Assembly (NCBI RefSeq): GCF_007556585.1
Contig: NZ_VJNA01000016.1
Span: forward strand, 1-64,000
Direction: 5' to 3'
DNA from: Tepidimonas aquatica
Lineage (GTDB): Bacteria > Pseudomonadota > Gammaproteobacteria > Burkholderiales > Burkholderiaceae_C
DNA: 64,000 nt
The stretch's first letter is position 1. Each line of letters opens with the position of its first letter. A program made the position numbers and the translations under genes. Positions 1 to 64,000 of the stretch are shown here, piece by piece. A model generated the notes under the pieces. It was not told the origin of the DNA and did not search any database. It was given only the letters and a program-made list of their open reading frames with translations.

Positions 1-171
<171 letters not shown>

Positions 172-248
172 TTAACGTCTGCCGCACGGGCCGGCCACGG
201 GCAGCCGGCCCCCGCGCCGACGCGGCGCGGCAGACGGAGAACAACGCG

Positions 249-2351
<2,103 letters not shown>

Positions 2352-2455
2352 GAGAATGCTCCAAATTAGGACGGACAAAGCCCGCCCACCGGGATGACAG
2401 GGGTGGCGGCGGGCTTCGCTGGGGCCGCGGCTGCGCGGTGCGGGCGCGGCGCGCG

Positions 2456-2926
2456 TCAGAAGCGGAAGTGACTGAAGGCCTTGTTGGCCTCGGCCATGCG
2501 GTGCACTTCGTCGCGCTTCTTCATCGCACCGCCACGGCCTTCGGTGGCCTCGATCAGCTCGTTGGCCAGACGCAGCGCCATCGATTTTTCGCTGCGCTTG
2601 CGCGCGGCTTGCTTGATCCAGCGCATCGCCAAGGCCTGCCGACGCACCGGACGCACTTCCACCGGCACCTGGTAGTTGGCGCCACCGACGCGGCGGCTTT
2701 TAACCTCGACGATGGGCTTGACGTTGTTGATGGCGGTGGCGAAGATTTCCAGCGGGTCTTTGCCGGTCTTCTTCTCGATGTGCTCCAACGCACCGTACAC
2801 GATGCGCTCGGCCACCGCCTTTTTGCCGCTCTCCATGATGACGTTCATGAACTTGGAAAGCTCGACGTTGCCGTACTTGGGGTCTGGCAGGATTTCGCGT
2901 TTAGGGACTTCGCGACGACGTGGCAT
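2456..2926 (-). CDS. rpsG: 30S ribosomal protein S7
   Basis: Primary 16S rRNA-binding protein that organises the head of the small subunit. It has 156 residues, the standard length, and starts [20 protein letters not shown] with the conserved [12 protein letters not shown] block. It lies between rpsL and fusA, as in nearly all bacteria. In E. coli S7 is the autogenous repressor of the str operon; whether that holds here cannot be read from the sequence. Confidence 0.98.
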
Positions 2927-3129
2927 GACTGTGATTCCTTTCTTGCTTCAGTTGGCGGCCTAGTACGGCCAGCCGCGAGAACCCACCCTTGGGGCCTCAC
3001 TTACTCGACCTCCTCAAACTGCCGATGCAGCTTGCGGGGCCACACTGCCGAAACGCCGGCCAACGACGGGCATTTCGACACCGAGGTTGGATCGCCGCGC
3101 GCTGGGGCGCAACAGCCACCGCGCCAACG

Positions 3130-3507
3130 TCAGGCCTTCTTGGGCCGCTTGGCGCCGTACTTGGAGCGGCCCTGCTTGCGGTCTTTGACGCCTTGCAGGT
3201 CCAGCGAGCCGCGCACGATGTGGTAGCGCACGCCGGGCAAGTCCTTGACCCGGCCGCCGCGCACCAGCACGACGCTGTGCTCTTGCAGGTTGTGGCCTTC
3301 ACCGCCGATGTACGAGATGACCTCGAACCCGTTGGTCAGGCGCACCTTGGCCACCTTTCGCAGCGCCGAGTTGGGCTTTTTCGGCGTGGTGGTGTAGACA
3401 CGGGTGCACACGCCCCGGCGCTGGGGGCAGTTTTGCATCGCCGGGCTCTTGGACTTGGCCTTCTCAGCCGTCCGCCCGTGGCGCACGAGTTGGTTGATGG
3501 TTGGCAT
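3130..3507 (-). CDS. rpsL: 30S ribosomal protein S12
   Basis: Decoding-centre protein of the small subunit, 125 residues. It begins [12 protein letters not shown] and carries the [18 protein letters not shown] block, whose lysine in PKKPNS corresponds to the classical streptomycin-resistance site (wild-type K). The open frame extends upstream, but the family start is the ATG at 3505-3507. First gene of the str operon. About 200 bases separate it from rpsG, and nothing coding was seen in that gap. Confidence 0.98.
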
Positions 3508-3539
3508 ATCGTCCCTAAACGCGAAAGCAATAGATGAAC

Positions 3540-3560
3540 CTTTCGGACAACTCCGAAAAG
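3540..3560 (-). promoter_or_regulatory. Leader hairpin upstream of rpsL
   Basis: A 7-bp inverted repeat (TTTCGGA / TCCGAAA around a CAAC loop) lies in the untranslated leader between the proposed rpsL promoter and the rpsL start. It lacks a T-run, so it does not look like a terminator. A role in leader stability or control is only a guess. Confidence 0.3.
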
Positions 3561-3566
3561 CCCTCA

Positions 3567-3595
3567 ATGGTAGCACGGCAAGCCGCCGCAGGCAA
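3567..3595 (-). promoter_or_regulatory. Candidate sigma-70 promoter of the str operon
   Basis: Read on the minus strand, TTGCCT (3590-3595) and TACCAT (3567-3572) are separated by exactly 17 bases and lie about 60 bases before the rpsL ATG. They match the -35 consensus in 4 of 6 bases and the -10 in 4 of 6. The position suits the first gene of a strongly expressed operon. This is a motif match without experimental support. Confidence 0.45.
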
Positions 3596-3622
3596 GGGCC
3601 GCGCGTGCCAGTGGGCCGGTCG

Positions 3623-4867
3623 TCAGCGAATCCACAGCCGCAGCGCACCCCACAGCCGGCCAAACCAGCCGGCTTCCTCCACCGTGGTCAGCACCTGCAA
3701 CGGCACGTCGGCCAGCGGCTCGCCGGCGGCCGACAGCACGCGCAGCGTGCCTAGCGGTTGGCCCGCTTGCAGCGGCGCCACCAGCGGATCCGGGCGCAGC
3801 AGCTCGGTGCGCAAGCCCTTGGCCTGGCCCGCCGGCACGGCCACCACGACCCCGCCGGGGCGCCCGAGCGCGACGCTGCTTTGCTTGCCCTTCCACACCG
3901 GCGGGGTGGCCACCGGCTGGCCTGGGGCGCTGAGGCGCACCGCCTCGAACGCGGTGTAGCCCCAATTGAGCAGCTTTTGGCTTTCCACCGCGCGGGCGTT
4001 CTCGCTGGCCGCGCCCAGCACCACGCTGAGCAGGCGCCGCTGCCCCGCCGGCCCTTCACCCCACCCCGGCACCGGGCGGCGCGCGGTGGCCACCAGGCAG
4101 TAGCCGGCGGTCGAGGTGTGGCCAGTCTTGAGGCCGTCGACCGTCGGGTCGCGAAACAGCAGCAGGTTGCGGTTGGTGTCGTTGGCCGCCGGGGTGCCAG
4201 GGTAGCGGTAGCGCTGGATCGCGTAGTACCCCACGTATTCGGGAAAGTCACGCAGCAGCCGTGTGGCCAGGGTGGCCAGGTCGCGCGCCGTGGTCAGGTG
4301 CCCCGGTGCCGGCAGGCCTTCGGGGTTGTGGTAGGTGGTGCGCGTCATGCCCAGCCGCCTAGCTTGCTGGTTCATCAGCTCGACGAAGCGCTCCACCGAG
4401 CCAGCCACCCCCTCGGCCAGCGCCACCGTGGCGTCGTTGCCGGATTGCACGATCATGCCTTTGAGCAGGTCTTCCACCGGCACCTGCATGCGCGGCTCGA
4501 TGAACATGCGCGAGCCAGGCATCTTCCACGCCCGCTCGCTCACCGGCAGCGTTTGCTGCAGCGTCAAACGGCCAGCCTTGAGCGCGTCGAACACCAAGTA
4601 GGCGGTCATCAGCTTGGTCAGCGAAGCCGGCTCCACCGGTTCGTCCGGGTCTTTGGCCGCCAACACCTGGTCGGCCGTGACGTCGTACAGCAGCCACGCC
4701 CGCGCGGCGATGTCGGGCGGCTGCGGCGCCTGCGCCCACACCGCGCGCGGCAAGCCCACCGCCAGCAGCGCCGCCCCCAGCAACAGCGCCACCCCCAACA
4801 CGCGTGTCCTCACACGGCACGCCTGCCACGACGCGCGCCACCCCAACCACCACGATAACAATGACAT
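3623..4867 (-). CDS. dacC: D-alanyl-D-alanine carboxypeptidase (PBP5/6 type)
   Basis: Low-molecular-weight penicillin-binding protein that trims the terminal D-Ala of peptidoglycan stem peptides in the periplasm; 414 residues. A hydrophobic signal segment (about residues 22-45) ends in VWAQA. All three active-site motifs of the S11 family are present: SLTK (catalytic Ser), SGN and KTG. The C-terminal part matches the PBP5 beta domain and ends in a short hydrophobic/basic tail fitting membrane anchoring. It sits 16 bases downstream of the alpha/beta hydrolase, probably co-transcribed. The dacA versus dacC name is a convention choice. Confidence 0.9.
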
Positions 4868-4883
4868 GGCAATCCAACCCTCT

Positions 4884-5513
4884 TCAGGCCAGCGCCCGCA
4901 GGTGCTGCATGACCAGCCGCTTCAGCAACGGCAGGCGCCCGTGGAAAAAGTGCTCGCCGCCGCTGACCACCGTCACCGGCATCCCCTGGGGCCGCGCCCA
5001 GTCGAGCACGGCCGCCAGCGGCACGGTGTCGTCGAGCTCGCCATGAACGATCAGCGTGCGCGCAGCAAGTTCCTCGCCCAGCGCGGGCATGGGGTAGCGG
5101 CTGGCGGCTGGCCCGACCAGCACAAGCGCCTGCAGCGGCCGCTCGGTCGCCAGCGCGGCCGCGACCCGCGCCGCCATCGCGCCGCCAAACGAAAACCCCG
5201 CCAGCACCAACGGTCCCGACGCCGCGCAAGCCTGCACCACCGCGCGCAAGTCGTCTTGCTCGCCCACGCCGTGGTCGTGCTGCCCGCCGCTGGCCCCCAC
5301 GCCACGAAAGTTGAACCGCACCGCCTGCCAGCCTTCGGCCACGCAGGCGCGCGCCAGCGTTTGCACGACCTTGTTGTGCATCGTGCCGCCGAACAGCGGG
5401 TGCGGGTGGGCGACCACCGCCACCCCACGCGCCGCCCCGGGCGGGTGGTCGATGGCAAGTTCCAGCGGGCCGGCGGGGCCGGCCACCTGCCGGGCTTCGG
5501 TGTGGGCATTCAT
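4884..5513 (-). CDS. Alpha/beta hydrolase of the small 'dienelactone hydrolase-like' type
   Basis: A 209-residue cytoplasmic protein with the alpha/beta-hydrolase features HPHPLFGGTM (oxyanion region), GFSFGG (nucleophile elbow GxSxGG), a later HGELDDTVP (acid) and GGEHFFHG (catalytic His). This subgroup is common in proteobacteria, and its physiological substrate is not established. The start is the ATG at 5511-5513 (MNAHTEAR), 11 bases after the ferredoxin stop, so the two are probably in one transcript. I cannot assign a specific reaction. Confidence 0.8.
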   Translation of the reverse strand: MNAHTEARQVAGPAGPLELAIDHPPGAARGVAVVAHPHPLFGGTMHNKVVQTLARACVAEGWQAVRFNFRGVGASGGQHDHGVGEQDDLRAVVQACAASGPLVLAGFSFGGAMAARVAAALATERPLQALVLVGPAASRYPMPALGEELAARTLIVHGELDDTVPLAAVLDWARPQGMPVTVVSGGEHFFHGRLPLLKRLVMQHLRALA

Positions 5514-5524
5514 CGTCGGCTGAC

Positions 5525-5869
5525 TCAGCGCCCGACGTCGGGCGGCAGACGCAGCCGCTCGACCACCACCCCGTCGCGCAGGTGCGACGTGACGATCTCG
5601 TCGATATCGCTGGCGTCCACGTAGGTGTACCACACGCCTTCGGGGTAGACCACCGCCACCGGCCCGCCGGCGCAGCGGTCCAGGCAGCCGGCCTTGTTGA
5701 CCCGCACCTGCCCGGGGCCGGCCAATCCGAGCGCCTTGACACGCGCCTTGCAGTGCTCGAACGCCTGCTGGGCACCGTGTTGGGCGCAGCAGGCCTGCCC
5801 GCCGTCGCGCTCGTTGAGGCAAAAAAAGATATGGTGCCGGTAGTAGCCCGGCGGGGTTGCAGCGCTCAT
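5525..5869 (-). CDS. Thioredoxin-like [2Fe-2S] ferredoxin
   Basis: A 114-residue protein of the thioredoxin-fold 2Fe-2S ferredoxin family, a likely one-electron carrier of unknown partner. Cluster ligands are visible as a Cys in FFCLNERDGGQACC (near residue 16), followed further on by the KAGCLDRCAGGP motif (about residues 70-81). That is the usual spacing for this family. The ATG at 5867-5869 overlaps the stop of the VanZ-like gene by four bases (ATGA type), so translation is probably coupled. An upstream in-frame start is possible but would not match family length. Confidence 0.88.
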   Translation of the reverse strand: MSAATPPGYYRHHIFFCLNERDGGQACCAQHGAQQAFEHCKARVKALGLAGPGQVRVNKAGCLDRCAGGPVAVVYPEGVWYTYVDASDIDEIVTSHLRDGVVVERLRLPPDVGR

Positions 5870-7008
5870 GGCTGACGATTGTAGGTGGACGGCGCTGGCA
5901 GCAGCGCCAGCCGCGCCGCCACCCACACCGCCAGCACGGGCCACGCCCAGCCCCACCATCGCAACAGCCCGTGCAGGTGCACGTAGCGCGCATCACGCCA
6001 CGGGCGTAACCACTCGGCCAGGTACGCTGGCTCGGCCACCCGGTTGAGCTGCACCAGCAACGCCGTGGCCATCAGAACACAGCCCAACGCCGCCACCCGC
6101 CCACCCAGCGGCAGCGTCAGCACGGCCAGTCCCGCGGCCAACGCCAACCCCAGTCGCACGGGGGCGGTCAGCCAGGCGCTGGCGTGCGCCGCCCCCAGCG
6201 CCAGCACCGCCATCAACGTACCCAGCGCCAGCGCCATCACGCCCAACGCCAACGCCCACACCGCCCGCTGCCAGCGCCGGCGCACGCTGGCGTAGCCCAG
6301 CAGCAACGGCACGCCCAGCGCCAGCGCCACCAGCAGGGCTTCGCCCAGCGGGCTGGCGGCGGCGTCCACCGGCGGCGGCAGCCAACCCTGCCACGGGGTG
6401 TCCTGCAGCAGGTCGCGCAGGGCGGCCTGCACCGCCGGCCCGAAGTGGCCGATGCCAAACGGCACCGGGGTCGGCGCCAGCACGGCCGCGGGCCACAGCA
6501 ACAGCAGCGCCCAGGCCGCCTGCGCGCCCGGACGCTGCCAGTCGCGGCGAAACTGCGCCCACGGCACCAGCCAGCGCTCCCGCAACAGCCAGGCGGCCAC
6601 TGTGGCCCCCAGCAGCGCGCCGGCCGCGTTGAGCGCCGCGTCGGCCTGCGACGGCACCCGTCGGGGCAGGTAGGTTTGCGCTGCCTCCAAACCCAGCGCC
6701 AGCAGCGTCGGGATCAACACCCCGCCCCACCACGCCAGCCGCGGCGCGCCGCTGCGCGCCAGCGCCACCGTCGTCAGCCACCCCAGCGGAAGGTAGCCAA
6801 CCAGGTTGCTGACGACGTCGAACGCCGTCCAGTAGCGCGGCCACGGGGCCACCAAAAACGCCCATGAGGCCACGCCCTGGTCGCGCCAGCCTTCGAACGG
6901 GTACAGGCTCGCGTACAGCACCAGCAACGCGTAGCCAAGCAGCAGCGGCCACGCCAGCGAACGGTGCGGCACGGCCTCGGGCGACGGCATGGCCGGGCGT
7001 GGGCGCAT
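5866..7008 (-). CDS. VanZ-family multi-pass membrane protein
   Basis: About 380 residues with roughly ten hydrophobic segments. The first 130 residues carry the VanZ-like pattern LYASLYPFEGW, then DVVSNLVGYLPLG, then ALEAAQTYLPRRVPSQADAALN. VanZ-like proteins have no firmly known general function; some influence glycopeptide sensitivity. The protein is about three times the length of a bare VanZ domain, and the C-terminal 240 residues form further membrane spans I do not recognise. I chose the ATG at 7006-7008; a GTG one codon upstream and a later ATG at 6988-6990 are alternatives. Confidence 0.75.
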   Translation of the reverse strand: MRPRPAMPSPEAVPHRSLAWPLLLGYALLVLYASLYPFEGWRDQGVASWAFLVAPWPRYWTAFDVVSNLVGYLPLGWLTTVALARSGAPRLAWWGGVLIPTLLALGLEAAQTYLPRRVPSQADAALNAAGALLGATVAAWLLRERWLVPWAQFRRDWQRPGAQAAWALLLLWPAAVLAPTPVPFGIGHFGPAVQAALRDLLQDTPWQGWLPPPVDAAASPLGEALLVALALGVPLLLGYASVRRRWQRAVWALALGVMALALGTLMAVLALGAAHASAWLTAPVRLGLALAAGLAVLTLPLGGRVAALGCVLMATALLVQLNRVAEPAYLAEWLRPWRDARYVHLHGLLRWWGWAWPVLAVWVAARLALLPAPSTYNRQP

Positions 7009-7036
7009 CACCGCCGGACCTTTCCGATGCCGCGCG

Positions 7037-7465
7037 TCAGAACGGCTTGACCACCACCAACGCCACCGCCAGCACCATCAGCAGCACCGGCAACTCGTTG
7101 AACCAGCGGTACCACACGTGGCTGCGGCGGTTGCGCCCCTGCTCGAAGGCCCGCAGCAACCGTGCGCATGCGTGGTGGTAGCCCAGCAGCAACAGCACCA
7201 CCGCCATCTTGGCGTGCAGCCAGCCGTTGCCAGGGCCTTGCCCGATGCCGTAACCCAGCCACAACCACAGACCAAGCCCAAGAGCCGGCACGGCCAGCAG
7301 CGTCATGAAGCGCAGCAGCTTGCGTGCCATCAGCAACAGCCGTTCGCGCTCGGCGGCGCTGTCGGGCGGCACCAGCGCCAGGTTGACAAAAATGCGCGGC
7401 AGGTAAAACAACCCCGCAAACCAACTGGCAATAAAGACGATATGAAAGGTTTTGACCCACAGCAT
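7037..7465 (-). CDS. hemJ: HemJ-like protoporphyrinogen IX oxidase (UPF0093 / CopD superfamily)
   Basis: A 142-residue protein with four predicted membrane helices. Its N-terminus MLWVKTFHIVFIASWFAGLF and the LPRIFV segment match the HemJ family, which oxidises protoporphyrinogen IX to protoporphyrin IX in haem synthesis. The conserved His near residue 8 (KTFHI) and Lys in the WLHAKMAV helix are visible. The ATG at 7463-7465 was chosen over a TTG three codons upstream. The neighbour is a VanZ-like gene, so context adds nothing. A CopD-like role is the alternative. Confidence 0.8.
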   Translation of the reverse strand: MLWVKTFHIVFIASWFAGLFYLPRIFVNLALVPPDSAAERERLLLMARKLLRFMTLLAVPALGLGLWLWLGYGIGQGPGNGWLHAKMAVVLLLLGYHHACARLLRAFEQGRNRRSHVWYRWFNELPVLLMVLAVALVVVKPF

Positions 7466-7524
7466 GGCGTGCAAGTGTAGGGCAGGGGCTGACCGTGGGC
7501 GGTCATTCGGCCTAAGATAGCCTC

Positions 7525-8457
7525 ATGAGCACTGCGCCCACACCCCATGCCACCGACGGCTGGACGGTGCTGACCGAGCCGCTGACGGCTTGGGGCACGG
7601 CGCCGGTTTGGCGTGGCATCGAAGACCGTTTGTACTGGCTCGACACCAGCATCGGTCGGGTGTGGCGGCTGCACGTGCCCAGCGGGCGCACCGAATCATG
7701 GGACTTGCCGCAGCCAGCCAGCGCCCTCATCCCCACCCGCCAGGGTGGATGGGTGTTGGTGCTGCGCGACGGCATCCACCACGCCACGCAGTGGCGCATG
7801 CCGACGCAGCGGCTGGTACAGGCACCGTTCGACACCCGGCTGCAGCGCTTTGCCGCCGCCCAGTGTGACCCCTGGGGGCGGCTGTGGATCGGCACCCAGG
7901 GCGAAAGCACGGTGCTGGGCACCGGCGGCGCCCTGTACTGCCTGCGCCCACGCGACCGCGTGCACCCGGAGCTGGCGCTGGCCCGCGCGGGTGTCGGTAC
8001 CACCGACGGGCTGGCCTTCGGCACCGATGGGCGCATGCTGTACCGCTGCGACATGGCGGCAGCGGCGCTGCATGCCCTGCCGCTGACCAGCGCTGGCCAC
8101 TGGCCGGTGCAACTCGGCATGCCGCTGCCTTTTTGGCGCCCTGGCGCCGGTCAGCCGATGCCGGGCCGCCCCAGCGCGGTGGCGGTCGACAGCACCGGGC
8201 GCTGCTGGGTGGCGCTGCACGAGGGCGCGCGCGTCGTTTGCCTGAGCCCCAGCGGGCAGTTGGTGGCGGAGCTGCCGCTGCCGGCGTGCTGCCCGACCGG
8301 TCTGTGCTTTGGGGGGCGGGACCTGCGTACGCTGTTCGTCACCACCTCCCGGCAGCACCGCTCGGCGGAGGAGCTCGCCAGCCACCCCGCCAGCGGGGCG
8401 GTGCTGGCCCACCCGGTGACGATCCCCGGTCTGCCGCCGGCGACGTACTGGGACTGA
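7525..8457 (+). CDS. SMP-30/gluconolactonase-family protein
   Basis: A 310-residue beta-propeller hydrolase of the SMP-30/regucalcin/gluconolactonase family, whose members open sugar lactones using a bound divalent metal. Family features are LTEPLTAWGTAPVWRGIEDRLYWLD near the N-terminus (the Glu in this block is usually a metal ligand), the CDPWGRLWIGT strand and GTTDGLAFGTDGR. No signal peptide is visible, so it is probably cytoplasmic. It is the first plus-strand gene before glcEF, but the 85-base gap leaves co-transcription uncertain. Its substrate cannot be read from the sequence. Confidence 0.82.
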   Translation: MSTAPTPHATDGWTVLTEPLTAWGTAPVWRGIEDRLYWLDTSIGRVWRLHVPSGRTESWDLPQPASALIPTRQGGWVLVLRDGIHHATQWRMPTQRLVQAPFDTRLQRFAAAQCDPWGRLWIGTQGESTVLGTGGALYCLRPRDRVHPELALARAGVGTTDGLAFGTDGRMLYRCDMAAAALHALPLTSAGHWPVQLGMPLPFWRPGAGQPMPGRPSAVAVDSTGRCWVALHEGARVVCLSPSGQLVAELPLPACCPTGLCFGGRDLRTLFVTTSRQHRSAEELASHPASGAVLAHPVTIPGLPPATYWD

Positions 8458-8542
8458 TGCACGGCTCGGCAGCAACCCGGTTCACAGCAGAGCGTCAAAA
8501 TCTTCACGCCGGGCGCAACGCACGCCGGCTACGATAGCGCGC

Positions 8543-9688
8543 ATGGTCGAACCCGCACCCCCCAGCCCGCAGGTGGCCGCCGACGTGGTGGCCGATTGGG
8601 CGCACACGATACGCACAACCGCCGCCCAGGGTGGCCGGCTGGCCATCCGCGGCGGTGGCAGCAAGGCCTTTTACGGCGAACCCTGGGCGGCTGACGTGGC
8701 CGTGCTGGACACGCGCGCGCTCAGCGGTGTGGTGCTGTACGAGCCGACCGAGCTCGTCGTGCGGGCCTTTGGCGGCACGCCGCTGGCCGCGCTGGAGGAC
8801 CTGCTGCACGCCCACGGCCAATGCCTGCCGTTCGAGCCACCCCACTTCGGCCCCGACGCCACCGTGGGCGGCATGGTGGCAGCGGGCCTGGCCGGGCCGG
8901 CACGCATGGCCGCCGGCGGCGTGCGCGACTGCGTGCTGGGCGTGCGCCTGCTCAATGGCCGCGGCGAGGACCTGTACTTCGGCGGCGAGGTGATGAAAAA
9001 CGTCGCCGGCTACGACATCAGCCGTGCGCTGGCCGGCAGCCTGGGGGCACTCGGGGTGGTGGTGGAGGTCGCCCTCAAGGTGCTGCCGCGCGCTGCGGGC
9101 GAATGCACGCTGCGTCTGCCGCTGCCGCTGGCCGATGCGCTGCAGCGGCTGGCCCAGTGGCGCGCGCAGCCGCTGCCGCTCAACGCCAGCGCCTGGCTGC
9201 CCGACGGTGACGGTGCGCTGTGGCTGCGGCTGCGCGGCGCCCGGGCAGCCGTCGACGCCGCGTGCCAGCGCTTGTTGGGCGAGTTGCCCGACGGCGCCGT
9301 CGTCGAGCCCGACGACGCGCAAGCGCTGTGGCACGGCCTGCGCGAGCACACCCACCCCTGGCTGGCCACGGCCCCCAGCCCGGCGCACGGGCTGTGGCGG
9401 CTGGCCGTGCCCCCCACCACCCCCGCGTGGCCGACGTGGCCGGCGACGTTGGTCGAGTGGATGGGGGCGCAGCGCTGGGTGTGGGCGCCGCTGGCCGAGG
9501 GCGATGGCCTGCGCACGCTGGCGCAGCAAGCCGGCGGCCACGCCACGCTGTTTCGCCCGCCTGCCGCCACACCCGACGCCGCGCCGCGCTTCAGCGCGCC
9601 CGAGCCGACGCTGGCTGCGCTGCAGCAGCGCGTGCGCGCCGCGTTCGACCCCCAACAGGTTTTTGCGCACCGTTTGCGCTTGGTTTGA
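8543..9688 (+). CDS. glcE: Glycolate oxidase, FAD-binding subunit GlcE
   Basis: FAD-binding (PCMH-type) subunit of the three-part glycolate oxidase that converts glycolate to glyoxylate; 381 residues. The FAD-binding segment appears as LAIRGGGSKAFYG, then FGPDATVGGMVAAGLAGP, then VRDCVLGVRLLNGRGEDLYFGGEVMKNVAGYDISR, a typical GlcE core. It ends eight bases before glcF. The catalytic subunit gene glcD is not in this window, although it is usually directly upstream. Confidence 0.92.
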   Translation: MVEPAPPSPQVAADVVADWAHTIRTTAAQGGRLAIRGGGSKAFYGEPWAADVAVLDTRALSGVVLYEPTELVVRAFGGTPLAALEDLLHAHGQCLPFEPPHFGPDATVGGMVAAGLAGPARMAAGGVRDCVLGVRLLNGRGEDLYFGGEVMKNVAGYDISRALAGSLGALGVVVEVALKVLPRAAGECTLRLPLPLADALQRLAQWRAQPLPLNASAWLPDGDGALWLRLRGARAAVDAACQRLLGELPDGAVVEPDDAQALWHGLREHTHPWLATAPSPAHGLWRLAVPPTTPAWPTWPATLVEWMGAQRWVWAPLAEGDGLRTLAQQAGGHATLFRPPAATPDAAPRFSAPEPTLAALQQRVRAAFDPQQVFAHRLRLV

Positions 9689-9696
9689 GGGTACCG

Positions 9697-10968
9697 ATGC
9701 AAACCCGCCTGGCTCCCGAATTCGCCGGCACACCCGACGGTGCGCTGGCCGACGCGATTTTGCGCCGCTGTGTGCATTGCGGTTTTTGCACCGCCACCTG
9801 CCCCACCTACCAGGTGCTGGGTGACGAGCTCGATGGCCCGCGTGGGCGCATCTACCTAATCAAGCAGATGCTCGAAGGCGCGCCGGTGACGCGCGCCACC
9901 CAGCAGCACCTGGACCGCTGCCTGACCTGCCGCAACTGCGAAACCACCTGCCCCAGCGGCGTGGCCTACGGGCATTTGCTCGACATCGGGCGCAAGGTGG
10001 CCGAGCAGCGCGTGCCCCGGCCCTGGCCCGAGCGCGCGCTGCGCTGGCTGCTGCGCGAAGGCTTGACCTCACCGCTGTTTGCGCCGGCGTTGCGCGTGGG
10101 GCAATGGCTGCGCCCCTGGTTGCCGGCGCCGCTGCGCGCCAAAGTGCCGGCACGCCAGCAGCCCGGGGCCTGGCCCCGCACGGCACACACGCGCCGCGTG
10201 CTGTTGCTGGCGGGCTGCGTGCAGCCGGCCATGGCGCCCAACATCAACGCCGCCACCGCGCGCGTGCTGGACGCCGCCGGCATGCAAGCCATCGTGGCCC
10301 CCAAGGCCGGCTGCTGCGGCGCGCTGCGGTTCCACCTCAACGACCAGCTCGGCGCGCTGGCCGAGATGCGCGCCAACATCGACGCTTGGTGGCCCCACAT
10401 CGAACCCACCGATGGCAGCCCGCCCGTGCAGGCCATCGTCATCAACGCCTCCGGCTGCGGCGTCACGGTCAAAGACTATGCGCACCAACTGCGCCACGAC
10501 CCCGCCTACGCCGCCAAGGCCGAGCGCGTCAGCGCGCTGGCCCGCGACGTCAGCGAGCTGCTGCCCGAACTGCTGCCCGCCTGGCAGCAGCGCTTGGGCA
10601 CGCAGGGGCTGCCAGCGGGCGTGCCGCGCCAACTCGCCTACCACCCCCCATGTACGCTGCAACACGGCATGCGGCTGCGCGGTGGCGTGGAGCAGGCCCT
10701 GCGCACGCTGGGCTTCGAGGTGCAACTGCCTGCCGAAAGCCACCTGTGCTGCGGCTCGGCCGGCACCTACAGCGTGCTGCAGCCCCAGTTGGCCGACACC
10801 TTGCGCGCGCGCAAGCTGCAACACCTGCACGCCGCTGGGACGCCCCAGGCGATTGTGTCGGCCAACATCGGTTGCATCACGCACCTGCAGGCGGGCACGG
10901 CGTTGCCGGTGCGCCACTGGGTGGAGGTGGTCGACCAAGCCCTGCAGGCAACAGCCCCTCCCGCCTGA
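9697..10968 (+). CDS. glcF: Glycolate oxidase, iron-sulfur subunit GlcF
   Basis: Iron-sulfur subunit that passes electrons from the GlcD/GlcE flavins toward the respiratory chain; 423 residues. Two ferredoxin-type [4Fe-4S] motifs are visible near residues 24-34 (CVHCGFCTATCP) and 75-85 (CLTCRNCETTCP). They are followed by two CCG cysteine-rich domains (KAGCCGAL and SHLCCGSAGTY). The ATG at 9697-9699 gives the family N-terminus MQTRLAPEF; the open frame runs further upstream inside glcE but is not family-like. Confidence 0.94.
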   Translation: MQTRLAPEFAGTPDGALADAILRRCVHCGFCTATCPTYQVLGDELDGPRGRIYLIKQMLEGAPVTRATQQHLDRCLTCRNCETTCPSGVAYGHLLDIGRKVAEQRVPRPWPERALRWLLREGLTSPLFAPALRVGQWLRPWLPAPLRAKVPARQQPGAWPRTAHTRRVLLLAGCVQPAMAPNINAATARVLDAAGMQAIVAPKAGCCGALRFHLNDQLGALAEMRANIDAWWPHIEPTDGSPPVQAIVINASGCGVTVKDYAHQLRHDPAYAAKAERVSALARDVSELLPELLPAWQQRLGTQGLPAGVPRQLAYHPPCTLQHGMRLRGGVEQALRTLGFEVQLPAESHLCCGSAGTYSVLQPQLADTLRARKLQHLHAAGTPQAIVSANIGCITHLQAGTALPVRHWVEVVDQALQATAPPA

Positions 10969-11008
10969 CGTGCGCGGCGCCCCGGGCGGGCGTGTACGAT
11001 CATGGCCG

Positions 11009-12907
11009 ATGGACACCGTGGCCGCATGGGCGGTTGGCTTGGCCGGCGCGAGCCGGACTTGGGTCCGCGCCCTCCTCACCGTCGGCGTGGTGGTGTGGCT
11101 CGGCCTGCCGTGGCTGGCCCAGCCCGCGCACGCCGAGGTGGCGCTGCGCACCCCGGCGGTTGACGTGGCCATGCTGCAAGGCCAGGCCCTGTGGCTGCGG
11201 CCGCTGGCGCGCACGCTGCGCGAAGACGCTGCGCCACCCCAGCCGATTGACCCGCTGCAGCGGCTGCGCGCTGACCTGCCGTGGCAGCCCGTGCGCGACC
11301 TCGAGCCGGTGTTTGGGTTCGGCTTCGACCGGCAAGCATGGTGGGTGCACGTGGCGCTGCAGCACGCTGGCCCCGCCCCGGCGGCGTTGGTGCTGGAAGC
11401 GGCCGAGCCGCTGATCGACGATATCCGCGTGTGGGTGTTCGACCGCGCCCACGGCACGCTGGTGACGCAGGCGCACCAGGGCGACCGCGTCGTCGGCGCC
11501 GTGCGGCCGCTGCAGCACCGCCACTTGGCCTTGCCGTTGACGCTGCAACCCGGCCAGCAGGTGGATGTGCTGGTGCGGGTGTTCGCGTTCGACGGCGAAC
11601 ACGACCCGCTGCCGCTGCGCCTATGGAGCGCGTCTGCATTTTTCAGCCACGCCCAGCTGGAAGCATGGATGTATGGCGCCTACTACGGCGCCCTGGGCGT
11701 GCTGCTGCTGTACAACCTGCTGCTGTGGGCCGGCACGCGCGAGGGCCACTTTGGCCTGTACGCGCTCTATCTCGGCAGCTTCCTGCTGTGGAACCTGACC
11801 TACCGCGGCTACGCCATGCAGTACCTGTGGCCTGACGCGGTGACGTGGAACCAAATCGCGCTGGTGGGGTTTTCCGCGCTCATCTACGCCACGATGGCGC
11901 TGTTCGCCTGGCGCTTGCTCGACCTGCCGCGGCGCACGCCGTGGCTGTACCGCCTCCAGGCCGTGCTGGCGCTGGCCGCGCTGGCGCACGCGGTGTGGAT
12001 CGTGGCCGACCCGCTGGCGGCGACCTTCGCCACGCTGGATCGGGTCGGGCTGGCGATGTTTGCCGTGCTGCTGCTGGCCGCGCTGCGCGTGGCGTGGCAG
12101 GGAACCCGGGTCGCTTGGATCTACCTGGCGGCCCAGGGCTGCCTGCTGGCCGGGGCCGGGGTGTACTACGCCATCAAGCTGGAGTGGCTGGCGCCGGGAC
12201 CGCTGGCGCTGCAGGCGCTCAACCTTGGCTCGGTGGGCGAGTTTTTGCTGCTGGCGCTGGCGCTGGCCTACCGCATCAACCAGCTCAAGGCGCAGCGCGA
12301 CGACGCCCAAGGTCGGTTGATGGACACCTTGCAGCAGATGAACCAGCGCCTAGAGCGCGAAGTGGCGCAGCGTACCGAGCAATTGACCCAAGCCAACCAG
12401 GCGTTGGCCGAACTCGCCGCCCACGACCCGCTCACCGGCCTGTACAACCGCCACACGTTACTCGAACGCCTGACCGAGGAACTTGCGCGGGCGCGCCGAC
12501 ACCCTCAACCGCTGGGGTTGCTGATGCTGGACCTGGACCACTTCAAACCCCTCAACGACCGCGGCGGGCACGCTTACGGCGATCATGTGTTGCGCCAGCT
12601 CGGGGCGTTGCTGCACCCACCGCTGCTGCGCACCACCGACCGCGTGCACCGCGTCGGCGGCGAGGAATTTCTGGTGCTGGCCCCCGACACCGACCCCGAC
12701 GGCCTGCAGGCGCTGGCCGAGCGAGTGCGCAGCGCCGTGCATGCCCAAGGCTGGCCGCACCCAGACGCCGCCATCGGTTGGGTCACGGTGTCGGTCGGGG
12801 CCACCCTGTCACACCCCGACGACACCCCGGAGACGATCTTCGCCCGCGCCGACCAGGCCTTGTACGAGGCCAAGCGTGGCGGACGCAACCGCGCCGCCTA
12901 CGCCTGA
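11009..12907 (+). CDS. Membrane diguanylate cyclase (7TMR-DISMED2 + 7TM + GGDEF)
   Basis: A 632-residue predicted c-di-GMP synthase. Order: signal/anchor segment (about residues 20-45), an extracytoplasmic 7TMR-DISMED2 sensor domain (to about 215), seven membrane spans of the 7TMR-DISM type (about 220-425), a coiled-coil linker rich in Glu/Gln, then a GGDEF domain. The active site is intact as GGEEF near residue 550. An RxxD inhibitory site (RTTD) sits five residues before it, so product feedback is expected. The DISMED2 type often binds carbohydrate-like ligands, but the ligand here is unknown. The 3' end overlaps the convergent LysR gene by ten bases. Confidence 0.9.
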   Translation: MDTVAAWAVGLAGASRTWVRALLTVGVVVWLGLPWLAQPAHAEVALRTPAVDVAMLQGQALWLRPLARTLREDAAPPQPIDPLQRLRADLPWQPVRDLEPVFGFGFDRQAWWVHVALQHAGPAPAALVLEAAEPLIDDIRVWVFDRAHGTLVTQAHQGDRVVGAVRPLQHRHLALPLTLQPGQQVDVLVRVFAFDGEHDPLPLRLWSASAFFSHAQLEAWMYGAYYGALGVLLLYNLLLWAGTREGHFGLYALYLGSFLLWNLTYRGYAMQYLWPDAVTWNQIALVGFSALIYATMALFAWRLLDLPRRTPWLYRLQAVLALAALAHAVWIVADPLAATFATLDRVGLAMFAVLLLAALRVAWQGTRVAWIYLAAQGCLLAGAGVYYAIKLEWLAPGPLALQALNLGSVGEFLLLALALAYRINQLKAQRDDAQGRLMDTLQQMNQRLEREVAQRTEQLTQANQALAELAAHDPLTGLYNRHTLLERLTEELARARRHPQPLGLLMLDLDHFKPLNDRGGHAYGDHVLRQLGALLHPPLLRTTDRVHRVGGEEFLVLAPDTDPDGLQALAERVRSAVHAQGWPHPDAAIGWVTVSVGATLSHPDDTPETIFARADQALYEAKRGGRNRAAYA

Positions 12908-13830
12908 TCGGCGGCGTCGGCCAGCGCGGCACGCAGGTGCGCCACCAACGCCGCCACCGCCGCTGGCACGTGCGGCGTCCACGGCCGGATGGCCCAGATC
13001 GACGGCGCGAAGGCGTCCACCGGGCGCCACGCCGGCAGCACCTCGTGCAGCGTGCCGGCGACCAGTGCTGCACGGGCGCTGAAGTCCGGCACCAGCGCCA
13101 CCCCCAGCCCGGCCAGCGCCGCGTCGCGCAGCGCTTCGCTGTTGGTGGCCGCCAGCGGCCCCTGCACCGGCACCGTGACGCGCTCGCCGCCGTGCACCGG
13201 CTCGAACGTCCACAGCGGCCGCGCCCCCGGCCGCGGGTAGTGCAGGCACGGACACTGGCTGAGCTGCGCCGGGTGTTGCAACGCGCCCTGACGCTGCACG
13301 AACGCGGGGGACGCCACCAGCACCGAGCGGGTGGCGCACAGCCGCCACGCGACGTGGGTGTCGGGCGGGGCGTGGGTGTGGCGCACCGCCAGGTCGAAGC
13401 CCTCCGCCGCCAGCGACACCAGGCGGTCGGACAAGTCGAGCTCGACGCGTACGCGCGGCTGCGCCTGCGCAAACGTCACCAGCAGCGGCACCAGCACCTG
13501 GCGCGCCAGCGCCACCGGGGCCGTCATGCGCACCAGCCCGCTGGGTTGGCCGGCCAGGTCGCGCACGCACGCCCAGCCCTGCTCGATCTCGGCGTACGCC
13601 CCAGCCACTTCGTCCACCAGACGCTGGCCAGCGTCGGTCAGGCGTACGCTGCGGGTGGTGCGGCGCACCAGGGGCACACCGGCGGCGCGCTCCAGCTCGG
13701 CGATGCGCTGGCTCACCGCCGCTTTGCTGACGCCCAAGCGACGCGCCGCCGCCGTGAAGCTGCCCTGCGTGGCCAGCACGGTAAGCCAGTGCAGATGCCC
13801 CCACCATTCGGGGTTGTGGGTCTTGGCCAT
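12898..13830 (-). CDS. LysR-family transcriptional regulator
   Basis: A 310-residue regulator with an N-terminal winged helix-turn-helix (residues about 10-70, containing GSFTAAARRLGVSKAAVSQR and LVRRTTRSVRLTDAG) and a C-terminal periplasmic-binding-protein-like effector domain. It is divergent from mmsA across 84 bases holding a perfect inverted repeat (13836-13859), so it very likely controls mmsA and itself. The start is the ATG at 13828-13830. The effector is unknown; a valine or propionate-route metabolite would fit the neighbour. The 3' end overlaps the convergent cyclase gene. Confidence 0.9.
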   Translation of the reverse strand: MAKTHNPEWWGHLHWLTVLATQGSFTAAARRLGVSKAAVSQRIAELERAAGVPLVRRTTRSVRLTDAGQRLVDEVAGAYAEIEQGWACVRDLAGQPSGLVRMTAPVALARQVLVPLLVTFAQAQPRVRVELDLSDRLVSLAAEGFDLAVRHTHAPPDTHVAWRLCATRSVLVASPAFVQRQGALQHPAQLSQCPCLHYPRPGARPLWTFEPVHGGERVTVPVQGPLAATNSEALRDAALAGLGVALVPDFSARAALVAGTLHEVLPAWRPVDAFAPSIWAIRPWTPHVPAAVAALVAHLRAALADAADQA

Positions 13831-13835
13831 GACAC

Positions 13836-13859
13836 CATTGTTCACTAAAACGAACAATG
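13836..13859. promoter_or_regulatory. Probable LysR operator between the LysR gene and mmsA
   Basis: A perfect 8-bp inverted repeat, CATTGTTC / GAACAATG, around an 8-base spacer. Its inner part reads TTC-N8-GAA, which satisfies the T-N11-A pattern of LysR-type binding sites. It begins six bases upstream of the LysR start codon and lies about 55 bases from mmsA. This suits autorepression and divergent activation. Confidence 0.7.
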
Positions 13860-13914
13860 CTTTCACGTCCGTGGGCTTGTGGCCGCGTCCCGCGCGGCCT
13901 AGACTGGCCCCACC

Positions 13915-15426
13915 ATGACACCACCCACCATTGCCCACTGGATCGACGGCCGCCGCCATGGCGGCCTAGGCGAACGCCGCCAACCCGTCACCAACCCCGC
14001 CACCGGCGCTGTCAGTGCGCACGTGGTGTTGGCCGACCGCGCCGAGGTCGACGCCGCCGTGCAGGCCGCCGCAGCCGCTTGGCCGGCCTGGGCCGACACG
14101 CCGCCGCTGCGGCGCGCGCGTGTGCTGTTTCGCTTTTTGGAGCTGCTGCATCGCCACCACGACGAGCTGGCGCGCGCCATCACCGCCGAGCACGGCAAGG
14201 TGCTGGCCGATGCGCACGGCGAAGTGACGCGTGGCATCGAAATCGTCGAGTTCGTCTGTGGCATCCCGCAACTGCTCAAAGGCGACTACACCGAGCAGGT
14301 CTCCAGCGGCATCGACAATTGGACGCTGCGCCAGCCGCTGGGCGTCGTGGTCGGCATCACGCCGTTCAACTTTCCGGCCATGGTGCCGATGTGGATGTTT
14401 CCGCTGGCGCTGGCGTGCGGCAACACCTTCGTGCTCAAGCCCAGCCCGTTGGACCCCAGCCCACCGCTGCTGCTGGCCGAACTGCTGCGCGAGGCCGGCT
14501 TGCCCGACGGGGTGTTCAACGTCGTGCAGGGTGACCACGTCACGGTGCAGGCGCTGCTGGAGCACCCCCAGGTGGCGGCGCTGAGCTTCGTCGGCTCCAC
14601 CGCGGTGGCACGGCACATCCATGCCACTGGCGCCGCGCATGGCAAGCGGGTGCAGGCGCTGGGCGGCGCCAAAAACCACATGGTGGTGATGCCCGACGCC
14701 GACCTCGACCAGGCGGTGGACGCCCTGATCGGCGCGGCGTTTGGCTCGGCGGGCGAGCGCTGCATGGCGATCTCGGTGGCCGTGTTGGTGGGCGACGTGG
14801 GCGATCGCATCGTGCCGGCGCTGGTGGAGCGCACGCGTGCGCTCAAGGTGCGCCAAGGGCTGGACCCCGAGGCCGAGATGGGTCCGATCGTCACCGCGGC
14901 GGCGCGCCAGCGCATCGCCGACCTGATCGAAGCCGGTGTGGCCGAAGGTGCGCAGCTGCTGGTCGACGGCCGCACGTTCGACGCGCGCCAGGCCGGCCCC
15001 GGCTGCGAAGCGGGTTTTTGGCTGGGTGGCACGCTGTTCGACCACGTCCAGCCGCACATGCGCATCTGGCAGGAAGAGATCTTTGGCCCGGTGCTGGCGT
15101 GCGTGCGCGTACCGACGCTGGCCGACGCTGTCGAGCTGATCCACCGCCACAGCTACGCCAACGGCGTGGCCTGCTTTACGCGCGACGGCCACACCGCGCG
15201 CGAGTTCGCCCGCCGCATCCAAGTCGGCATGGTCGGCATCAACGTGCCGATCCCGGTGCCGATGGCCTGGCACGGCTTCGGTGGCTGGAAGGCCAGCCTG
15301 TTTGGCGACCTGCACGTCTACGGCGAAGAAGGGGTGCGTTTTTACACGCGGCAAAAAAGCGTCATGCAGCGCTGGCCGCAAAGCACGCCCAAAGGGGCGT
15401 CGTTCGTGATGCCAACCGCGCACTGA
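13915..15426 (+). CDS. mmsA: CoA-acylating methylmalonate-semialdehyde dehydrogenase
   Basis: NAD-dependent enzyme that converts (methyl)malonate semialdehyde plus CoA to propionyl- or acetyl-CoA, in valine, myo-inositol or beta-alanine catabolism; 503 residues, standard length. Aldehyde-dehydrogenase motifs are present: [17 protein letters not shown], the cofactor-binding [11 protein letters not shown], and the catalytic cysteine in [11 protein letters not shown], which is the MmsA-specific signature. Starts at the ATG at 13915 without an obvious strong ribosome site. Divergent from the LysR gene and followed by a hairpin terminator. Confidence 0.94.
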
Positions 15427-15448
15427 CGCGACCGCAGGCGGGCAAGAA

Positions 15449-15481
15449 AAAACCCGCTGGCTTTGTGGGCCAGCGGGTTTT
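15449..15481 (-). terminator. Bidirectional intrinsic terminator between mmsA and tRNA-fMet
   Basis: A 13-bp perfect stem (AAAACCCGCTGGC / GCCAGCGGGTTTT) around a seven-base loop. On the minus strand the stem runs into TTTTTTC, a good terminator for the tRNA. On the plus strand it is followed by TTTTGTGTTT, a weaker terminator for mmsA. Confidence 0.85.
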
Positions 15482-15486
15482 GTGTT

Positions 15487-15563
<77 letters not shown>

Positions 15564-15575
15564 TCAGAGAAAGAA

Positions 15576-15604
15576 ATTATAGCACGATCATTCGGCTTTG
15601 TCGC
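15576..15604 (-). promoter_or_regulatory. Candidate promoter for tRNA-fMet
   Basis: On the minus strand a perfect -10 TATAAT (15576-15581) is preceded by 17 bases and GCGACA (15599-15604), a 4-of-6 match to the -35. The -10 ends 12 bases before the tRNA 5' end. The -35 falls inside the last codons of rplQ, so the tRNA can be transcribed independently of the alpha operon. Confidence 0.65.
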
Positions 15605-15995
15605 TGCCCTCGGCCGCCGGGGCGGCCTCGGTCGGCTCGGGACGGTCCACCAGCTCCATGTAGGCCATCGGCGCGTTGTCGCCTACGCGAAACCCCATCT
15701 TCAGGATGCGGGTGTAGCCCCCCGGGCGGGTCTGGTAGCGCGGCCCCAGCTCGTTGAACAGCTTGACCACCGTGTCGCGGTCGCGCAAGCGGCTGAACGC
15801 CAGGCGACGGTTGGCCACCGTGGGGTTCTTGGCCAGCGTGATCAGCGGCTCGACCACGCGGCGCAGCTCCTTGGCCTTCGGCAACGTGGTCTTGATGGCC
15901 TCGTGCTTCAGCAGCGAGTTGGCCATGTTGCGCAGCATCGCCTGACGGTGGGCGCTGGTGCGGTTGAGTTTGCGCAGTCCGTGTCCGTGACGCAT
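15588..15995 (-). CDS. rplQ: 50S ribosomal protein L17
   Basis: Large-subunit protein near the exit of the peptide tunnel, 135 residues. It begins [20 protein letters not shown], the family signature, with [10 protein letters not shown] following. The last ~15 residues are acidic/alanine-rich as in other betaproteobacteria. Last protein gene of the alpha operon, about 75 bases after rpoA. Confidence 0.98.
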
Positions 15996-16072
15996 GGGAA
16001 GGCTCCTTTCGTTGTCGTCGCCGGCGGCCGGATCAGGTACCGCCGGGGGTCACAGGTTGAGAGAAAAATGGC

Positions 16073-17059
16073 TCAGTGCTTTTCCAGCCCGGCGGGGGGC
16101 CAGTTTTCCAGCTTCATGCCCAGCGTCAGCCCACGCGACGCCAGCACTTCCTTGATCTCGTTGAGCGACTTGCGTCCCAGGTTGGGGGTCTTGAGCAGCT
16201 CGTTTTCGGTGCGCTGGATCAGGTCACCGATGTAGTAGATATTTTCGGCCTTGAGGCAGTTGGCCGAGCGCACGGTAAGCTCGAGCTCATCGACCGGACG
16301 CAGCAGGATCGGGTCGAACGCCGGCGCGCCGGGTTTGGCAGGCGCAGCACTGTCAAAGGCCGTGCCGCCTTCGAGCTGCGCAAACACCGACAACTGCTCC
16401 ACCAGGATCTTGGCCGCTGCGCGCACCGCCTCCTCCGGCCCGATGGTGCCATTGGTCTCGATGTCCAGCACCAGCTTGTCCAGGTCGGTGCGCTGCTCGA
16501 CGCGCGCGTTTTCCACCGCGTAGCTGACGCGCTTGATCGGCGAAAACGACGCATCCAGCACGATGCGCCCGATGCTGTTGCGGTGCTCGTCCCCCTTGCG
16601 CACGTTGCCCGGCACGTAACCACGGCCTTTTTCGACCTTGATCTGCATGTCCAGCTTGGCGCCGGGCGCCAGCGTTGCGATGACGTGGTCGGGGTTGAGG
16701 ATCTCGACGTCGTGCGGCGTCTGGATGTCGCTGGCGCGCACCACGCCCTCGCCTTCCTTGCGCAGGCTCAACGTCACCTCGTCACGGTTGTGCAGCTTGA
16801 ACACGACCCCTTTGAGGTTGAGCAGGATGTGCACCACGTCCTCCTGCACACCGTCGATGGTCGAAAACTCGTGCAACACACCGGCGATCGTGACCTCGGT
16901 CGGCGCGTGCCCGACCATCGACGACAGCAGCACACGGCGCAGGGCATTGCCCAGCGTGTGCCCGTAGCCCCGCTCGAAGGGCTCCAGCGTCACCTCGGCG
17001 CGGTTGGCGCCGGTGCGCTCGACGTGGATGGTCTTGGGTTTGAGCAGGTTATTCAGCAT
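16073..17059 (-). CDS. rpoA: RNA polymerase alpha subunit
   Basis: Assembly and regulatory subunit of RNA polymerase; 328 residues, normal length. The N-terminal domain contains [22 protein letters not shown] and the C-terminal DNA- and activator-binding domain contains [18 protein letters not shown] and [14 protein letters not shown]. It sits between rpsD and rplQ, the conserved alpha-operon position. Confidence 0.99.
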
Positions 17060-17169
17060 TCGGACTTCCTTCCATACCCCGGCCCATGGGCCGAACGAGG
17101 CCGATGGAGCACAAAATCCCGGGCCCCGCCAGCGGCAGGACCCGGGTCATTTCAATGGCGCACGCCCGA

Positions 17170-17793
17170 TCAACGCGAGTACAGCTCGACGATCAGCGAT
17201 TCGTTGATGTCGGCACCGAACTCATCGCGGTCCGGCACCTTCTTGAACACACCTTCGAACTTGTCGGCCGCAACCTCGACCCACGCCGGGAACCCTATTT
17301 GCTTGGCCAACTCCAGCGCTTCCTTCACACGGGCTTGGTTGCGCGCCTTTTCGCGCACCGCCACCACGTCGCCCGGCTTGACCAGGTACGACGGGATGTT
17401 GACCGCCTGACCGTTGACCGCAATGGCCTTGTGCGACACCAGCTGACGCGCTTCGGCGCGCGTCGAGGCAAACCCCATGCGGTACACCACGTTGTCCAGC
17501 CGCGACTCCAAAATGGCCAGCAGGTTGGTACCCGTGTTGCCGCGGCGGCGGTCGGCTTCGGCGAAGTAACGGCGGAACTGACGCTCCAGCACGCCGTACA
17601 TGCGCTTGACCTTTTGCTTTTCACGCAGCTGCCGCCCGAAGTCGGACGTGCGCGCACCCGACGTGCGCCCGTGCTGACCGGGCTTGGTGTCGAACTTGGC
17701 CTTGTCGCTGATCGAGCGGCGCGCGCTCTTCAGGAACAGGTCGGTGCCTTCACGGCGAGCGAGTTTGGCCTTGGGGCCGAGGTAACGTGCCAC
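17170..17793 (-). CDS. rpsD: 30S ribosomal protein S4
   Basis: Primary 16S rRNA-binding protein of the small-subunit body, 207 residues. It begins [20 protein letters not shown], and the S4 RNA-binding domain is visible as [29 protein letters not shown]. In E. coli S4 is the translational repressor of the alpha operon. Here a structured leader of almost 200 bases with its own TATAAT box precedes it. Confidence 0.98.
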
Positions 17794-17989
17794 TGGTTAT
17801 CCTTTCCTAACTGCCGCGGCCAATGCCTGCCGCGGGAGCCAGCGCCGGTGGGCTACCCCTGGGCGGGACGCCTGCGCTGGCGGTGGTCCTCAACTGCGCA
17901 GCGAGCGAAGGCATGGCTGCGCCCTCGCCCGAGCGAATCGAACCGTAAATTATAGCCCGAAAACGTGCTTGGTGGAGCCCGCAGCGGCC
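17794..17989 (-). promoter_or_regulatory. Structured rpsD leader with a TATAAT box
   Basis: Non-coding gap between rpsK and rpsD. On the minus strand it holds a perfect TATAAT at 17949-17954 (the -35 region, TCCACC at 17 bases, is poor). A long stem GCCAGCGC / GCGCTGGC (17838-17845 with 17874-17881) and a CCGCGG pair follow, close to the rpsD start. An internal promoter, and possibly S4-responsive RNA structure, would fit but is not shown. Confidence 0.4.
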
Positions 17990-18394
17990 TCAGATACGGC
18001 GACGCTTCGGCGGGCGGCAACCGTTGTGCGGGATCGGCGTCACGTCGGAAATCGACGTGATGCGGATGCCCAGCGCACCCAGCGCGCGCACCGACGACTC
18101 ACGCCCCGGGCCGGGGCCCTTGATTTCGACGTCCAGGTTCTTGATGCCCTGCTCCATCGCCGCGCGGCCGGCGGCTTCGGCAGCCACCTGGGCGGCAAAC
18201 GGCGTGGACTTGCGCGAGCCCTTGAAACCCTGGCCACCGGCCGACGACCATGCGATCGCGTTGCCCTGGCGGTCGGTGATGGTGATGATGGTGTTGTTGA
18301 ACGAGGCGTGCACGTGCGCGACACCGTCCGCGATGTTCTTGCGAACTTTTTTGCGCACGCGCGCCGCGGCGTTGGCGGTAGGAGCTTTGGCCAT
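17990..18394 (-). CDS. rpsK: 30S ribosomal protein S11
   Basis: Platform protein of the small subunit that contacts mRNA near the Shine-Dalgarno helix; 134 residues. The conserved core [20 protein letters not shown] and the C-terminus [23 protein letters not shown] are intact. It lies 18 bases downstream of rpsM, in the alpha operon. Confidence 0.98.
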
Positions 18395-18412
18395 GACTGT
18401 CCTTGAATGGGA

Positions 18413-18778
18413 TTACTTCTTCAGCGGCTGGGCGGCACGGCGCGGGCCCTTGCGCGTGCGCGCGTTGGTCTTGGTGCGCTGGCCGCGCACCGGCAGACCA
18501 CGGCGGTGACGGAAGCCGCGGTAGCAGCCGATGTCCATCAAACGCTTGATGTTCATCGTCACCTCGCGGCGCAGGTCACCCTCGATGGTGAACTGGCCGA
18601 CCTGTTCGCGGATTTTTTCCAGCTCGGCGTCGGTGAGGTCCTTGACCTTCTTGGAGTACGGAATGCCACAGGCGTCGCAAATCTGACGCGCGCGGGTGCG
18701 CCCGATGCCGTAGATGGCGGTCAGGCCGATCTCGGTGTGCTTGTGTGGCGGAATGTTGATACCGGCGATACGTGCCAT
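18413..18778 (-). CDS. rpsM: 30S ribosomal protein S13
   Basis: Small-subunit head protein that contacts P-site tRNA and the intersubunit bridge; 121 residues. It begins [20 protein letters not shown] and ends in the basic [15 protein letters not shown] tail. The ATG at 18776-18778 is the family start; the frame extends upstream across rpmJ without homology. The 17-base spacing to rpmJ suggests a single transcript. Confidence 0.98.
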
Positions 18779-18795
18779 GATGGTCCTCGCAAAAC

Positions 18796-18909
18796 TCAGC
18801 CTTGACGCTGCTTGTGACGCGGGTCGCTGCAGATCACGCGCACCACGCCGTGGCGGCGGATGATCTTGCAGTTGCGGCACATTTTCTTGACGGAAGCCGA
18901 AACGCGCAT
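18796..18909 (-). CDS. rpmJ: 50S ribosomal protein L36
   Basis: A 37-residue zinc-ribbon protein of the large subunit: [20 protein letters not shown], then [17 protein letters not shown]. The zinc ligands C11, C14, C27 and H32 are all present, so this is the C+ (zinc-binding) paralogue. It is a very short gene between infA and rpsM, its conserved position. Confidence 0.96.
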
Positions 18910-18943
18910 GGTGGTTTCTCCTTGTAACGGGGTGGGCGCCGCC

Positions 18944-19162
18944 TTACTTGGCGCGGAAGACGATGCGGGCGCGCGACAGGTCGTACGGGGTCAGCTCCAC
19001 CTTGACCTTGTCGCCCGGCAGGATGCGGATGTAGTGCATACGCATCTTGCCCGAGATGTGGCCGAGCACGACGTGACCGTTTTCCAGCCGCACGCGAAAC
19101 GTCGCGTTGGGCAGGTTCTCGATCACCTCGCCCTGCATTTCGATGACATCGTCCTTCGCCAT
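18944..19162 (-). CDS. infA: Translation initiation factor IF-1
   Basis: A 72-residue OB-fold protein that occupies the ribosomal A site during initiation. [20 protein letters not shown] and [20 protein letters not shown] are family signatures. The start lies three bases downstream of the secY stop, so the two are probably translated in tandem. The infA position inside spc-alpha is common in betaproteobacteria. Confidence 0.98.
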
Positions 19163-19165
19163 GTC

Positions 19166-20482
19166 TTATGCACCCGTGGCCTTGAACGAGGCCTTCTTCA
19201 ACAACGATTCGTACTGCTGCGACATCATGTAGTTTTGCACCTGGGCCATGAAGTCCATGGTGACCACCACGATGATCAACAGCGACGTGCCGCCGAAGTA
19301 AAACGGCACGTTGTACTTGAGGATCAGAAACTCCGGCAACAGGCACACCAACGTGATGTAGATCGCACCGACGAAGGTCAGCCGCAGCAGGATGCGGTCG
19401 ATGTAGCGTGCCGTCTGTTCGCCCGGACGAATGCCCGGCACGAACGCGCCGCTCTTTTTCAGGTTGTCGGCCGTCTCGCGGCTGTTGAACACCAGCGCCG
19501 TGTAAAAGAAGCAGAAGAACACGATCGCGGCGGCGTACAACGCTACGTAGATCGGCTGCCCCGGCGACAGCGCGGCGGCGATGTCGCGCAGCCAACGCAT
19601 GCTGTCACCGGTGGACACCCAGCTCACCAGCGTGGAGGGCAACAGGATGATCGACGACGCAAAGATCGGCGGAATCACCCCAGCCATGTTGAGCTTGAGC
19701 GGCAGGTGCGAGGACTGGCCCCCGTAGACGCGGTTGCCGACTTGGCGGCGCGCGTAGTTGACCAGAATCTTGCGCTGCCCGCGCTCGACGAACACCACAC
19801 CGTAGGTCACCAGCACCACCAGCGCGACGATGAAGATGGCCACCAGGATGCTCATGGCGCCGGTGCGCACCAGCTCCAGTAAACCGCCGATGGCGCTGGG
19901 CAACCCCGCCGCGATACCGGCGAAGATCAGGATCGAAATCCCGTTGCCCAGACCGCGCTCGGTGATCTGCTCGCCCAGCCACATCAGGAACATCGTCCCC
20001 GCCACCAGGCTGACCACCGCCGTGAAGCGGAAACCGAAACCCGGGTTGATCACCAGACCGGGCGAGCCCTCCAGCGCCAGCGCGATGCCCAGCGCCTGAA
20101 ACAGCGCCAGCGCCACGGTGCCGTAGCGCGTGTACTGGGTGATCTTGCGCCGCCCGGCCTCGCCTTCCTTCTTGAGCTGCTCGAACGCCGGCACGACGTA
20201 GGTCATCAACTGCATGATGATCGACGCCGAGATGTACGGCATGATCCCGAGCGCGAACACCGTGAAGCGCGACAGCGCCCCGCCCGAGAACATATTGAAC
20301 AGGCTCAGGATGCCGCCCTGCTGCCCTTTGAAGAGCTGCTCGAGCTGCACCGGGTCGATGCCCGGCACCGGAATGTGGGCCCCGATACGGTAGACCACCA
20401 AGGCCCCGATCAGGAACCACACCCGGCGCGCCAGGTCACCGTACTTGCCGGTCTTGGCCAGAGTGGTTGCGTTGGTCGCCAC
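19166..20482 (-). CDS. secY: Protein translocase subunit SecY
   Basis: Channel subunit of the SecYEG translocon in the inner membrane; 438 residues with ten predicted spans. It begins [20 protein letters not shown]. The plug-region [18 protein letters not shown] and the cytosolic SecA/ribosome-contact loop [16 protein letters not shown] are present. It lies between rplO and infA, as in other spc operons. Confidence 0.98.
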
Positions 20483-20511
20483 GCGCGTCCCCGCTTACCG
20501 TGTGTCGTGGC

Positions 20512-20943
20512 TCAGGCCACGCTGCCGCCGGCGGCTTCGATGGCCGCCTTGGCGCCGGCGGTGGCCGCCACACCGTTCAACTTGACCGCGATGCTGAGCT
20601 CGCCGGTCTTGATGACCTTGACCTTGCGCGCCAACAGCGGCACCAGCCCCGCTTGCTTGAGCGTGAGCATGTCCACTTCGGACTTGCCCAGCGCCTGCAA
20701 GTCGGCCAGCGTGACCTCGGCGTTGAACTTCAGCGTCGGCGACTTGAAGCCGCGCTTGGGCAGCCGGCGCTGCAGCGGCATTTGGCCGCCTTCGAAGCCG
20801 ACCTTGTGGTAGCCGCCCGAACGCGACTTTTGGCCTTTGTGACCGCGCCCGGCGGTCTTGCCCAGCCCGGAGCCGATACCGCGCCCCACGCGGCGGCGCG
20901 GCTTTTTGGCACCCGCTGCGGGCTTGAGGGTGTTGAGTTCCAT
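20512..20943 (-). CDS. rplO: 50S ribosomal protein L15
   Basis: Late-assembly large-subunit protein, 143 residues, starting [20 protein letters not shown] with the glycine-rich [19 protein letters not shown] segment typical of the family. The second ATG was chosen: the open frame has one extra Met that other members lack. Confidence 0.97.
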
Positions 20944-20959
20944 CACGACACTCCGGTTC

Positions 20960-21145
20960 TCAGAGCACCTGCACCAGGTAGCTCACCTTGTTGATCATGC
21001 CGCGCACCGCAGGGGTGTCCTGCAGTTCGCGCACGCTGCCCAGCTTGCGCAGACCCAGCCCGCGCACCGTGGCGCGGTGGCTTTCCTTGCAGCCGATGGG
21101 GCTGCGCACCAGCTTGACCTTGACGGTGTTGGTGGTCGTCGTCAT
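20960..21145 (-). CDS. rpmD: 50S ribosomal protein L30
   Basis: A 61-residue protein of the large subunit. After a short poly-Thr start ([20 protein letters not shown]) it shows the L30 pattern of [15 protein letters not shown] and [18 protein letters not shown]. The ATG at 21143-21145 follows rpsE closely in the conserved order rpsE-rpmD-rplO. Confidence 0.97.
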
Positions 21146-21161
21146 CGCATGTCCCCTGTGG

Positions 21162-21683
21162 TCAGGCGCCCACGAGCTCTTCGACCGTCTTGCCGCGCTT
21201 GGCAGCGACTTCGGCCGGCGTCGTGGACTTGCGCAGCGCGTCCAGCGTCGCGCGCACCAGGTTGTACGGGTTGGTCGAGCCGTGGCTCTTGGCCACGATG
21301 TCGGTGATGCCCATGGCCTCGAACACCGCACGCATCGGGCCGCCGGCGATGATGCCGGTCCCCTTGGGCGCCGGCATCATGATCACGCGCGACGCGCCGT
21401 GCTCGCCGACCACCTCGTGGTGCAGGGTGCCGTTTTTGAGCGACACCTTGAACATCGAGCGGCGGGCTTCGTCCATCGCCTTTTGCACCGCCGAGGGCAC
21501 TTCACGCGCCTTGCCCTTGCCCATGCCGATGCGGCCATCGCCGTCGCCCACCACGGTGAGCGCCGCAAAGGCCATGATGCGGCCGCCCTTGACCACCTTG
21601 GTCACGCGGTTGACCGCGATCATCTTTTCCCGCAGGCCGTCGTCGTTGCCTTCGGTTTTGACGTTTGCTTGCATTTTTGCCAT
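21162..21683 (-). CDS. rpsE: 30S ribosomal protein S5
   Basis: Small-subunit protein involved in decoding fidelity and mRNA unwinding; 173 residues from the ATG at 21681-21683 ([12 protein letters not shown]). [20 protein letters not shown] and [20 protein letters not shown] are the double-stranded-RNA-binding and C-terminal signatures. A GTG three codons upstream is possible but not family-like. Confidence 0.97.
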
Positions 21684-21700
21684 TTGCGTCACCCGATCCG

Positions 21701-22066
21701 TCAGAACTGCAGGCCGCCTTCACGCGCCGCTTCGGCCAAGGCCTTGACGCGACCGTGGTACTTGAAGCCCGAGCGGTCGAACGCGACCTTTTCGATGCCG
21801 GCCGCACGCGCCTTTTCGGCGATGCGCTTGCCGATGATGGCCGCCGCCGCCACATTGCCACCCTTGCCGTGGCCACCCAGCTGGGCACGCACTTCGGGCT
21901 CCAGCGTCGAGGCCGACGCCAGCACACGGCTGCCGTCCGGCGAAATGATGTTGGCGTAGATGTGCAGGTTGGTGCGGTGCACCTGCAGGCGCACGGCGCC
22001 CTGCAGCGCGATGCGCACGCGGGTTTGGCGGGCGCGACGCAGACGCTGTTCCTTCTTGTTCAACAT
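21701..22066 (-). CDS. rplR: 50S ribosomal protein L18
   Basis: 5S rRNA-binding protein, 121 residues, beginning [19 protein letters not shown] with the [24 protein letters not shown] and [24 protein letters not shown] blocks. It lies between rplF and rpsE. Confidence 0.98.
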
Positions 22067-22077
22067 GTGCGCGCTCC

Positions 22078-22611
22078 TTATTTCTTCTTGGTCTCTTTGA
22101 TGACGACCGTTTCATCCGCATAGCGGATCCCCTTGCCCTTGTAGGGCTCGGGCGGACGCACCGCACGGACCTCGGCGGCCACCTGACCGACACGCTGGCG
22201 GTCGGCGCCCTTGATGAGGATTTCGGTCGGCGTCGGCGTCTCGACCTTGATGCCGTCGGGCATCACCATCTCGACCGGGTGGGAATACCCGACGCTGATG
22301 TTGAGCTTGTTGCCCTGGGCCGCGGCCTTGTAGCCCACGCCCACCAGCGTCAGCTTGCGCTCGAAGCCCTTGCTGACGCCGACGACCATGTTGTTGACCA
22401 GCTGGCGCACCGTGCCGCTGAGGGCATCGGCCTCGCGCGTGGCGTCCACCGGGGCGAAGGTGAGCTTGCCGCCGTCTTGCGCCACCTTGACGCGCGGGTT
22501 CAACGGCAGGCTCAGCGCGCCCAGCGCGCCCTTGACCTGGATGCTGTCGGCACCGATGGCCACCTCGACCCCTTGGGGGATGGTGACGGCGGCTTTTGCT
22601 ACACGAGACAT
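22078..22611 (-). CDS. rplF: 50S ribosomal protein L6
   Basis: Large-subunit protein near the factor-binding site, 177 residues starting [40 protein letters not shown] and the C-terminal [14 protein letters not shown] motif are conserved. The ATG at 22609-22611 is the family start; twenty further upstream codons are not homologous. Confidence 0.98.
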
Positions 22612-22636
22612 CTGTCTTGCTCCTTCCTGCCGCGCA

Positions 22637-23032
22637 TCAGGCCACGTAGCACAGCACTTCGCCGCCGACACCGGCAGCGCGCGCCTTGCGGTCGGTCATC
22701 ACGCCCTTCGGGGTGGTGACGATGGCCACACCCAGGCCGTTCATGACCTGCGGGATATCCTTGGCGCCGCGGTAAACGCGCAGGCCCGGACGGCTGACGC
22801 GCTCGATGCGTTCGATGACGGGACGGCCGGCGTAGTACTTGAGCGCGATTTCGAGCTCTTTCTTGCCGCCTTGCTCCTTGATCTGGAAGCCGTCGATGTA
22901 ACCCTCGTCCTTCAGCACCTGCGCAATGGCGGTCTTCAGCTTGGACGCCGGCATCGTCACCGAGGCCTTTTCGACCATCTGGGCGTTGCGGATGCGGGTC
23001 AGCATGTCGGCGATCGGATCACTCATGCTCAT
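22637..23032 (-). CDS. rpsH: 30S ribosomal protein S8
   Basis: Primary 16S rRNA-binding protein, 131 residues, starting [19 protein letters not shown]. In E. coli it is the translational repressor of the spc operon. AAGGAGAA stands before the ATG at 23030-23032. The C-terminus [15 protein letters not shown] is typical. Confidence 0.98.
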
Positions 23033-23052
23033 TTGGGGTTCTCCTTCGCGCC

Positions 23053-23358
23053 TTACCAGCTGGCCTTGATCACGCCGGGGATCTCGCCGGCAAAGGCCAG
23101 TTCGCGAATCTTGGTACGGGCCAGACCGAACTGGCGGAACGTGCCGCGCGGACGGCCGGTGATGCCGCAACGGTTGCGCTGACGCGTCGGGTTGGCGTTG
23201 CGCGGCAGCTTTTGCAGCGCCGCGCGGGCCGCGTCACGCTCCTCGGGGGTGCGCTTGGCGTCCTTGGCGATGGCTTTCAACTCGTTGTACTTGTTGGCGA
23301 ACTTGGCAACCAGGCGGTCGCGCTTGAGTTCACGCTGAAGCAAAGCTTGCTTGGCCAC
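23053..23358 (-). CDS. rpsN: 30S ribosomal protein S14 (zinc-free type), GTG start
   Basis: A 101-residue S14 of the long, zinc-free class: [19 protein letters not shown] and [20 protein letters not shown]. The family start aligns with GTG at 23356-23358; the track of open codons upstream has no homology and no nearer ATG exists. It therefore appears to use a GTG start, unlike its ribosomal neighbours. Confidence 0.95.
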
Positions 23359-23366
23359 GGCACACC

Positions 23367-23906
23367 TCAGTTCTTGAACGGGAAACGGAACCCCGCGAGC
23401 AGCGCCTTGCACTCCTCGTCGGTCTTGGCCGTGGTGGTGATGCTGATGTTCAGACCACGCACCGCATCGACCTTGTCGTATTCGATTTCGGGGAAGATGA
23501 TTTGCTCTTTGACCCCGATGTTGTAGTTGCCGCGGCCGTCGAAGGCACGCGCCGACACGCCACGGAAGTCGCGCACACGCGGCAGCGCGATCGTCACTAG
23601 GCGGTCCAGGAATTCGTACATGCGCGCGCCGCGCAGCGTGACCATGCAGCCAATCGGCTGCCCTTCGCGGATCTTGAACCCGGCGATGGCCTTGCGGGCA
23701 CGGGTTACGACGGGCTTTTGACCGGCGATCTTGGTCAGGTCGGCCACGGCGTTTTCGAGCACCTTTTTGTCGGCCACCGCCTCACCCACGCCCATGTTGA
23801 GCGTGATCTTGGTGATGCGCGGCACCTCCATGACGGACTTGTAGCCGAACTGCTTTTGCAGCGCCGGCGCGATCTTTTCGCGGTAGAGCTGTTGGAAACG
23901 TGCCAT
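23367..23906 (-). CDS. rplE: 50S ribosomal protein L5
   Basis: 5S rRNA-binding protein at the central protuberance, 179 residues, starting [39 protein letters not shown] and the C-terminal [19 protein letters not shown] are family signatures. It starts two bases after the rplX stop. Confidence 0.98.
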
Positions 23907-23908
23907 GG

Positions 23909-24229
23909 TCAAGCCACCTTGATTTCTTCGCCGCTGGACTTGTAGACGCGCACTTTCTTGCCGTCGGCCAGCACCTTGATGCCCACCCGGTCGGCCTTGC
24001 CGGTGGCCGGGTTGTAGATGGCCACGTTGGACTGGTGGATCGGCATGGTTTTTTCGACGATGCCACCGGCCACGCCTTTGAGCGGGTTGGGGCGCACGTG
24101 CTTTTTGACCACGTTGACGCCTTCGACGACGACGCGCTGCTCGTCGGCGCGACGCAGCACGCGGCCGCGCTTGCCCTTGTCGCGGCCGGCGATGACGATG
24201 ACCTCGTCGCCCTTGCGAATCTTGTTCAT
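23909..24229 (-). CDS. rplX: 50S ribosomal protein L24
   Basis: Assembly-initiating large-subunit protein with a KOW motif near the N-terminus ([19 protein letters not shown]); 106 residues. It lies ten bases after rplN in the conserved order rplN-rplX-rplE. Confidence 0.98.
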
Positions 24230-24239
24230 GACGACTCCT

Positions 24240-24608
24240 TTACAGGACTTCGGGCGCCAGGGACACGATCTTCATGAAGCGCTCGGTACGCAGCTCACGC
24301 GTCACCGGGCCGAAGATGCGGGTGCCGATCGGCTCCAGCTTGTTGTTGAGCAGCACGGCGGCGTTGCCATCGAACTTGATGAGCGCGCCGTCGGGACGGC
24401 GGATCCCCTTGGCAGTGCGCACCACCACGGCGTTGTAGACCTCGCCTTTTTTGACGCGGCCACGCGGCGCGGCTTCCTTGATGCTGACCTTGATGATGTC
24501 GCCCACGCTGGCGTAGCGGCGCTTGGAGCCGCCCAGCACCTTGATGCACATCACGGACTTGGCGCCCGTGTTGTCCGCAACATCGAGTCGAGTTTGCGTT
24601 TGGATCAT
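24240..24608 (-). CDS. rplN: 50S ribosomal protein L14
   Basis: Large-subunit interface protein, 122 residues, starting [20 protein letters not shown], with [20 protein letters not shown] following. It is the first gene of this spc-alpha transcript. The S10-operon genes that precede rplN in E. coli are not here and presumably follow tuf beyond the left edge, an arrangement seen in other Burkholderiales. Confidence 0.98.
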
Positions 24609-24740
24609 GATTGTGTCGTCCCAACTTGAATCCCTGTGCCACCGCGGCGCAGGCGATCAGTCTTGGGCCCGTCGCGGCAGGTTGCCCCGCCTGGTTGGGC
24701 AGAAAAAGAATACCTCACCCCATCCGGGGCGAAGCTCTGC

Positions 24741-24769
24741 ATTATGGCACGCCGGGCAGGGCGTGTCAA
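24741..24769 (-). promoter_or_regulatory. Sigma-70 promoter of the spc-alpha operon
   Basis: On the minus strand a perfect -35 TTGACA (24764-24769), exactly 17 bases, and a -10 CATAAT (24741-24746, 5 of 6). Predicted transcription starts near 24734, giving a leader of about 125 bases before rplN. It is the strongest promoter match I found in the window. It is intact although the hydrogenase island begins only about 100 bases further upstream. Confidence 0.85.
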
Positions 24770-24854
24770 CACGTTGTATGCGTCCAGTACCTTTGGCACT
24801 CGGGGTGGTGTTGGAGGAGGGGTGTTTGGGGTGGTTGCTGGCCGAGTCGATGGT

Positions 24855-25206
24855 GTGGGCGGTTCACCAGGCTGAAAAAGCTGCTGGCTGAGGCGGCCCT
24901 GGACAACGAAGCGCTGAAGGTGGCCTTCGGGGTAAGGCGCTGAGCCCACCGGCCAAGGGACAAGCGGTGGGCAAGATGCTGCAAGAGACCTCGATCAGCG
25001 AACGACGGGCGTGCACCTTGGTGGGCCTGTCGCGTGACAGCTGGCGCACGAGCGCAGGCGCTTCGGCTACCGGCGCATCGGCGACCTGCTGCGAGCCGGC
25101 GGTACGGCGATCAACGACAAGCGCGTGTACCGGCTGTATCGGTTGGCTGACCTGGCGGTGCGCAAACGCCGGGGCAGGTCAGTTGCTCAGCCAAGCGGAT
25201 TTTGAT
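24855..25206 (+). pseudogene. Degenerate IS3-family transposase remnant (orfA tail + broken orfB start)
   Basis: The end of orfA is visible as FTRLKKLLAEAALDNEALKV, ending at the TGA at 24941-24943. It is followed in the overlapping frame by an orfB start, AVGKMLQETSISERRACTLV, up to LSRDSWR. The reading then jumps frame at about 25048 to ERRRFGYRRIGDLLRAGGTA and INDKRVYRLYRLADLAVRKR. A short internal segment between these parts is missing. The DDE catalytic core is absent, so the element is dead. It marks the left edge of the hydrogenase island. Confidence 0.8.
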
Positions 25207-25311
25207 TACCGCGTAACCATTTTTGTTTTTTAATTTTATATTTTGTCCCTTGCCCCAAGCTCACTACAACTCAACCTATTGATTATTAAGGGGTCCGCAA
25301 GAAAAACATAC
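25207..25311. other. AT-rich intergenic stretch between the IS remnant and the hoxK promoter
   Basis: About 100 bases, conspicuously AT-rich (runs of T around 25225-25243) compared with everything around it. No gene is visible. It would suit an upstream region for IHF and activator binding before a sigma-54 promoter, but no individual site was recognised with confidence. Confidence 0.4.
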
Positions 25312-25327
25312 TGGCACGGTTCTTGAT
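25312..25327 (+). promoter_or_regulatory. Sigma-54 (-24/-12) promoter upstream of hoxK
   Basis: TGGCACGGTTCTTGAT matches the RpoN consensus TGGCAC-N5-TTGC(A/T) except that the -12 element reads GA instead of GC. The GG and G(A) doublets are ten bases apart, as required. It lies about 75 bases before hoxK. HoxA, encoded in the same cluster, is an NtrC-type activator of RpoN polymerase, and the homologous MBH operon of Cupriavidus is RpoN-dependent. Confidence 0.75.
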
Positions 25328-25400
25328 ACTGTCCCGTCTGACCTGGCAAGACAGCAGGTCCGACTTGACACCCATCTGATCCCAAGAGGAGACCGTTCCC

Positions 25401-26477
25401 ATGGTGGAAACCTTTTACGAGGTGATGCGGAGGCAGGGCATCACTCGCCGCAGCTTCCTCAAATTCTGCAACCTCACCGCCGCCTCCCTAGGGCTTGGGC
25501 CCAGCTTCGTGCCCCGCATCGCCCACGCCATGGAGACGAAGCCACGCACACCGGTGCTCTGGCTTCACGGCCTAGAGTGCACCTGCTGCTCAGAGTCCTT
25601 TATCCGTTCCGGCCACCCGCTGGCCAAGGACGTGGTGCTGTCCATGATCTCCCTGGACTACGACGACACCCTCATGACCGCCGCCGGCCACGATGCCGAG
25701 GCCATCCTCGAGGAGGTTATGACCAAGTACAAAGGCAACTACATCCTGGCGGTGGAAGGCAACCCGCCCCTGAACCAGGAAGGTATGAGTTGCATCATCG
25801 GCGGCCGACCCTTCGTGGAGCAGCTGAAGCACGTAGCCCGCGACTGCAAGGCCATCATCTCCTGGGGCTCCTGCGCTTCCTGGGGCTGCGTCCAAGCCGC
25901 CAAGCCCAACCCCACCCAGGCCACGCCGGTGCACAAGGTCATCACTGACAAACCCATCATCAAGGTACCGGGCTGCCCCCCCATCGCCGAGGTGATGACC
26001 GGTGTCATCACCTACATGCTGACCTTCGACCGCATCCCCGAGTTGGACCGCCAGGGCCGACCCAAGATGTTCTACGGCCAGCGCATCCACGACAAATGTT
26101 ATCGCCGCCCCCACTTCGACGCCGGCCAGTTCGCCGAGGCCTGGGACGACGAGGGTTCCCGCAAGGGCTACTGCCTCTACAAGATGGGCTGCAAGGGGCC
26201 CACCACCTACAACGCCTGCTCCACCATCCGCTGGAACGGCGGTGTGTCTTTCCCCATCCAGTCGGGCCACGGCTGCATCGGCTGTTCCGAGGACGGATTC
26301 TGGGACAAGGGCTCCTTCTACGACCGGGTTACGGACATCAAGCAGTTCGGGGTGGAATCCAACGCCGACAAGGTGGGTATCACGGCGGTGGGCGTGGTGG
26401 GTGCCGCAGTGGCGGCTCACGCGGCGGTGAGCGCCATCAAGCAAAGCCGGGCCAAGCAGTCCCACGGCAACATGTAA
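25401..26477 (+). CDS. hoxK: Membrane-bound [NiFe]-hydrogenase small subunit (HoxK/HupS)
   Basis: Electron-transfer subunit of the periplasmic H2 uptake hydrogenase; 358 residues. A Tat signal with RRSFLK at residues 16-21 ends near AHA-43. Numbered from that cut, proximal-cluster cysteines stand at 17, 19 and 20 (ECTCCSE) and at 115 and 120 (GSCASWGC). The extra C19 and C120 are the signature of the oxygen-tolerant 4Fe-3S cluster. A C-terminal hydrophobic helix anchors it to the membrane. AGGAGA precedes the ATG. First gene of the operon, 15 bases before hoxG. Confidence 0.97.
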
Positions 26478-26492
26478 CTGAGGACGACGAAC

Positions 26493-28289
26493 ATGGGCGT
26501 TTACGAAACCCAAGGATTCAAGCTAGACAACACCGGCAAGCGCGTGGTGGTGGATCCGGTGACTCGCATCGAGGGCCACATGCGCGTGGAGGTGAACCTA
26601 GACTCCAACAACGTGATTCGCAACGCGGTCTCCACCGGCACCATGTGGCGCGGCCTGGAGGTCATTCTCAAGGGCCGCGACCCCCGGGATGCGTGGGCCT
26701 TTACCGAACGCATCTGCGGCGTGTGCACCGGCACCCATGCCCTCACCAGCGTGCGGGCCGTGGAGGATGCCCTGGACATCAAGATCCCAGAAAACGCTAA
26801 CAGCATCCGCAACATCATGCAGTTGGCGCTGCAGGTGCATGACCACGTAGTGCACTTCTATCATCTCCACGCCCTGGACTGGGTGGATGTGGTTTCCGCC
26901 TTGAATGCCGACCCCAAGAAAACCTCGGAACTGGCCCAGAGCATCTCCCCCTGGCCACTTTCATCCCCCGGTTACTTCAGAGACGTGCAAAACCGGCTGA
27001 AGAAATTCGTGGAATCCGGCCAGCTGGGTCCCTTCATGAACGGCTACTGGGGCAACCCGGCTTACAAGCTGCCCCCCGAGGCCAACCTCATGGCGGTGAC
27101 CCACTACCTGGAGGCCCTGGATTTCCAAAAGGAGGTCGTTAAGGTCCACACCATCTACGGCGGCAAGAACCCCCACCCCAACTGGCTGGTGGGGGGGGTG
27201 CCTTGCGCCATCAATGTCCACGACACGGGTGCGGTCGGTGCCATCAACATGGAGCGCCTGAACCTCGTCTCCTACATCATCGACCGTACCATCGAGTTCA
27301 TCGACCAAGTCTACGTTCCAGACCTACTGGCCATCGGCTCTTTCTACAAGGACTGGACCTACGGCGGCGGTCTCTCTTCCCGCTCGGTTCTGGCCTACGG
27401 CGACATCCCGGACAAGGCCAACGACTATACAGCCTCCAACCTGATGATGCCCCGAGGCGCCATCATCAACGGCGACCTGTCCAAGGTGCACGAGGTGGAT
27501 CTGCGGGACCCCGACCAGATCCAGGAGTTCGTGGACCATTCTTGGTTCGAGTACCACGGAGGCACCCCAGGCAAGGGCCTACACCCCTGGGACGGCGAGA
27601 CCATACCTCATTACGAGCTGGGCAAGAACACCAAGGGGACTTCCACCAACATCGAGCAGATCGACGAGGGTGGCAAGTACTCCTGGATCAAGGCCCCCCG
27701 CTGGCGCGGCCATGCCATGGAAGTGGGCCCTCTGGCCCGCTACATCATCGGCTACGTGCAGAAGAAGCCCGAGTTCAAGGAGCCGGTGGACATGGTTCTG
27801 AAGAAGCTGGACCTGCCGCTCACCGCCCTGTTCTCCACCTTGGGCCGCACCGTCGCCCGGGGCCTGGAGGCATCCTGGGCCGCCCACAAGATGCGCTATT
27901 TCCAGGACAAGCTCGTGGCCAATCTGAAAGCCGGCGACCAAGCCACGGCCAACATCGACAAGTGGGAGCCCTCCACTTGGCCCAAGGAAGCCAAGGGCGT
28001 GGGCTTCAGCGAGGCCCCCCGGGGCGCCCTGGGCCACTGGATTCGCATCAAGGACACCAAAATCGACAACTACCAGTGCGTGGTGCCCACCACCTGGAAC
28101 GGCAGCCCCCGGGATGCCAAGGGTCAGATCGGAGCCTTCGAGGCCAGCCTCTTGAACACCCCAGTAGCCAAGGCAGACCAGCCCGTGGAGATCCTGCGCA
28201 CCATCCACAGCTTTGACCCCTGTCTGGCCTGCTCCACCCACGTGATGTCGCCGAACGGACAGGAAATAAGCAGCGTGAAGGTCAGGTAA
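26493..28289 (+). CDS. hoxG: Membrane-bound [NiFe]-hydrogenase large subunit (HoxG/HupL)
   Basis: Catalytic H2-splitting subunit, 598 residues. The four nickel-binding cysteines lie in RICGVC (C75, C78) and DPCLACSTH near the C-terminus (about C577, C580); the conserved Glu in RIEGH is at 27. After the terminal His a 15-residue extension ([15 protein letters not shown]) follows, which the protease HoxM removes once nickel is inserted. It has no signal peptide and is exported with HoxK. Confidence 0.97.
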
Positions 28290-28367
28290 ACCCGGCAGTG
28301 GGGAATGGGAGTGTGGAGTTGGCTCCACCCTCCCAACCACCCACTACCCACCCCCTAGGAGAAAGAC

Positions 28368-29084
28368 ATGCTCTCAGCACAAGACATGCGGGAAGCGGTG
28401 GACCACGGCCGTAACGTCCGCGCGGTATACGTCTACGAAGCCCCTGTGCGCCTCTGGCATTGGGTCAACGCCTTGGCCATCACGGTGCTGGCCGTCAGCG
28501 GCTGGTTCATCGCCAGCCCTCTGCCCAGTCTGCCGGGCGAGGCCAGCGCCCATTTCCTCATGGGCTACATCCGTTTCATCCATTTCGTCGCCGGCTACGT
28601 GCTGCTGGCCGGATTCCTTGGCCGGATCTACTGGGCCTTCGTGGGCAACGCCCATGCCCGGCAGCTGTTCGTGTTGCCCATCTTCAATGCCAACTGGTGG
28701 AAGGAGGTGCTGTTCGAACTGCGCTGGTACCTGTTCCTGGAGCGGGCCCCGAAGAAGTACGTGGGCCACAACCCCCTGGCTCAACTGGCCATGTTCGGCC
28801 TGTTCCTCACCACGGTGGTGTTCATGATCGTTACCGGCTTCGCCCTCTACGGCGAAGGGGCCCAGGAAGGCAGCTGGTCTCACACCCTGTTCACCTCTTG
28901 GGTTATCCCCCTGTTCGGCCAGAGCCAGGACGTGCACACTTGGCACCATGCGGGCATGTGGGTGATGGTCTTGTTCGTGATGGTCCATGTCTACGCGGCC
29001 ATCCGGGAAGACATCATGTCCCGCCAGAGCTTGGTCTCCACCATGCTGTCCGGTTGGCGCATGTTCAAGGATGACAAGCCGTGA
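28368..29084 (+). CDS. hoxZ: Hydrogenase b-type cytochrome (HoxZ/HupC)
   Basis: Di-haem cytochrome b that anchors HoxKG and passes electrons to quinone; 238 residues with four membrane spans. Candidate haem histidines occur in VRLWHWVNAL, YIRFIHFVAGY and DVHTWHHAGMW. AGGAGAAAGAC stands before the ATG. It follows hoxG after 78 bases, as in other uptake-hydrogenase operons. Confidence 0.95.
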   Translation: MLSAQDMREAVDHGRNVRAVYVYEAPVRLWHWVNALAITVLAVSGWFIASPLPSLPGEASAHFLMGYIRFIHFVAGYVLLAGFLGRIYWAFVGNAHARQLFVLPIFNANWWKEVLFELRWYLFLERAPKKYVGHNPLAQLAMFGLFLTTVVFMIVTGFALYGEGAQEGSWSHTLFTSWVIPLFGQSQDVHTWHHAGMWVMVLFVMVHVYAAIREDIMSRQSLVSTMLSGWRMFKDDKP

Positions 29085-29133
29085 CCCTGAGCCAAGCCCT
29101 GCCTTCGACTTCCAAAACATCCAAGGAGACCTT

Positions 29134-29703
29134 ATGAAACGCTTTACCCTCCCCACTGCCCTGTTCCTGTTGCTGGCCTCCGGCACGGCTTTGGCCCATC
29201 CCGGCCACGACGGGGGCCTGGTAGCAGGCCTGACCCACCCTTACACCGGCCTGGACCACCTGCTGGCCATGGTGGCCGTGGGCCTATGGTCCGCCCAGCA
29301 GCCGGCGAAGGACGCCCTGTGGAAGATCCCCCTCGCCTTCGTCTCCGTCATGGCGGTGGGTGCATTCATGGGCATGACTGGCCTGCCCCTGCCTCAGGTG
29401 GAAAACGGCATCGTTGCCTCGGTGGTGTTCCTAGGCCTGCTGGTAGCTTTCTCCCTGCGCCTGCACACTGGTGTAGGCATGGCACTGGTTGCGGCCTTTG
29501 CCCTGTTCCACGGCTACGCCCACGGAGCCGAGGCGCCCCGGGACAGCCTGGCGGCCTTCGCCACCGGTTTCGTCCTGGCCACAGCCTCCCTTCATGGCTT
29601 GGGCGTGGCCCTAGGCTGGTACACCCACCGCCGGGCGGAGGTCATCCTGCGGGTGGGTGGCGCAGGCGTAGCCCTCGCCGGTGCCTGGTTGGCCCTAAAC
29701 TGA
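29134..29703 (+). CDS. hupE: HupE/UreJ-family nickel permease
   Basis: Membrane protein of 189 residues with a signal-like first segment followed by HPGHDGGLVAGLTHPYTGLD, the HupE/UreJ nickel-ligand motif, and about six spans. A second His-rich helix reads FALFHGYAHGAEA. It probably brings Ni2+ into the cell for the hydrogenase. GGAGACC precedes the ATG at 29134. hupE lies between hoxZ and hoxM, whereas the Cupriavidus operon has no gene there and uses hoxN at its far end. Confidence 0.92.
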   Translation: MKRFTLPTALFLLLASGTALAHPGHDGGLVAGLTHPYTGLDHLLAMVAVGLWSAQQPAKDALWKIPLAFVSVMAVGAFMGMTGLPLPQVENGIVASVVFLGLLVAFSLRLHTGVGMALVAAFALFHGYAHGAEAPRDSLAAFATGFVLATASLHGLGVALGWYTHRRAEVILRVGGAGVALAGAWLALN

Positions 29704-29714
29704 GGCTGCTCACC

Positions 29715-30368
29715 ATGGATAGCACCCTGGATTACGCCAGCGACATCCTGGTGCTGGGCATCGGTAACCTGCTGTGGGCCGATGAGGGCTTCGGCATTCG
29801 GGCCCTGGAACACCTGCACCAGCACTGGCGCTTCGGTCCCGGCACCCGCCTGCTGGACGGCGGAACACAGGGTTTGTACTTGCTGCCCTTCGTGGAACAC
29901 TGCCGCAAGCTGCTGATACTGGACGCCGTGGACTACGGCCTGCGCCCGGGTACGGTGAAGATCGCTCGGGACGGCGAGGTGCCCGCCTTCATGGGGGCCA
30001 AGAAGATGAGCCTGCACCAGACCGGCTTTCAGGAGGTCCTGGCGGTGGCCGCTCTGAAGGGATGGCAGCCGGAGCACATCGTCCTCATCGGTGTACAGCC
30101 GGAAACGCTGGAAGACTACGGTGGCAGCCTCACGAACACGGTGAAGACCACGCTGCCCGTGGCCGTCGAAGTAGCGGTTGACGTCCTGCGCACCTGGGGT
30201 GCGGCGCCCGAACGGCGTGCCATGCCCCCCGGCCCAGAGGAGCGTATCACCCTGGACTGCCTGGACATCACGCCCTATGAAAGCCAGCGCCCCAGTCCCG
30301 ACCAAGCCTGCCGCATTGGCGACGGACGATTCCTGGGGCGATTCCTGGAAACGGCGGGGGCTTTCTGA
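29715..30368 (+). CDS. hoxM: Hydrogenase maturation protease (HoxM/HupD)
   Basis: Endopeptidase that removes the C-terminal tail of HoxG after nickel insertion; 217 residues. The nickel-sensing acidic residues of the family are visible in GIGNLLWADEGFG (Glu24), DAVDYG (Asp) and the His in LHQTGF. The C-terminal ~50 residues form an extension beyond the short HyaD/HybD core. The stop overlaps the hoxL start by one base (TGATG), which implies coupled translation. Confidence 0.95.
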   Translation: MDSTLDYASDILVLGIGNLLWADEGFGIRALEHLHQHWRFGPGTRLLDGGTQGLYLLPFVEHCRKLLILDAVDYGLRPGTVKIARDGEVPAFMGAKKMSLHQTGFQEVLAVAALKGWQPEHIVLIGVQPETLEDYGGSLTNTVKTTLPVAVEVAVDVLRTWGAAPERRAMPPGPEERITLDCLDITPYESQRPSPDQACRIGDGRFLGRFLETAGAF

Positions 30369-30673
30369 TGTGTGTCGGCATCCCCATGCAGGTCATCGAA
30401 TGTCATGGCTTCGTCGCCCTGTGCCGGGGCCGTCACGGCGTGCGCCGGCTGGACATGGCACTGGTGGGCGAGCAGTCCCCCGGCACCTGGGTGCTGAGTT
30501 TTATCGATGCCGCCCGGGAAGTGATTAACGCGGAAACGGCGGCCCGTATCGATGCGGCCTTGGACGGCCTGGAAGCGGCGATGGCCGGGGAGACCGACAT
30601 CTCCGCCTATTTCACCGACCTGTTCGACCGCACGCCAGAACTGCCGCCCCATCTGAGAGGATCTGCCCAATGA
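30368..30673 (+). CDS. hoxL: HypC-like hydrogenase chaperone (HoxL/HupF)
   Basis: A 101-residue HypC paralogue starting MCVGIPMQV. The Cys after Met1 is the residue that carries the Fe(CN)2CO unit. HoxL/HupF proteins are specific to the large subunit of the membrane-bound enzyme and are needed in aerobic growth in related systems. The acidic C-terminal tail is longer than in HypC, as normal for HupF. It overlaps hoxM by one base and hoxO by four. Confidence 0.93.
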   Translation: MCVGIPMQVIECHGFVALCRGRHGVRRLDMALVGEQSPGTWVLSFIDAAREVINAETAARIDAALDGLEAAMAGETDISAYFTDLFDRTPELPPHLRGSAQ

Positions 30674-31104
30674 CCCAACTTCATCCCCTCATTCAGCGTC
30701 TCACTGCTGAATACGGCCTTCCCCTGCTGGATCCCGGCAACCTCAACACCTTCTGCGATGCGCCAGGTGACGCCGTGCTGTTCTGCGGCGGTGACCCGGT
30801 GCAGCACCCGGAATGCCTGGACGTGGCCGTGGTGCTGCCGGAACTGCTGCGGGCGTTCCCCGGTCGCTTCCGGGCCGCCGTAGTCTCCACTGCCCTGGAA
30901 TCCGAGATACAGGCCCGCTACGGCTTCAACCGCAAACCCACCCTGGTGTTTCTGCGGGGCGGCGCCTATATCGGCGCCCTGTCCGGCATCCAGGACTGGG
31001 CCGTCTATCTTGACCGCATCCAGGAACTTTTGGCCGCGCCCCCCAGCCGGCCACCATCCATCGGCATCGCCGTCAACGCCTTGGGCCCCGCCGTCTGCCA
31101 CTGA
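30670..31104 (+). CDS. hoxO: HyaE-family thioredoxin-like chaperone (HoxO/HupG)
   Basis: A 144-residue protein of the HyaE/HupG family, which has a thioredoxin fold without a CxxC redox pair and acts as a Tat-signal chaperone for the small-subunit precursor. Conserved parts are AAVVSTALESEIQARYGFNR and KPTLVFLRGGAYIGALSGIQ. Its ATG overlaps the hoxL stop. Confidence 0.92.
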   Translation: MTQLHPLIQRLTAEYGLPLLDPGNLNTFCDAPGDAVLFCGGDPVQHPECLDVAVVLPELLRAFPGRFRAAVVSTALESEIQARYGFNRKPTLVFLRGGAYIGALSGIQDWAVYLDRIQELLAAPPSRPPSIGIAVNALGPAVCH

Positions 31105-31114
31105 GGAATCCGCC

Positions 31115-31954
31115 ATGCATGCCTTCCCCATTCCCGTCGTCGCCCTAGGCCCTGGCTCCCACCAGGAAGAGGAGCCCCTGGATTACCTGCCCATGCCCCA
31201 CGACATGCGCACCTTCCAGCCCCCCATCCTACCGGAGCCGCAAGACATTCGTGACCACACCGCTGTCCGGGCCTGGCTAGAGCAGTTGTTGGAAGCCACC
31301 CAGAAATGGCGCCCCGGCGGGGGCTCCTACTGTCTGGACATGCATCACTTGGCCGAAAAGGACCGGCAGCTCATCAACCAGCTGCTGGGCGAAGGGGAGG
31401 TCAGCGCCCAGGTCACTGGCGAGGATGGTGTCCTCTCCATCCAGGAAAGCGTGTTCGCTGGCGTGTGGCGCCTGCTGGGACGGGACAAGGATGGCCACCT
31501 CTATATGGACCGGGTGGAAGTGGGCGACGTGCCCGCCGCCATCCTTTGCGCCGCCATGACCGGCCTGGCCAAGCCCGCCCAAGCCCCGGTCAGTCCCGGC
31601 GTCATCAACGCCCCGGCCCTGCTGGCGGAGATCGCGGAGCACACCGCCCGTCCCGACGGCGGCACCCACGTCATCAATCTGTCCCTGCTGCCCTTCTCGC
31701 CTGAGGACGCCGCCTGGCTGGACGAACGCTTGGGCCGGGGCCCGGTCACCCTGCTATCCCGGGGCTACGGCAACTGCCGCATCACCGCCACGGGCATTGC
31801 CCGGGTCTGGTGGGTGCAATACTTCAATTCCCAGGATGCCCTGATCCTCAACACCCTGGAGGTCAGCGACGTGCCGGAAGTAGCCCGGGCCTCGGCTGAG
31901 GACCTGGAAGACAGTGCAGATCGCCTGGCGGAAGTCCTGGCCTGGATCGGCTAA
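31115..31954 (+). CDS. hoxQ: Hydrogenase expression/formation protein (HoxQ/HupH)
   Basis: A 279-residue HupH/HyaF-family protein. The two related halves of the family, each with a LPxSxxD/E pattern, are visible as LGEGEVSAQV with SIQESVFAGVWR and LGRGPVTLLSRGYGNCRITA with VWWVQYFNSQD. Such proteins help mature the small subunit and its clusters with HoxO. The ATG at 31115 was chosen because it follows the hoxO stop closely and begins MHAFPIPV, as in homologues. Confidence 0.93.
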   Translation: MHAFPIPVVALGPGSHQEEEPLDYLPMPHDMRTFQPPILPEPQDIRDHTAVRAWLEQLLEATQKWRPGGGSYCLDMHHLAEKDRQLINQLLGEGEVSAQVTGEDGVLSIQESVFAGVWRLLGRDKDGHLYMDRVEVGDVPAAILCAAMTGLAKPAQAPVSPGVINAPALLAEIAEHTARPDGGTHVINLSLLPFSPEDAAWLDERLGRGPVTLLSRGYGNCRITATGIARVWWVQYFNSQDALILNTLEVSDVPEVARASAEDLEDSADRLAEVLAWIG

Positions 31955-32024
31955 ACATGAAGGCTGCAATTACGAATCCGGCAAGGGGCAGACAAAGCGG
32001 GGGCCGTATGGCCACAATACACCC

Positions 32025-32240
32025 ATGACCACCTTCGAAGGCTCCTACCTGGGCGACGCCAGCCGCCTGCCTCCAGACGCCCGGCTGGAGTGCAAGATCT
32101 GCTGGTATGTCTATGACCCTGCCGAGGGTGACCCGGTGTGGCAGATTTCCCCCGGCACCCCCTTCGCTAACCTCCCGCCCCATTGGCGCTGCCCCAACTG
32201 CGACGGCGCCCGGGAACAGTTCATGGTGCTGCATGACTGA
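32025..32240 (+). CDS. hoxR: Hydrogenase-associated rubredoxin (HoxR/HupI)
   Basis: A 71-residue rubredoxin with both iron-binding knuckles, CKICWYVYDPAEGD and CPNCDGAREQFMV. HoxR/HupI rubredoxins are thought to supply or receive an electron while the oxygen-tolerant proximal cluster is built, and they occur with hydrogenases matured in air. The ATG at 32025 gives the family N-terminus; eight bases overlap with hoxT. Confidence 0.94.
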   Translation: MTTFEGSYLGDASRLPPDARLECKICWYVYDPAEGDPVWQISPGTPFANLPPHWRCPNCDGAREQFMVLHD

Positions 32241-32748
32241 CGTTGACCACTCCAATCCCTCCGGTCGACTAGAGGCTGCCTTTCGCCACATCGCCGACAC
32301 CCGCATGGCGGGTATGGCCTTGGTGAATCCAGCCCTAGCGGTGGAGGCTGTGGGCTTCCGCCAGTTGGGGCAGGTCTGGGTAGGCGTGCTCATCACCCCC
32401 TGGTCCATGAGCCTTATCTGCCTGCCCGCTACCGACGCCGAATGGGAAGCCCTGCCAAGCGGCACCAAACGGGAGGTGGAATTTCCTTCCGGCACCTACG
32501 AATTCCTCACCGCCCACGAAGCCGTCCTGGGCCCCTATCTCACCAGCTCCCTGTTCTCCCCCATGTTTGATTTTGCAGACATGGATCAGGCCAGGGCGGT
32601 GGCGGTGGCCGTGCTGGCTGAGGTCTTTGCGCCCCAGGCGGCAGATATACCGGCAACACCTGCCCCCAGTTTGAGCACCAAGCTGGAACGATCGGCGAGC
32701 CGCCGAGGTTTCCTAGGGGCCCTCCTGGGCCAGGGAAGCCCGTCATGA
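32233..32748 (+). CDS. hoxT: [NiFe]-hydrogenase assembly chaperone (HoxT/HupJ, HybE family)
   Basis: A 171-residue HybE/HupJ-family chaperone. The core MAGMALVNPALAVEAVGFR, VGVLITPWSMSLICLP and EFPSGTYEFLTAHE is well conserved. The C-terminus carries SRRGFLGALLG, a twin-arginine-like end common in HupJ proteins and probably a docking mimic rather than a signal. It starts inside hoxR and its stop overlaps hoxV by four bases. Confidence 0.9.
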   Translation: MTDVDHSNPSGRLEAAFRHIADTRMAGMALVNPALAVEAVGFRQLGQVWVGVLITPWSMSLICLPATDAEWEALPSGTKREVEFPSGTYEFLTAHEAVLGPYLTSSLFSPMFDFADMDQARAVAVAVLAEVFAPQAADIPATPAPSLSTKLERSASRRGFLGALLGQGSPS

Positions 32749-33941
32749 CCAATCGACTCGAAGGCCGCATCCACGTACGCCTGACCCAACATGAGGACAG
32801 GATCGCCGACGTTGCCATCCGCTCTACCCGACCCCAGCTGGCCCGCAAACTCATGACCGGTCGCACCCCCGAGGAAGCGGCCGACCTGGCGGGTTTGATC
32901 TTTAGTCTGTGCGGTCAGGCCCAGCGGGCCGCAGCCAAGGCTGCATGCCGGGCGGCCTTGGGGATCACGGATGAGACGGCCGGCACCCCCTCCGTGCTCA
33001 TGGAACTGGCCCGGGAACACGCCTGGCGCCTGTTGCTGGACTGGCCCCAGGAAGCCGGGCAGGCACCAGACATGACCAGCCTGATGGCCTTGCGTCAGGC
33101 GAATGAAGAAACGTTTGCCGATACCCTGGCCGCCCTTGTGCGCGAACGCCTGCTGGGGGAAGCCCCATCTGACTGGTTGACCCGCGATTTGGCCGGCTTG
33201 GATGCCTGGATACGACAAGGCGGCACCCTCCCCGCTCGCCTTTTCGCCAGCCTGGGCGACGGCCCTGACACCGGCATCAGCCATACCGGATTTCTACCGG
33301 AACTGTCGGCGTGGAGCCTGGAAACAGCCACGGACCTGGCCCATCGTGCACTGGACGAGCAGGCCTTCTGCACCCTGCCGGACTGGCGAGGCGCACCGGC
33401 GGAAACCGGGGCCATCGCCCGTACCCATGGCCATCCCCTGGTGGCCGGATGGATAGCCCGACGGGGACGGGGCATGGGTGCCCGCCTGCTGGCCCGACTA
33501 GTGGAACTGGCAACCCTGCCTGAACGGTTCCGCAAGGGTAGCCTGCCAGTCATCCATGCATGGTCCATATCAAAAGATGCGGAACAGGTAGGCCTCGCCG
33601 GCGTGGAAACCTCCCGGGGTCTCTTGTTCCATGTGGCCACCCTAAGGGACGGCAAGGTGGCGGACTACCGCATCCTGGCCCCTACGGAGTGGAACTTCCA
33701 CCCCGCCGGCCCCCTGGCTCAGGCACTGATCGGCTTGAGGGCCGAAAAAGAACTGGCCAAGCTGGTGGCCCATTCCCTGGATCCCTGCGTGGGCTTTGAT
33801 GTGGAGGTTCATGTGGAGCAGGAAGTGGGCATGGTTCTCAAGGAGTGTCCATTATTAGAGGATGAGTGGACGATGAAGCGTTTCGGTTCCGGAATGGCCC
33901 CGACTATCAACTTTGCACTACCCACTTCCCGCCATGCATGA
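32745..33941 (+). CDS. hoxV: Large-subunit-like assembly scaffold (HoxV/HupK)
   Basis: A 398-residue relative of the hydrogenase large subunit that serves as a scaffold while the Fe(CN)2CO unit is passed to HoxG. The nickel motifs are reduced, as is normal for HupK. The N-terminal pair survives only as SLCGQAQ, and the C-terminal motif as LDPCVGFDVEVHVE, without the second cysteine. It is therefore not an enzyme. The stop overlaps the hypA start region by eight bases. Confidence 0.92.
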   Translation: MTNRLEGRIHVRLTQHEDRIADVAIRSTRPQLARKLMTGRTPEEAADLAGLIFSLCGQAQRAAAKAACRAALGITDETAGTPSVLMELAREHAWRLLLDWPQEAGQAPDMTSLMALRQANEETFADTLAALVRERLLGEAPSDWLTRDLAGLDAWIRQGGTLPARLFASLGDGPDTGISHTGFLPELSAWSLETATDLAHRALDEQAFCTLPDWRGAPAETGAIARTHGHPLVAGWIARRGRGMGARLLARLVELATLPERFRKGSLPVIHAWSISKDAEQVGLAGVETSRGLLFHVATLRDGKVADYRILAPTEWNFHPAGPLAQALIGLRAEKELAKLVAHSLDPCVGFDVEVHVEQEVGMVLKECPLLEDEWTMKRFGSGMAPTINFALPTSRHA

Positions 33942-34275
33942 AATGTCCCTAGCGGAGAGTGTCCTTCAGATTGTGGAAGACACCGCCGCCCAGCAGGGTT
34001 TCAAGCGAGTGACGGAAGTGCGCCTGGAGATCGGCGCCCTCTCCGGCGTGGAAGTGGAAGCCCTGTGCTTCTGCATGGATGTGGTGTTCAAGGGCAGCGT
34101 GGCCGATGGCGCCCGGGTGGAACTGGAACGCCTCCCCGGCCAGGGCTGGTGCCTGGGCTGCGGCGAATCCGTCGAAATCCAGGCCCTGTATGACCCCTGT
34201 CCCAAGTGCGGCAGCTACCAGGTCCAAGCCACGGGGGGAACGGAAATGCGGGTCAAGGACATGCTGGTTGAATAG
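33934..34275 (+). CDS. hypA: Hydrogenase nickel-insertion protein HypA
   Basis: Nickel metallochaperone, 113 residues. The N-terminal MHE (Ni2+ ligand His2) and two zinc CxxC pairs, CLGCGE and CPKCGS, are intact. I chose the ATG at 33934, seven codons into the open frame, because HypA activity needs His directly after Met. It works with HypB, encoded 17 bases downstream. Confidence 0.96.
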
Positions 34276-34292
34276 TTTTCGGAGAGACGAAC

Positions 34293-35318
34293 ATGTGCAC
34301 GGTATGCGGCTGCGGCGAAGGCGAAACCCGGATCGAGGGTCATTACCCCCACCATGATCATGGCCACAGCCATGATCATCCACACGATCACACCCATGAA
34401 CATGTACACGCTGACGGCACCGTGCATAGCCACGGACACACGCACACCCATAGCCACGACCACACCGACCATGGACACGTCCATGAGCACCTGCATGCCA
34501 GCGGCAAAACCCATTACCACGCACATCATGGCGACCTCCACTACGGTCGGGGCCCCGCCCATGCCCACGCCCCGGGCCTGACCCAGGAGCGCATGGTCCG
34601 CATCGAGCAGGACATCCTGGCCAAGAACAACGCCTACGCGGCCGACAACCGCAAGTATTTCGCCGAGCATGGCATCTTCGCCGTCAACCTGGTATCCAGC
34701 CCCGGCTCCGGCAAAACGACCCTGCTGGTGCAAAGCATCAAGATGCTTGCCGATAAAGCAAAGGTGGCCGTGGTGGAAGGCGATCAGCAGACCAGCCATG
34801 ACGCCGACCGCATCCGCGCCACGGGAGCCCCCGCCATCCAGGTCAACACCGGCAAGGGCTGTCACCTGGACGCCCACATGGTGGGCCGCGCCCTGGAACG
34901 CTTGAACCTGCCCGACGACAGCCTGCTCATGATCGAGAACGTGGGTAACCTGGTGTGCCCCGCCGCCTTCGACCTGGGGGAGGCCCACAAGGTGGTCATC
35001 CTGTCGGTGACGGAAGGCGTGGACAAGCCGCTGAAATACCCGGACATGTTCCGCGCCGCCGATTTGATGTTGCTGAACAAGGTGGACCTGTTGCCCTACC
35101 TCACCTTCGACGTGGCCACGTGTGTGGACTACGCCCGCCGTGTGAATCCCAGGCTCCAGGTCATGCAGGTATCTGCTACCAGCGGCCAGGGCATGGAGGA
35201 GTGGCTGAACTGGCTCATGGCCGGATTGAATAAGGCCAAGACGGCGCGCTTGCAAAACGTGGAATGGCTAAAGCAGCGAATTGCTGAGTTGGAAATGCGG
35301 TTGGCGGGTCAGGGTTAA
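34293..35318 (+). CDS. hypB: Hydrogenase nickel-insertion GTPase HypB with long His-rich region
   Basis: GTPase that drives nickel delivery to the large subunit; 341 residues. The high-affinity nickel motif CTVCGCGEG follows Met1. Residues ~17-92 contain about thirty histidines, a nickel-storage segment. The G domain then begins with [11 protein letters not shown] (P-loop) and includes [22 protein letters not shown] and NKVDL. It is longer than average mainly because of the His region. hypF follows after ten bases. Confidence 0.97.
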
Positions 35319-35328
35319 CCACTTCCAG

Positions 35329-37701
35329 ATGAACCATAACGCCGAGGTCACTAGGCAATCTTCCAGCTTGTTTCTCCGACGCCGCCTGCGCGTCACCGGC
35401 ATCGTCCAGGGCGTAGGTTTCCGTCCCTACGTCTGGCGCCTGGCCATGGAACTAAACCTGTCCGGATGGGTTCGCAACGACGCTGCCGGGGTGGAGATCC
35501 TGGTGGAGGGCGAGCGCCACCGCATTGAGGCCTTTACCCGCCGCCTGCCCGTGGAAATCCCGCCCCTGGCGCGGGTGCGGGAACTGAGTTGGGACGACGC
35601 GCCCCACAGCGGGGAACACACAGGGTTTGTCATCACCGAAAGCGGCGCCGGCCGGGCCAGCACCATGATCGGCCACGACACGGCGGTGTGCCTCGACTGT
35701 CTGACAGAGATGTTCGACCCTGCCGACCGACGCTGGCGCTACGCCTTCATCAACTGCACCAACTGCGGCCCCCGCTACACCCTCACCCGGTGCCTGCCCT
35801 ACGACCGGGCCCAGACCAGCATGGCACCCTTTCCGCTGTGTCCGGACTGCGAGAAGGAATACCGTAACCCCGCCGACCGGCGCTTTCACGCAGAACCCAC
35901 GGCCTGTCCGGTGTGCGGCCCTCGTTTGGCTCTGGTGGATGTCCGGGGAAACGCCATTCCGTGTGACGACCCCATCACCGCAACCATTCAACTTTTACAG
36001 GCAGGCCAAATCGTCGCCATCAAGGGCCTAGGGGGCTTTCACCTAGCCTGCGATGCTCGCAATGCCGAGGCCGTACAGCGACTGCGGGCACGCAAGCAGC
36101 GGGATGAGAAGCCCTTCGCCGTCATGGCGGCCAATCCGGCTTCCCTGGCCGAGTGGGTGGAGATGAGCGAGGCCGAACAGGCCCTGCTCACTTGCCGTGA
36201 GCGGCCCATCGTTCTGCTGCGCAAGAAATGCGGAGCCGACGCCGCCTTGCCCGGCATCGCCCCGGGCCTGGCCTGGTTGGGGGTGATGCTGCCCTACGCG
36301 CCCTTGCAGTGGCTGATCTTCCACGAGGCGGCGGGTCGGCCCGCTGGTACGGAATGGATACACCATCCCCAGGGCCTGATGTTGGTGATGACCAGTGCCA
36401 ACCCGGGGGGCGAACCCCTGGTGAGCCACAACGACGAGGCCATCGACCGCCTGGGCAACATCGCTGATGCCGTGCTGCTCCACGATCGGGACATCGTCGT
36501 ACGTTGCGATGACAGCGTGGTGCGTATGAGCGCCAACAACGGGCCCCAGTTCATACGCCGCGCCCGGGGCTACACACCTCGGGCCATTCGACTTTCCCGC
36601 TGCGGTCCGTCGGTGCTGGCCCTCGGAAGCCACCTCAAGAACACTCTTTGCGTGACCCGGGGGAACGATGCCTTCGTCTCCCAGCATATCGGCGGCCTGG
36701 ACAACCCCGCCACCTGCAACATGCTCCAGGAAGTCACGGAACACCTCCTCCACATCCTGCAGGTGAGACCGGAGGCCGTGGCCCACGACCTGCACCCGGA
36801 CTTCTTCAGCAGCCACTATGCCTTGGAACTGGCGGATGCCTGGGGTTTGCCCACCATCGCCGTGCAGCACCACCACGCCCACATCGCCGCCGTGGCGGCG
36901 GAGCACGGCGTGGAACGGCCTTTGTTGGGCCTGGCCCTGGACGGCGTGGGCCTGGGTTCCGACCACACGTCCTGGGGCGGTGAGTTGTTACGCGTGGACG
37001 GCGCTGCATTCACCCGCCTGGGCCACCTCACCCCCCTGCCCATGCCCGGCGGCGACAAGGCGGCCAAGGAACCGTGGCGCATGGCGGCCGCGGCCCTGTT
37101 CCTGCTGGGCCGTGCCGACGACATTCCCCGCCGTTTCACCGCCCAGCCCGTGGCCCGGCAGCTCCGCGTGATGCTTGAGCACAACCTCCACTGCCCCCCC
37201 ACCACCAGCCTGGGCCGCTGGTTCGACGCGGCGGCCGGATTGTTGGGAGTGCGTAACGTAATGACCTTCGAAGGCCAGGCGGCCATGCTGCTGGAAGGCC
37301 TGGCTGAGGAAGCTGGAGACGTGTCTCCGTTGACCGACGCCTACGTGCTCCATGCCGATGGCAAGCTAGATCTGCTGCCCCTACTGGCCCGCCTGGCCGA
37401 CGAAACCGATGCGCGACGCGGTGCTGCCCTGTTCCACGCCACCCTGGCCCGCGCCCTGGCGGACTGGACGCTACAGGCCGCGGAACAACAGAGTCTGGAC
37501 ACCGTGACCCTGGGGGGAGGCTGCTTCCTCAACCACATCCTGTCCCGCCACTTGGCCAACCATCTGACAAGCCAAGGCCTGCGGGTTCTGGAGGCCCGAC
37601 AGATACCCCCGAACGACGGAGGGTTGAGCCTGGGCCAGGCCTGGGTTGCAATTAGTTCACTCAACAATCGTCAGCTGAAGGGGACGCGGAGCGATCCTTA
37701 A
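35329..37701 (+). CDS. hypF: Carbamoyltransferase HypF
   Basis: Makes the cyanide ligand precursor from carbamoyl phosphate and places it on HypE; 790 residues. Order: acylphosphatase-like domain (VTGIVQGVGFRPYVWRLA, residues ~22-39), two zinc fingers (CLDCLTEMFDPADRRWRYAF, then CPDCEKEYRNP and CPVCGPRLA), a YrdC-like domain (IVAIKGLGGFHLACDA) and a Kae1-like carbamoyltransferase domain with the metal motif VQHHHAHIAAV. The start at 35329 (MNHNAEV) avoids overlap with hypB; no strong ribosome site is visible. Confidence 0.95.
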   Translation: MNHNAEVTRQSSSLFLRRRLRVTGIVQGVGFRPYVWRLAMELNLSGWVRNDAAGVEILVEGERHRIEAFTRRLPVEIPPLARVRELSWDDAPHSGEHTGFVITESGAGRASTMIGHDTAVCLDCLTEMFDPADRRWRYAFINCTNCGPRYTLTRCLPYDRAQTSMAPFPLCPDCEKEYRNPADRRFHAEPTACPVCGPRLALVDVRGNAIPCDDPITATIQLLQAGQIVAIKGLGGFHLACDARNAEAVQRLRARKQRDEKPFAVMAANPASLAEWVEMSEAEQALLTCRERPIVLLRKKCGADAALPGIAPGLAWLGVMLPYAPLQWLIFHEAAGRPAGTEWIHHPQGLMLVMTSANPGGEPLVSHNDEAIDRLGNIADAVLLHDRDIVVRCDDSVVRMSANNGPQFIRRARGYTPRAIRLSRCGPSVLALGSHLKNTLCVTRGNDAFVSQHIGGLDNPATCNMLQEVTEHLLHILQVRPEAVAHDLHPDFFSSHYALELADAWGLPTIAVQHHHAHIAAVAAEHGVERPLLGLALDGVGLGSDHTSWGGELLRVDGAAFTRLGHLTPLPMPGGDKAAKEPWRMAAAALFLLGRADDIPRRFTAQPVARQLRVMLEHNLHCPPTTSLGRWFDAAAGLLGVRNVMTFEGQAAMLLEGLAEEAGDVSPLTDAYVLHADGKLDLLPLLARLADETDARRGAALFHATLARALADWTLQAAEQQSLDTVTLGGGCFLNHILSRHLANHLTSQGLRVLEARQIPPNDGGLSLGQAWVAISSLNNRQLKGTRSDP

Positions 37702-37724
37702 CCGGCAGCGAAAGGAAATTCTTC

Positions 37725-38000
37725 ATGTGTCTCGCCATCCCCGCCCGCGTGGTGGAAATCGCAGAAAAAGACCAGGCCATCGTGGACCTGGGCGGCGTGC
37801 GCAAGGACGTCTCCCTGGCCCTGGTGGAGGACGTACAGGTAGGCGACTACGTCATCGTCCACGTGGGCTATGCTCTCACACGCTTGGACCCGGAAGAGGC
37901 GGAGAAAACCCTGGCCTTGATGGCTGAGGCGGGGCTGACACCGGAGGCGATATCAATAACCACTCCGCCATTCCCGCACGGACGGGAATCCATGCATTGA
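37725..38000 (+). CDS. hypC: Hydrogenase assembly chaperone HypC with a repeat-derived tail
   Basis: Carries the Fe(CN)2CO unit between HypD and the large subunit; 91 residues beginning MCLAIPARVV, with the essential Cys2. The HypC fold ends near residue 77. The last ~12 codons (ending PFPHGRESMH) lie in a palindromic repeat (37970-37989) unlike HypC homologues, so the natural C-terminus has apparently been replaced. About 40 bases separate it from hypD. Confidence 0.93.
   Translation: MCLAIPARVVEIAEKDQAIVDLGGVRKDVSLALVEDVQVGDYVIVHVGYALTRLDPEEAEKTLALMAEAGLTPEAISITTPPFPHGRESMH
37970..37989. repeat. dRS3-like palindrome at the end of hypC
   Basis: ATTCCCG-CACGGA-CGGGAAT: a perfect 7-bp inverted repeat with a six-base loop. 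It resembles the ATTCCC...GGGAAT dispersed repeats known from Neisseria and other betaproteobacteria. It lies inside the hypC reading frame and supplies part of its last codons. Confidence 0.7.
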
Positions 38001-38039
38001 TCATCTGGGCCCTGCCCGCGAAGAAACAGTAATACTACC

Positions 38040-39176
38040 ATGAAATACGTCGACGAGTTTCGTGATGGGAAAGTCGCCAAAGGCTTGGCAGCTGCCATCG
38101 CCGCCGAGGTCCGCGACGACCGCCGTTATAACTTCATGGAGTTCTGCGGTGGCCACACCCATGCCATCTCCCGATATGGGGTGCCGGACCTGCTACCCCC
38201 CAACGTGCGCATGATTCACGGTCCCGGCTGCCCTGTGTGCGTGCTGCCCATCGGCCGCATCGACCTGGCCATCAAGCTGGCCCTGGAGCACGACGTCATC
38301 CTCTGCACCTACGCAGACACCCTGCGCATCCCAGCCTCTGGCGGTCTCTCCCTGATGAAGGCGAAAGCACAGGGGGGTGACATACGCATGGTCTACGCGG
38401 TAACCGATGCCCTGAAGATCGCCCGAGACCATCCGGACAAGGAGGTGGTGTTCTTTGCCATTGGCTTCGAGACCACCACCCCGCCCACGGCGGTGGCTAT
38501 CAAGCAAGCCCAGGCGGAGGGTCTGAAGAACTTCAGCGTGCTGTGCTGTCACGTGCTCACGCCGTCGGCCATCATGAACATCCTGGAATCGCAGCAGGCG
38601 CGGGAGCTGGGAACCGTACCCATCGACGGCTTCATCGGCCCAGCCCACGTCTCCACGGTGATTGGCAGCCGACCTTACGCGTTTTTTGCCGAGGAATACC
38701 GCAAACCCGTAGTCATTGCGGGCTTCGAGCCCCTGGACGTCATGCAGGCTATCCTCATGCTGGTGCGCCAGGTGAACGAGGGCCGCGCCGAGGTGGAGAA
38801 CGAATTCACCCGGGCGGTGACCCCGGAAGGCAACACCAAGGCCCAGAACCTAGTGTCCGAGGTGTTCGAGTTGCGCCGCAGCTTCGAATGGCGGGGCCTG
38901 GGGGAGGTGCCCTACTCCGCCCTGAAGATCCGGGAAGGCTTTGCTGACTTCGACGCCGAACGGCGCTTCCACCTGGAGTACCAGCCGGTGCCCGACAACA
39001 AGGCCTGCGAGTGTGGCGCCATACTCCGGGGGGTGAAGAAGCCCACGGACTGCAAAATCTTCGGCACCGTGTGCACGCCCGAGAATCCCATGGGTAGCTG
39101 CATGGTGTCCTCGGAGGGCGCCTGCTCGGCTCACTACACCTATGGGCGATACAAGGATATGGAGACGACGGCATGA
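38040..39176 (+). CDS. hypD: Hydrogenase formation protein HypD
   Basis: Iron-sulfur scaffold on which, with HypC, Fe receives CN and CO ligands; 378 residues. The diagnostic sequences are present: EFCGGHTHAISRYG, HGPGCPVCVLP, GFETTTPPTA and the C-terminal cluster cysteines in ACECGAIL, CKIFGTVCTP and GSCMVSSEGACSA. It follows hypC after about 40 bases. Confidence 0.97.
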   Translation: MKYVDEFRDGKVAKGLAAAIAAEVRDDRRYNFMEFCGGHTHAISRYGVPDLLPPNVRMIHGPGCPVCVLPIGRIDLAIKLALEHDVILCTYADTLRIPASGGLSLMKAKAQGGDIRMVYAVTDALKIARDHPDKEVVFFAIGFETTTPPTAVAIKQAQAEGLKNFSVLCCHVLTPSAIMNILESQQARELGTVPIDGFIGPAHVSTVIGSRPYAFFAEEYRKPVVIAGFEPLDVMQAILMLVRQVNEGRAEVENEFTRAVTPEGNTKAQNLVSEVFELRRSFEWRGLGEVPYSALKIREGFADFDAERRFHLEYQPVPDNKACECGAILRGVKKPTDCKIFGTVCTPENPMGSCMVSSEGACSAHYTYGRYKDMETTA

Positions 39177-39199
39177 CGGTGTGCATGATGGATTCGTCA

Positions 39200-39300
39200 C
39201 TGAAATCCCCCCAGCCCCCTCGCAACGGGGGGTGGAAAACGTGCCGCCCTCTACCGGAGCGGCCCTTCCTTTTCCAAAGGGAGGGCAGGAGGAACTCCAC
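39200..39300. repeat. Island-specific palindromic repeat, copy 1 (hypD-hypE gap)
   Basis: C- and G-runs form imperfect palindromes (CCCCCT...AGGGGG type). The 16-base core CTCCCTTTGGAAAAGG is present on the minus strand at 39268-39283. The same core recurs at 40747-40762 and 42570-42585. No gene is visible in this 156-base gap. Confidence 0.6.
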
Positions 39301-39332
39301 CGACCGGCAATGGCCACTTCAGGACTGACCCC

Positions 39333-40385
39333 ATGATCGGCCAAGTGAAAAAGGGTTATGTCCGCCCCCTGGACATCAAGCACGGCCGCGTGGACATGAG
39401 CCACGGCGGCGGCGGCCGGGCCATGGTGCAACTCATCACCGATCTATTCGCCAACCACCTAGGCAATGAATATCTGGCCCAGGGCAACGACGGTACCTGC
39501 CTGCCCCCCTGCACCGGCCGCATGGTGGTGTCCACCGACAGCCATGTGGTTTCGCCCCTCTTCTTCCCCGGCGGCGACATCGGCTGCCTTTCGGTCCATG
39601 GCACGGTGAACGACGTGGCGGTCATGGGGGCCACGCCCCTGTACCTCACCGCCGGCTTCATCCTCGAGGAAGGTTTTCCCCTCGAGAGCCTGGCTCGCAT
39701 CGTGGAATCCATGGCCAGGGCGGCGAAAGCAGCGGGCGTGAAGCTCGTAGCCGGCGACACCAAGGTGGTGGAACAAGGCAAGGGAGACGGGGTATTCATC
39801 ACCACCACCGGGGTGGGCTTCCTTCCCGAGGGTGTGCACCTGTCCGGTGACCTGGCCCGGCCCGGGGATGCGGTACTGTTGTCCGGCACCCTAGGGGATC
39901 ATGGCGTGGCCATCCTAAGCAAGCGGGAGAACCTCTCCTTCGATGCGCCCATCCTCTCGGACACGGCGGCCCTGAACGGCCTGACCGCCGCCATGCTGGC
40001 CTCGGGGGCTGCCATCCGGGTCATGCGCGACCCCACTCGGGGCGGTCTGGCCGCCACCCTCAACGAAATCGCCCACCAATCGGGTGTGGGCATCCACCTT
40101 GACGAGGCGGCCATTCCCATCAAGCCGGAGGTGGACGCCGCCTGCGAACTGCTGGGCCTGGATCCCCTCAACATCGCCAACGAAGGCAAGCTCGTCGCCA
40201 TTTGCGCCGCCGAGGACGCGGACAGGCTTCTGGCCGCGATGCGCGCTCACCCTCAGGGTCAGGCCGCTGCCCTCATTGGCAAGGTGGTGGAAGACCCCAA
40301 CTGTTTCGTGCAGATGAAGACCCGATTCGGCGGACGGCGGATGGTGGACTGGCTAAGTGGTGAGCAGTTGCCGAGGATTTGCTGA
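39333..40385 (+). CDS. hypE: Hydrogenase maturation protein HypE
   Basis: PurM-fold enzyme that dehydrates its C-terminal thiocarbamate to thiocyanate, the donor of the active-site CN; 350 residues. HGRVDMSHGGGGRAMVQLI and DSHVVSPLFFPGGDIG are typical, and it ends with PRIC, whose Cys is the modified residue. The ATG at 39333 is preceded by a poor ribosome site. A later start is possible but would cut into the conserved N-terminus. Confidence 0.96.
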   Translation: MIGQVKKGYVRPLDIKHGRVDMSHGGGGRAMVQLITDLFANHLGNEYLAQGNDGTCLPPCTGRMVVSTDSHVVSPLFFPGGDIGCLSVHGTVNDVAVMGATPLYLTAGFILEEGFPLESLARIVESMARAAKAAGVKLVAGDTKVVEQGKGDGVFITTTGVGFLPEGVHLSGDLARPGDAVLLSGTLGDHGVAILSKRENLSFDAPILSDTAALNGLTAAMLASGAAIRVMRDPTRGGLAATLNEIAHQSGVGIHLDEAAIPIKPEVDAACELLGLDPLNIANEGKLVAICAAEDADRLLAAMRAHPQGQAAALIGKVVEDPNCFVQMKTRFGGRRMVDWLSGEQLPRIC

Positions 40386-40411
40386 GTGTGTGAAAGAACT
40401 CTAATCCCCCC

Positions 40412-40560
40412 TAGCAGGCCGTTGAAAAACGTCGCGAGGATGGCCAGATGCAAGGCGCACGGAGCACAGCGACCGAAGCCTATCAAACAGATAGGCGAGG
40501 GTGCGAGCACCGCGCAGCGCCGCAGATGGCCTACCGCAGCAGTTTTTCAACGGCCTGTTA
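40412..40560. mobile_element. MITE-like element, copy 1
   Basis: A 149-base element bounded by 19-base terminal inverted repeats (TAGCAGGCCGTTGAAAAAC and its complement with one mismatch), each ending in TA. A second copy of identical length, with five substitutions, lies at 46667-46815. It has no transposase. The small minus-strand frame starting MKNCCGRPSAALRGAR is a by-product of its sequence. Confidence 0.85.
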
Positions 40561-40679
40561 GGCAGCGGGATACCTGGCTGAACGCCCAGAGCATCCACGT
40601 CATGAGATTCGATGACCGGCAGGCTTTGTGGAGACCGCAGTGGTGAAGATGATACTCGGGGCCGTACAACAAGCCATAG

Positions 40680-40795
40680 CCACTGAAACCCACCCAGCCC
40701 TCCTATTGCAAAAGGGGGAGTAACGACAGCGCCGAACGAATGGCTCCTCCCTTTGGAAAAGGGATGACAGGAGGGATTCAGCGACGTCTCCATAC
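40680..40795. repeat. Island-specific palindromic repeat, copy 2 (before hypX)
   Basis: Contains CCTCCTATTGCAAAAGGGGG and the shared core CTCCCTTTGGAAAAGG at 40747-40762 followed by GATGACAGGAGGGATT. It occupies the hypE-hypX gap together with MITE copy 1. No coding sequence is seen between 40386 and 40817. Confidence 0.6.
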
Positions 40796-40817
40796 GCGAC
40801 GAAGGTACAACCTGACC

Positions 40818-42497
40818 ATGCGGATTCTCTTCCTCACCCACGCCTTCAACAGCCTGACCCAGCGCCTGTTCGTGGAACTCACCCGTCTGGGCCATGAGGT
40901 CTCCGTCGAGTTCGACATCAACCGCAGCGTCACCATCGAGGCGGTGGGGCTGTTCCGACCCCACCTGATCCTGGCACCCTACCTGCGCCGGGCCATCCCG
41001 GAGGCCATCTGGCGAAACCACCTGTGCCTTGTGCTGCATCCGGGTATCGTGGGGGATAGGGGCCCCTCGGCCCTCGACTGGGCTATCCTGAAGAGCGTGC
41101 AGACATGGGGCGTGACCCTACTCCAGGCAGAAGCGGAGATGGACGCGGGCCCTGTTTGGGCCAGCGAAACCTTTCCCATGCGTGCGGCGAAGAAAACCAG
41201 CCTCTACCGCAACGAGGTGACCGAGGCGGCGGTACGGGTGGTCAATACAGCCCTGGAGCGGCTGCCGGATTACCGGGCCGGCAAGTGGCGGCCTCAAGCC
41301 CTGCCCCCGCGTCCCATGCATGCCCTCATGCAGCAGACCGACCGGGCCATCGACTGGACCCGGGACACCACGGATCGGGTGATGGCCAAGCTCAACGCGT
41401 CCGATGGTTTTCCTGGGGTAAAGGACGAGCTATTCGGCCACCCCTGTCACCTATTCAACGCCCGTCCCTTCCCCGCCCGAGGCACGCCGGGGGAGGTGTT
41501 GGGCCGCAACGGTGAGGGCGTGGTGCGGGCCACCGTGGATGGCGCGGTGCGCATCGGCCATGTGAAGCGGGCGGGAGGCATCAAGTTGCCGGTGACATCG
41601 GCGTTTAAGGAGGTGGAAGCGTTGGTGGAATTGGATGCCGACGCCGACCCCGACATACGCTACGAGGAAGTCAACGGCGTGGGCTATCTCCACTTCGACT
41701 TCTACAACGGCGCTATGGGCACCGGCGCATGTCGGCGTCTGCTGGCTGCCTACGAAGTCGCGCGGCAGCGGCCCACCCGGGTTATCGTGCTCATGGGGGG
41801 GCCGGACTTCTTCAGCAACGGCCTGGACTTGAACCGCATCGAAGCGGCGTACAGCCCGGCGGATGAATCCTGGTACAACATTGAGGCCATGGACGACCTG
41901 TGCCAGGCGGTGATCGAGACCACCACACACTACACGGTGGCTGCCCTCCAGGGCAACGCCGGGGCGGGAGGTGCTTTTCTGGCCCTAGCTGCGGACTGCG
42001 TCTGGGCACGTAAAGGCGTCATCCTCAACCCCCACTACAAGAACATGGGCAACCTCTACGGCTCGGAATACTGGACCTACCTCCTGCCCAAGCGGGTGGG
42101 GGAAGAGGCCGCTCGGCGCATCATGGCTCGGCGCCTGCCCCTAGGCGCCCTGGAGGCGGAGGATATAGGCTTTATCGAAGCCTGCTTCGGCGACACGGTA
42201 GCGAGCTTCCAAGCGGAAGTCCGGCGCCGCGCCGCGGCCCTGGCCGATACGCCTGGGCTCCTAGCGTATCTTGCAGAGAAACGCGCCAAGCGGGCGACGG
42301 AGGAAGCCACCAAGCCCCTGGCTCAATACCGGGCTGAGGAACTGGCCCACATGAAGCGCAACTTCTACGGCTTCGACCCCAGCTACCACGTGGCCCGCTA
42401 TCACTTCGTGAACAAGACCCCCCACTCTTGGACCCCCCGGCACCTGGCGAAGCACCGGGAATTGGGGTGGGTGGTACCGGGAGACGGCGAATGGTGA
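40818..42497 (+). CDS. hypX: CO-ligand synthesis protein HypX (HoxX)
   Basis: Forms the active-site CO from a formyl group (via formyl-CoA), supporting hydrogenase assembly in air; 559 residues. The N-terminal formyltransferase-like domain begins MRILFLTHAFNSLTQRLFVE and includes LHPGIVGDRGPSALDWAI. The C-terminal enoyl-CoA-hydratase/isomerase-like domain includes LMGGPDFFSNGLDLNRIEAA and LQGNAGAGGAFLALAADCVW. The ATG at 40818 is the family start. HypX is found mainly in aerobic hydrogenase systems. Confidence 0.94.
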   Translation: MRILFLTHAFNSLTQRLFVELTRLGHEVSVEFDINRSVTIEAVGLFRPHLILAPYLRRAIPEAIWRNHLCLVLHPGIVGDRGPSALDWAILKSVQTWGVTLLQAEAEMDAGPVWASETFPMRAAKKTSLYRNEVTEAAVRVVNTALERLPDYRAGKWRPQALPPRPMHALMQQTDRAIDWTRDTTDRVMAKLNASDGFPGVKDELFGHPCHLFNARPFPARGTPGEVLGRNGEGVVRATVDGAVRIGHVKRAGGIKLPVTSAFKEVEALVELDADADPDIRYEEVNGVGYLHFDFYNGAMGTGACRRLLAAYEVARQRPTRVIVLMGGPDFFSNGLDLNRIEAAYSPADESWYNIEAMDDLCQAVIETTTHYTVAALQGNAGAGGAFLALAADCVWARKGVILNPHYKNMGNLYGSEYWTYLLPKRVGEEAARRIMARRLPLGALEAEDIGFIEACFGDTVASFQAEVRRRAAALADTPGLLAYLAEKRAKRATEEATKPLAQYRAEELAHMKRNFYGFDPSYHVARYHFVNKTPHSWTPRHLAKHRELGWVVPGDGEW

Positions 42498-42509
42498 TGG
42501 CGCGCCTCT

Positions 42510-42610
42510 CAAATCCCGCAACCCCCTTTTGCAAAGGGAAGGGTGCCACGGGCCTCGGTCGAAGGGCCCCTCCCTTTGGAAAAGGGATGACGGAAGGGAG
42601 TCCTCCCGCG
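42510..42610. repeat. Island-specific palindromic repeat, copy 3 (hypX-hoxA gap)
   Basis: Contains CCCCCTTTTGCAAAGGGAAG and the shared core CTCCCTTTGGAAAAGG at 42570-42585, followed by GATGACGGAAGGGAG. Copies 2 and 3 also share the six bases GATGAC after the core. Confidence 0.6.
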
Positions 42611-42645
42611 AACACGCCATCCGTTGATGTTGAGAGGCCTGACCC

Positions 42646-44112
42646 ATGAGCGCGTCCCTCCTGGCCACCGTCCTGGTCGTCGACGACGAGGTTCGTTCCC
42701 AGGAAGCCCTGCGCCGGACCCTGGAGGAAGACTTCCGGGTTTTCACCGCCTCCAACGCCGCCGAAGCCCGGGCCGTCATGGAGCGGGAAGCCATCGACAT
42801 CCTGCTCACGGACCAGCGCATGCCAGAAGTCAGCGGCGTGGAGTTCCTGCGCCAAGTGCGCCAGGAGTGGCCTGACACGGTACGTATCATCATCTCCGGC
42901 TACACGGACAGCGAGGATATCATCGCCGCCATCAACGAGGTGGGTATCTACCAGTACTTGCTCAAGCCTTGGCATCCGGAACAGCTGCTGCTGACCCTGA
43001 AGCGGGCCGCTGAGTTGCATCGCCTGCAGCAGGAGAACTGCCTGCTGGCGGCGGAACTGAGGGCCGCCGAGCCGGTGCTACGCAGGCACGTGGAGGCCAA
43101 CCGGGCCCGGGTGAAGGAGGCCTTCAGCCTGGAACGCATCGTGCGGGCCCCGGACAGCCCCATGCAGTCCCTGTGCGAGCAGATCGCCAAGGTGGCACGT
43201 CACGACGTATCCGTCCTGCTGATGGGCGAATCCGGTACCGGCAAGGAATTGCTGGCACGGGCCATCCACTACGCCAGCGGCCGCGCCGACCAGGCCTTCG
43301 TGGTGCAGAACTGCGGCGCCCTGCCGGACACCCTGCTGGAATCCGAACTCTTCGGCCATCGCAAGGGGGCCTACACCGGGGCCATCGACAACCGGGTGGG
43401 CTTGTTCCAGCTGGCCCACGGTGGCACCCTGTTCCTGGACGAGATCGGCGAAACCTCCCCGGCCTTCCAGGTAAAGCTGCTGCGGGTGCTGCAGGAAGGC
43501 GAATTCCGCCCCTTGGGCAGTAACCGGGTCCAGTCCGTGGACGTTCGCGTCATCGCCGCCACCAATCGGGATCTGACGGAAGAAGTGCGGGCCGGGCGCT
43601 TTCGGGAAGACCTGTATTACCGCCTGGCCACGATACCCATGTGGGTCCCACCCTTGCGGGAACGGCCCATGGACATCCCCCTGCTGGCCCAGGCCATCCT
43701 CACCCAAGCGGCGAAAGAACTGGGCTGCAAGGCCACGGGTTTCACCCCGGAGTTGTTGGATCACCTGGTAGCCCGCCCCTGGCCCGGCAACGTGCGGGAG
43801 TTGCAAAACGAGATCCGCCGCATGCTGGTGATGTCGGACGGACCCCTTCTGGGCATGGAGACCTTGGCATACGGCCTTAGCGGCCCGACCCCCAAGGGTC
43901 AGTCGGACGACCTGCGCAGCCGGGTGAAGGCGGTGGAGGCCGAGGCCCTGCGCCAGGCCATGGCCCGCCACAGGGGCAACCTGTCCCGGGCTGCGGCGGA
44001 ACTGGGCCTCACCCGCCTGGGCCTGCGCAACAAGCTGGACCGCTTGGGGGTGACCCGGCCCCTGGGCCGGCGCGGGCGCCCCAGGGAAATGGATGGAGAC
44101 CCCGATGCCTGA
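42646..44112 (+). CDS. hoxA: NtrC-family hydrogenase transcription activator HoxA
   Basis: Sigma-54-dependent activator of the hydrogenase operon; 488 residues. Receiver domain with the phospho-acceptor Asp near residue 56 ([12 protein letters not shown]), central AAA+ domain with GESGTGKE (Walker A) and the RpoN-contacting GAYTGA, then a Fis-type helix-turn-helix ([20 protein letters not shown]). In Cupriavidus the non-phosphorylated form activates, and HoxJ phosphorylates it when H2 is absent. Its 3' end overlaps hoxB. Confidence 0.96.
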
Positions 44113-45115
44113 ACTCAACCTCCTCTGGCTCCAGTCCGGCGGCTGTGGTGGCTGCACCATGTCCCTGCTCAACGCTGAACAACCGGCCCTCATGGACCGC
44201 CTGACGGACGCGGGCATCCACCTGCTTTGGCACCCCAGCCTGTCCGAGGCCAGCGGCGGCGAAGCCCTGGACATCATTCGCGCCTGCGCCGAAGGCCGGA
44301 AACGCCTGGACATCCTCTGTCTGGAAGGCTCGGTGATGACGGGCCCCTCGGGCACCGGCCGTTTCCACATGCTGTCGGGTACGGGCAAGCCCATGATGGC
44401 CTGGGTCGAGGCCCTGGCCACCCGAGCCGCCCATGTGCTGGCGGTGGGTACCTGCGCCGCCTACGGGGGTATCACCAGCGCCGGCATCACCGGCCCCAGC
44501 GTGGGCGCCACCGGCCTGCAATTCCATGGCGAACACCCCGGGGGACTGTTGCCCTCTAGCTTCCGTGCCGGCGCCGGCCTGCCGGTGGTGAATGTGGCGG
44601 GCTGCCCCACCCACCCCGGCTGGGTGCTGGACACCCTGCTGGCCATCTCCCTGGGTCGGCTGACGGAAAGCGATCTGGATGCCCTGCACCGACCCCGCTT
44701 CTTCGCCGACCATCTGGTACACCACGGCTGCCCCCGCAACGAGTATTACGAGTTCAAGGCGAGCGCCGAGAAGGCCGGGGACTTGGGCTGCATGATGGAA
44801 AACATGGGTTGCAAGGGCACTCAGGCCCACGCCGACTGCAACACCCGTCTGTGGAACGGCAGCGGCTCCTGTCTGCGGGGCGGCTATCCGTGCATCTCCT
44901 GTACAGAACCACGTTTCGAGGAACCAGGCCATCCTTTCACCGAGACCCCCAAGGTGGCGGGCATTCCTATTGGCCTGCCCAGCGACATGCCCAAGGCCTG
45001 GTTCGTAGCCCTGGCCACCCTGTCCAAGTCCGCCAGCCCCAAGCGGGTGCGGGAGAACGCCACCTCCGAACATGTGGTTGTGACCCCGGCGGTGAAAAAG
45101 ACTAGACTGAAGTGA
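44105..45115 (+). CDS. hoxB: Regulatory (H2-sensing) hydrogenase small subunit HoxB
   Basis: Small subunit of the cytoplasmic H2 sensor; about 336 residues. No Tat signal precedes LLWLQSGGCGGCTMSLLNAE. The cluster motifs GTCAAYGGI, VAGCPTHPG and CLRGGYPCISC are present. It lacks the extra cysteines of the oxygen-tolerant proximal cluster, as in other regulatory hydrogenases. GGAGA lies six bases before the ATG at 44105; an in-frame ATG at 44093 is possible. It overlaps hoxA by eight bases. Confidence 0.94.
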   Translation: MPELNLLWLQSGGCGGCTMSLLNAEQPALMDRLTDAGIHLLWHPSLSEASGGEALDIIRACAEGRKRLDILCLEGSVMTGPSGTGRFHMLSGTGKPMMAWVEALATRAAHVLAVGTCAAYGGITSAGITGPSVGATGLQFHGEHPGGLLPSSFRAGAGLPVVNVAGCPTHPGWVLDTLLAISLGRLTESDLDALHRPRFFADHLVHHGCPRNEYYEFKASAEKAGDLGCMMENMGCKGTQAHADCNTRLWNGSGSCLRGGYPCISCTEPRFEEPGHPFTETPKVAGIPIGLPSDMPKAWFVALATLSKSASPKRVRENATSEHVVVTPAVKKTRLK

Positions 45116-45139
45116 TGGAAGCGGAGATGCCTGGACGGA

Positions 45140-45205
45140 TTTCATGCAAACTCAAATCCTCCTAACCCTCCTTTGCAAAAGGCGGATTAGGGCGGATTCC
45201 AGTGA
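45140..45205. repeat. Short palindromic repeat in the hoxB-hoxC gap
   Basis: AAATCCTCCTAACCCTCCTT followed by TGCAAAAGGCGGATTAGGGC: an imperfect palindrome related to the other island repeats but lacking the 16-base core. It fills most of the 117-base gap before hoxC. Confidence 0.5.
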
Positions 45206-45232
45206 CACGTCCATTCCCAACCGGAGACCTTC

Positions 45233-46669
45233 ATGACCACCCGCCTGATCGGTCCCTTCAACCGTGTCGAAGGCGATCTGGAGGTACGCCTGGAGGTGGA
45301 AGACGGTCGGATAAGTGCCGCCTACGTAAACTCCACCCTCTACCGGGGCTTTGAGCCCATGCTGGCAGGCAAGGCACCGGCGGATGCCCTGGTCATCGTG
45401 CCCCGCATCTGCGGTATATGTTCCGTGGCCCAGAGCACGGCGGCGGCAGCAGCCCTGCGGGAACTCTCCGGCCTGACCTTGTCGGACAACGGCCGCTTAG
45501 CCCTCAACCTGGTGAGTGCCTGCGAGAACCTGGCGGACCACCTGAGCCACTTCTATCTATTCTTCATGCCGGACTTCGCTCGGGACGCCTATGCCACCCG
45601 GCCCTGGTTCGAGCGGGTAGCACAGCGCTTCAAGGCGACCAGCGGCACGGCCACGGCGGACGTCCTGCCCGCCCGGGCGGCATTCATGCACCTCATGGGC
45701 ATCATGGCGGGCAAATGGCCCCATACGCTGAGCCTGCAGCCCGGCGGCACTGCCAAACCCCTGGAACAGGCGGAATGCCTGCAGCTCACGACCCTGCTAC
45801 GAGCCTTTCGCCGCTTCCTAGAGCTACACGTGTTCGACGACAGCCTGGAAAGCGTAGCTGGCCTCGCCAGCCTTCCCGATCTAACCGAGTGGCGAAAGAA
45901 CAGGCATGGCGACTTGGCCATCTTCCTGGAAGTGGCCGAGGACCTGGGCCTGGAAAAGGCCGGCCGGGCAACGGACGTATTCCTCAGCTACGGTGCCTAC
46001 GAGGAGGACGATGGCCACCTGTTCGCCTCCGGGCTGTGGCAGGGTGGCCAGGCCCACCCCCTCGAACCCGGTGCCATCGTGGAGGACCTTAGCCATGCCT
46101 GGCTAGCGGGGGACGCCCGCACACCAGCCCAGGGCCAGACCCTGCCCTTGCCGGACAAACCCGGGGCCTATACCTGGTGCAAGGCGCCCCGCTACTCCGG
46201 CTGCGTGGCCGAAACCGGCGCCCTGGCCCGGCAGATGGTGGCGGGTCATCCAGTCATTCGCGAGCTGGTAAGGACCCACGGAGGCAGCGTCACCGCCCGG
46301 GTGCTGGCCCGGTTGCTGGAACTGGCCCTGGTGCTGCCCCGCATGGAAGCCTGGGCCAGGCAACTGGAACCCAAGGCCCCCTGGTGCCACCACGCCCGCC
46401 TGCCGGACGAAGGTACGGCAAAGGGCCTAGTGGAGGCGGCCCGTGGCGCCCTGGGTCACTGGCTCGTGGTGAAGCACGGTCGCATCGCGAATTACCAGAT
46501 CATCGCCCCCACCACCTGGAACTTCTCCCCCCGGGACCATCAGGGCACGCCCGGGGCCCTGGAGCAGGCCCTGGCCGGACTCCCCGCCCCTGAGACGGAG
46601 GATCCACCCCTGCTAGTGCAGCATGTTGTCCGGTCCTTCGATCCCTGCATGGTGTGCACAGTCCATTAG
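45233..46669 (+). CDS. hoxC: Regulatory (H2-sensing) hydrogenase large subunit HoxC
   Basis: Catalytic subunit of the H2 sensor, 478 residues. Nickel ligands lie in PRICGICS and DPCMVCTVH. The protein ends exactly at the His, without the C-terminal extension that HoxM removes from HoxG, which is the hallmark of regulatory hydrogenases. Its stop codon TAG is the first three bases of MITE copy 2, so the mobile element abuts the final codon without disrupting it. Confidence 0.95.
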   Translation: MTTRLIGPFNRVEGDLEVRLEVEDGRISAAYVNSTLYRGFEPMLAGKAPADALVIVPRICGICSVAQSTAAAAALRELSGLTLSDNGRLALNLVSACENLADHLSHFYLFFMPDFARDAYATRPWFERVAQRFKATSGTATADVLPARAAFMHLMGIMAGKWPHTLSLQPGGTAKPLEQAECLQLTTLLRAFRRFLELHVFDDSLESVAGLASLPDLTEWRKNRHGDLAIFLEVAEDLGLEKAGRATDVFLSYGAYEEDDGHLFASGLWQGGQAHPLEPGAIVEDLSHAWLAGDARTPAQGQTLPLPDKPGAYTWCKAPRYSGCVAETGALARQMVAGHPVIRELVRTHGGSVTARVLARLLELALVLPRMEAWARQLEPKAPWCHHARLPDEGTAKGLVEAARGALGHWLVVKHGRIANYQIIAPTTWNFSPRDHQGTPGALEQALAGLPAPETEDPPLLVQHVVRSFDPCMVCTVH

Positions 46670-46815
46670 CAGGCCGTTGAAAAACGTCGCGAGGATGGCC
46701 AGATGCAAGGCGCACGGAGCACAGCGACCGAGACATATCAAACAGATAGGCGAGGGAGCGAGCACCGCGCAACGCCGCAGATGGCCTACCGCAGCAGTTT
46801 TTCAACGGCCTGTTA
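46667..46815. mobile_element. MITE-like element, copy 2
   Basis: Same 149-base length and terminal repeats as the copy at 40412-40560, with five substitutions between them (three clustered near the middle). It fills the hoxC-hoxJ gap, begins at the hoxC stop codon and ends about ten bases before the hoxJ ATG. Confidence 0.85.
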
Positions 46816-46825
46816 GATTAAAACC

Positions 46826-48241
46826 ATGGGCGTCGCCAAACCTTCCCTGGACCCGGACACCCTGCCCTCCCCCACCTATGACGAGGAGGTCTGGATCGAG
46901 GTCATCCATAAGATGGACGAGGTCTACAGCGACCTGCTGAAGTACGAAGTGGCCCTGGAGGAAAAGAACGCCGCCCTGGAGGAGTCCCAGCGCTTCGTGC
47001 TGTCGGTGCTGTCCTCCATGTCGGACCTGCTGCTGGTGTGCGACCGGGAAGGCCGCATCGAGGTGGTAAACCAGGCCCTCATCGACTTCACCGGCAAATC
47101 CGAGGCGGAACTGGTAGGCACTTTCCTGTTCGACCTATTCCCGGACACGGCCACACGTTCGGCAGCGCGCCTTTCCTTCGCCACCCGAGGCCTGCAGGGC
47201 CTGGCGGATTGTGAACTGGAGCTCCTGGGCGCGGACAACGTGCCCGTGGCCGTGTCCTTCAACTGCATGCCGCGCCATAACCACCAGGGTGCCCCGCTGG
47301 GCATGGTGTTAACTGGCCGCCCCCTGGGAGAACTGCGCCGGGCTTACCAGGCCCTGCACGAAGCCCACGAGGACCTGAAACGCACCCAGCAGCAACTGCT
47401 GCACTCGGAGAAGATGGCGTCCCTGGGCCGGCTGGTGGCGGGCGTGGCCCACGAGCTCAACAACCCCATCAGTTTCGTACTGGGTAACGTGCATGCACTG
47501 CGGCGCTATGTCGAGCGCCTGGGTCAATACATCCGCCTGCTGCACGGCAAACACAACAAGGACGAACTGGCCCGACTGCGGAACCAACTGCGCATCGACC
47601 ACATCCTGGAGGACCTACCATCCCTCATGGACGGCACCATTGAGGGCGCGGAGCGCACCCGGGACATCGTCGACAACCTGAAGCGCTTCTCAGTGTTGGA
47701 CCGGGACCCGGCCCGGCCCTTCAACCTGACAGAGGTCATCGAGCGTTCCGTGAACTGGGTGCGCAAAGCCTCGCCTGAGCGCTTTCAGGTGGACCTGGAC
47801 CTGCCCAAGCACATTAACGTAATGGGTTCGTCGGGCCAGATCCAGCAGGTGGTGATGAACTTGGTGCAGAACGCCTGCGACGCCACCGCGGAGATGGCCA
47901 AGCCGCGTCTGGAGATTAGAGCGGAGCGGGCCGGCGACAGCGTGGTCATCCGCTTCCGGGACAACGGCCCGGGCATCCCGCCAGAAAACCTACCCCACAT
48001 CTTCGAACCCTTCTTCACCACCAAGCCCGTCGGCAAGGGCACAGGCCTGGGGCTGACCATCAGCTACGGCTTAGTGGAAAAACACGGTGGCCGACTGGAG
48101 GCTGCCAACGCCCCGGAGGGCGGCGCCCTGTTCACCCTGAGCCTGCCTCTGGGCAGGCCCTGCTCTCGCTCAAGTAGCCTGGAGGAGGTCAAGGCGAGTT
48201 CTGGGAACCCATCACGCTCCAAGGCCCCCCGGTCCCGGTGA
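46826..48241 (+). CDS. hoxJ: Hydrogen-signalling histidine kinase HoxJ
   Basis: Soluble kinase that binds HoxBC and phosphorylates HoxA; 471 residues. An N-terminal coiled segment and a PAS domain (residues ~60-180) precede the H-box [10 protein letters not shown] (His209). The ATPase domain has [12 protein letters not shown] (N box), [11 protein letters not shown] (G1), [17 protein letters not shown] (F/G2). All boxes are intact, unlike the inactive HoxJ(G422S) of Cupriavidus necator H16. The Ser/Lys-rich C-terminal ~30 residues after LPLGRP look non-conserved. It is the last gene of the island. Confidence 0.93.
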
Positions 48242-48318
48242 CCTGCCCCCTCGAGCCGTACCATTCATTCGGAAGGGGTTCTAGGTTGTCGCCCCTGATG
48301 TATTTGCAGGAGGGGCGG

Positions 48319-48614
48319 TCACGATGAGGGGGCGTTCTTCTCCTTTCTCGGGGTTCTCTTGCTCTGACGCAGCGACTCGCCGCTGAGGGTGGAGCGGTGG
48401 TGGTGTTGCATCAAGCGGTCCAGGATGGCGTCGGCAATGGTGGCGTCGCCGAGCCAGGCGTGCCAGTGCTCGATCGGCTGCTGACTGGTGATGAGGGTGG
48501 CCTTGGCGCCTGCGCGGTCATGCCCCAGGCGTCGAGCAGCAGCACATCGGTTTTGGTCAGCCGCAGCAGCCACGAGCCGAAGGTGCCGTTGCCATGGTGG
48601 GTATTCCAGCCCAT
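48319..48614 (-). pseudogene. Truncated, frameshifted IS21-family istB remnant
   Basis: The C-terminal third of an IstB helper ATPase in two frames. One gives FGSWLLRLTKTDVLLLDAWG (Walker B region). The other gives ATLITSQQPIEHWHAWLGDA and TIADAILDRLMQHHHRSTLS. The Walker A half and istA are missing. A frame change near 48510 confirms that it is dead. Confidence 0.8.
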
Positions 48615-48667
48615 CGTGACCGGTCATTCCGGTCAGGGCCGAAATCGGTCACGATGAACCGGAATAC
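48601..48667. repeat. Inverted repeat between the istB and IS3 remnants
   Basis: Arms 48601-48621 and 48647-48667 match in 18 of 21 positions as an inverted repeat around a core with CCGGTCATTCCGGTCA. IS21 ends carry related repeated GGTCACGATGACCGG motifs, so this is probably what is left of an IS21 end. Confidence 0.5.
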
Positions 48668-48861
48668 CCTCACGGGCACAAGTTTGCTACCCGTGAGCAG
48701 GCCCGGCTGGCGGTACTGGACTGGGTGGCTTTTTACAATCACCGCCGGCTGCATTCGTCGCTGGGCTATCTCAGCCCGATGCAGTTCGAGCAACGCTGGT
48801 ACGAGGCGCAGCGCAAAATGCCGTCTGAGCCGGGGGTTAAGAACGCCACGAAACAGGGACA
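48656..48861 (+). pseudogene. C-terminal fragment of an IS3-family transposase
   Basis: Reads EYPHGHKFATREQARLAVLD, WVAFYNHRRLHSSLGYLSPM, QFEQRWYEAQRK, the end of an IS3-type DDE transposase including its last catalytic Glu region. Everything N-terminal is missing. The frame then runs into pntB antisense. The sequence ACGAAACAGGGACA (48848-48861) probably is the right terminal repeat of the IS; it stops three bases from the pntB stop codon. Confidence 0.75.
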
Positions 48862-48864
48862 AGG

Positions 48865-50301
48865 TCACTCGATGGCCTTGACGATGTCCTCGACCACTTT
48901 CTTGGCGTCGCCAAACACCATCATCGTCTTGTCCATGTAGAACAGCTCGTTGTCCAGCCCGGCGTAGCCGGTGGCCATCGAGCGCTTGTTGACGATGACG
49001 GTGCGCGCCTTGTAGGCCTCCAGGATCGGCATGCCGTAGATGGGGCTACCCTTTTGCAGCGCGGCCGGGTTGACGACGTCGTTGGCGCCCAGGATGATGG
49101 CGACGTCGGTTTGCCCGAACTCGGGGTTGATATCTTCCATCTCGAACACCTGGTCGTACGGCACCTCGGCCTCGGCCAGCAGCACGTTCATGTGCCCCGG
49201 CATGCGTCCGGCCACCGGGTGGATGGCGTACTTGACGCCGATGCCTTTGTCGGTGAGCTTTTGCGCCAGCTCTTTGACGGCGTGCTGCGCGCGCGCCACC
49301 GCCAGCCCGTAGCCGGGCACGATGATGACGCTTTCGGCGTTGGACAGGATGAAGGCGACGTCGTCCGGGCTGCCGGTGCGCACCGTGCGCTGCTGCTGCG
49401 TGCCCTGCGCCGCGGCCGGGTCGGCCCCAAAGCCGCCGAGAATGACGTTGATGAACGAGCGGTTCATCGCCTTGCACATGATGTAGCTGAGGATCGCGCC
49501 CGACGAGCCCACCAGCGAGCCGGCGATGATCAGCATCGGGTTGTTGAGGCTAAAGCCGATGCCCGCCGCCGCCCAGCCTGAGTAGCTGTTGAGCATCGAC
49601 ACCACCACCGGCATGTCGGCGCCGCCGATCGGAATGATGATCAGCACCCCCAGCACGAAGCTGAGCGCCAGCATCAGGTAAAACGCCGACGCGCTTTCGG
49701 TGACGGCGTAGGCAATGCCCAGCGCCACGGTGGCCAGCCCCAGCACCAGGTTGAGCAGGTGCTGGCCGGCAAACACCACCGGCGCGCCCTGAAACAGCCG
49801 GAACTTGTACTTGCCGGACAGCTTGCCAAACGCGATCACCGAGCCGCTGAAGGTGATGGCGCCGATGGCCGCGCCCAAAAACAGCTCGACCTTGTTGCCC
49901 AGCGGGATGGGCGGCACGCTGCCATCGGCACCACGCTGCACGATGCCGAAGGCGTACGGCTCGGTGGCGGCGGCGATGGCGATGAACACCGCCGCCAGGC
50001 CCACCATGCTGTGCATGAAGGCCACGAGCTCGGGCATCTTGGTCATTTCGACGCGCTTGGCCATGACGGCGCCGGCGCTGCCGCCAGCCAGCAAACCCAG
50101 CAGCACCCACACCATGCCTTGGGCACCACCGCCCGACAGCTCCACGATCAGCGCCGCCGTGGTGAGGATGGCGATGGCCATACCGACCATGCCAAAGAGG
50201 TTGCCGCGGATCGAGGTCGTCGGGTGGCTCAAGCCCTTGAGCGCCTGGATGAAACAGACGCTGGCCACCAGGTACAACAGGACCACCAGGTTCATGCTCA
50301 T
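48865..50301 (-). CDS. pntB: Proton-translocating NAD(P) transhydrogenase beta subunit
   Basis: NADP(H)-binding and membrane subunit of the transhydrogenase that uses the proton gradient to make NADPH from NADH; 478 residues. About nine membrane spans are followed by the dIII domain with VIIVPGYGLAVARAQHAV and the ILGANDVVNPAA motif. The start ATG at 50299-50301 (MSMNLVVLLYLVA) overlaps the pntAb stop (ATGA). The 3' end directly borders the IS3 remnant, yet the C-terminus VVEDIVKAIE looks complete. Confidence 0.96.
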   Translation of the reverse strand: MSMNLVVLLYLVASVCFIQALKGLSHPTTSIRGNLFGMVGMAIAILTTAALIVELSGGGAQGMVWVLLGLLAGGSAGAVMAKRVEMTKMPELVAFMHSMVGLAAVFIAIAAATEPYAFGIVQRGADGSVPPIPLGNKVELFLGAAIGAITFSGSVIAFGKLSGKYKFRLFQGAPVVFAGQHLLNLVLGLATVALGIAYAVTESASAFYLMLALSFVLGVLIIIPIGGADMPVVVSMLNSYSGWAAAGIGFSLNNPMLIIAGSLVGSSGAILSYIMCKAMNRSFINVILGGFGADPAAAQGTQQQRTVRTGSPDDVAFILSNAESVIIVPGYGLAVARAQHAVKELAQKLTDKGIGVKYAIHPVAGRMPGHMNVLLAEAEVPYDQVFEMEDINPEFGQTDVAIILGANDVVNPAALQKGSPIYGMPILEAYKARTVIVNKRSMATGYAGLDNELFYMDKTMMVFGDAKKVVEDIVKAIE

Positions 50302-50624
50302 GCGCGCTCTCCTTGCTCGGCCGCGGCGGGTTTGCGCTCTTTCTTCTTGAACATTTCGAGCATGCGGCGCGTAACCAAAAAGCCGCCAAAGACGTTGACG
50401 GCGGCCAACGCCACCGCCAACACGCCCATGGCCTTGCCCAGGCCGGTTTCGGTCAGCGCCGCGGCCAACATCGCGCCCACGATGACGATGGCCGAGATGG
50501 CGTTGGTCACCGCCATCAGCGGCGTGTGCAGCGCCGGCGTGACGTTCCACACGACGTGGTAGCCCACGTAGATGGCCAACACAAAGATGATCACGTTGTA
50601 CAGGATCGGGGATACAGCTTCCAT
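50298..50624 (-). CDS. pntAb: NAD(P) transhydrogenase alpha subunit 2 (membrane part)
   Basis: A 108-residue membrane segment corresponding to the C-terminal helices of E. coli PntA. It contains YHVVWNVTPALHTPLMAVTN, a conserved transhydrogenase helix, and ends in a Lys/Glu-rich tail. The three-gene split pntAa-pntAb-pntB is common in alpha- and betaproteobacteria. Confidence 0.94.
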   Translation of the reverse strand: MEAVSPILYNVIIFVLAIYVGYHVVWNVTPALHTPLMAVTNAISAIVIVGAMLAAALTETGLGKAMGVLAVALAAVNVFGGFLVTRRMLEMFKKKERKPAAAEQGERA

Positions 50625-50646
50625 TGGCGTTCTCCAGGCAGGGCCA

Positions 50647-51792
50647 TCAGGTGCGGCGGCGCAGCTCGCCCGCGTGCGTCACCAAGCAGGCGGCCACGAT
50701 GTCATCGTCCAGGTTGAGCTGCAGCTGCCCTTCCTTGGTGACGATGAGCTTGAGAAAGTCCAGCACGTTGCGCGCGTACAGCGCCGAGGCGTCGGCGGCC
50801 ACCATCGCGGGCAGGTTGGTGTGGCCAATGATGGTCACCCCGTGCGCGCTGACCACCTGGTCGGGCACGGTCAGCGGGCAGTTGCCACCGGGCTGGCCAT
50901 GCGGCCCCAGCGGCCCGCGCCCGGCGGCCAGGTCCACGATGACCGAGCCGGGCTTCATGCTGCGCACCATCTCCTCGGTGACCAGCGTTGGCGCGGGGCG
51001 GCCGGGAATCAGCGCGGTGGTGATGACGACGTCGGCCTGGGCCACGCGTTTGGCCACCTCGGCGCGCTGGCGCTGCAGCCAGCTCTCGGGCATGGGGCGG
51101 GCGTAGCCGCCCACGCCTTGGGCGCATTCCCGCTCCTCGTCGGTTTCGTAGGGCACATCGATGAATTTGGCCCCCAGGCTCTCCACCTGTTCCTTGACGG
51201 CAGGGCGCACGTCGGAGGCCTCGATGACCGCGCCCAGCCGCTTGGCCGTGGCAATGGCCTGCAAGCCCGCCACGCCCACACCCAGCACCACGACGCGCGC
51301 GGCTTTGATAGTGCCCGCGGCCGTCATCAGCATCGGAAAGAGGCGCTGGTAATGGTTGGCCGCCAGCATCACCGCCTTGTAGCCGGCGATGTTGGCTTGG
51401 CTCGACAGCACGTCCATGCTCTGCGCGCGCGTGGTGCGCGGCGCCGCCTCCAGCGCGAACGCGGTCAACCCGGCCGCGGCCAGACGCTGCAGCCCCTCGA
51501 CATCAAAAGGGTTGAGCATGCCGATCAGCGTCGCGCCAGCCTTCATCTGCGCCAGCTCGTCCACGGCCGGCGCACGCACCTTGAGCACCAACTCGGCGCC
51601 GAGCGCCGTGGCCGCATCGACGATCTCGGCCCCGACGGCGCGGTAGGCCTCGTCGGGCGCACTGGAGGCCACGCCGGCGCCCGTTTGCACCAGCACGTAG
51701 TGGCCTTGCGCCACCAGCTTTTTGGCGGTTTCGGGGGTCACGGCCACCCGGGTTTCCAGCGCCGCCGTTTCGGCGGGCACGCCTATGCGCAT
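50647..51792 (-). CDS. pntAa: NAD(P) transhydrogenase alpha subunit 1 (NAD-binding)
   Basis: Soluble NAD(H)-binding domain I of the transhydrogenase, 381 residues. It starts MRIGVPAETAALETRVAVTP. The Rossmann motif VVLGVGVAGLQAIATAKRLG and the mobile-loop region YARPMPESWL are visible. First gene of the pnt operon. About 200 non-coding bases separate it from the divergent NUDIX gene. Confidence 0.95.
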   Translation of the reverse strand: MRIGVPAETAALETRVAVTPETAKKLVAQGHYVLVQTGAGVASSAPDEAYRAVGAEIVDAATALGAELVLKVRAPAVDELAQMKAGATLIGMLNPFDVEGLQRLAAAGLTAFALEAAPRTTRAQSMDVLSSQANIAGYKAVMLAANHYQRLFPMLMTAAGTIKAARVVVLGVGVAGLQAIATAKRLGAVIEASDVRPAVKEQVESLGAKFIDVPYETDEERECAQGVGGYARPMPESWLQRQRAEVAKRVAQADVVITTALIPGRPAPTLVTEEMVRSMKPGSVIVDLAAGRGPLGPHGQPGGNCPLTVPDQVVSAHGVTIIGHTNLPAMVAADASALYARNVLDFLKLIVTKEGQLQLNLDDDIVAACLVTHAGELRRRT

Positions 51793-51995
51793 GGGTGTTC
51801 TCCTCGCTTGGGGTTGGGTGTGGTTGTCGCGCAGCCCTACAGGTTAGCGGCAAAGCGCGCGACACGCCATCGCCCGCCCGACACATGACCCTCGGGATTA
51901 CCCGCAAACGGCTGCGCCCGTGGTGATGCCACGATAAGTGATTCTTGATATTGTGCCGTTAGGCGACGCCGGCGCGCAACGGCACCACCGCGATA

Positions 51996-52508
51996 ATGCG
52001 CCTCATGCCGAACCAACGCTTCCAAGCCAACGTCACCGTGGCCGCGATCATCGAGCGCGAGGGGCGCTACCTGCTGATCGAAGAGCACACGCCAGAGGGG
52101 TTGCGCCTGAACAACCCCGCCGGGCATCTGGAGCAGGGCGAGGACCCCGTGCAGGCGTGCGTGCGCGAGGTGCTGGAAGAAACCGCCCATCCGTTCACGC
52201 CCACGGCGTTGTTGGGCGTGTACCTGTCGCGTCTGTGCCGCCCCGCCACGGGCGAGGACATCACCTACGTGCGCCTGGCCTTCGTCGGCACGGTGGACGA
52301 CGCGGTGCCCGGGCGCGCGCTGGACGAAGGCATCGTGCGCACCGTGTGGATGACGTTGGACGAGGTGCGTGCCAGCCGCGCGCGCCACCGCAGCGCGCTG
52401 GTGCTGCGCTGCATTGAAGACCACGCCGCCGGGCGACGTTTGCCCCTGGAGGCCGTGCACACCGACGTGTCGGTGCGAACTCCCGTCGTGCTCACGGGGC
52501 AAGCGTAA
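51996..52508 (+). CDS. NUDIX hydrolase (NudJ-like)
   Basis: A 170-residue NUDIX protein. The box GHLEQGEDPVQACVREVLEE fits GX5EX7REUXEE. The family resembles NudJ, a thiamine- or nucleoside-diphosphate phosphatase that often stands next to the tRNA thiolase gene mnmA; mnmA is not visible here. The ATG at 52005 (MPNQRFQ) may be the true start. The 3' end overlaps the convergent rsmE by 17 bases. Confidence 0.85.
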   Translation: MRLMPNQRFQANVTVAAIIEREGRYLLIEEHTPEGLRLNNPAGHLEQGEDPVQACVREVLEETAHPFTPTALLGVYLSRLCRPATGEDITYVRLAFVGTVDDAVPGRALDEGIVRTVWMTLDEVRASRARHRSALVLRCIEDHAAGRRLPLEAVHTDVSVRTPVVLTGQA

Positions 52509-53229
52509 GCACGGTCAACGCCGCCAGCGCCGCCGTCTCGGTGCGCAACACCCGCGCGCCCAGGCTCACCGGCTGCAGACCGGCGTGGGCCAGCGTCGCT
52601 TCTTCGTCCGGGGCAAGCCCGCCCTCCGGCCCGAGCACGACGTGGCACGGCCCGGGGTACATCGCCGCCCACCGGGCCAGGGTGGGAACGTCCGGTTGCA
52701 GCGACAGCCACAACCCCCTACCGAGACCGGTGCGCACCGGGTCGGCCAGCCAGTCGGCCAAGGCGCGCACCGGCTGCACCAGGGGTACCCGGTTGCCACC
52801 GCATTGTTCGCAGGCGGCCACCGCCACCGCTTGCCAGTGCGCGATCTTTTTGTCGGCGCGCTCGCCGCTCAAGCGCAACACGCTGCGCTGGGTCAGCAAC
52901 GGCTGGACGCTGGCCACGCCCAGTTCGGTGGCCTTTTCGACCAGCCAATCCATGCGCTCGTTGGCGGGCATGCCCACGGCCAGGTGCACGGCACGCGCGG
53001 GCTCGCGCTGCACCGCTTCGTGCGCCTGCACCTGCACGGTGACGTCGCGCCGCCCGATGGCGGTGATGGTGGCGCGCCACTGACCGCCGTGCAGCGGGTC
53101 GCCAAACAGCGTCAACGCGTCGCCCGGCTGCAGGCGCAGCACCTGCACGTGGCGGCTGGCCGCAGGCGGCAGCACCACGGTTTGGCCGGCCTGCAGCGGC
53201 TGTGGGTGGTGAATGCGGGGCGCGTCCAT
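52492..53229 (-). CDS. rsmE: 16S rRNA m3U1498 methyltransferase RsmE
   Basis: SPOUT-family enzyme that methylates U1498 of 16S rRNA; 245 residues. An N-terminal PUA-like part (HVQVLRLQPGDALTLFG) is followed by the knot domain with VEKATELGVASVQPLLTQRS and LGPEGGLAPDEEATLAHAGL. The ATG at 53227-53229 was chosen; a GTG two codons upstream is possible. It starts ten bases after the amgK stop. Confidence 0.95.
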   Translation of the reverse strand: MDAPRIHHPQPLQAGQTVVLPPAASRHVQVLRLQPGDALTLFGDPLHGGQWRATITAIGRRDVTVQVQAHEAVQREPARAVHLAVGMPANERMDWLVEKATELGVASVQPLLTQRSVLRLSGERADKKIAHWQAVAVAACEQCGGNRVPLVQPVRALADWLADPVRTGLGRGLWLSLQPDVPTLARWAAMYPGPCHVVLGPEGGLAPDEEATLAHAGLQPVSLGARVLRTETAALAALTVLTLAP

Positions 53230-53239
53230 GGCCACCGCG

Positions 53240-54385
53240 TCAGAGCGCGCGCCCGAACGAGTAGGCCGTGGTGGTCTCGATGCCCTCGACAGCGTCGATG
53301 AGCTTGAGCAGCGGCGCCAGCTCGCGGTAGCGCGCCGCGGTGTGACGGATGTAGCCGATGAAGCGCGGCGCGTCCGCCAGGTACTGCGGCTTGCCGTCGC
53401 GCAGCGTCAGCCGCGCGAAGATGCCCGCGACCTTGAGGTGGCGCTGCAGCCCCATCCACTCCACCGCACGGTAAAAGGCCCCAAAGTCGTACGACCAGTC
53501 CTCGTGCTCCAGGAGCCCGGCGCGGCGCGCCGCGTCCCAGTAGCGGATCGTGACGTCCAACACCACCTCCTCCTCCCACGACAGGAAGGCGTCGCGCATC
53601 AGGCTGGCGATGTCGTAGGTCAGGGGGCCATGCACCGCGTCCTGAAAGTCCAGCACCCCCAGTCGCCCCTCGGGGTGGCTGGGGTCGAAGCCGCCGTCGG
53701 GCAGCATCAGGTTGCGCGGCATGAAGTCGCGATGCACCCACACAGTGGGCTGCGCCAGCACCCGGCGCACGATCAGGTCGAACGCCTCGTGCAGGGTTTG
53801 CTGCTGCACCGCCGACAGCGCCACGCCCTTGTGGCGCGCCAAGTACCAGTCGGGGAAGAGCGCCAGCTCGCGACGCAACAGCGCCTCGTCATAGGGCGGC
53901 AGCACCTGCGGCCGGGTGGCGCGCTGCCAGGCCAGCAGCGCCGCGATGGCATCCTTGAAGTACGGCAGCGCCGCCTGCGGCTGCTGCGGGTCGAGCGCGT
54001 GCAGCAACGTGCCCGTGCCCAGGTCGGTCAGCAGCATGAAGCCGTGCGCCTCGTCCCAGGCCAGCACCCGCGGCGCACGCACCCCGGCCTCGCGCATCAA
54101 CCCCGCCACCCGCACAAAGGGACGACAGTCCTCCTGCGCGGGCGGCGCGTCCATGATGATGAGTGAGCCCCCGCCGTGCGTGGGCGCGCGCTCGACGCGC
54201 AGGTAACGCCGAAAGCTGGCGTCGGCGCTGGCCAGGCGCAGCGTGGCCGGCTGCAGGCCGTGGGGTTCGGCCACCGACTGCAGCCAGGCGTCGAAGGCGG
54301 CGGCACGCGCCGGGTCGGCCCAGGCGACGGGGGCAGGAACGGCAGGCGCGGCAGCAGGTTCAGTCGGCATGGTTGTGGGGCTCAT
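53240..54385 (-). CDS. amgK: AmgK-like amino-sugar kinase (phosphotransferase)
   Basis: A 381-residue aminoglycoside-phosphotransferase-fold kinase. In pseudomonads AmgK phosphorylates N-acetylmuramate or N-acetylglucosamine at C1 in cell-wall recycling. It shows ASADASFRRYLRVE, VHRDFMPRNLML (catalytic loop) and VLDFQDAVHGPLTYDIASL (metal site). It is divergent from lptD by 47 bases, its usual position. The partner uridylyltransferase murU is not next to it here, since rsmE follows instead. Confidence 0.88.
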   Translation of the reverse strand: MSPTTMPTEPAAAPAVPAPVAWADPARAAAFDAWLQSVAEPHGLQPATLRLASADASFRRYLRVERAPTHGGGSLIIMDAPPAQEDCRPFVRVAGLMREAGVRAPRVLAWDEAHGFMLLTDLGTGTLLHALDPQQPQAALPYFKDAIAALLAWQRATRPQVLPPYDEALLRRELALFPDWYLARHKGVALSAVQQQTLHEAFDLIVRRVLAQPTVWVHRDFMPRNLMLPDGGFDPSHPEGRLGVLDFQDAVHGPLTYDIASLMRDAFLSWEEEVVLDVTIRYWDAARRAGLLEHEDWSYDFGAFYRAVEWMGLQRHLKVAGIFARLTLRDGKPQYLADAPRFIGYIRHTAARYRELAPLLKLIDAVEGIETTTAYSFGRAL

Positions 54386-54432
54386 GGATAATCACTGCGA
54401 TTCTACGAACGCCCGTGCCGTCCGCGTCTGCC

Positions 54433-56874
54433 ATGCGCCTTGCGCCCCAACCCCACACCCCCTGTGGCCCGGCCCCTGCCGCCGTGCGCCGCCCGCTGGC
54501 GGTGCTGGTGGCGCTGCTGGGGGCGGCGCCGGCGCTGGCCCCGGCCCAGGGGTTGGTGCTGCAACCGTCGTTGACGCTGCAGGAGCTGCCCGCGGCGCTG
54601 CGCGCCCGGCTGCCCGTCACCGTGGAGGGCGCGCGCATCGCGGGCCGTGTGGATGAGCGCCTCGACGTCGAAGGCGGGGCCGTGTTGCGCCGCCACGACC
54701 TGGTGCTGCGCGCCGACACGCTCAGCCACACCAGCGCCGACGACACCGCGATCGCGCAGGGGCACGTGCGCGTGGTGCGCCTGGGCAACGTGTACGAAGG
54801 CACGCGGCTGCAGCTCAAGCTCGACACGTTCGAGGGCCGCTTCGACGACGTGCGCTTTGAGCTCGGACGCACCGGCGGGCAGGGTGAGGCCGCGCGCGTC
54901 GACTTCCTCGACGAGCACCGCTCGGTCGCCCATCGGGTGCGCTACAGCACCTGCCCCCGCCCGGCCAGCGGCCCGTGGCAGCCGGCGTGGGCGGTGACCG
55001 CCGACGAGGTGCGGCTGGACATGGCCAGCGACACCGGCGAAGCGCGTGGCGGCCGCCTCGAGTTCCAAGGGGTGCCGTTGCTCGCAGCCCCCCGGCTGAG
55101 CTTTCCGCTGTCCGACGCGCGCAAAAGCGGCTGGCTGCCGCCGACGCTGAACCTGGACAACCAAAGCGGTTTTGAAACCACGGTACCGTATTACCTCAAC
55201 CTCGCGCCCAACCGCGACGCCACGCTGTACCCGACGCTGATGACACGCCGCGGCCTGGACCTGGGCGGCGAGTATCGCTACTTGGAGCCTACCTACAGCG
55301 GGCATCTGCGCGCGGCCTACATGCCCAACGACGGGCTGCGCAGCATGGACCGCTGGGCTTACGCGGTGCAGCATCAGCAAGCGCTGGCTGGGCTGAACTG
55401 GTTGCCCGGGGCGGGCTTGCGGCTCAACCTCAACCGCGTCAGCGACGACGACTACTGGCGCGACTTTCCGCGCACCAGCGTCATCACCAACCTGTCGCAG
55501 CGCCTGCTGGCCAACGAAGCGGTGCTCAGCGGCGGGCAGGGCGACTGGAGCTACAGCCTGCTGGCGCAGCGCTGGCAAACGCTGGGGGCCGCGCCCAGCA
55601 TCGTCAACATCCCGGCCGAGACCATCGTGGCACCGTACGACCGCGTGCCGTCGCTGGCGCTGCGCTGGCGCCCGGCACCCTGGGGTGGTGCGCTGGAGGG
55701 CTGGCGCCTGAGCACCGACGCCGAGCTGACGCAGTTTCGCACCGACCGCACCCCCGTGGTGTGGGACGGCGTGTCGGCCGGCGAACAACGCAGCGACGTC
55801 AACGGCACGCGCACGCTGGGCGTGCTGCGTCTGAGTCGCCGCTGGGAGACGCCGGGCTGGTTTGTCGAGCCCAGCGTGCAGCTGCACGCACGCCACTACC
55901 GCTTCGAACAAGCGCTGGGCGACGGCCGGCGCAGCGCCAGCGTGGTGCTGCCGACCGCTGCGCTGGACGCCGGCTTGGTGTTTGAGCGCGCCACCACCTG
56001 GGGCGGGCGGGCACTGGCGCAAACGCTGGAGCCGCGCATCCTGCTGGCGGCCACGCCGTACCGTGACCAGCGCCTGCTGCCGGTGTACGACAGCGCGGCC
56101 TACGACTTCAACCTGGCCACCATCTACGCCCCCAACCCCTACGCGGGCAACGACCGCATCGCCGATGCGCGCACCGTCACCTACGGCATCACCACGCGGC
56201 TGTACGCGCAAGACAGCGGGGCCGAGCTGGCCAGTCTGGGCGTGGCGCAGCGCGTGCGGCTGCGCGAGCAGCGCGTCACGCTGCCCAACGAGACGGCGCT
56301 GGCCACCGGGCGCAGCGACATCCTGATCGGCTCCACGCTGCATTGGGACCGCCAGTGGTCGTTCACCGGCACCTGGCAGTTCAACACCGAGCAGCACACC
56401 TCGGTGCGTACGGTGCTGTCGGCGCGCTACCAGCCCGGGGCGTACCGCGTGCTCAACGTCGCGTACCGCAACAACGAAACCACGGGCGCGCGCAGCCGCT
56501 TGCTCGACATCGCCTGGCAGTGGCCCCTGGTGGCGCCGGGCGGCCCCATGCCCAGCGCCGTGCCCGGCCAAGCCCTGGGGCCGGGGCGCTGGTATGGCGT
56601 CGGCCGCGTCAACTACAGCCTGCTGGAGCGGCGCGTCGTCGACCTGGTGGCCGGCTTCGAATACGATGCCGGCTGCTGGATTGGCCGCATCGTGCTGGAG
56701 CGGCTGCAGCAAAGCGCCAGCCGCGCCAACCAGCGCATCCTGTTTCAACTGGAGCTTTCGGGCTTTTCGCGCCTGGGCAGCAACCCGCTGCAGGCGCTGC
56801 GCCAGCACATCCCGCGCTACCAGTACCTGCGCGAAGACGTCGATCCGCCCAGCCGCTTCCAACGCTATGAATAA
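54433..56874 (+). CDS. lptD: LPS-assembly outer-membrane protein LptD
   Basis: Outer-membrane beta-barrel that inserts lipopolysaccharide into the outer leaflet; 813 residues. A signal peptide ends near PALAPAQG. The periplasmic OstA-like domain (GGAVLRRHDLVLRADTLSH) precedes the barrel with SFPLSDARKSGWLPPTLNLD and many alternating strands. Only two cysteines are visible after the signal (STCPRP and DAGCW), fewer than the four of E. coli. The ATG at 54433 was selected; it overlaps surA by eight bases. Confidence 0.93.
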   Translation: MRLAPQPHTPCGPAPAAVRRPLAVLVALLGAAPALAPAQGLVLQPSLTLQELPAALRARLPVTVEGARIAGRVDERLDVEGGAVLRRHDLVLRADTLSHTSADDTAIAQGHVRVVRLGNVYEGTRLQLKLDTFEGRFDDVRFELGRTGGQGEAARVDFLDEHRSVAHRVRYSTCPRPASGPWQPAWAVTADEVRLDMASDTGEARGGRLEFQGVPLLAAPRLSFPLSDARKSGWLPPTLNLDNQSGFETTVPYYLNLAPNRDATLYPTLMTRRGLDLGGEYRYLEPTYSGHLRAAYMPNDGLRSMDRWAYAVQHQQALAGLNWLPGAGLRLNLNRVSDDDYWRDFPRTSVITNLSQRLLANEAVLSGGQGDWSYSLLAQRWQTLGAAPSIVNIPAETIVAPYDRVPSLALRWRPAPWGGALEGWRLSTDAELTQFRTDRTPVVWDGVSAGEQRSDVNGTRTLGVLRLSRRWETPGWFVEPSVQLHARHYRFEQALGDGRRSASVVLPTAALDAGLVFERATTWGGRALAQTLEPRILLAATPYRDQRLLPVYDSAAYDFNLATIYAPNPYAGNDRIADARTVTYGITTRLYAQDSGAELASLGVAQRVRLREQRVTLPNETALATGRSDILIGSTLHWDRQWSFTGTWQFNTEQHTSVRTVLSARYQPGAYRVLNVAYRNNETTGARSRLLDIAWQWPLVAPGGPMPSAVPGQALGPGRWYGVGRVNYSLLERRVVDLVAGFEYDAGCWIGRIVLERLQQSASRANQRILFQLELSGFSRLGSNPLQALRQHIPRYQYLREDVDPPSRFQRYE

Positions 56875-58207
56875 ACCAAACCGCACCTTGCATGCAGCGG
56901 CCACGCTGCTGACCATCGCCCTGGCGCTGGGCGGCACGGGGGCCGCGGCGCAGCCGTTGGGCGCGCGCCCCGGGTCCACAAACGCCTCGACCAGCCTGGA
57001 CCACATCGTGGCGCTGGTGGGTGGGCAGCCCATCACCGCCAGCGAGGTGCGTGCGCGGCTGGCGCGCATCGAGGTGCCGGCTGACGCCCCGAGCAGCGCC
57101 CGAGCCAGCCTGGCGCGCGAAGTGCTGGAGCGCCTGATCGACGAGCGCGCGCTGCTGCAGGTGGCGCAGGAGCAAGGCGTGCGCGTCAGCGACGCCGAGG
57201 TCGATGCCGCCGAAGCGGAAGTGGCGCGCCGCAACGGCCTCAGCGTCGAGCAGCTGCACCAGCGCCTGCCCAGCGCCGGCTTGACGCTGGCCAGCTTTCG
57301 CGCCAACCTCCGTGACGAGCTGACGCTGCAGCGCCTGCGCGAACGCGAGGAGGCGCGCGCGCGCGTCAGCGAGGGCGACATCGACGCCTGGTTGCGCGAG
57401 CGTGAACACCCCACCAACCCCGCCCAGGTGGCGCTGGAGTTGGCACAGGTGTTCATTCCCGTGCCGGAAAACGCCTCTGCCGCGCAACAGGCCCAGGCCC
57501 AGCAACAGGCCGACGACGTGGCGCGCCGCGCCCGTGCCGGTGAGGACTTCGCGGCGCTGGCGCGCCAGTATTCGCGCGCGCCCGAGGCAACCCAGGGCGG
57601 ACGGCTTGGGCTGCGCACCGCCGACCGCTACCCGACGCTGTTTTGGGACGCCGTGCGCGCCCAGCCCGCGGGCAGCATTGTGGGACCACTGCGCAGCGGC
57701 GCCGGCTGGCACGTGCTGAAGGTGCTGACACAACGCCATGTCGACCTGCCCGAGCCCACGGTGACGCAGACCGAGGTGCGCCACATCCTGCTGCGCGCCG
57801 ACAACGATGCGCAGCGCCAAGCCGCCGTCGAGCAGCTACGCGCGCTGCGCCAGCGCATCGTGGCCGGCCAAATCAGCTTCGAAGACGCCGCGCGCCAGAC
57901 CAGCCAGGACGCCAGTGCCCGCGACGGCGGGCGGCTGGGGTGGGCCACGCCGGGCCTGTTCGTGCCGGAGTTCGAACAAGCGATGGACGCGCTGGCGCCG
58001 GGCCAGGTGTCGGAGCCGGTGGTGTCGCGCTTTGGCGTGCACCTGATCGAGGTGCTGCAACGCCGCGACGTGCCGCGCAGCGCGCGCGAGCTGCGCGACG
58101 CCGTGCGCGCGCTGCTGCGTCAACGCAAAGCCGACGAAGCGCTGGCCGAGCTGGTGCGCGAGGCGCGCGCGCGCACCTACGTCGAATACCGCGAGCCGCC
58201 GCAGTGA
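56867..58207 (+). CDS. surA: Periplasmic chaperone and peptidyl-prolyl isomerase SurA
   Basis: Escorts outer-membrane proteins across the periplasm; 446 residues. A signal peptide ends near GAAAQ. The SurA N-domain ([20 protein letters not shown]) precedes two parvulin domains, around [11 protein letters not shown] and [13 protein letters not shown]. It is translationally coupled to lptD, and its stop overlaps the rsmA GTG. Confidence 0.95.
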
Positions 58208-58995
58208 GCCCCGTCCGACCCGACCCCGCCACGCTGGATGGCCACCGCGCGCGCAAGCGCTTTGGCCAGCACTTCCTCAGCGATCCGGCCATCATCGACG
58301 CCATCGTGCGCGCCATCGACCCGGAGCAGGGCGACTGCGTGGTCGAGATTGGCCCGGGCTTGGGCGCACTGACGCAACCGCTGCTGGAGCGGCTGCAGCG
58401 CCTGACCGTGGTCGAACTGGACCGTGACCTGGCGGCGCGGCTGCGCCAGCAAGCCGGGCTGGAGGTGGTGCAAGCCGACGTGCTGACAGTGGACTTTGGC
58501 GCCCTGGCCCAGCGCTGCGCCCCCCGGCGGCTGCGCGTGGTGGGCAACCTGCCCTACAACATTTCCACCCCCATCCTGTTTCACCTGCTGCGCTGGGCGC
58601 CTCAGGTGCAGGACCAGCATTTCATGCTGCAAAAAGAAGTGGTCGACCGCATGGTGGCGGCGCCCTGCACGGCCGCCTACGGACGGCTGAGCGTGATGCT
58701 GCAGTGGCGCTATGCGATGGAGCACGTGCTGCACGTGCCCCCCAGCGCCTTCACACCGCCGCCGCGCGTGGACAGTGCCGTGGTGCGCATGGAGCCGTAC
58801 CCGGCGCCGGCACCGCTGGACGCAGCCCGGCTGGAAGCGCTGGTCAAGGTGGCGTTTTCGCAGCGGCGCAAGCTGCTGCGCCACACCCTGGGGCCATGGC
58901 TGGCCGAGCAGGGCTACGGCGGCACGTTCGACCTGCAGCGCCGCGCCGAGGAAGTCCCGGTGCAGGACTACGTGGCGCTGGCGCAGGCGCTGTAG
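58204..58995 (+). CDS. rsmA: 16S rRNA m6(2)A1518/A1519 dimethyltransferase RsmA (KsgA), GTG start
   Basis: Dimethylates two adjacent adenosines near the 3' end of 16S rRNA; 263 residues. [20 protein letters not shown], the SAM motif [16 protein letters not shown] and the catalytic [10 protein letters not shown] are intact. The start is GTG at 58204, overlapping the surA TGA (GTGA). The frame upstream belongs to another reading of surA. Confidence 0.95.
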
Positions 58996-59001
58996 CCTGG
59001 C

Positions 59002-59538
59002 TCAGGCGGCGCTGAGCCAGTAGCCGGCGTTGAACGGGCTGCTCATGCGCAGCGCCTGCGGGCTGACGTCGACCAGCTTGTCGGTCAGCAACGGCTCGTC
59101 GGCTTGTTCCAGATCGGCCGGGCGCGGCGCGCGCGCCACCGAGAACGAGTAAAAGCACCGAAACGGCACCTTGCGCTCGGCCCAGAAGTCGGCCACGTCG
59201 CGAAACACATCGAGCAGCTGCTCGCGCGCTTCCTTGTCGAACTTGGGGCTGGTGGGGATGTGCTCCAACACACACACAAACCCCGTTTGCGGGCCCGACT
59301 TGTACACCGTGTCGGTCAGGCAGTCGTACAGCGCGTCGAGGTTTTTGCCGTTGTGCGGCGGCAGCTGGAACTGCGTCGAGATCAGCTCCAGGATATCTTG
59401 CTTGTTGAGCGCCGTGGCCAGGTTGGCGTACAGGAAGTGGTGGCCCAGCGTCTCGGCGGCCGCCTGCAGGTCTTTGACCGTGAAGGCGCGGATCGACTGG
59501 ACGATGTTGGGTCGCACGTTGCGCAGCGGCTGTTCCAT
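59002..59538 (-). CDS. Barstar-family ribonuclease inhibitor
   Basis: A 178-residue cytoplasmic protein with the barstar fold in its central part: ALNKQDILELISTQFQLPPH followed by GKNLDALYDCLTD, the segment that plugs RNase active sites. The C-terminal ~50 residues have no domain I recognise. The ATG at 59536-59538 was chosen because the frame further upstream lies within the RNase leader. It lies 65 bases after the RNase gene, which it presumably neutralises. Confidence 0.88.
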   Translation of the reverse strand: MEQPLRNVRPNIVQSIRAFTVKDLQAAAETLGHHFLYANLATALNKQDILELISTQFQLPPHNGKNLDALYDCLTDTVYKSGPQTGFVCVLEHIPTSPKFDKEAREQLLDVFRDVADFWAERKVPFRCFYSFSVARAPRPADLEQADEPLLTDKLVDVSPQALRMSSPFNAGYWLSAA

Positions 59539-59603
59539 GATGGGCGTCGGATGATGGCTACAAAAGTTCAGGGCAACGCGAACCAGCGCCTGGGCCCGCC
59601 GCT

Positions 59604-59990
59604 TCACGGCACGATGCGGCGAAAGCTCGCATAGTGGTCGGCCGTGTAGTAGCAGGCATCGGGCACCGTGGGCGTCCACCCGCCGCAAACGATGCGCCGC
59701 GCACCGCGGTGCTTGAGGCCAGGCGTCGGCACCGTGTATTCACGGTAGTACCCGCGCTTGGCCGGCGGCAGCAATCGTTCACGGTTGGCAAACACCGTAC
59801 CGTCTTTCTCATACGGGAAGGGTCCACCCTGGCGAATCAGCTGCATGACTTGGCGCGCCTCGGGCGGCAGCTCGGTCAGCGCCACGCCGTCGCCCAGGGG
59901 ACCGCGCGCCAGCGCCAGCGCACACACCCCCAGCCACAGCCCCAGCACCACCCACCAACCACGCAGCGGGCGCAGCCATGTCCTCAGCAC
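59604..59990 (-). CDS. Secreted guanyl-specific ribonuclease (RNase Sa/barnase family)
   Basis: A 128-residue extracellular or periplasmic RNase. A basic-hydrophobic signal segment covers about residues 8-29. The mature part has the family core FPYEKDGTVFANRERLLPPA and GYYREYTVPTPG. The catalytic Glu (REYTV), Arg (RGARRI) and His (TADHYASF) are all in place. Its inhibitor gene follows downstream. Confidence 0.9.
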   Translation of the reverse strand: MLRTWLRPLRGWWVVLGLWLGVCALALARGPLGDGVALTELPPEARQVMQLIRQGGPFPYEKDGTVFANRERLLPPAKRGYYREYTVPTPGLKHRGARRIVCGGWTPTVPDACYYTADHYASFRRIVP

Positions 59991-60105
59991 CGTTCGTTCG
60001 CCTTGGGGTAAACCCTAAAAACAAGGGCGCAAGTGTGCCGCAAGCGTCGTCAGATTGCAAGATCTTGACAATCTGGCGCGCTTGTGCTTCACCGCGCCAG
60101 CCACC

Positions 60106-62442
<2,337 letters not shown>

Positions 62443-62529
62443 CTCCAACGGTGCGGGGCACGCTGCGGCCAAGGCCGCTCAGCGGTTCAATGCCCAACGG
62501 AGGCGCCCATTGTAAAAAGCGCCTACCAC

Positions 62530-63042
62530 CCCTGCGGCCTGCAGGTCGCTCAGACCGGTGCGCTGTTGCGCGCTTGCGCGGGCTGGCAAACAACCGCCCG
62601 GTTGCCCCCTTGCCGCTTGGCTTCGTACAAGGCGGTGTCGGCGGCTTGCACCAACGCCGCGCCATCGGCTGGGTCGCGCGGCACCCGGGCGCACGCGCTG
62701 CTCCAGCCGCGCGTTGGCCTCCAACAGATCTTGGTTTTGCACCGCCAGCACATGGTACAGCTGCCCCACCATGCGCAGCAGGTTGGCCACGCGGCGATCC
62801 CGTGGGTCTTCTTCCTGCTGGTAGGCCTGCACAGGGTGCATACCGAGGCGGATCAAACGTAGCCTGCTGGGCTGCGGGCTGAGCGCCTGCCCGTGAAACA
62901 TCGCACGGTTGAGGGCGTTGAACAGGTCCACCAAGTGGTGGTGCTGTTGGTCGACGCTGTCGATGCCGGTCAGCAGGGTCGTGTCCCACACGAAAACATC
63001 GTCGGGTGTGGGCGTGACGGCGGGCTGCGACGCGGCTTGCAT
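62530..63042 (-). pseudogene. Broken hemerythrin-GGDEF gene
   Basis: The start, FVWDTTLLTGIDSVDQQHHH, LVDLFNALNRAMFHGQ, is a bacteriohemerythrin N-terminus. The sequence then runs through a coil (VQNQDLLEANARLEQRV) and changes frame near 62690 into the final part of a GGDEF domain (AALVQAADTALYEAKRQGGN). Most of the hemerythrin and the GGDEF active site are missing. It is the remnant of an oxygen-sensing diguanylate cyclase. Confidence 0.75.
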
Positions 63043-63172
63043 GGGGCGACAGTATGGCACTTGACCGTTGAGCGGCCAAGGAGGCCCGCGCGGTTTGAGC
63101 GATACTTACTTGTTTGCGCTGCGTCAAGATCTTCGATAACCCACAACGCGCCAAGTGCACCCTGCTTTCACC

Positions 63173-63916
63173 ATGACCACGGCCCCTGACCACGTATCCG
63201 CCCAGACGCCCCTCGCCCCCACCGGCACCCTGCGCGCCGTCATCAACCTGGGCAACGCCATGCTGGCGCGGCGCGGCCCCGAGGGTCAGCCCACGGGTGT
63301 TTCGGTGGACCTGGCCCACGCGCTGGCGCAGCAGCTTGGCGTGCCGTTGGCGCTGCATGTGGTCAGCACGGCCGCCGAATCGGTGGCCGCGGTGCGCCAG
63401 GGTCTGGCGGACGTGGGCTTTTTTGCCATCGACCCCAAGCGCAGTGACGGCGTGGCGTTCAGCGCCCCCTACCTGCTGATTGAAGGCAGCTACCTGGTGC
63501 GCGCCGACGCGCTGCAGCAAACCAACGACGATGTCGATCGCCCCGGCACGCGCGTCGTGGTGGGGCAGGGCAGCGCCTACGACCTGTACCTCAGCCGCAC
63601 ACTGCAGCACGCGACGCTGGAGCGCGCCCCCTCGACGCCCGCGGTGGTGGAGCAGTTCCTGGCCAGCGGCGCCGACGTGGCCGCGGGCATCCGCCAGCCG
63701 CTGTTGGCCGAGGCGCAGCGCCGTGGCGGCTTGCGCGTGCTGCCGGGGCGCTTCATGGTCATCGAACAAGCCATGGGCTGTCCAGCCGCGTACGGCGCGG
63801 AGGCGCGCGCCACGCTGGCGGCGTTCGTCGAACACGCCAAAGCCAGCGGGCTGGTCGCCCAACTGCTGGCCAGGCACGGGGTGGAGGGTGCCTCGGTAGC
63901 ACCCGCGGCGGGCTGA
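63173..63916 (+). CDS. Solute-binding-protein-fold protein without a signal peptide
   Basis: A 247-residue protein of the family-3 periplasmic binding-protein fold (amino-acid type). Matching parts are GTLRAVINLGNAMLARRGPE, GVSVDLAHALAQQLGVPLAL, VRQGLADVGFFAIDPKRSDG and FSAPYLLIEGSYLVRA. No export signal is seen from the ATG at 63173, and no ABC-transporter genes adjoin, so it may be a cytoplasmic enzyme-like or sensory relative. The GTG at 63155 is an alternative start that adds no signal. Confidence 0.7.
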   Translation: MTTAPDHVSAQTPLAPTGTLRAVINLGNAMLARRGPEGQPTGVSVDLAHALAQQLGVPLALHVVSTAAESVAAVRQGLADVGFFAIDPKRSDGVAFSAPYLLIEGSYLVRADALQQTNDDVDRPGTRVVVGQGSAYDLYLSRTLQHATLERAPSTPAVVEQFLASGADVAAGIRQPLLAEAQRRGGLRVLPGRFMVIEQAMGCPAAYGAEARATLAAFVEHAKASGLVAQLLARHGVEGASVAPAAG

Positions 63917-64000
63917 GCGCTGCGGAACGACCAGCCATCGGTAGTAGGCCAACAGGCCGACGCTGGAGCGCGGCCCAGGGCGACGATCAGGTGTCCAATA
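63917..64000. other. Unassigned right edge
   Basis: 84 bases after the binding-protein gene. I see neither a complete gene nor a structured RNA. A partial gene entering from the right cannot be confirmed on so little sequence. Confidence 0.3.

Follow-up and report, generated by a model that had tools for sequence, protein, structure and literature searches.

The regulatory circuit of HoxA, HoxBC, HoxJ and an RpoN-type promoter is already known from Cupriavidus necator, in which plasmid pHG1 of strain H16 carries a hydrogenase cluster with the gene order hoxKGZMLOQRTV-hypA1B1F1CDEX-hoxABCJ. In the window analysed here, the whole 64-kb stretch of DNA from Tepidimonas aquatica, a cluster of the same content and order (hoxK-G-Z ... 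hyp ... hypX-hoxA-B-C-J) runs on one strand from 25401 to 48241. In contrast to the H16 system, it is chromosomal and located between rplN and pntB, its HoxA features a GAYTGA motif and an altered HTH, and a site of the form TGRTTAC-N3-GTAAYCA precedes hoxK. Taken as a whole, the data make it probable that positions 25203-25338 represent the HoxA/IHF/RpoN control region of an imported membrane-bound hydrogenase island with hoxK as its first gene. The structural part of this island comprises the following features:

24772 to 48864, no strand assigned: inserted hox island of 24,093 bp, defined relative to empty sites in the same genus
24865 to 25169, forward strand: relic of a broken IS3-family (IS1477/IS476-like) transposase, recognized by its 71-74% identity to plasmid copies in blastn (query 86-390), with broken frames
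25401 to 26477, forward strand: hoxK, hydrogenase small subunit (TIGR00391, 567.3 bits)
26493 to 28289, forward strand: hoxG, large subunit
28368 to 29084, forward strand: hoxZ, b-type cytochrome (TIGR02125)
29286 to 42497, forward strand: maturation genes hoxM to hoxV, hypA, hypB, hypF, hypC, hypD, hypE and hypX

Names were assigned by family for hoxM, hoxO, hoxT, hoxV, hypB, hypF, hypD, hypE and a hypX-like two-part protein, and by position in the pHG1 order for hoxL, hoxQ, hoxR, hypA and hypC. Homology of the left flank to related genomes stops by 24771 at the latest, and the right flank resumes from 48865 (48863 in two). An empty site was found in four of ten genomes of the same genus, in which both flanks lie on one contig at distances of 506, 235, 100 and 85 bp (G024, G151, G200 and G204, respectively), while the other six have the flanks on different contigs or lack one of them (G205) and thus have no say on the insertion. 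hoxK itself is present in three of the eleven genomes of the genus, its own included. The right edge (about 48671-48867) consists of IS-like sequence that is repeated in several relatives. In a tree comprising 81 HoxA proteins, that of the window is placed far from those of G203 and G207, two genomes of the same genus. Based on the empty sites and the HoxA phylogeny we conclude that the block is a horizontally acquired island, and the hox cluster seems to have been picked up from a distant relative. The proposal of the sequence-only reading, an island that brings along an activator, a sensor and an RpoN-type promoter, was borne out, with the insertion itself demonstrated by the empty sites.

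For the comparison of promoters, 110 upstream regions were scanned, drawn from the 80 best of 596 hoxK loci, 28 stretches from genomes of the family, and the window, pHG1 and pBN2; locus L140, only 33% identical, was left out. The bases at -12 and -16 were excluded from the scoring. A score of at least 0.8 was reached by 105 of the 110 upstreams, 104 entered the near-copy filter at a score of at least 0.82, and 92 were kept, a set chosen for having the element, given that 10.5% of shuffles pass at 0.82 and 2.2% at 0.88. The search for HoxA covered the genomes belonging to 58 of these 80 loci plus 29 further genomes, and five of all these gave no match; after removal of three best matches that were probable paralogues (L200, L230 and L261), 79 proteins were kept and aligned with those of the window and pHG1, resulting in 81 rows, 77 of them different.

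The regulatory genes are encoded together at the distal end of the island:

42646 to 44112, forward strand: hoxA, NtrC-type response regulator (D56; GAYTGA at 43366-43383; altered Fis-type HTH at 43978-44037)
44093 to 45115, forward strand: hoxB, regulatory hydrogenase small subunit
45233 to 46669, forward strand: hoxC, regulatory hydrogenase large subunit, with I62 and F110 retained
46826 to 48241, forward strand: hoxJ, histidine kinase (AHELNNP phospho-acceptor motif; GTGLGL G-box at 48038-48055)

I62 and F110 of HoxC have a role in gas access. The earlier assignment of a GAYTGA-bearing HoxA (aa 241-246), HoxB, HoxC and HoxJ to the end of the block opposite hoxK held up. HoxA is full length and contains PF00072, PF00158 and PF02954 (receiver, sigma-54 AAA and Fis-type HTH), and the receiver Asp column of the alignment holds D in 80 of 81 rows with one gap. 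Among the 81 proteins, variants of GAFTGA include GSFTGA in 11 and GAYTGA in four. Activators with tyrosine at a GAFTGA position, which we take to be the one affected in GAYTGA, are mentioned in PMC7057263, so that GAYTGA need not be disabling. With AHELNNP and GTGLGL, HoxJ appears to have an H box and a G box fit for kinase activity, and its G-box carries Gly where C. necator H16 has Ser (GTGLSL at the aligned place). According to PMC10073562, H16 HoxJ is inactive and S422G restores activity; the aligned H16 residue is Ser 403 in the 447-residue RefSeq reading and corresponds to S422 only if the numbering of that study begins 19 residues further upstream, which is likely. The island HoxJ may thus be a naturally H2-responsive version, and the intact G-box leads us to expect true control by H2.

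The host RpoN on which the promoter would depend is complete (527 aa) and contains all three Sigma54 domains. A second rpoN was considered because of the C40 match and discarded, as the only sensible frame there belongs to a dgt-like gene (named by eye) on the other strand. Upstream of hoxK, the following elements were assigned:

25312 to 25327, forward strand: sigma-54 promoter, with -24 part TGGCACG and -12 part CTTGAT (C at -16, A at -12)
25338 to 25340, forward strand: predicted transcription start, placed from the -12 position

The promoter sequence, TGGCACGGTTCTTGAT, is the sole exact match to TGGCAC-N5-TTGAT in the 64-kb window. It had been reported to lie 75 bases before hoxK; the element proved to be unique and rightly placed, whereas the distance to the ATG at 25401 is 73 bases. 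When up to two mismatches were allowed, the window yielded 20 matches versus a shuffled mean of 14.25, a count equalled by 7 of 100 shuffles and hence not clearly above chance, so that the weight of the element comes from its position and conservation. A score of at least 0.9 within the last 260 bases (-12 unscored) was obtained for 79 of the 110 sampled hoxK upstreams, and for 69 of the 92 that remained after removal of near-copies and scores below 0.82, compared to 1.4% of shuffled upstreams. A chance match, in favour of which speaks that the relaxed pattern is not clearly enriched, can be practically dismissed in view of the unique exact match and the conservation of the element at hoxK. 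By these comparisons the window element is very probably a real promoter of the RpoN type.

The consensus of sigma-54 promoters at -12 is TTGCW, with C at -12. While the window promoter has GG at -25/-24 and G at -13 at standard spacing, it lacks this C and carries A at 25326, and the earlier note had correctly read its dinucleotide as GA rather than GC. GA is not peculiar to this promoter, as promoters without C at -12 form the majority at hoxK (52 of 92; 48 of 77 good non-redundant promoters at a score of at least 0.88): of the 92 kept, 40 carry C at this position, 37 T, 14 A and a single one G. The pHG1 hoxK promoter likewise has an RpoN-type element with a base other than C at -12 (AGGCATAGATCTTGTT, assigned in the present analysis). 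At the same threshold of 0.88, C at -16 occurs in 44 of the 48 hoxK promoters that lack C at -12 versus 7 of the 29 that have it, and the information content at -16 amounts to 1.50 bits in the T class, 1.63 in the A class and 0.01 in the C class, compared to 0.04-0.08 bits at -18 in all three classes alike. As a control, the 1500 bases upstream of amtB were scanned in 30 genomes at a score of at least 0.88: 24 of 30 had a match, 23 of these having C at -12, and the opposite strand gave a match in 2 of 30. The difference to hoxK (48 of 77 without C) is significant in Fisher's test (p = 2e-7, kinship among genomes still included). The lone non-C amtB promoter, L282, reads CTTGT and so has C at -16 as well.

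An independent-pairs test of -16 with -12 was non-significant (5 and 2 supported pairs; about 3 versus 1 and 0.6 versus 0), and the relation between both positions rests on 7-8 changes on trees. As these are too few to prove co-evolution, our claim is a constraint at -16 within the non-C class and not repeated co-evolution. We also considered CTTGW as a general sigma-54 element, which was rejected: among the matches listed for 39 genomes, 67 were CTTGW and 128 DTTGW (C share 34%), and pattern counts over these genomes gave no general excess of CTTGW outside hoxK, although chance matches dominate. Nor do we claim a coupling of GAYTGA with a non-C base at -12: all four GAYTGA proteins go with non-C promoters, but three of them are related to each other and such promoters are frequent in any case. 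In the genus of the window, two more hoxK genes are present, both with C at -12: L157 (G207) carries TGGCCCGTGGTTTGCA with a score of 0.93 and an 8/9 IHF site, and L158 (G203) carries TGGTCCAAGGTTTGCA with a score of 0.82 and a match of 17.0 to the upstream activating site (UAS) profile described below at -184.

Among the closest known systems are the hox loci of Tepidiphilus sp. J10 and Gallionellaceae STA_18 (L033 and L034), whose HoxK proteins are 94% and 93% and HoxA proteins 73% and 74% identical to those of the window, respectively. Both have the element TGGCACGCTTCTTGAT, as in the window, and since CTTGAT is present there as well, the GA of the window looks inherited. We regard the window promoter as probably representing the hoxK-type CTTGW form and not a damaged TTGC. 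The suggestion that GA may lower or tighten activity need not hold, because most hoxK promoters have a base other than C at -12, generally together with C at -16, and the comparison lends no support to a special weakening.

Between promoter and upstream region lies a predicted IHF site:

25272 to 25284, reverse strand: IHF consensus site, 9/9, centre at about -60, assigned by consensus match and positional enrichment at hoxK promoters

This sequence, CAACCTATTGATT, is the only 9/9 match on both strands of the window versus 0.2 expected, and a 9/9 match arose in 6 of 2000 shuffles of the 60-base stretch around it; the corresponding IHF-like sites of L033 and L034 reach 8/9. Across the 92 promoters, sites of at least 8/9 accumulate with centres at -80 to -61 (35 versus 1.5 expected) and -60 to -41 (10 versus 1.35), compared to 17 versus 10.5 elsewhere. 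None of the main -12 classes lacks them (17 of 40 promoters with C, 18 of 37 with T and 6 of 14 with A), which argues that the non-C hoxK promoters are real. The sequence-only reading had stated that the island needs only host RpoN; a complete RpoN is indeed available, but the statement left out IHF. In the scheme given in PMC7057263, activator sites lie 100-150 bp upstream and IHF has a looping role, and the candidate activator site and predicted IHF site of the window would fit this scheme.

It is very improbable that another sigma factor mainly drives the hoxK operon. Such control has been put forward for the operon of C. metallidurans that encodes its membrane-bound hydrogenase, for which PMC9045368 reports a non-RpoD start and excludes RpoN because HoxA is truncated. 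The island HoxA is full length with all domains present, a sigma-70-like promoter was not found in 24780-25420, and both sigma-54 and IHF elements are conserved at hoxK promoters.

Counting of dyads in the region from -230 to -85 revealed pairs fitting CTGGAAG-N5-CTTCCAG far above shuffles, and most hoxK upstreams contain a helically phased dyad TGGAAR-N5-YTTCCA. The fitted palindromic profile scored at least 14 in 62 of 92 upstreams versus 1, 3, 4 and 10 in four refitted shuffles. The centres cluster near -111, -120, -131, -142, -163 and -174, with a best period of 10.9 bp (R 0.64, with related sequences being non-independent). P_SH of pHG1, which was outside the fit and is a HoxA target according to PMC10073562, has the sigma-54 element TGGCGCACATCCTGCG and a profile score of 16.3 at centre -174; unlike the window, it shows C at -12 and half sites of the canonical type. 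The dyad is thus probably the site of HoxA, an assignment kept at this level because pHG1's own hoxK promoter is a poor match (11.1 at -262). A sequence definition of the HoxA operator was not found in the literature searched, although classic C. necator work in subscription journals may contain one.

In the window this canonical site is absent, with a best profile score of 2.8 at -127 and a best match of 7/12. A search for HoxA sites in 25207-25311 had been recommended, and a lineage-specific candidate was identified, albeit partly outside this range:

25203 to 25219, forward strand: candidate HoxA upstream activating site TGATTACCGCGTAACCA, centre at about -127, 14/14 to a motif in common with L034 and L033

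The variant motif TGRTTAC-N3-GTAAYCA is matched at 14/14 by the window and by L034 (TGGTTACAAGGTAACCA) and at 12/14 by the hybrid site of L033 (TGGAAACAAGGTAATCA), the next best of 105 upstreams reaching 11/14. None of 3000 shuffles of the window region scored above 12. In the whole genome, 25203-25219 alone matches the motif with no more than one mismatch; two mismatches occur at two further places, versus six places for a reversed control pattern. The proteins of the window, L044, L034, L033 and L036 form a group in the HoxA tree with support of 100/100, and at least 12/14 of the variant site is present in three of these five clade members versus 0 of 100 other upstreams, with L036 and L044 lacking it; the half sites that visual inspection suggested for L036, L044 and L082 were not accepted. 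A lysine of the recognition domain, K in 76 of 76 other HoxA proteins, is L or V in all five clade members, and where 73 of the 76 others have the valine of S-R-V-G-L-R, this clade has L or P. Hence, the recognition domain of HoxA and, apparently, its site have diverged in the lineage of the window. L044 and L082, both JAKQCX records, are two hoxK loci in one genome bin: the locus on the contig with the window-like HoxA has a promoter resembling Piscinibacter-type loci, whereas the other combines a 9/9 IHF site with an element like that of the window, a pattern reflecting either a mosaic operon or a mixed bin.

The strongest result against a fully working window site is its position, as -127 is 4.4 bp off the common phase (period 10.9). 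In L033 and L034 the site is centred at -142 and -112, respectively. Moreover, the IS3 relic ends at 25169, about 33 bases upstream of the candidate, and the region may thus have been damaged. Along with the missing canonical site, this would fit an insertion at the left edge that lost or displaced the original site, leaving the RpoN promoter poorly activated, or activated by HoxA from solution or from an unusual helix face. We consider this unlikely, given that the variant site is intact and common to L034 and, less perfectly, L033, and that hoxK, hoxG, hoxA, hoxB, hoxC and hoxJ are all full-length open frames.

In the favoured reading of this region, TGGCACG-N3-CTTGAT would be occupied by RNA polymerase containing host RpoN, IHF at 25272-25284 would bend the DNA, and HoxA at TGATTAC-N3-GTAACCA would open the promoter. 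By analogy to C. necator, whose H2-sensor logic the island would share (PMC10073562 and PMC11540253), HoxJ would phosphorylate and thereby silence HoxA without H2, whereas with H2 HoxBC would stop HoxJ and leave HoxA unphosphorylated and active.

We regard three points as fresh, each put forward from sequence comparison: a class of hoxK promoters, a phased motif for HoxA, and an activator that, apparently along with its site, has changed in the lineage of the window. More tentatively, hoxK promoters may constitute a distinct sigma-54 class with CTTGW in place of TTGCW, the absent C at -12 being made up for by one at -16. In this lineage, altered recognition-domain residues may have shifted HoxA from TGGAAR-N5-YTTCCA to TGRTTAC-N3-GTAAYCA, and the result would be an insulated H2 switch that can pass from host to host with no cross-talk. 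At hoxK, exchanging -16 and -12 would put the requirement of sigma-54 promoters for C at -12 to a direct test. Across many hydrogen-oxidising Proteobacteria, a probable HoxA operator and its helical phasing are thereby defined by sequence, and two HoxA specificities are predicted, which could be useful for orthogonal H2 biosensors.
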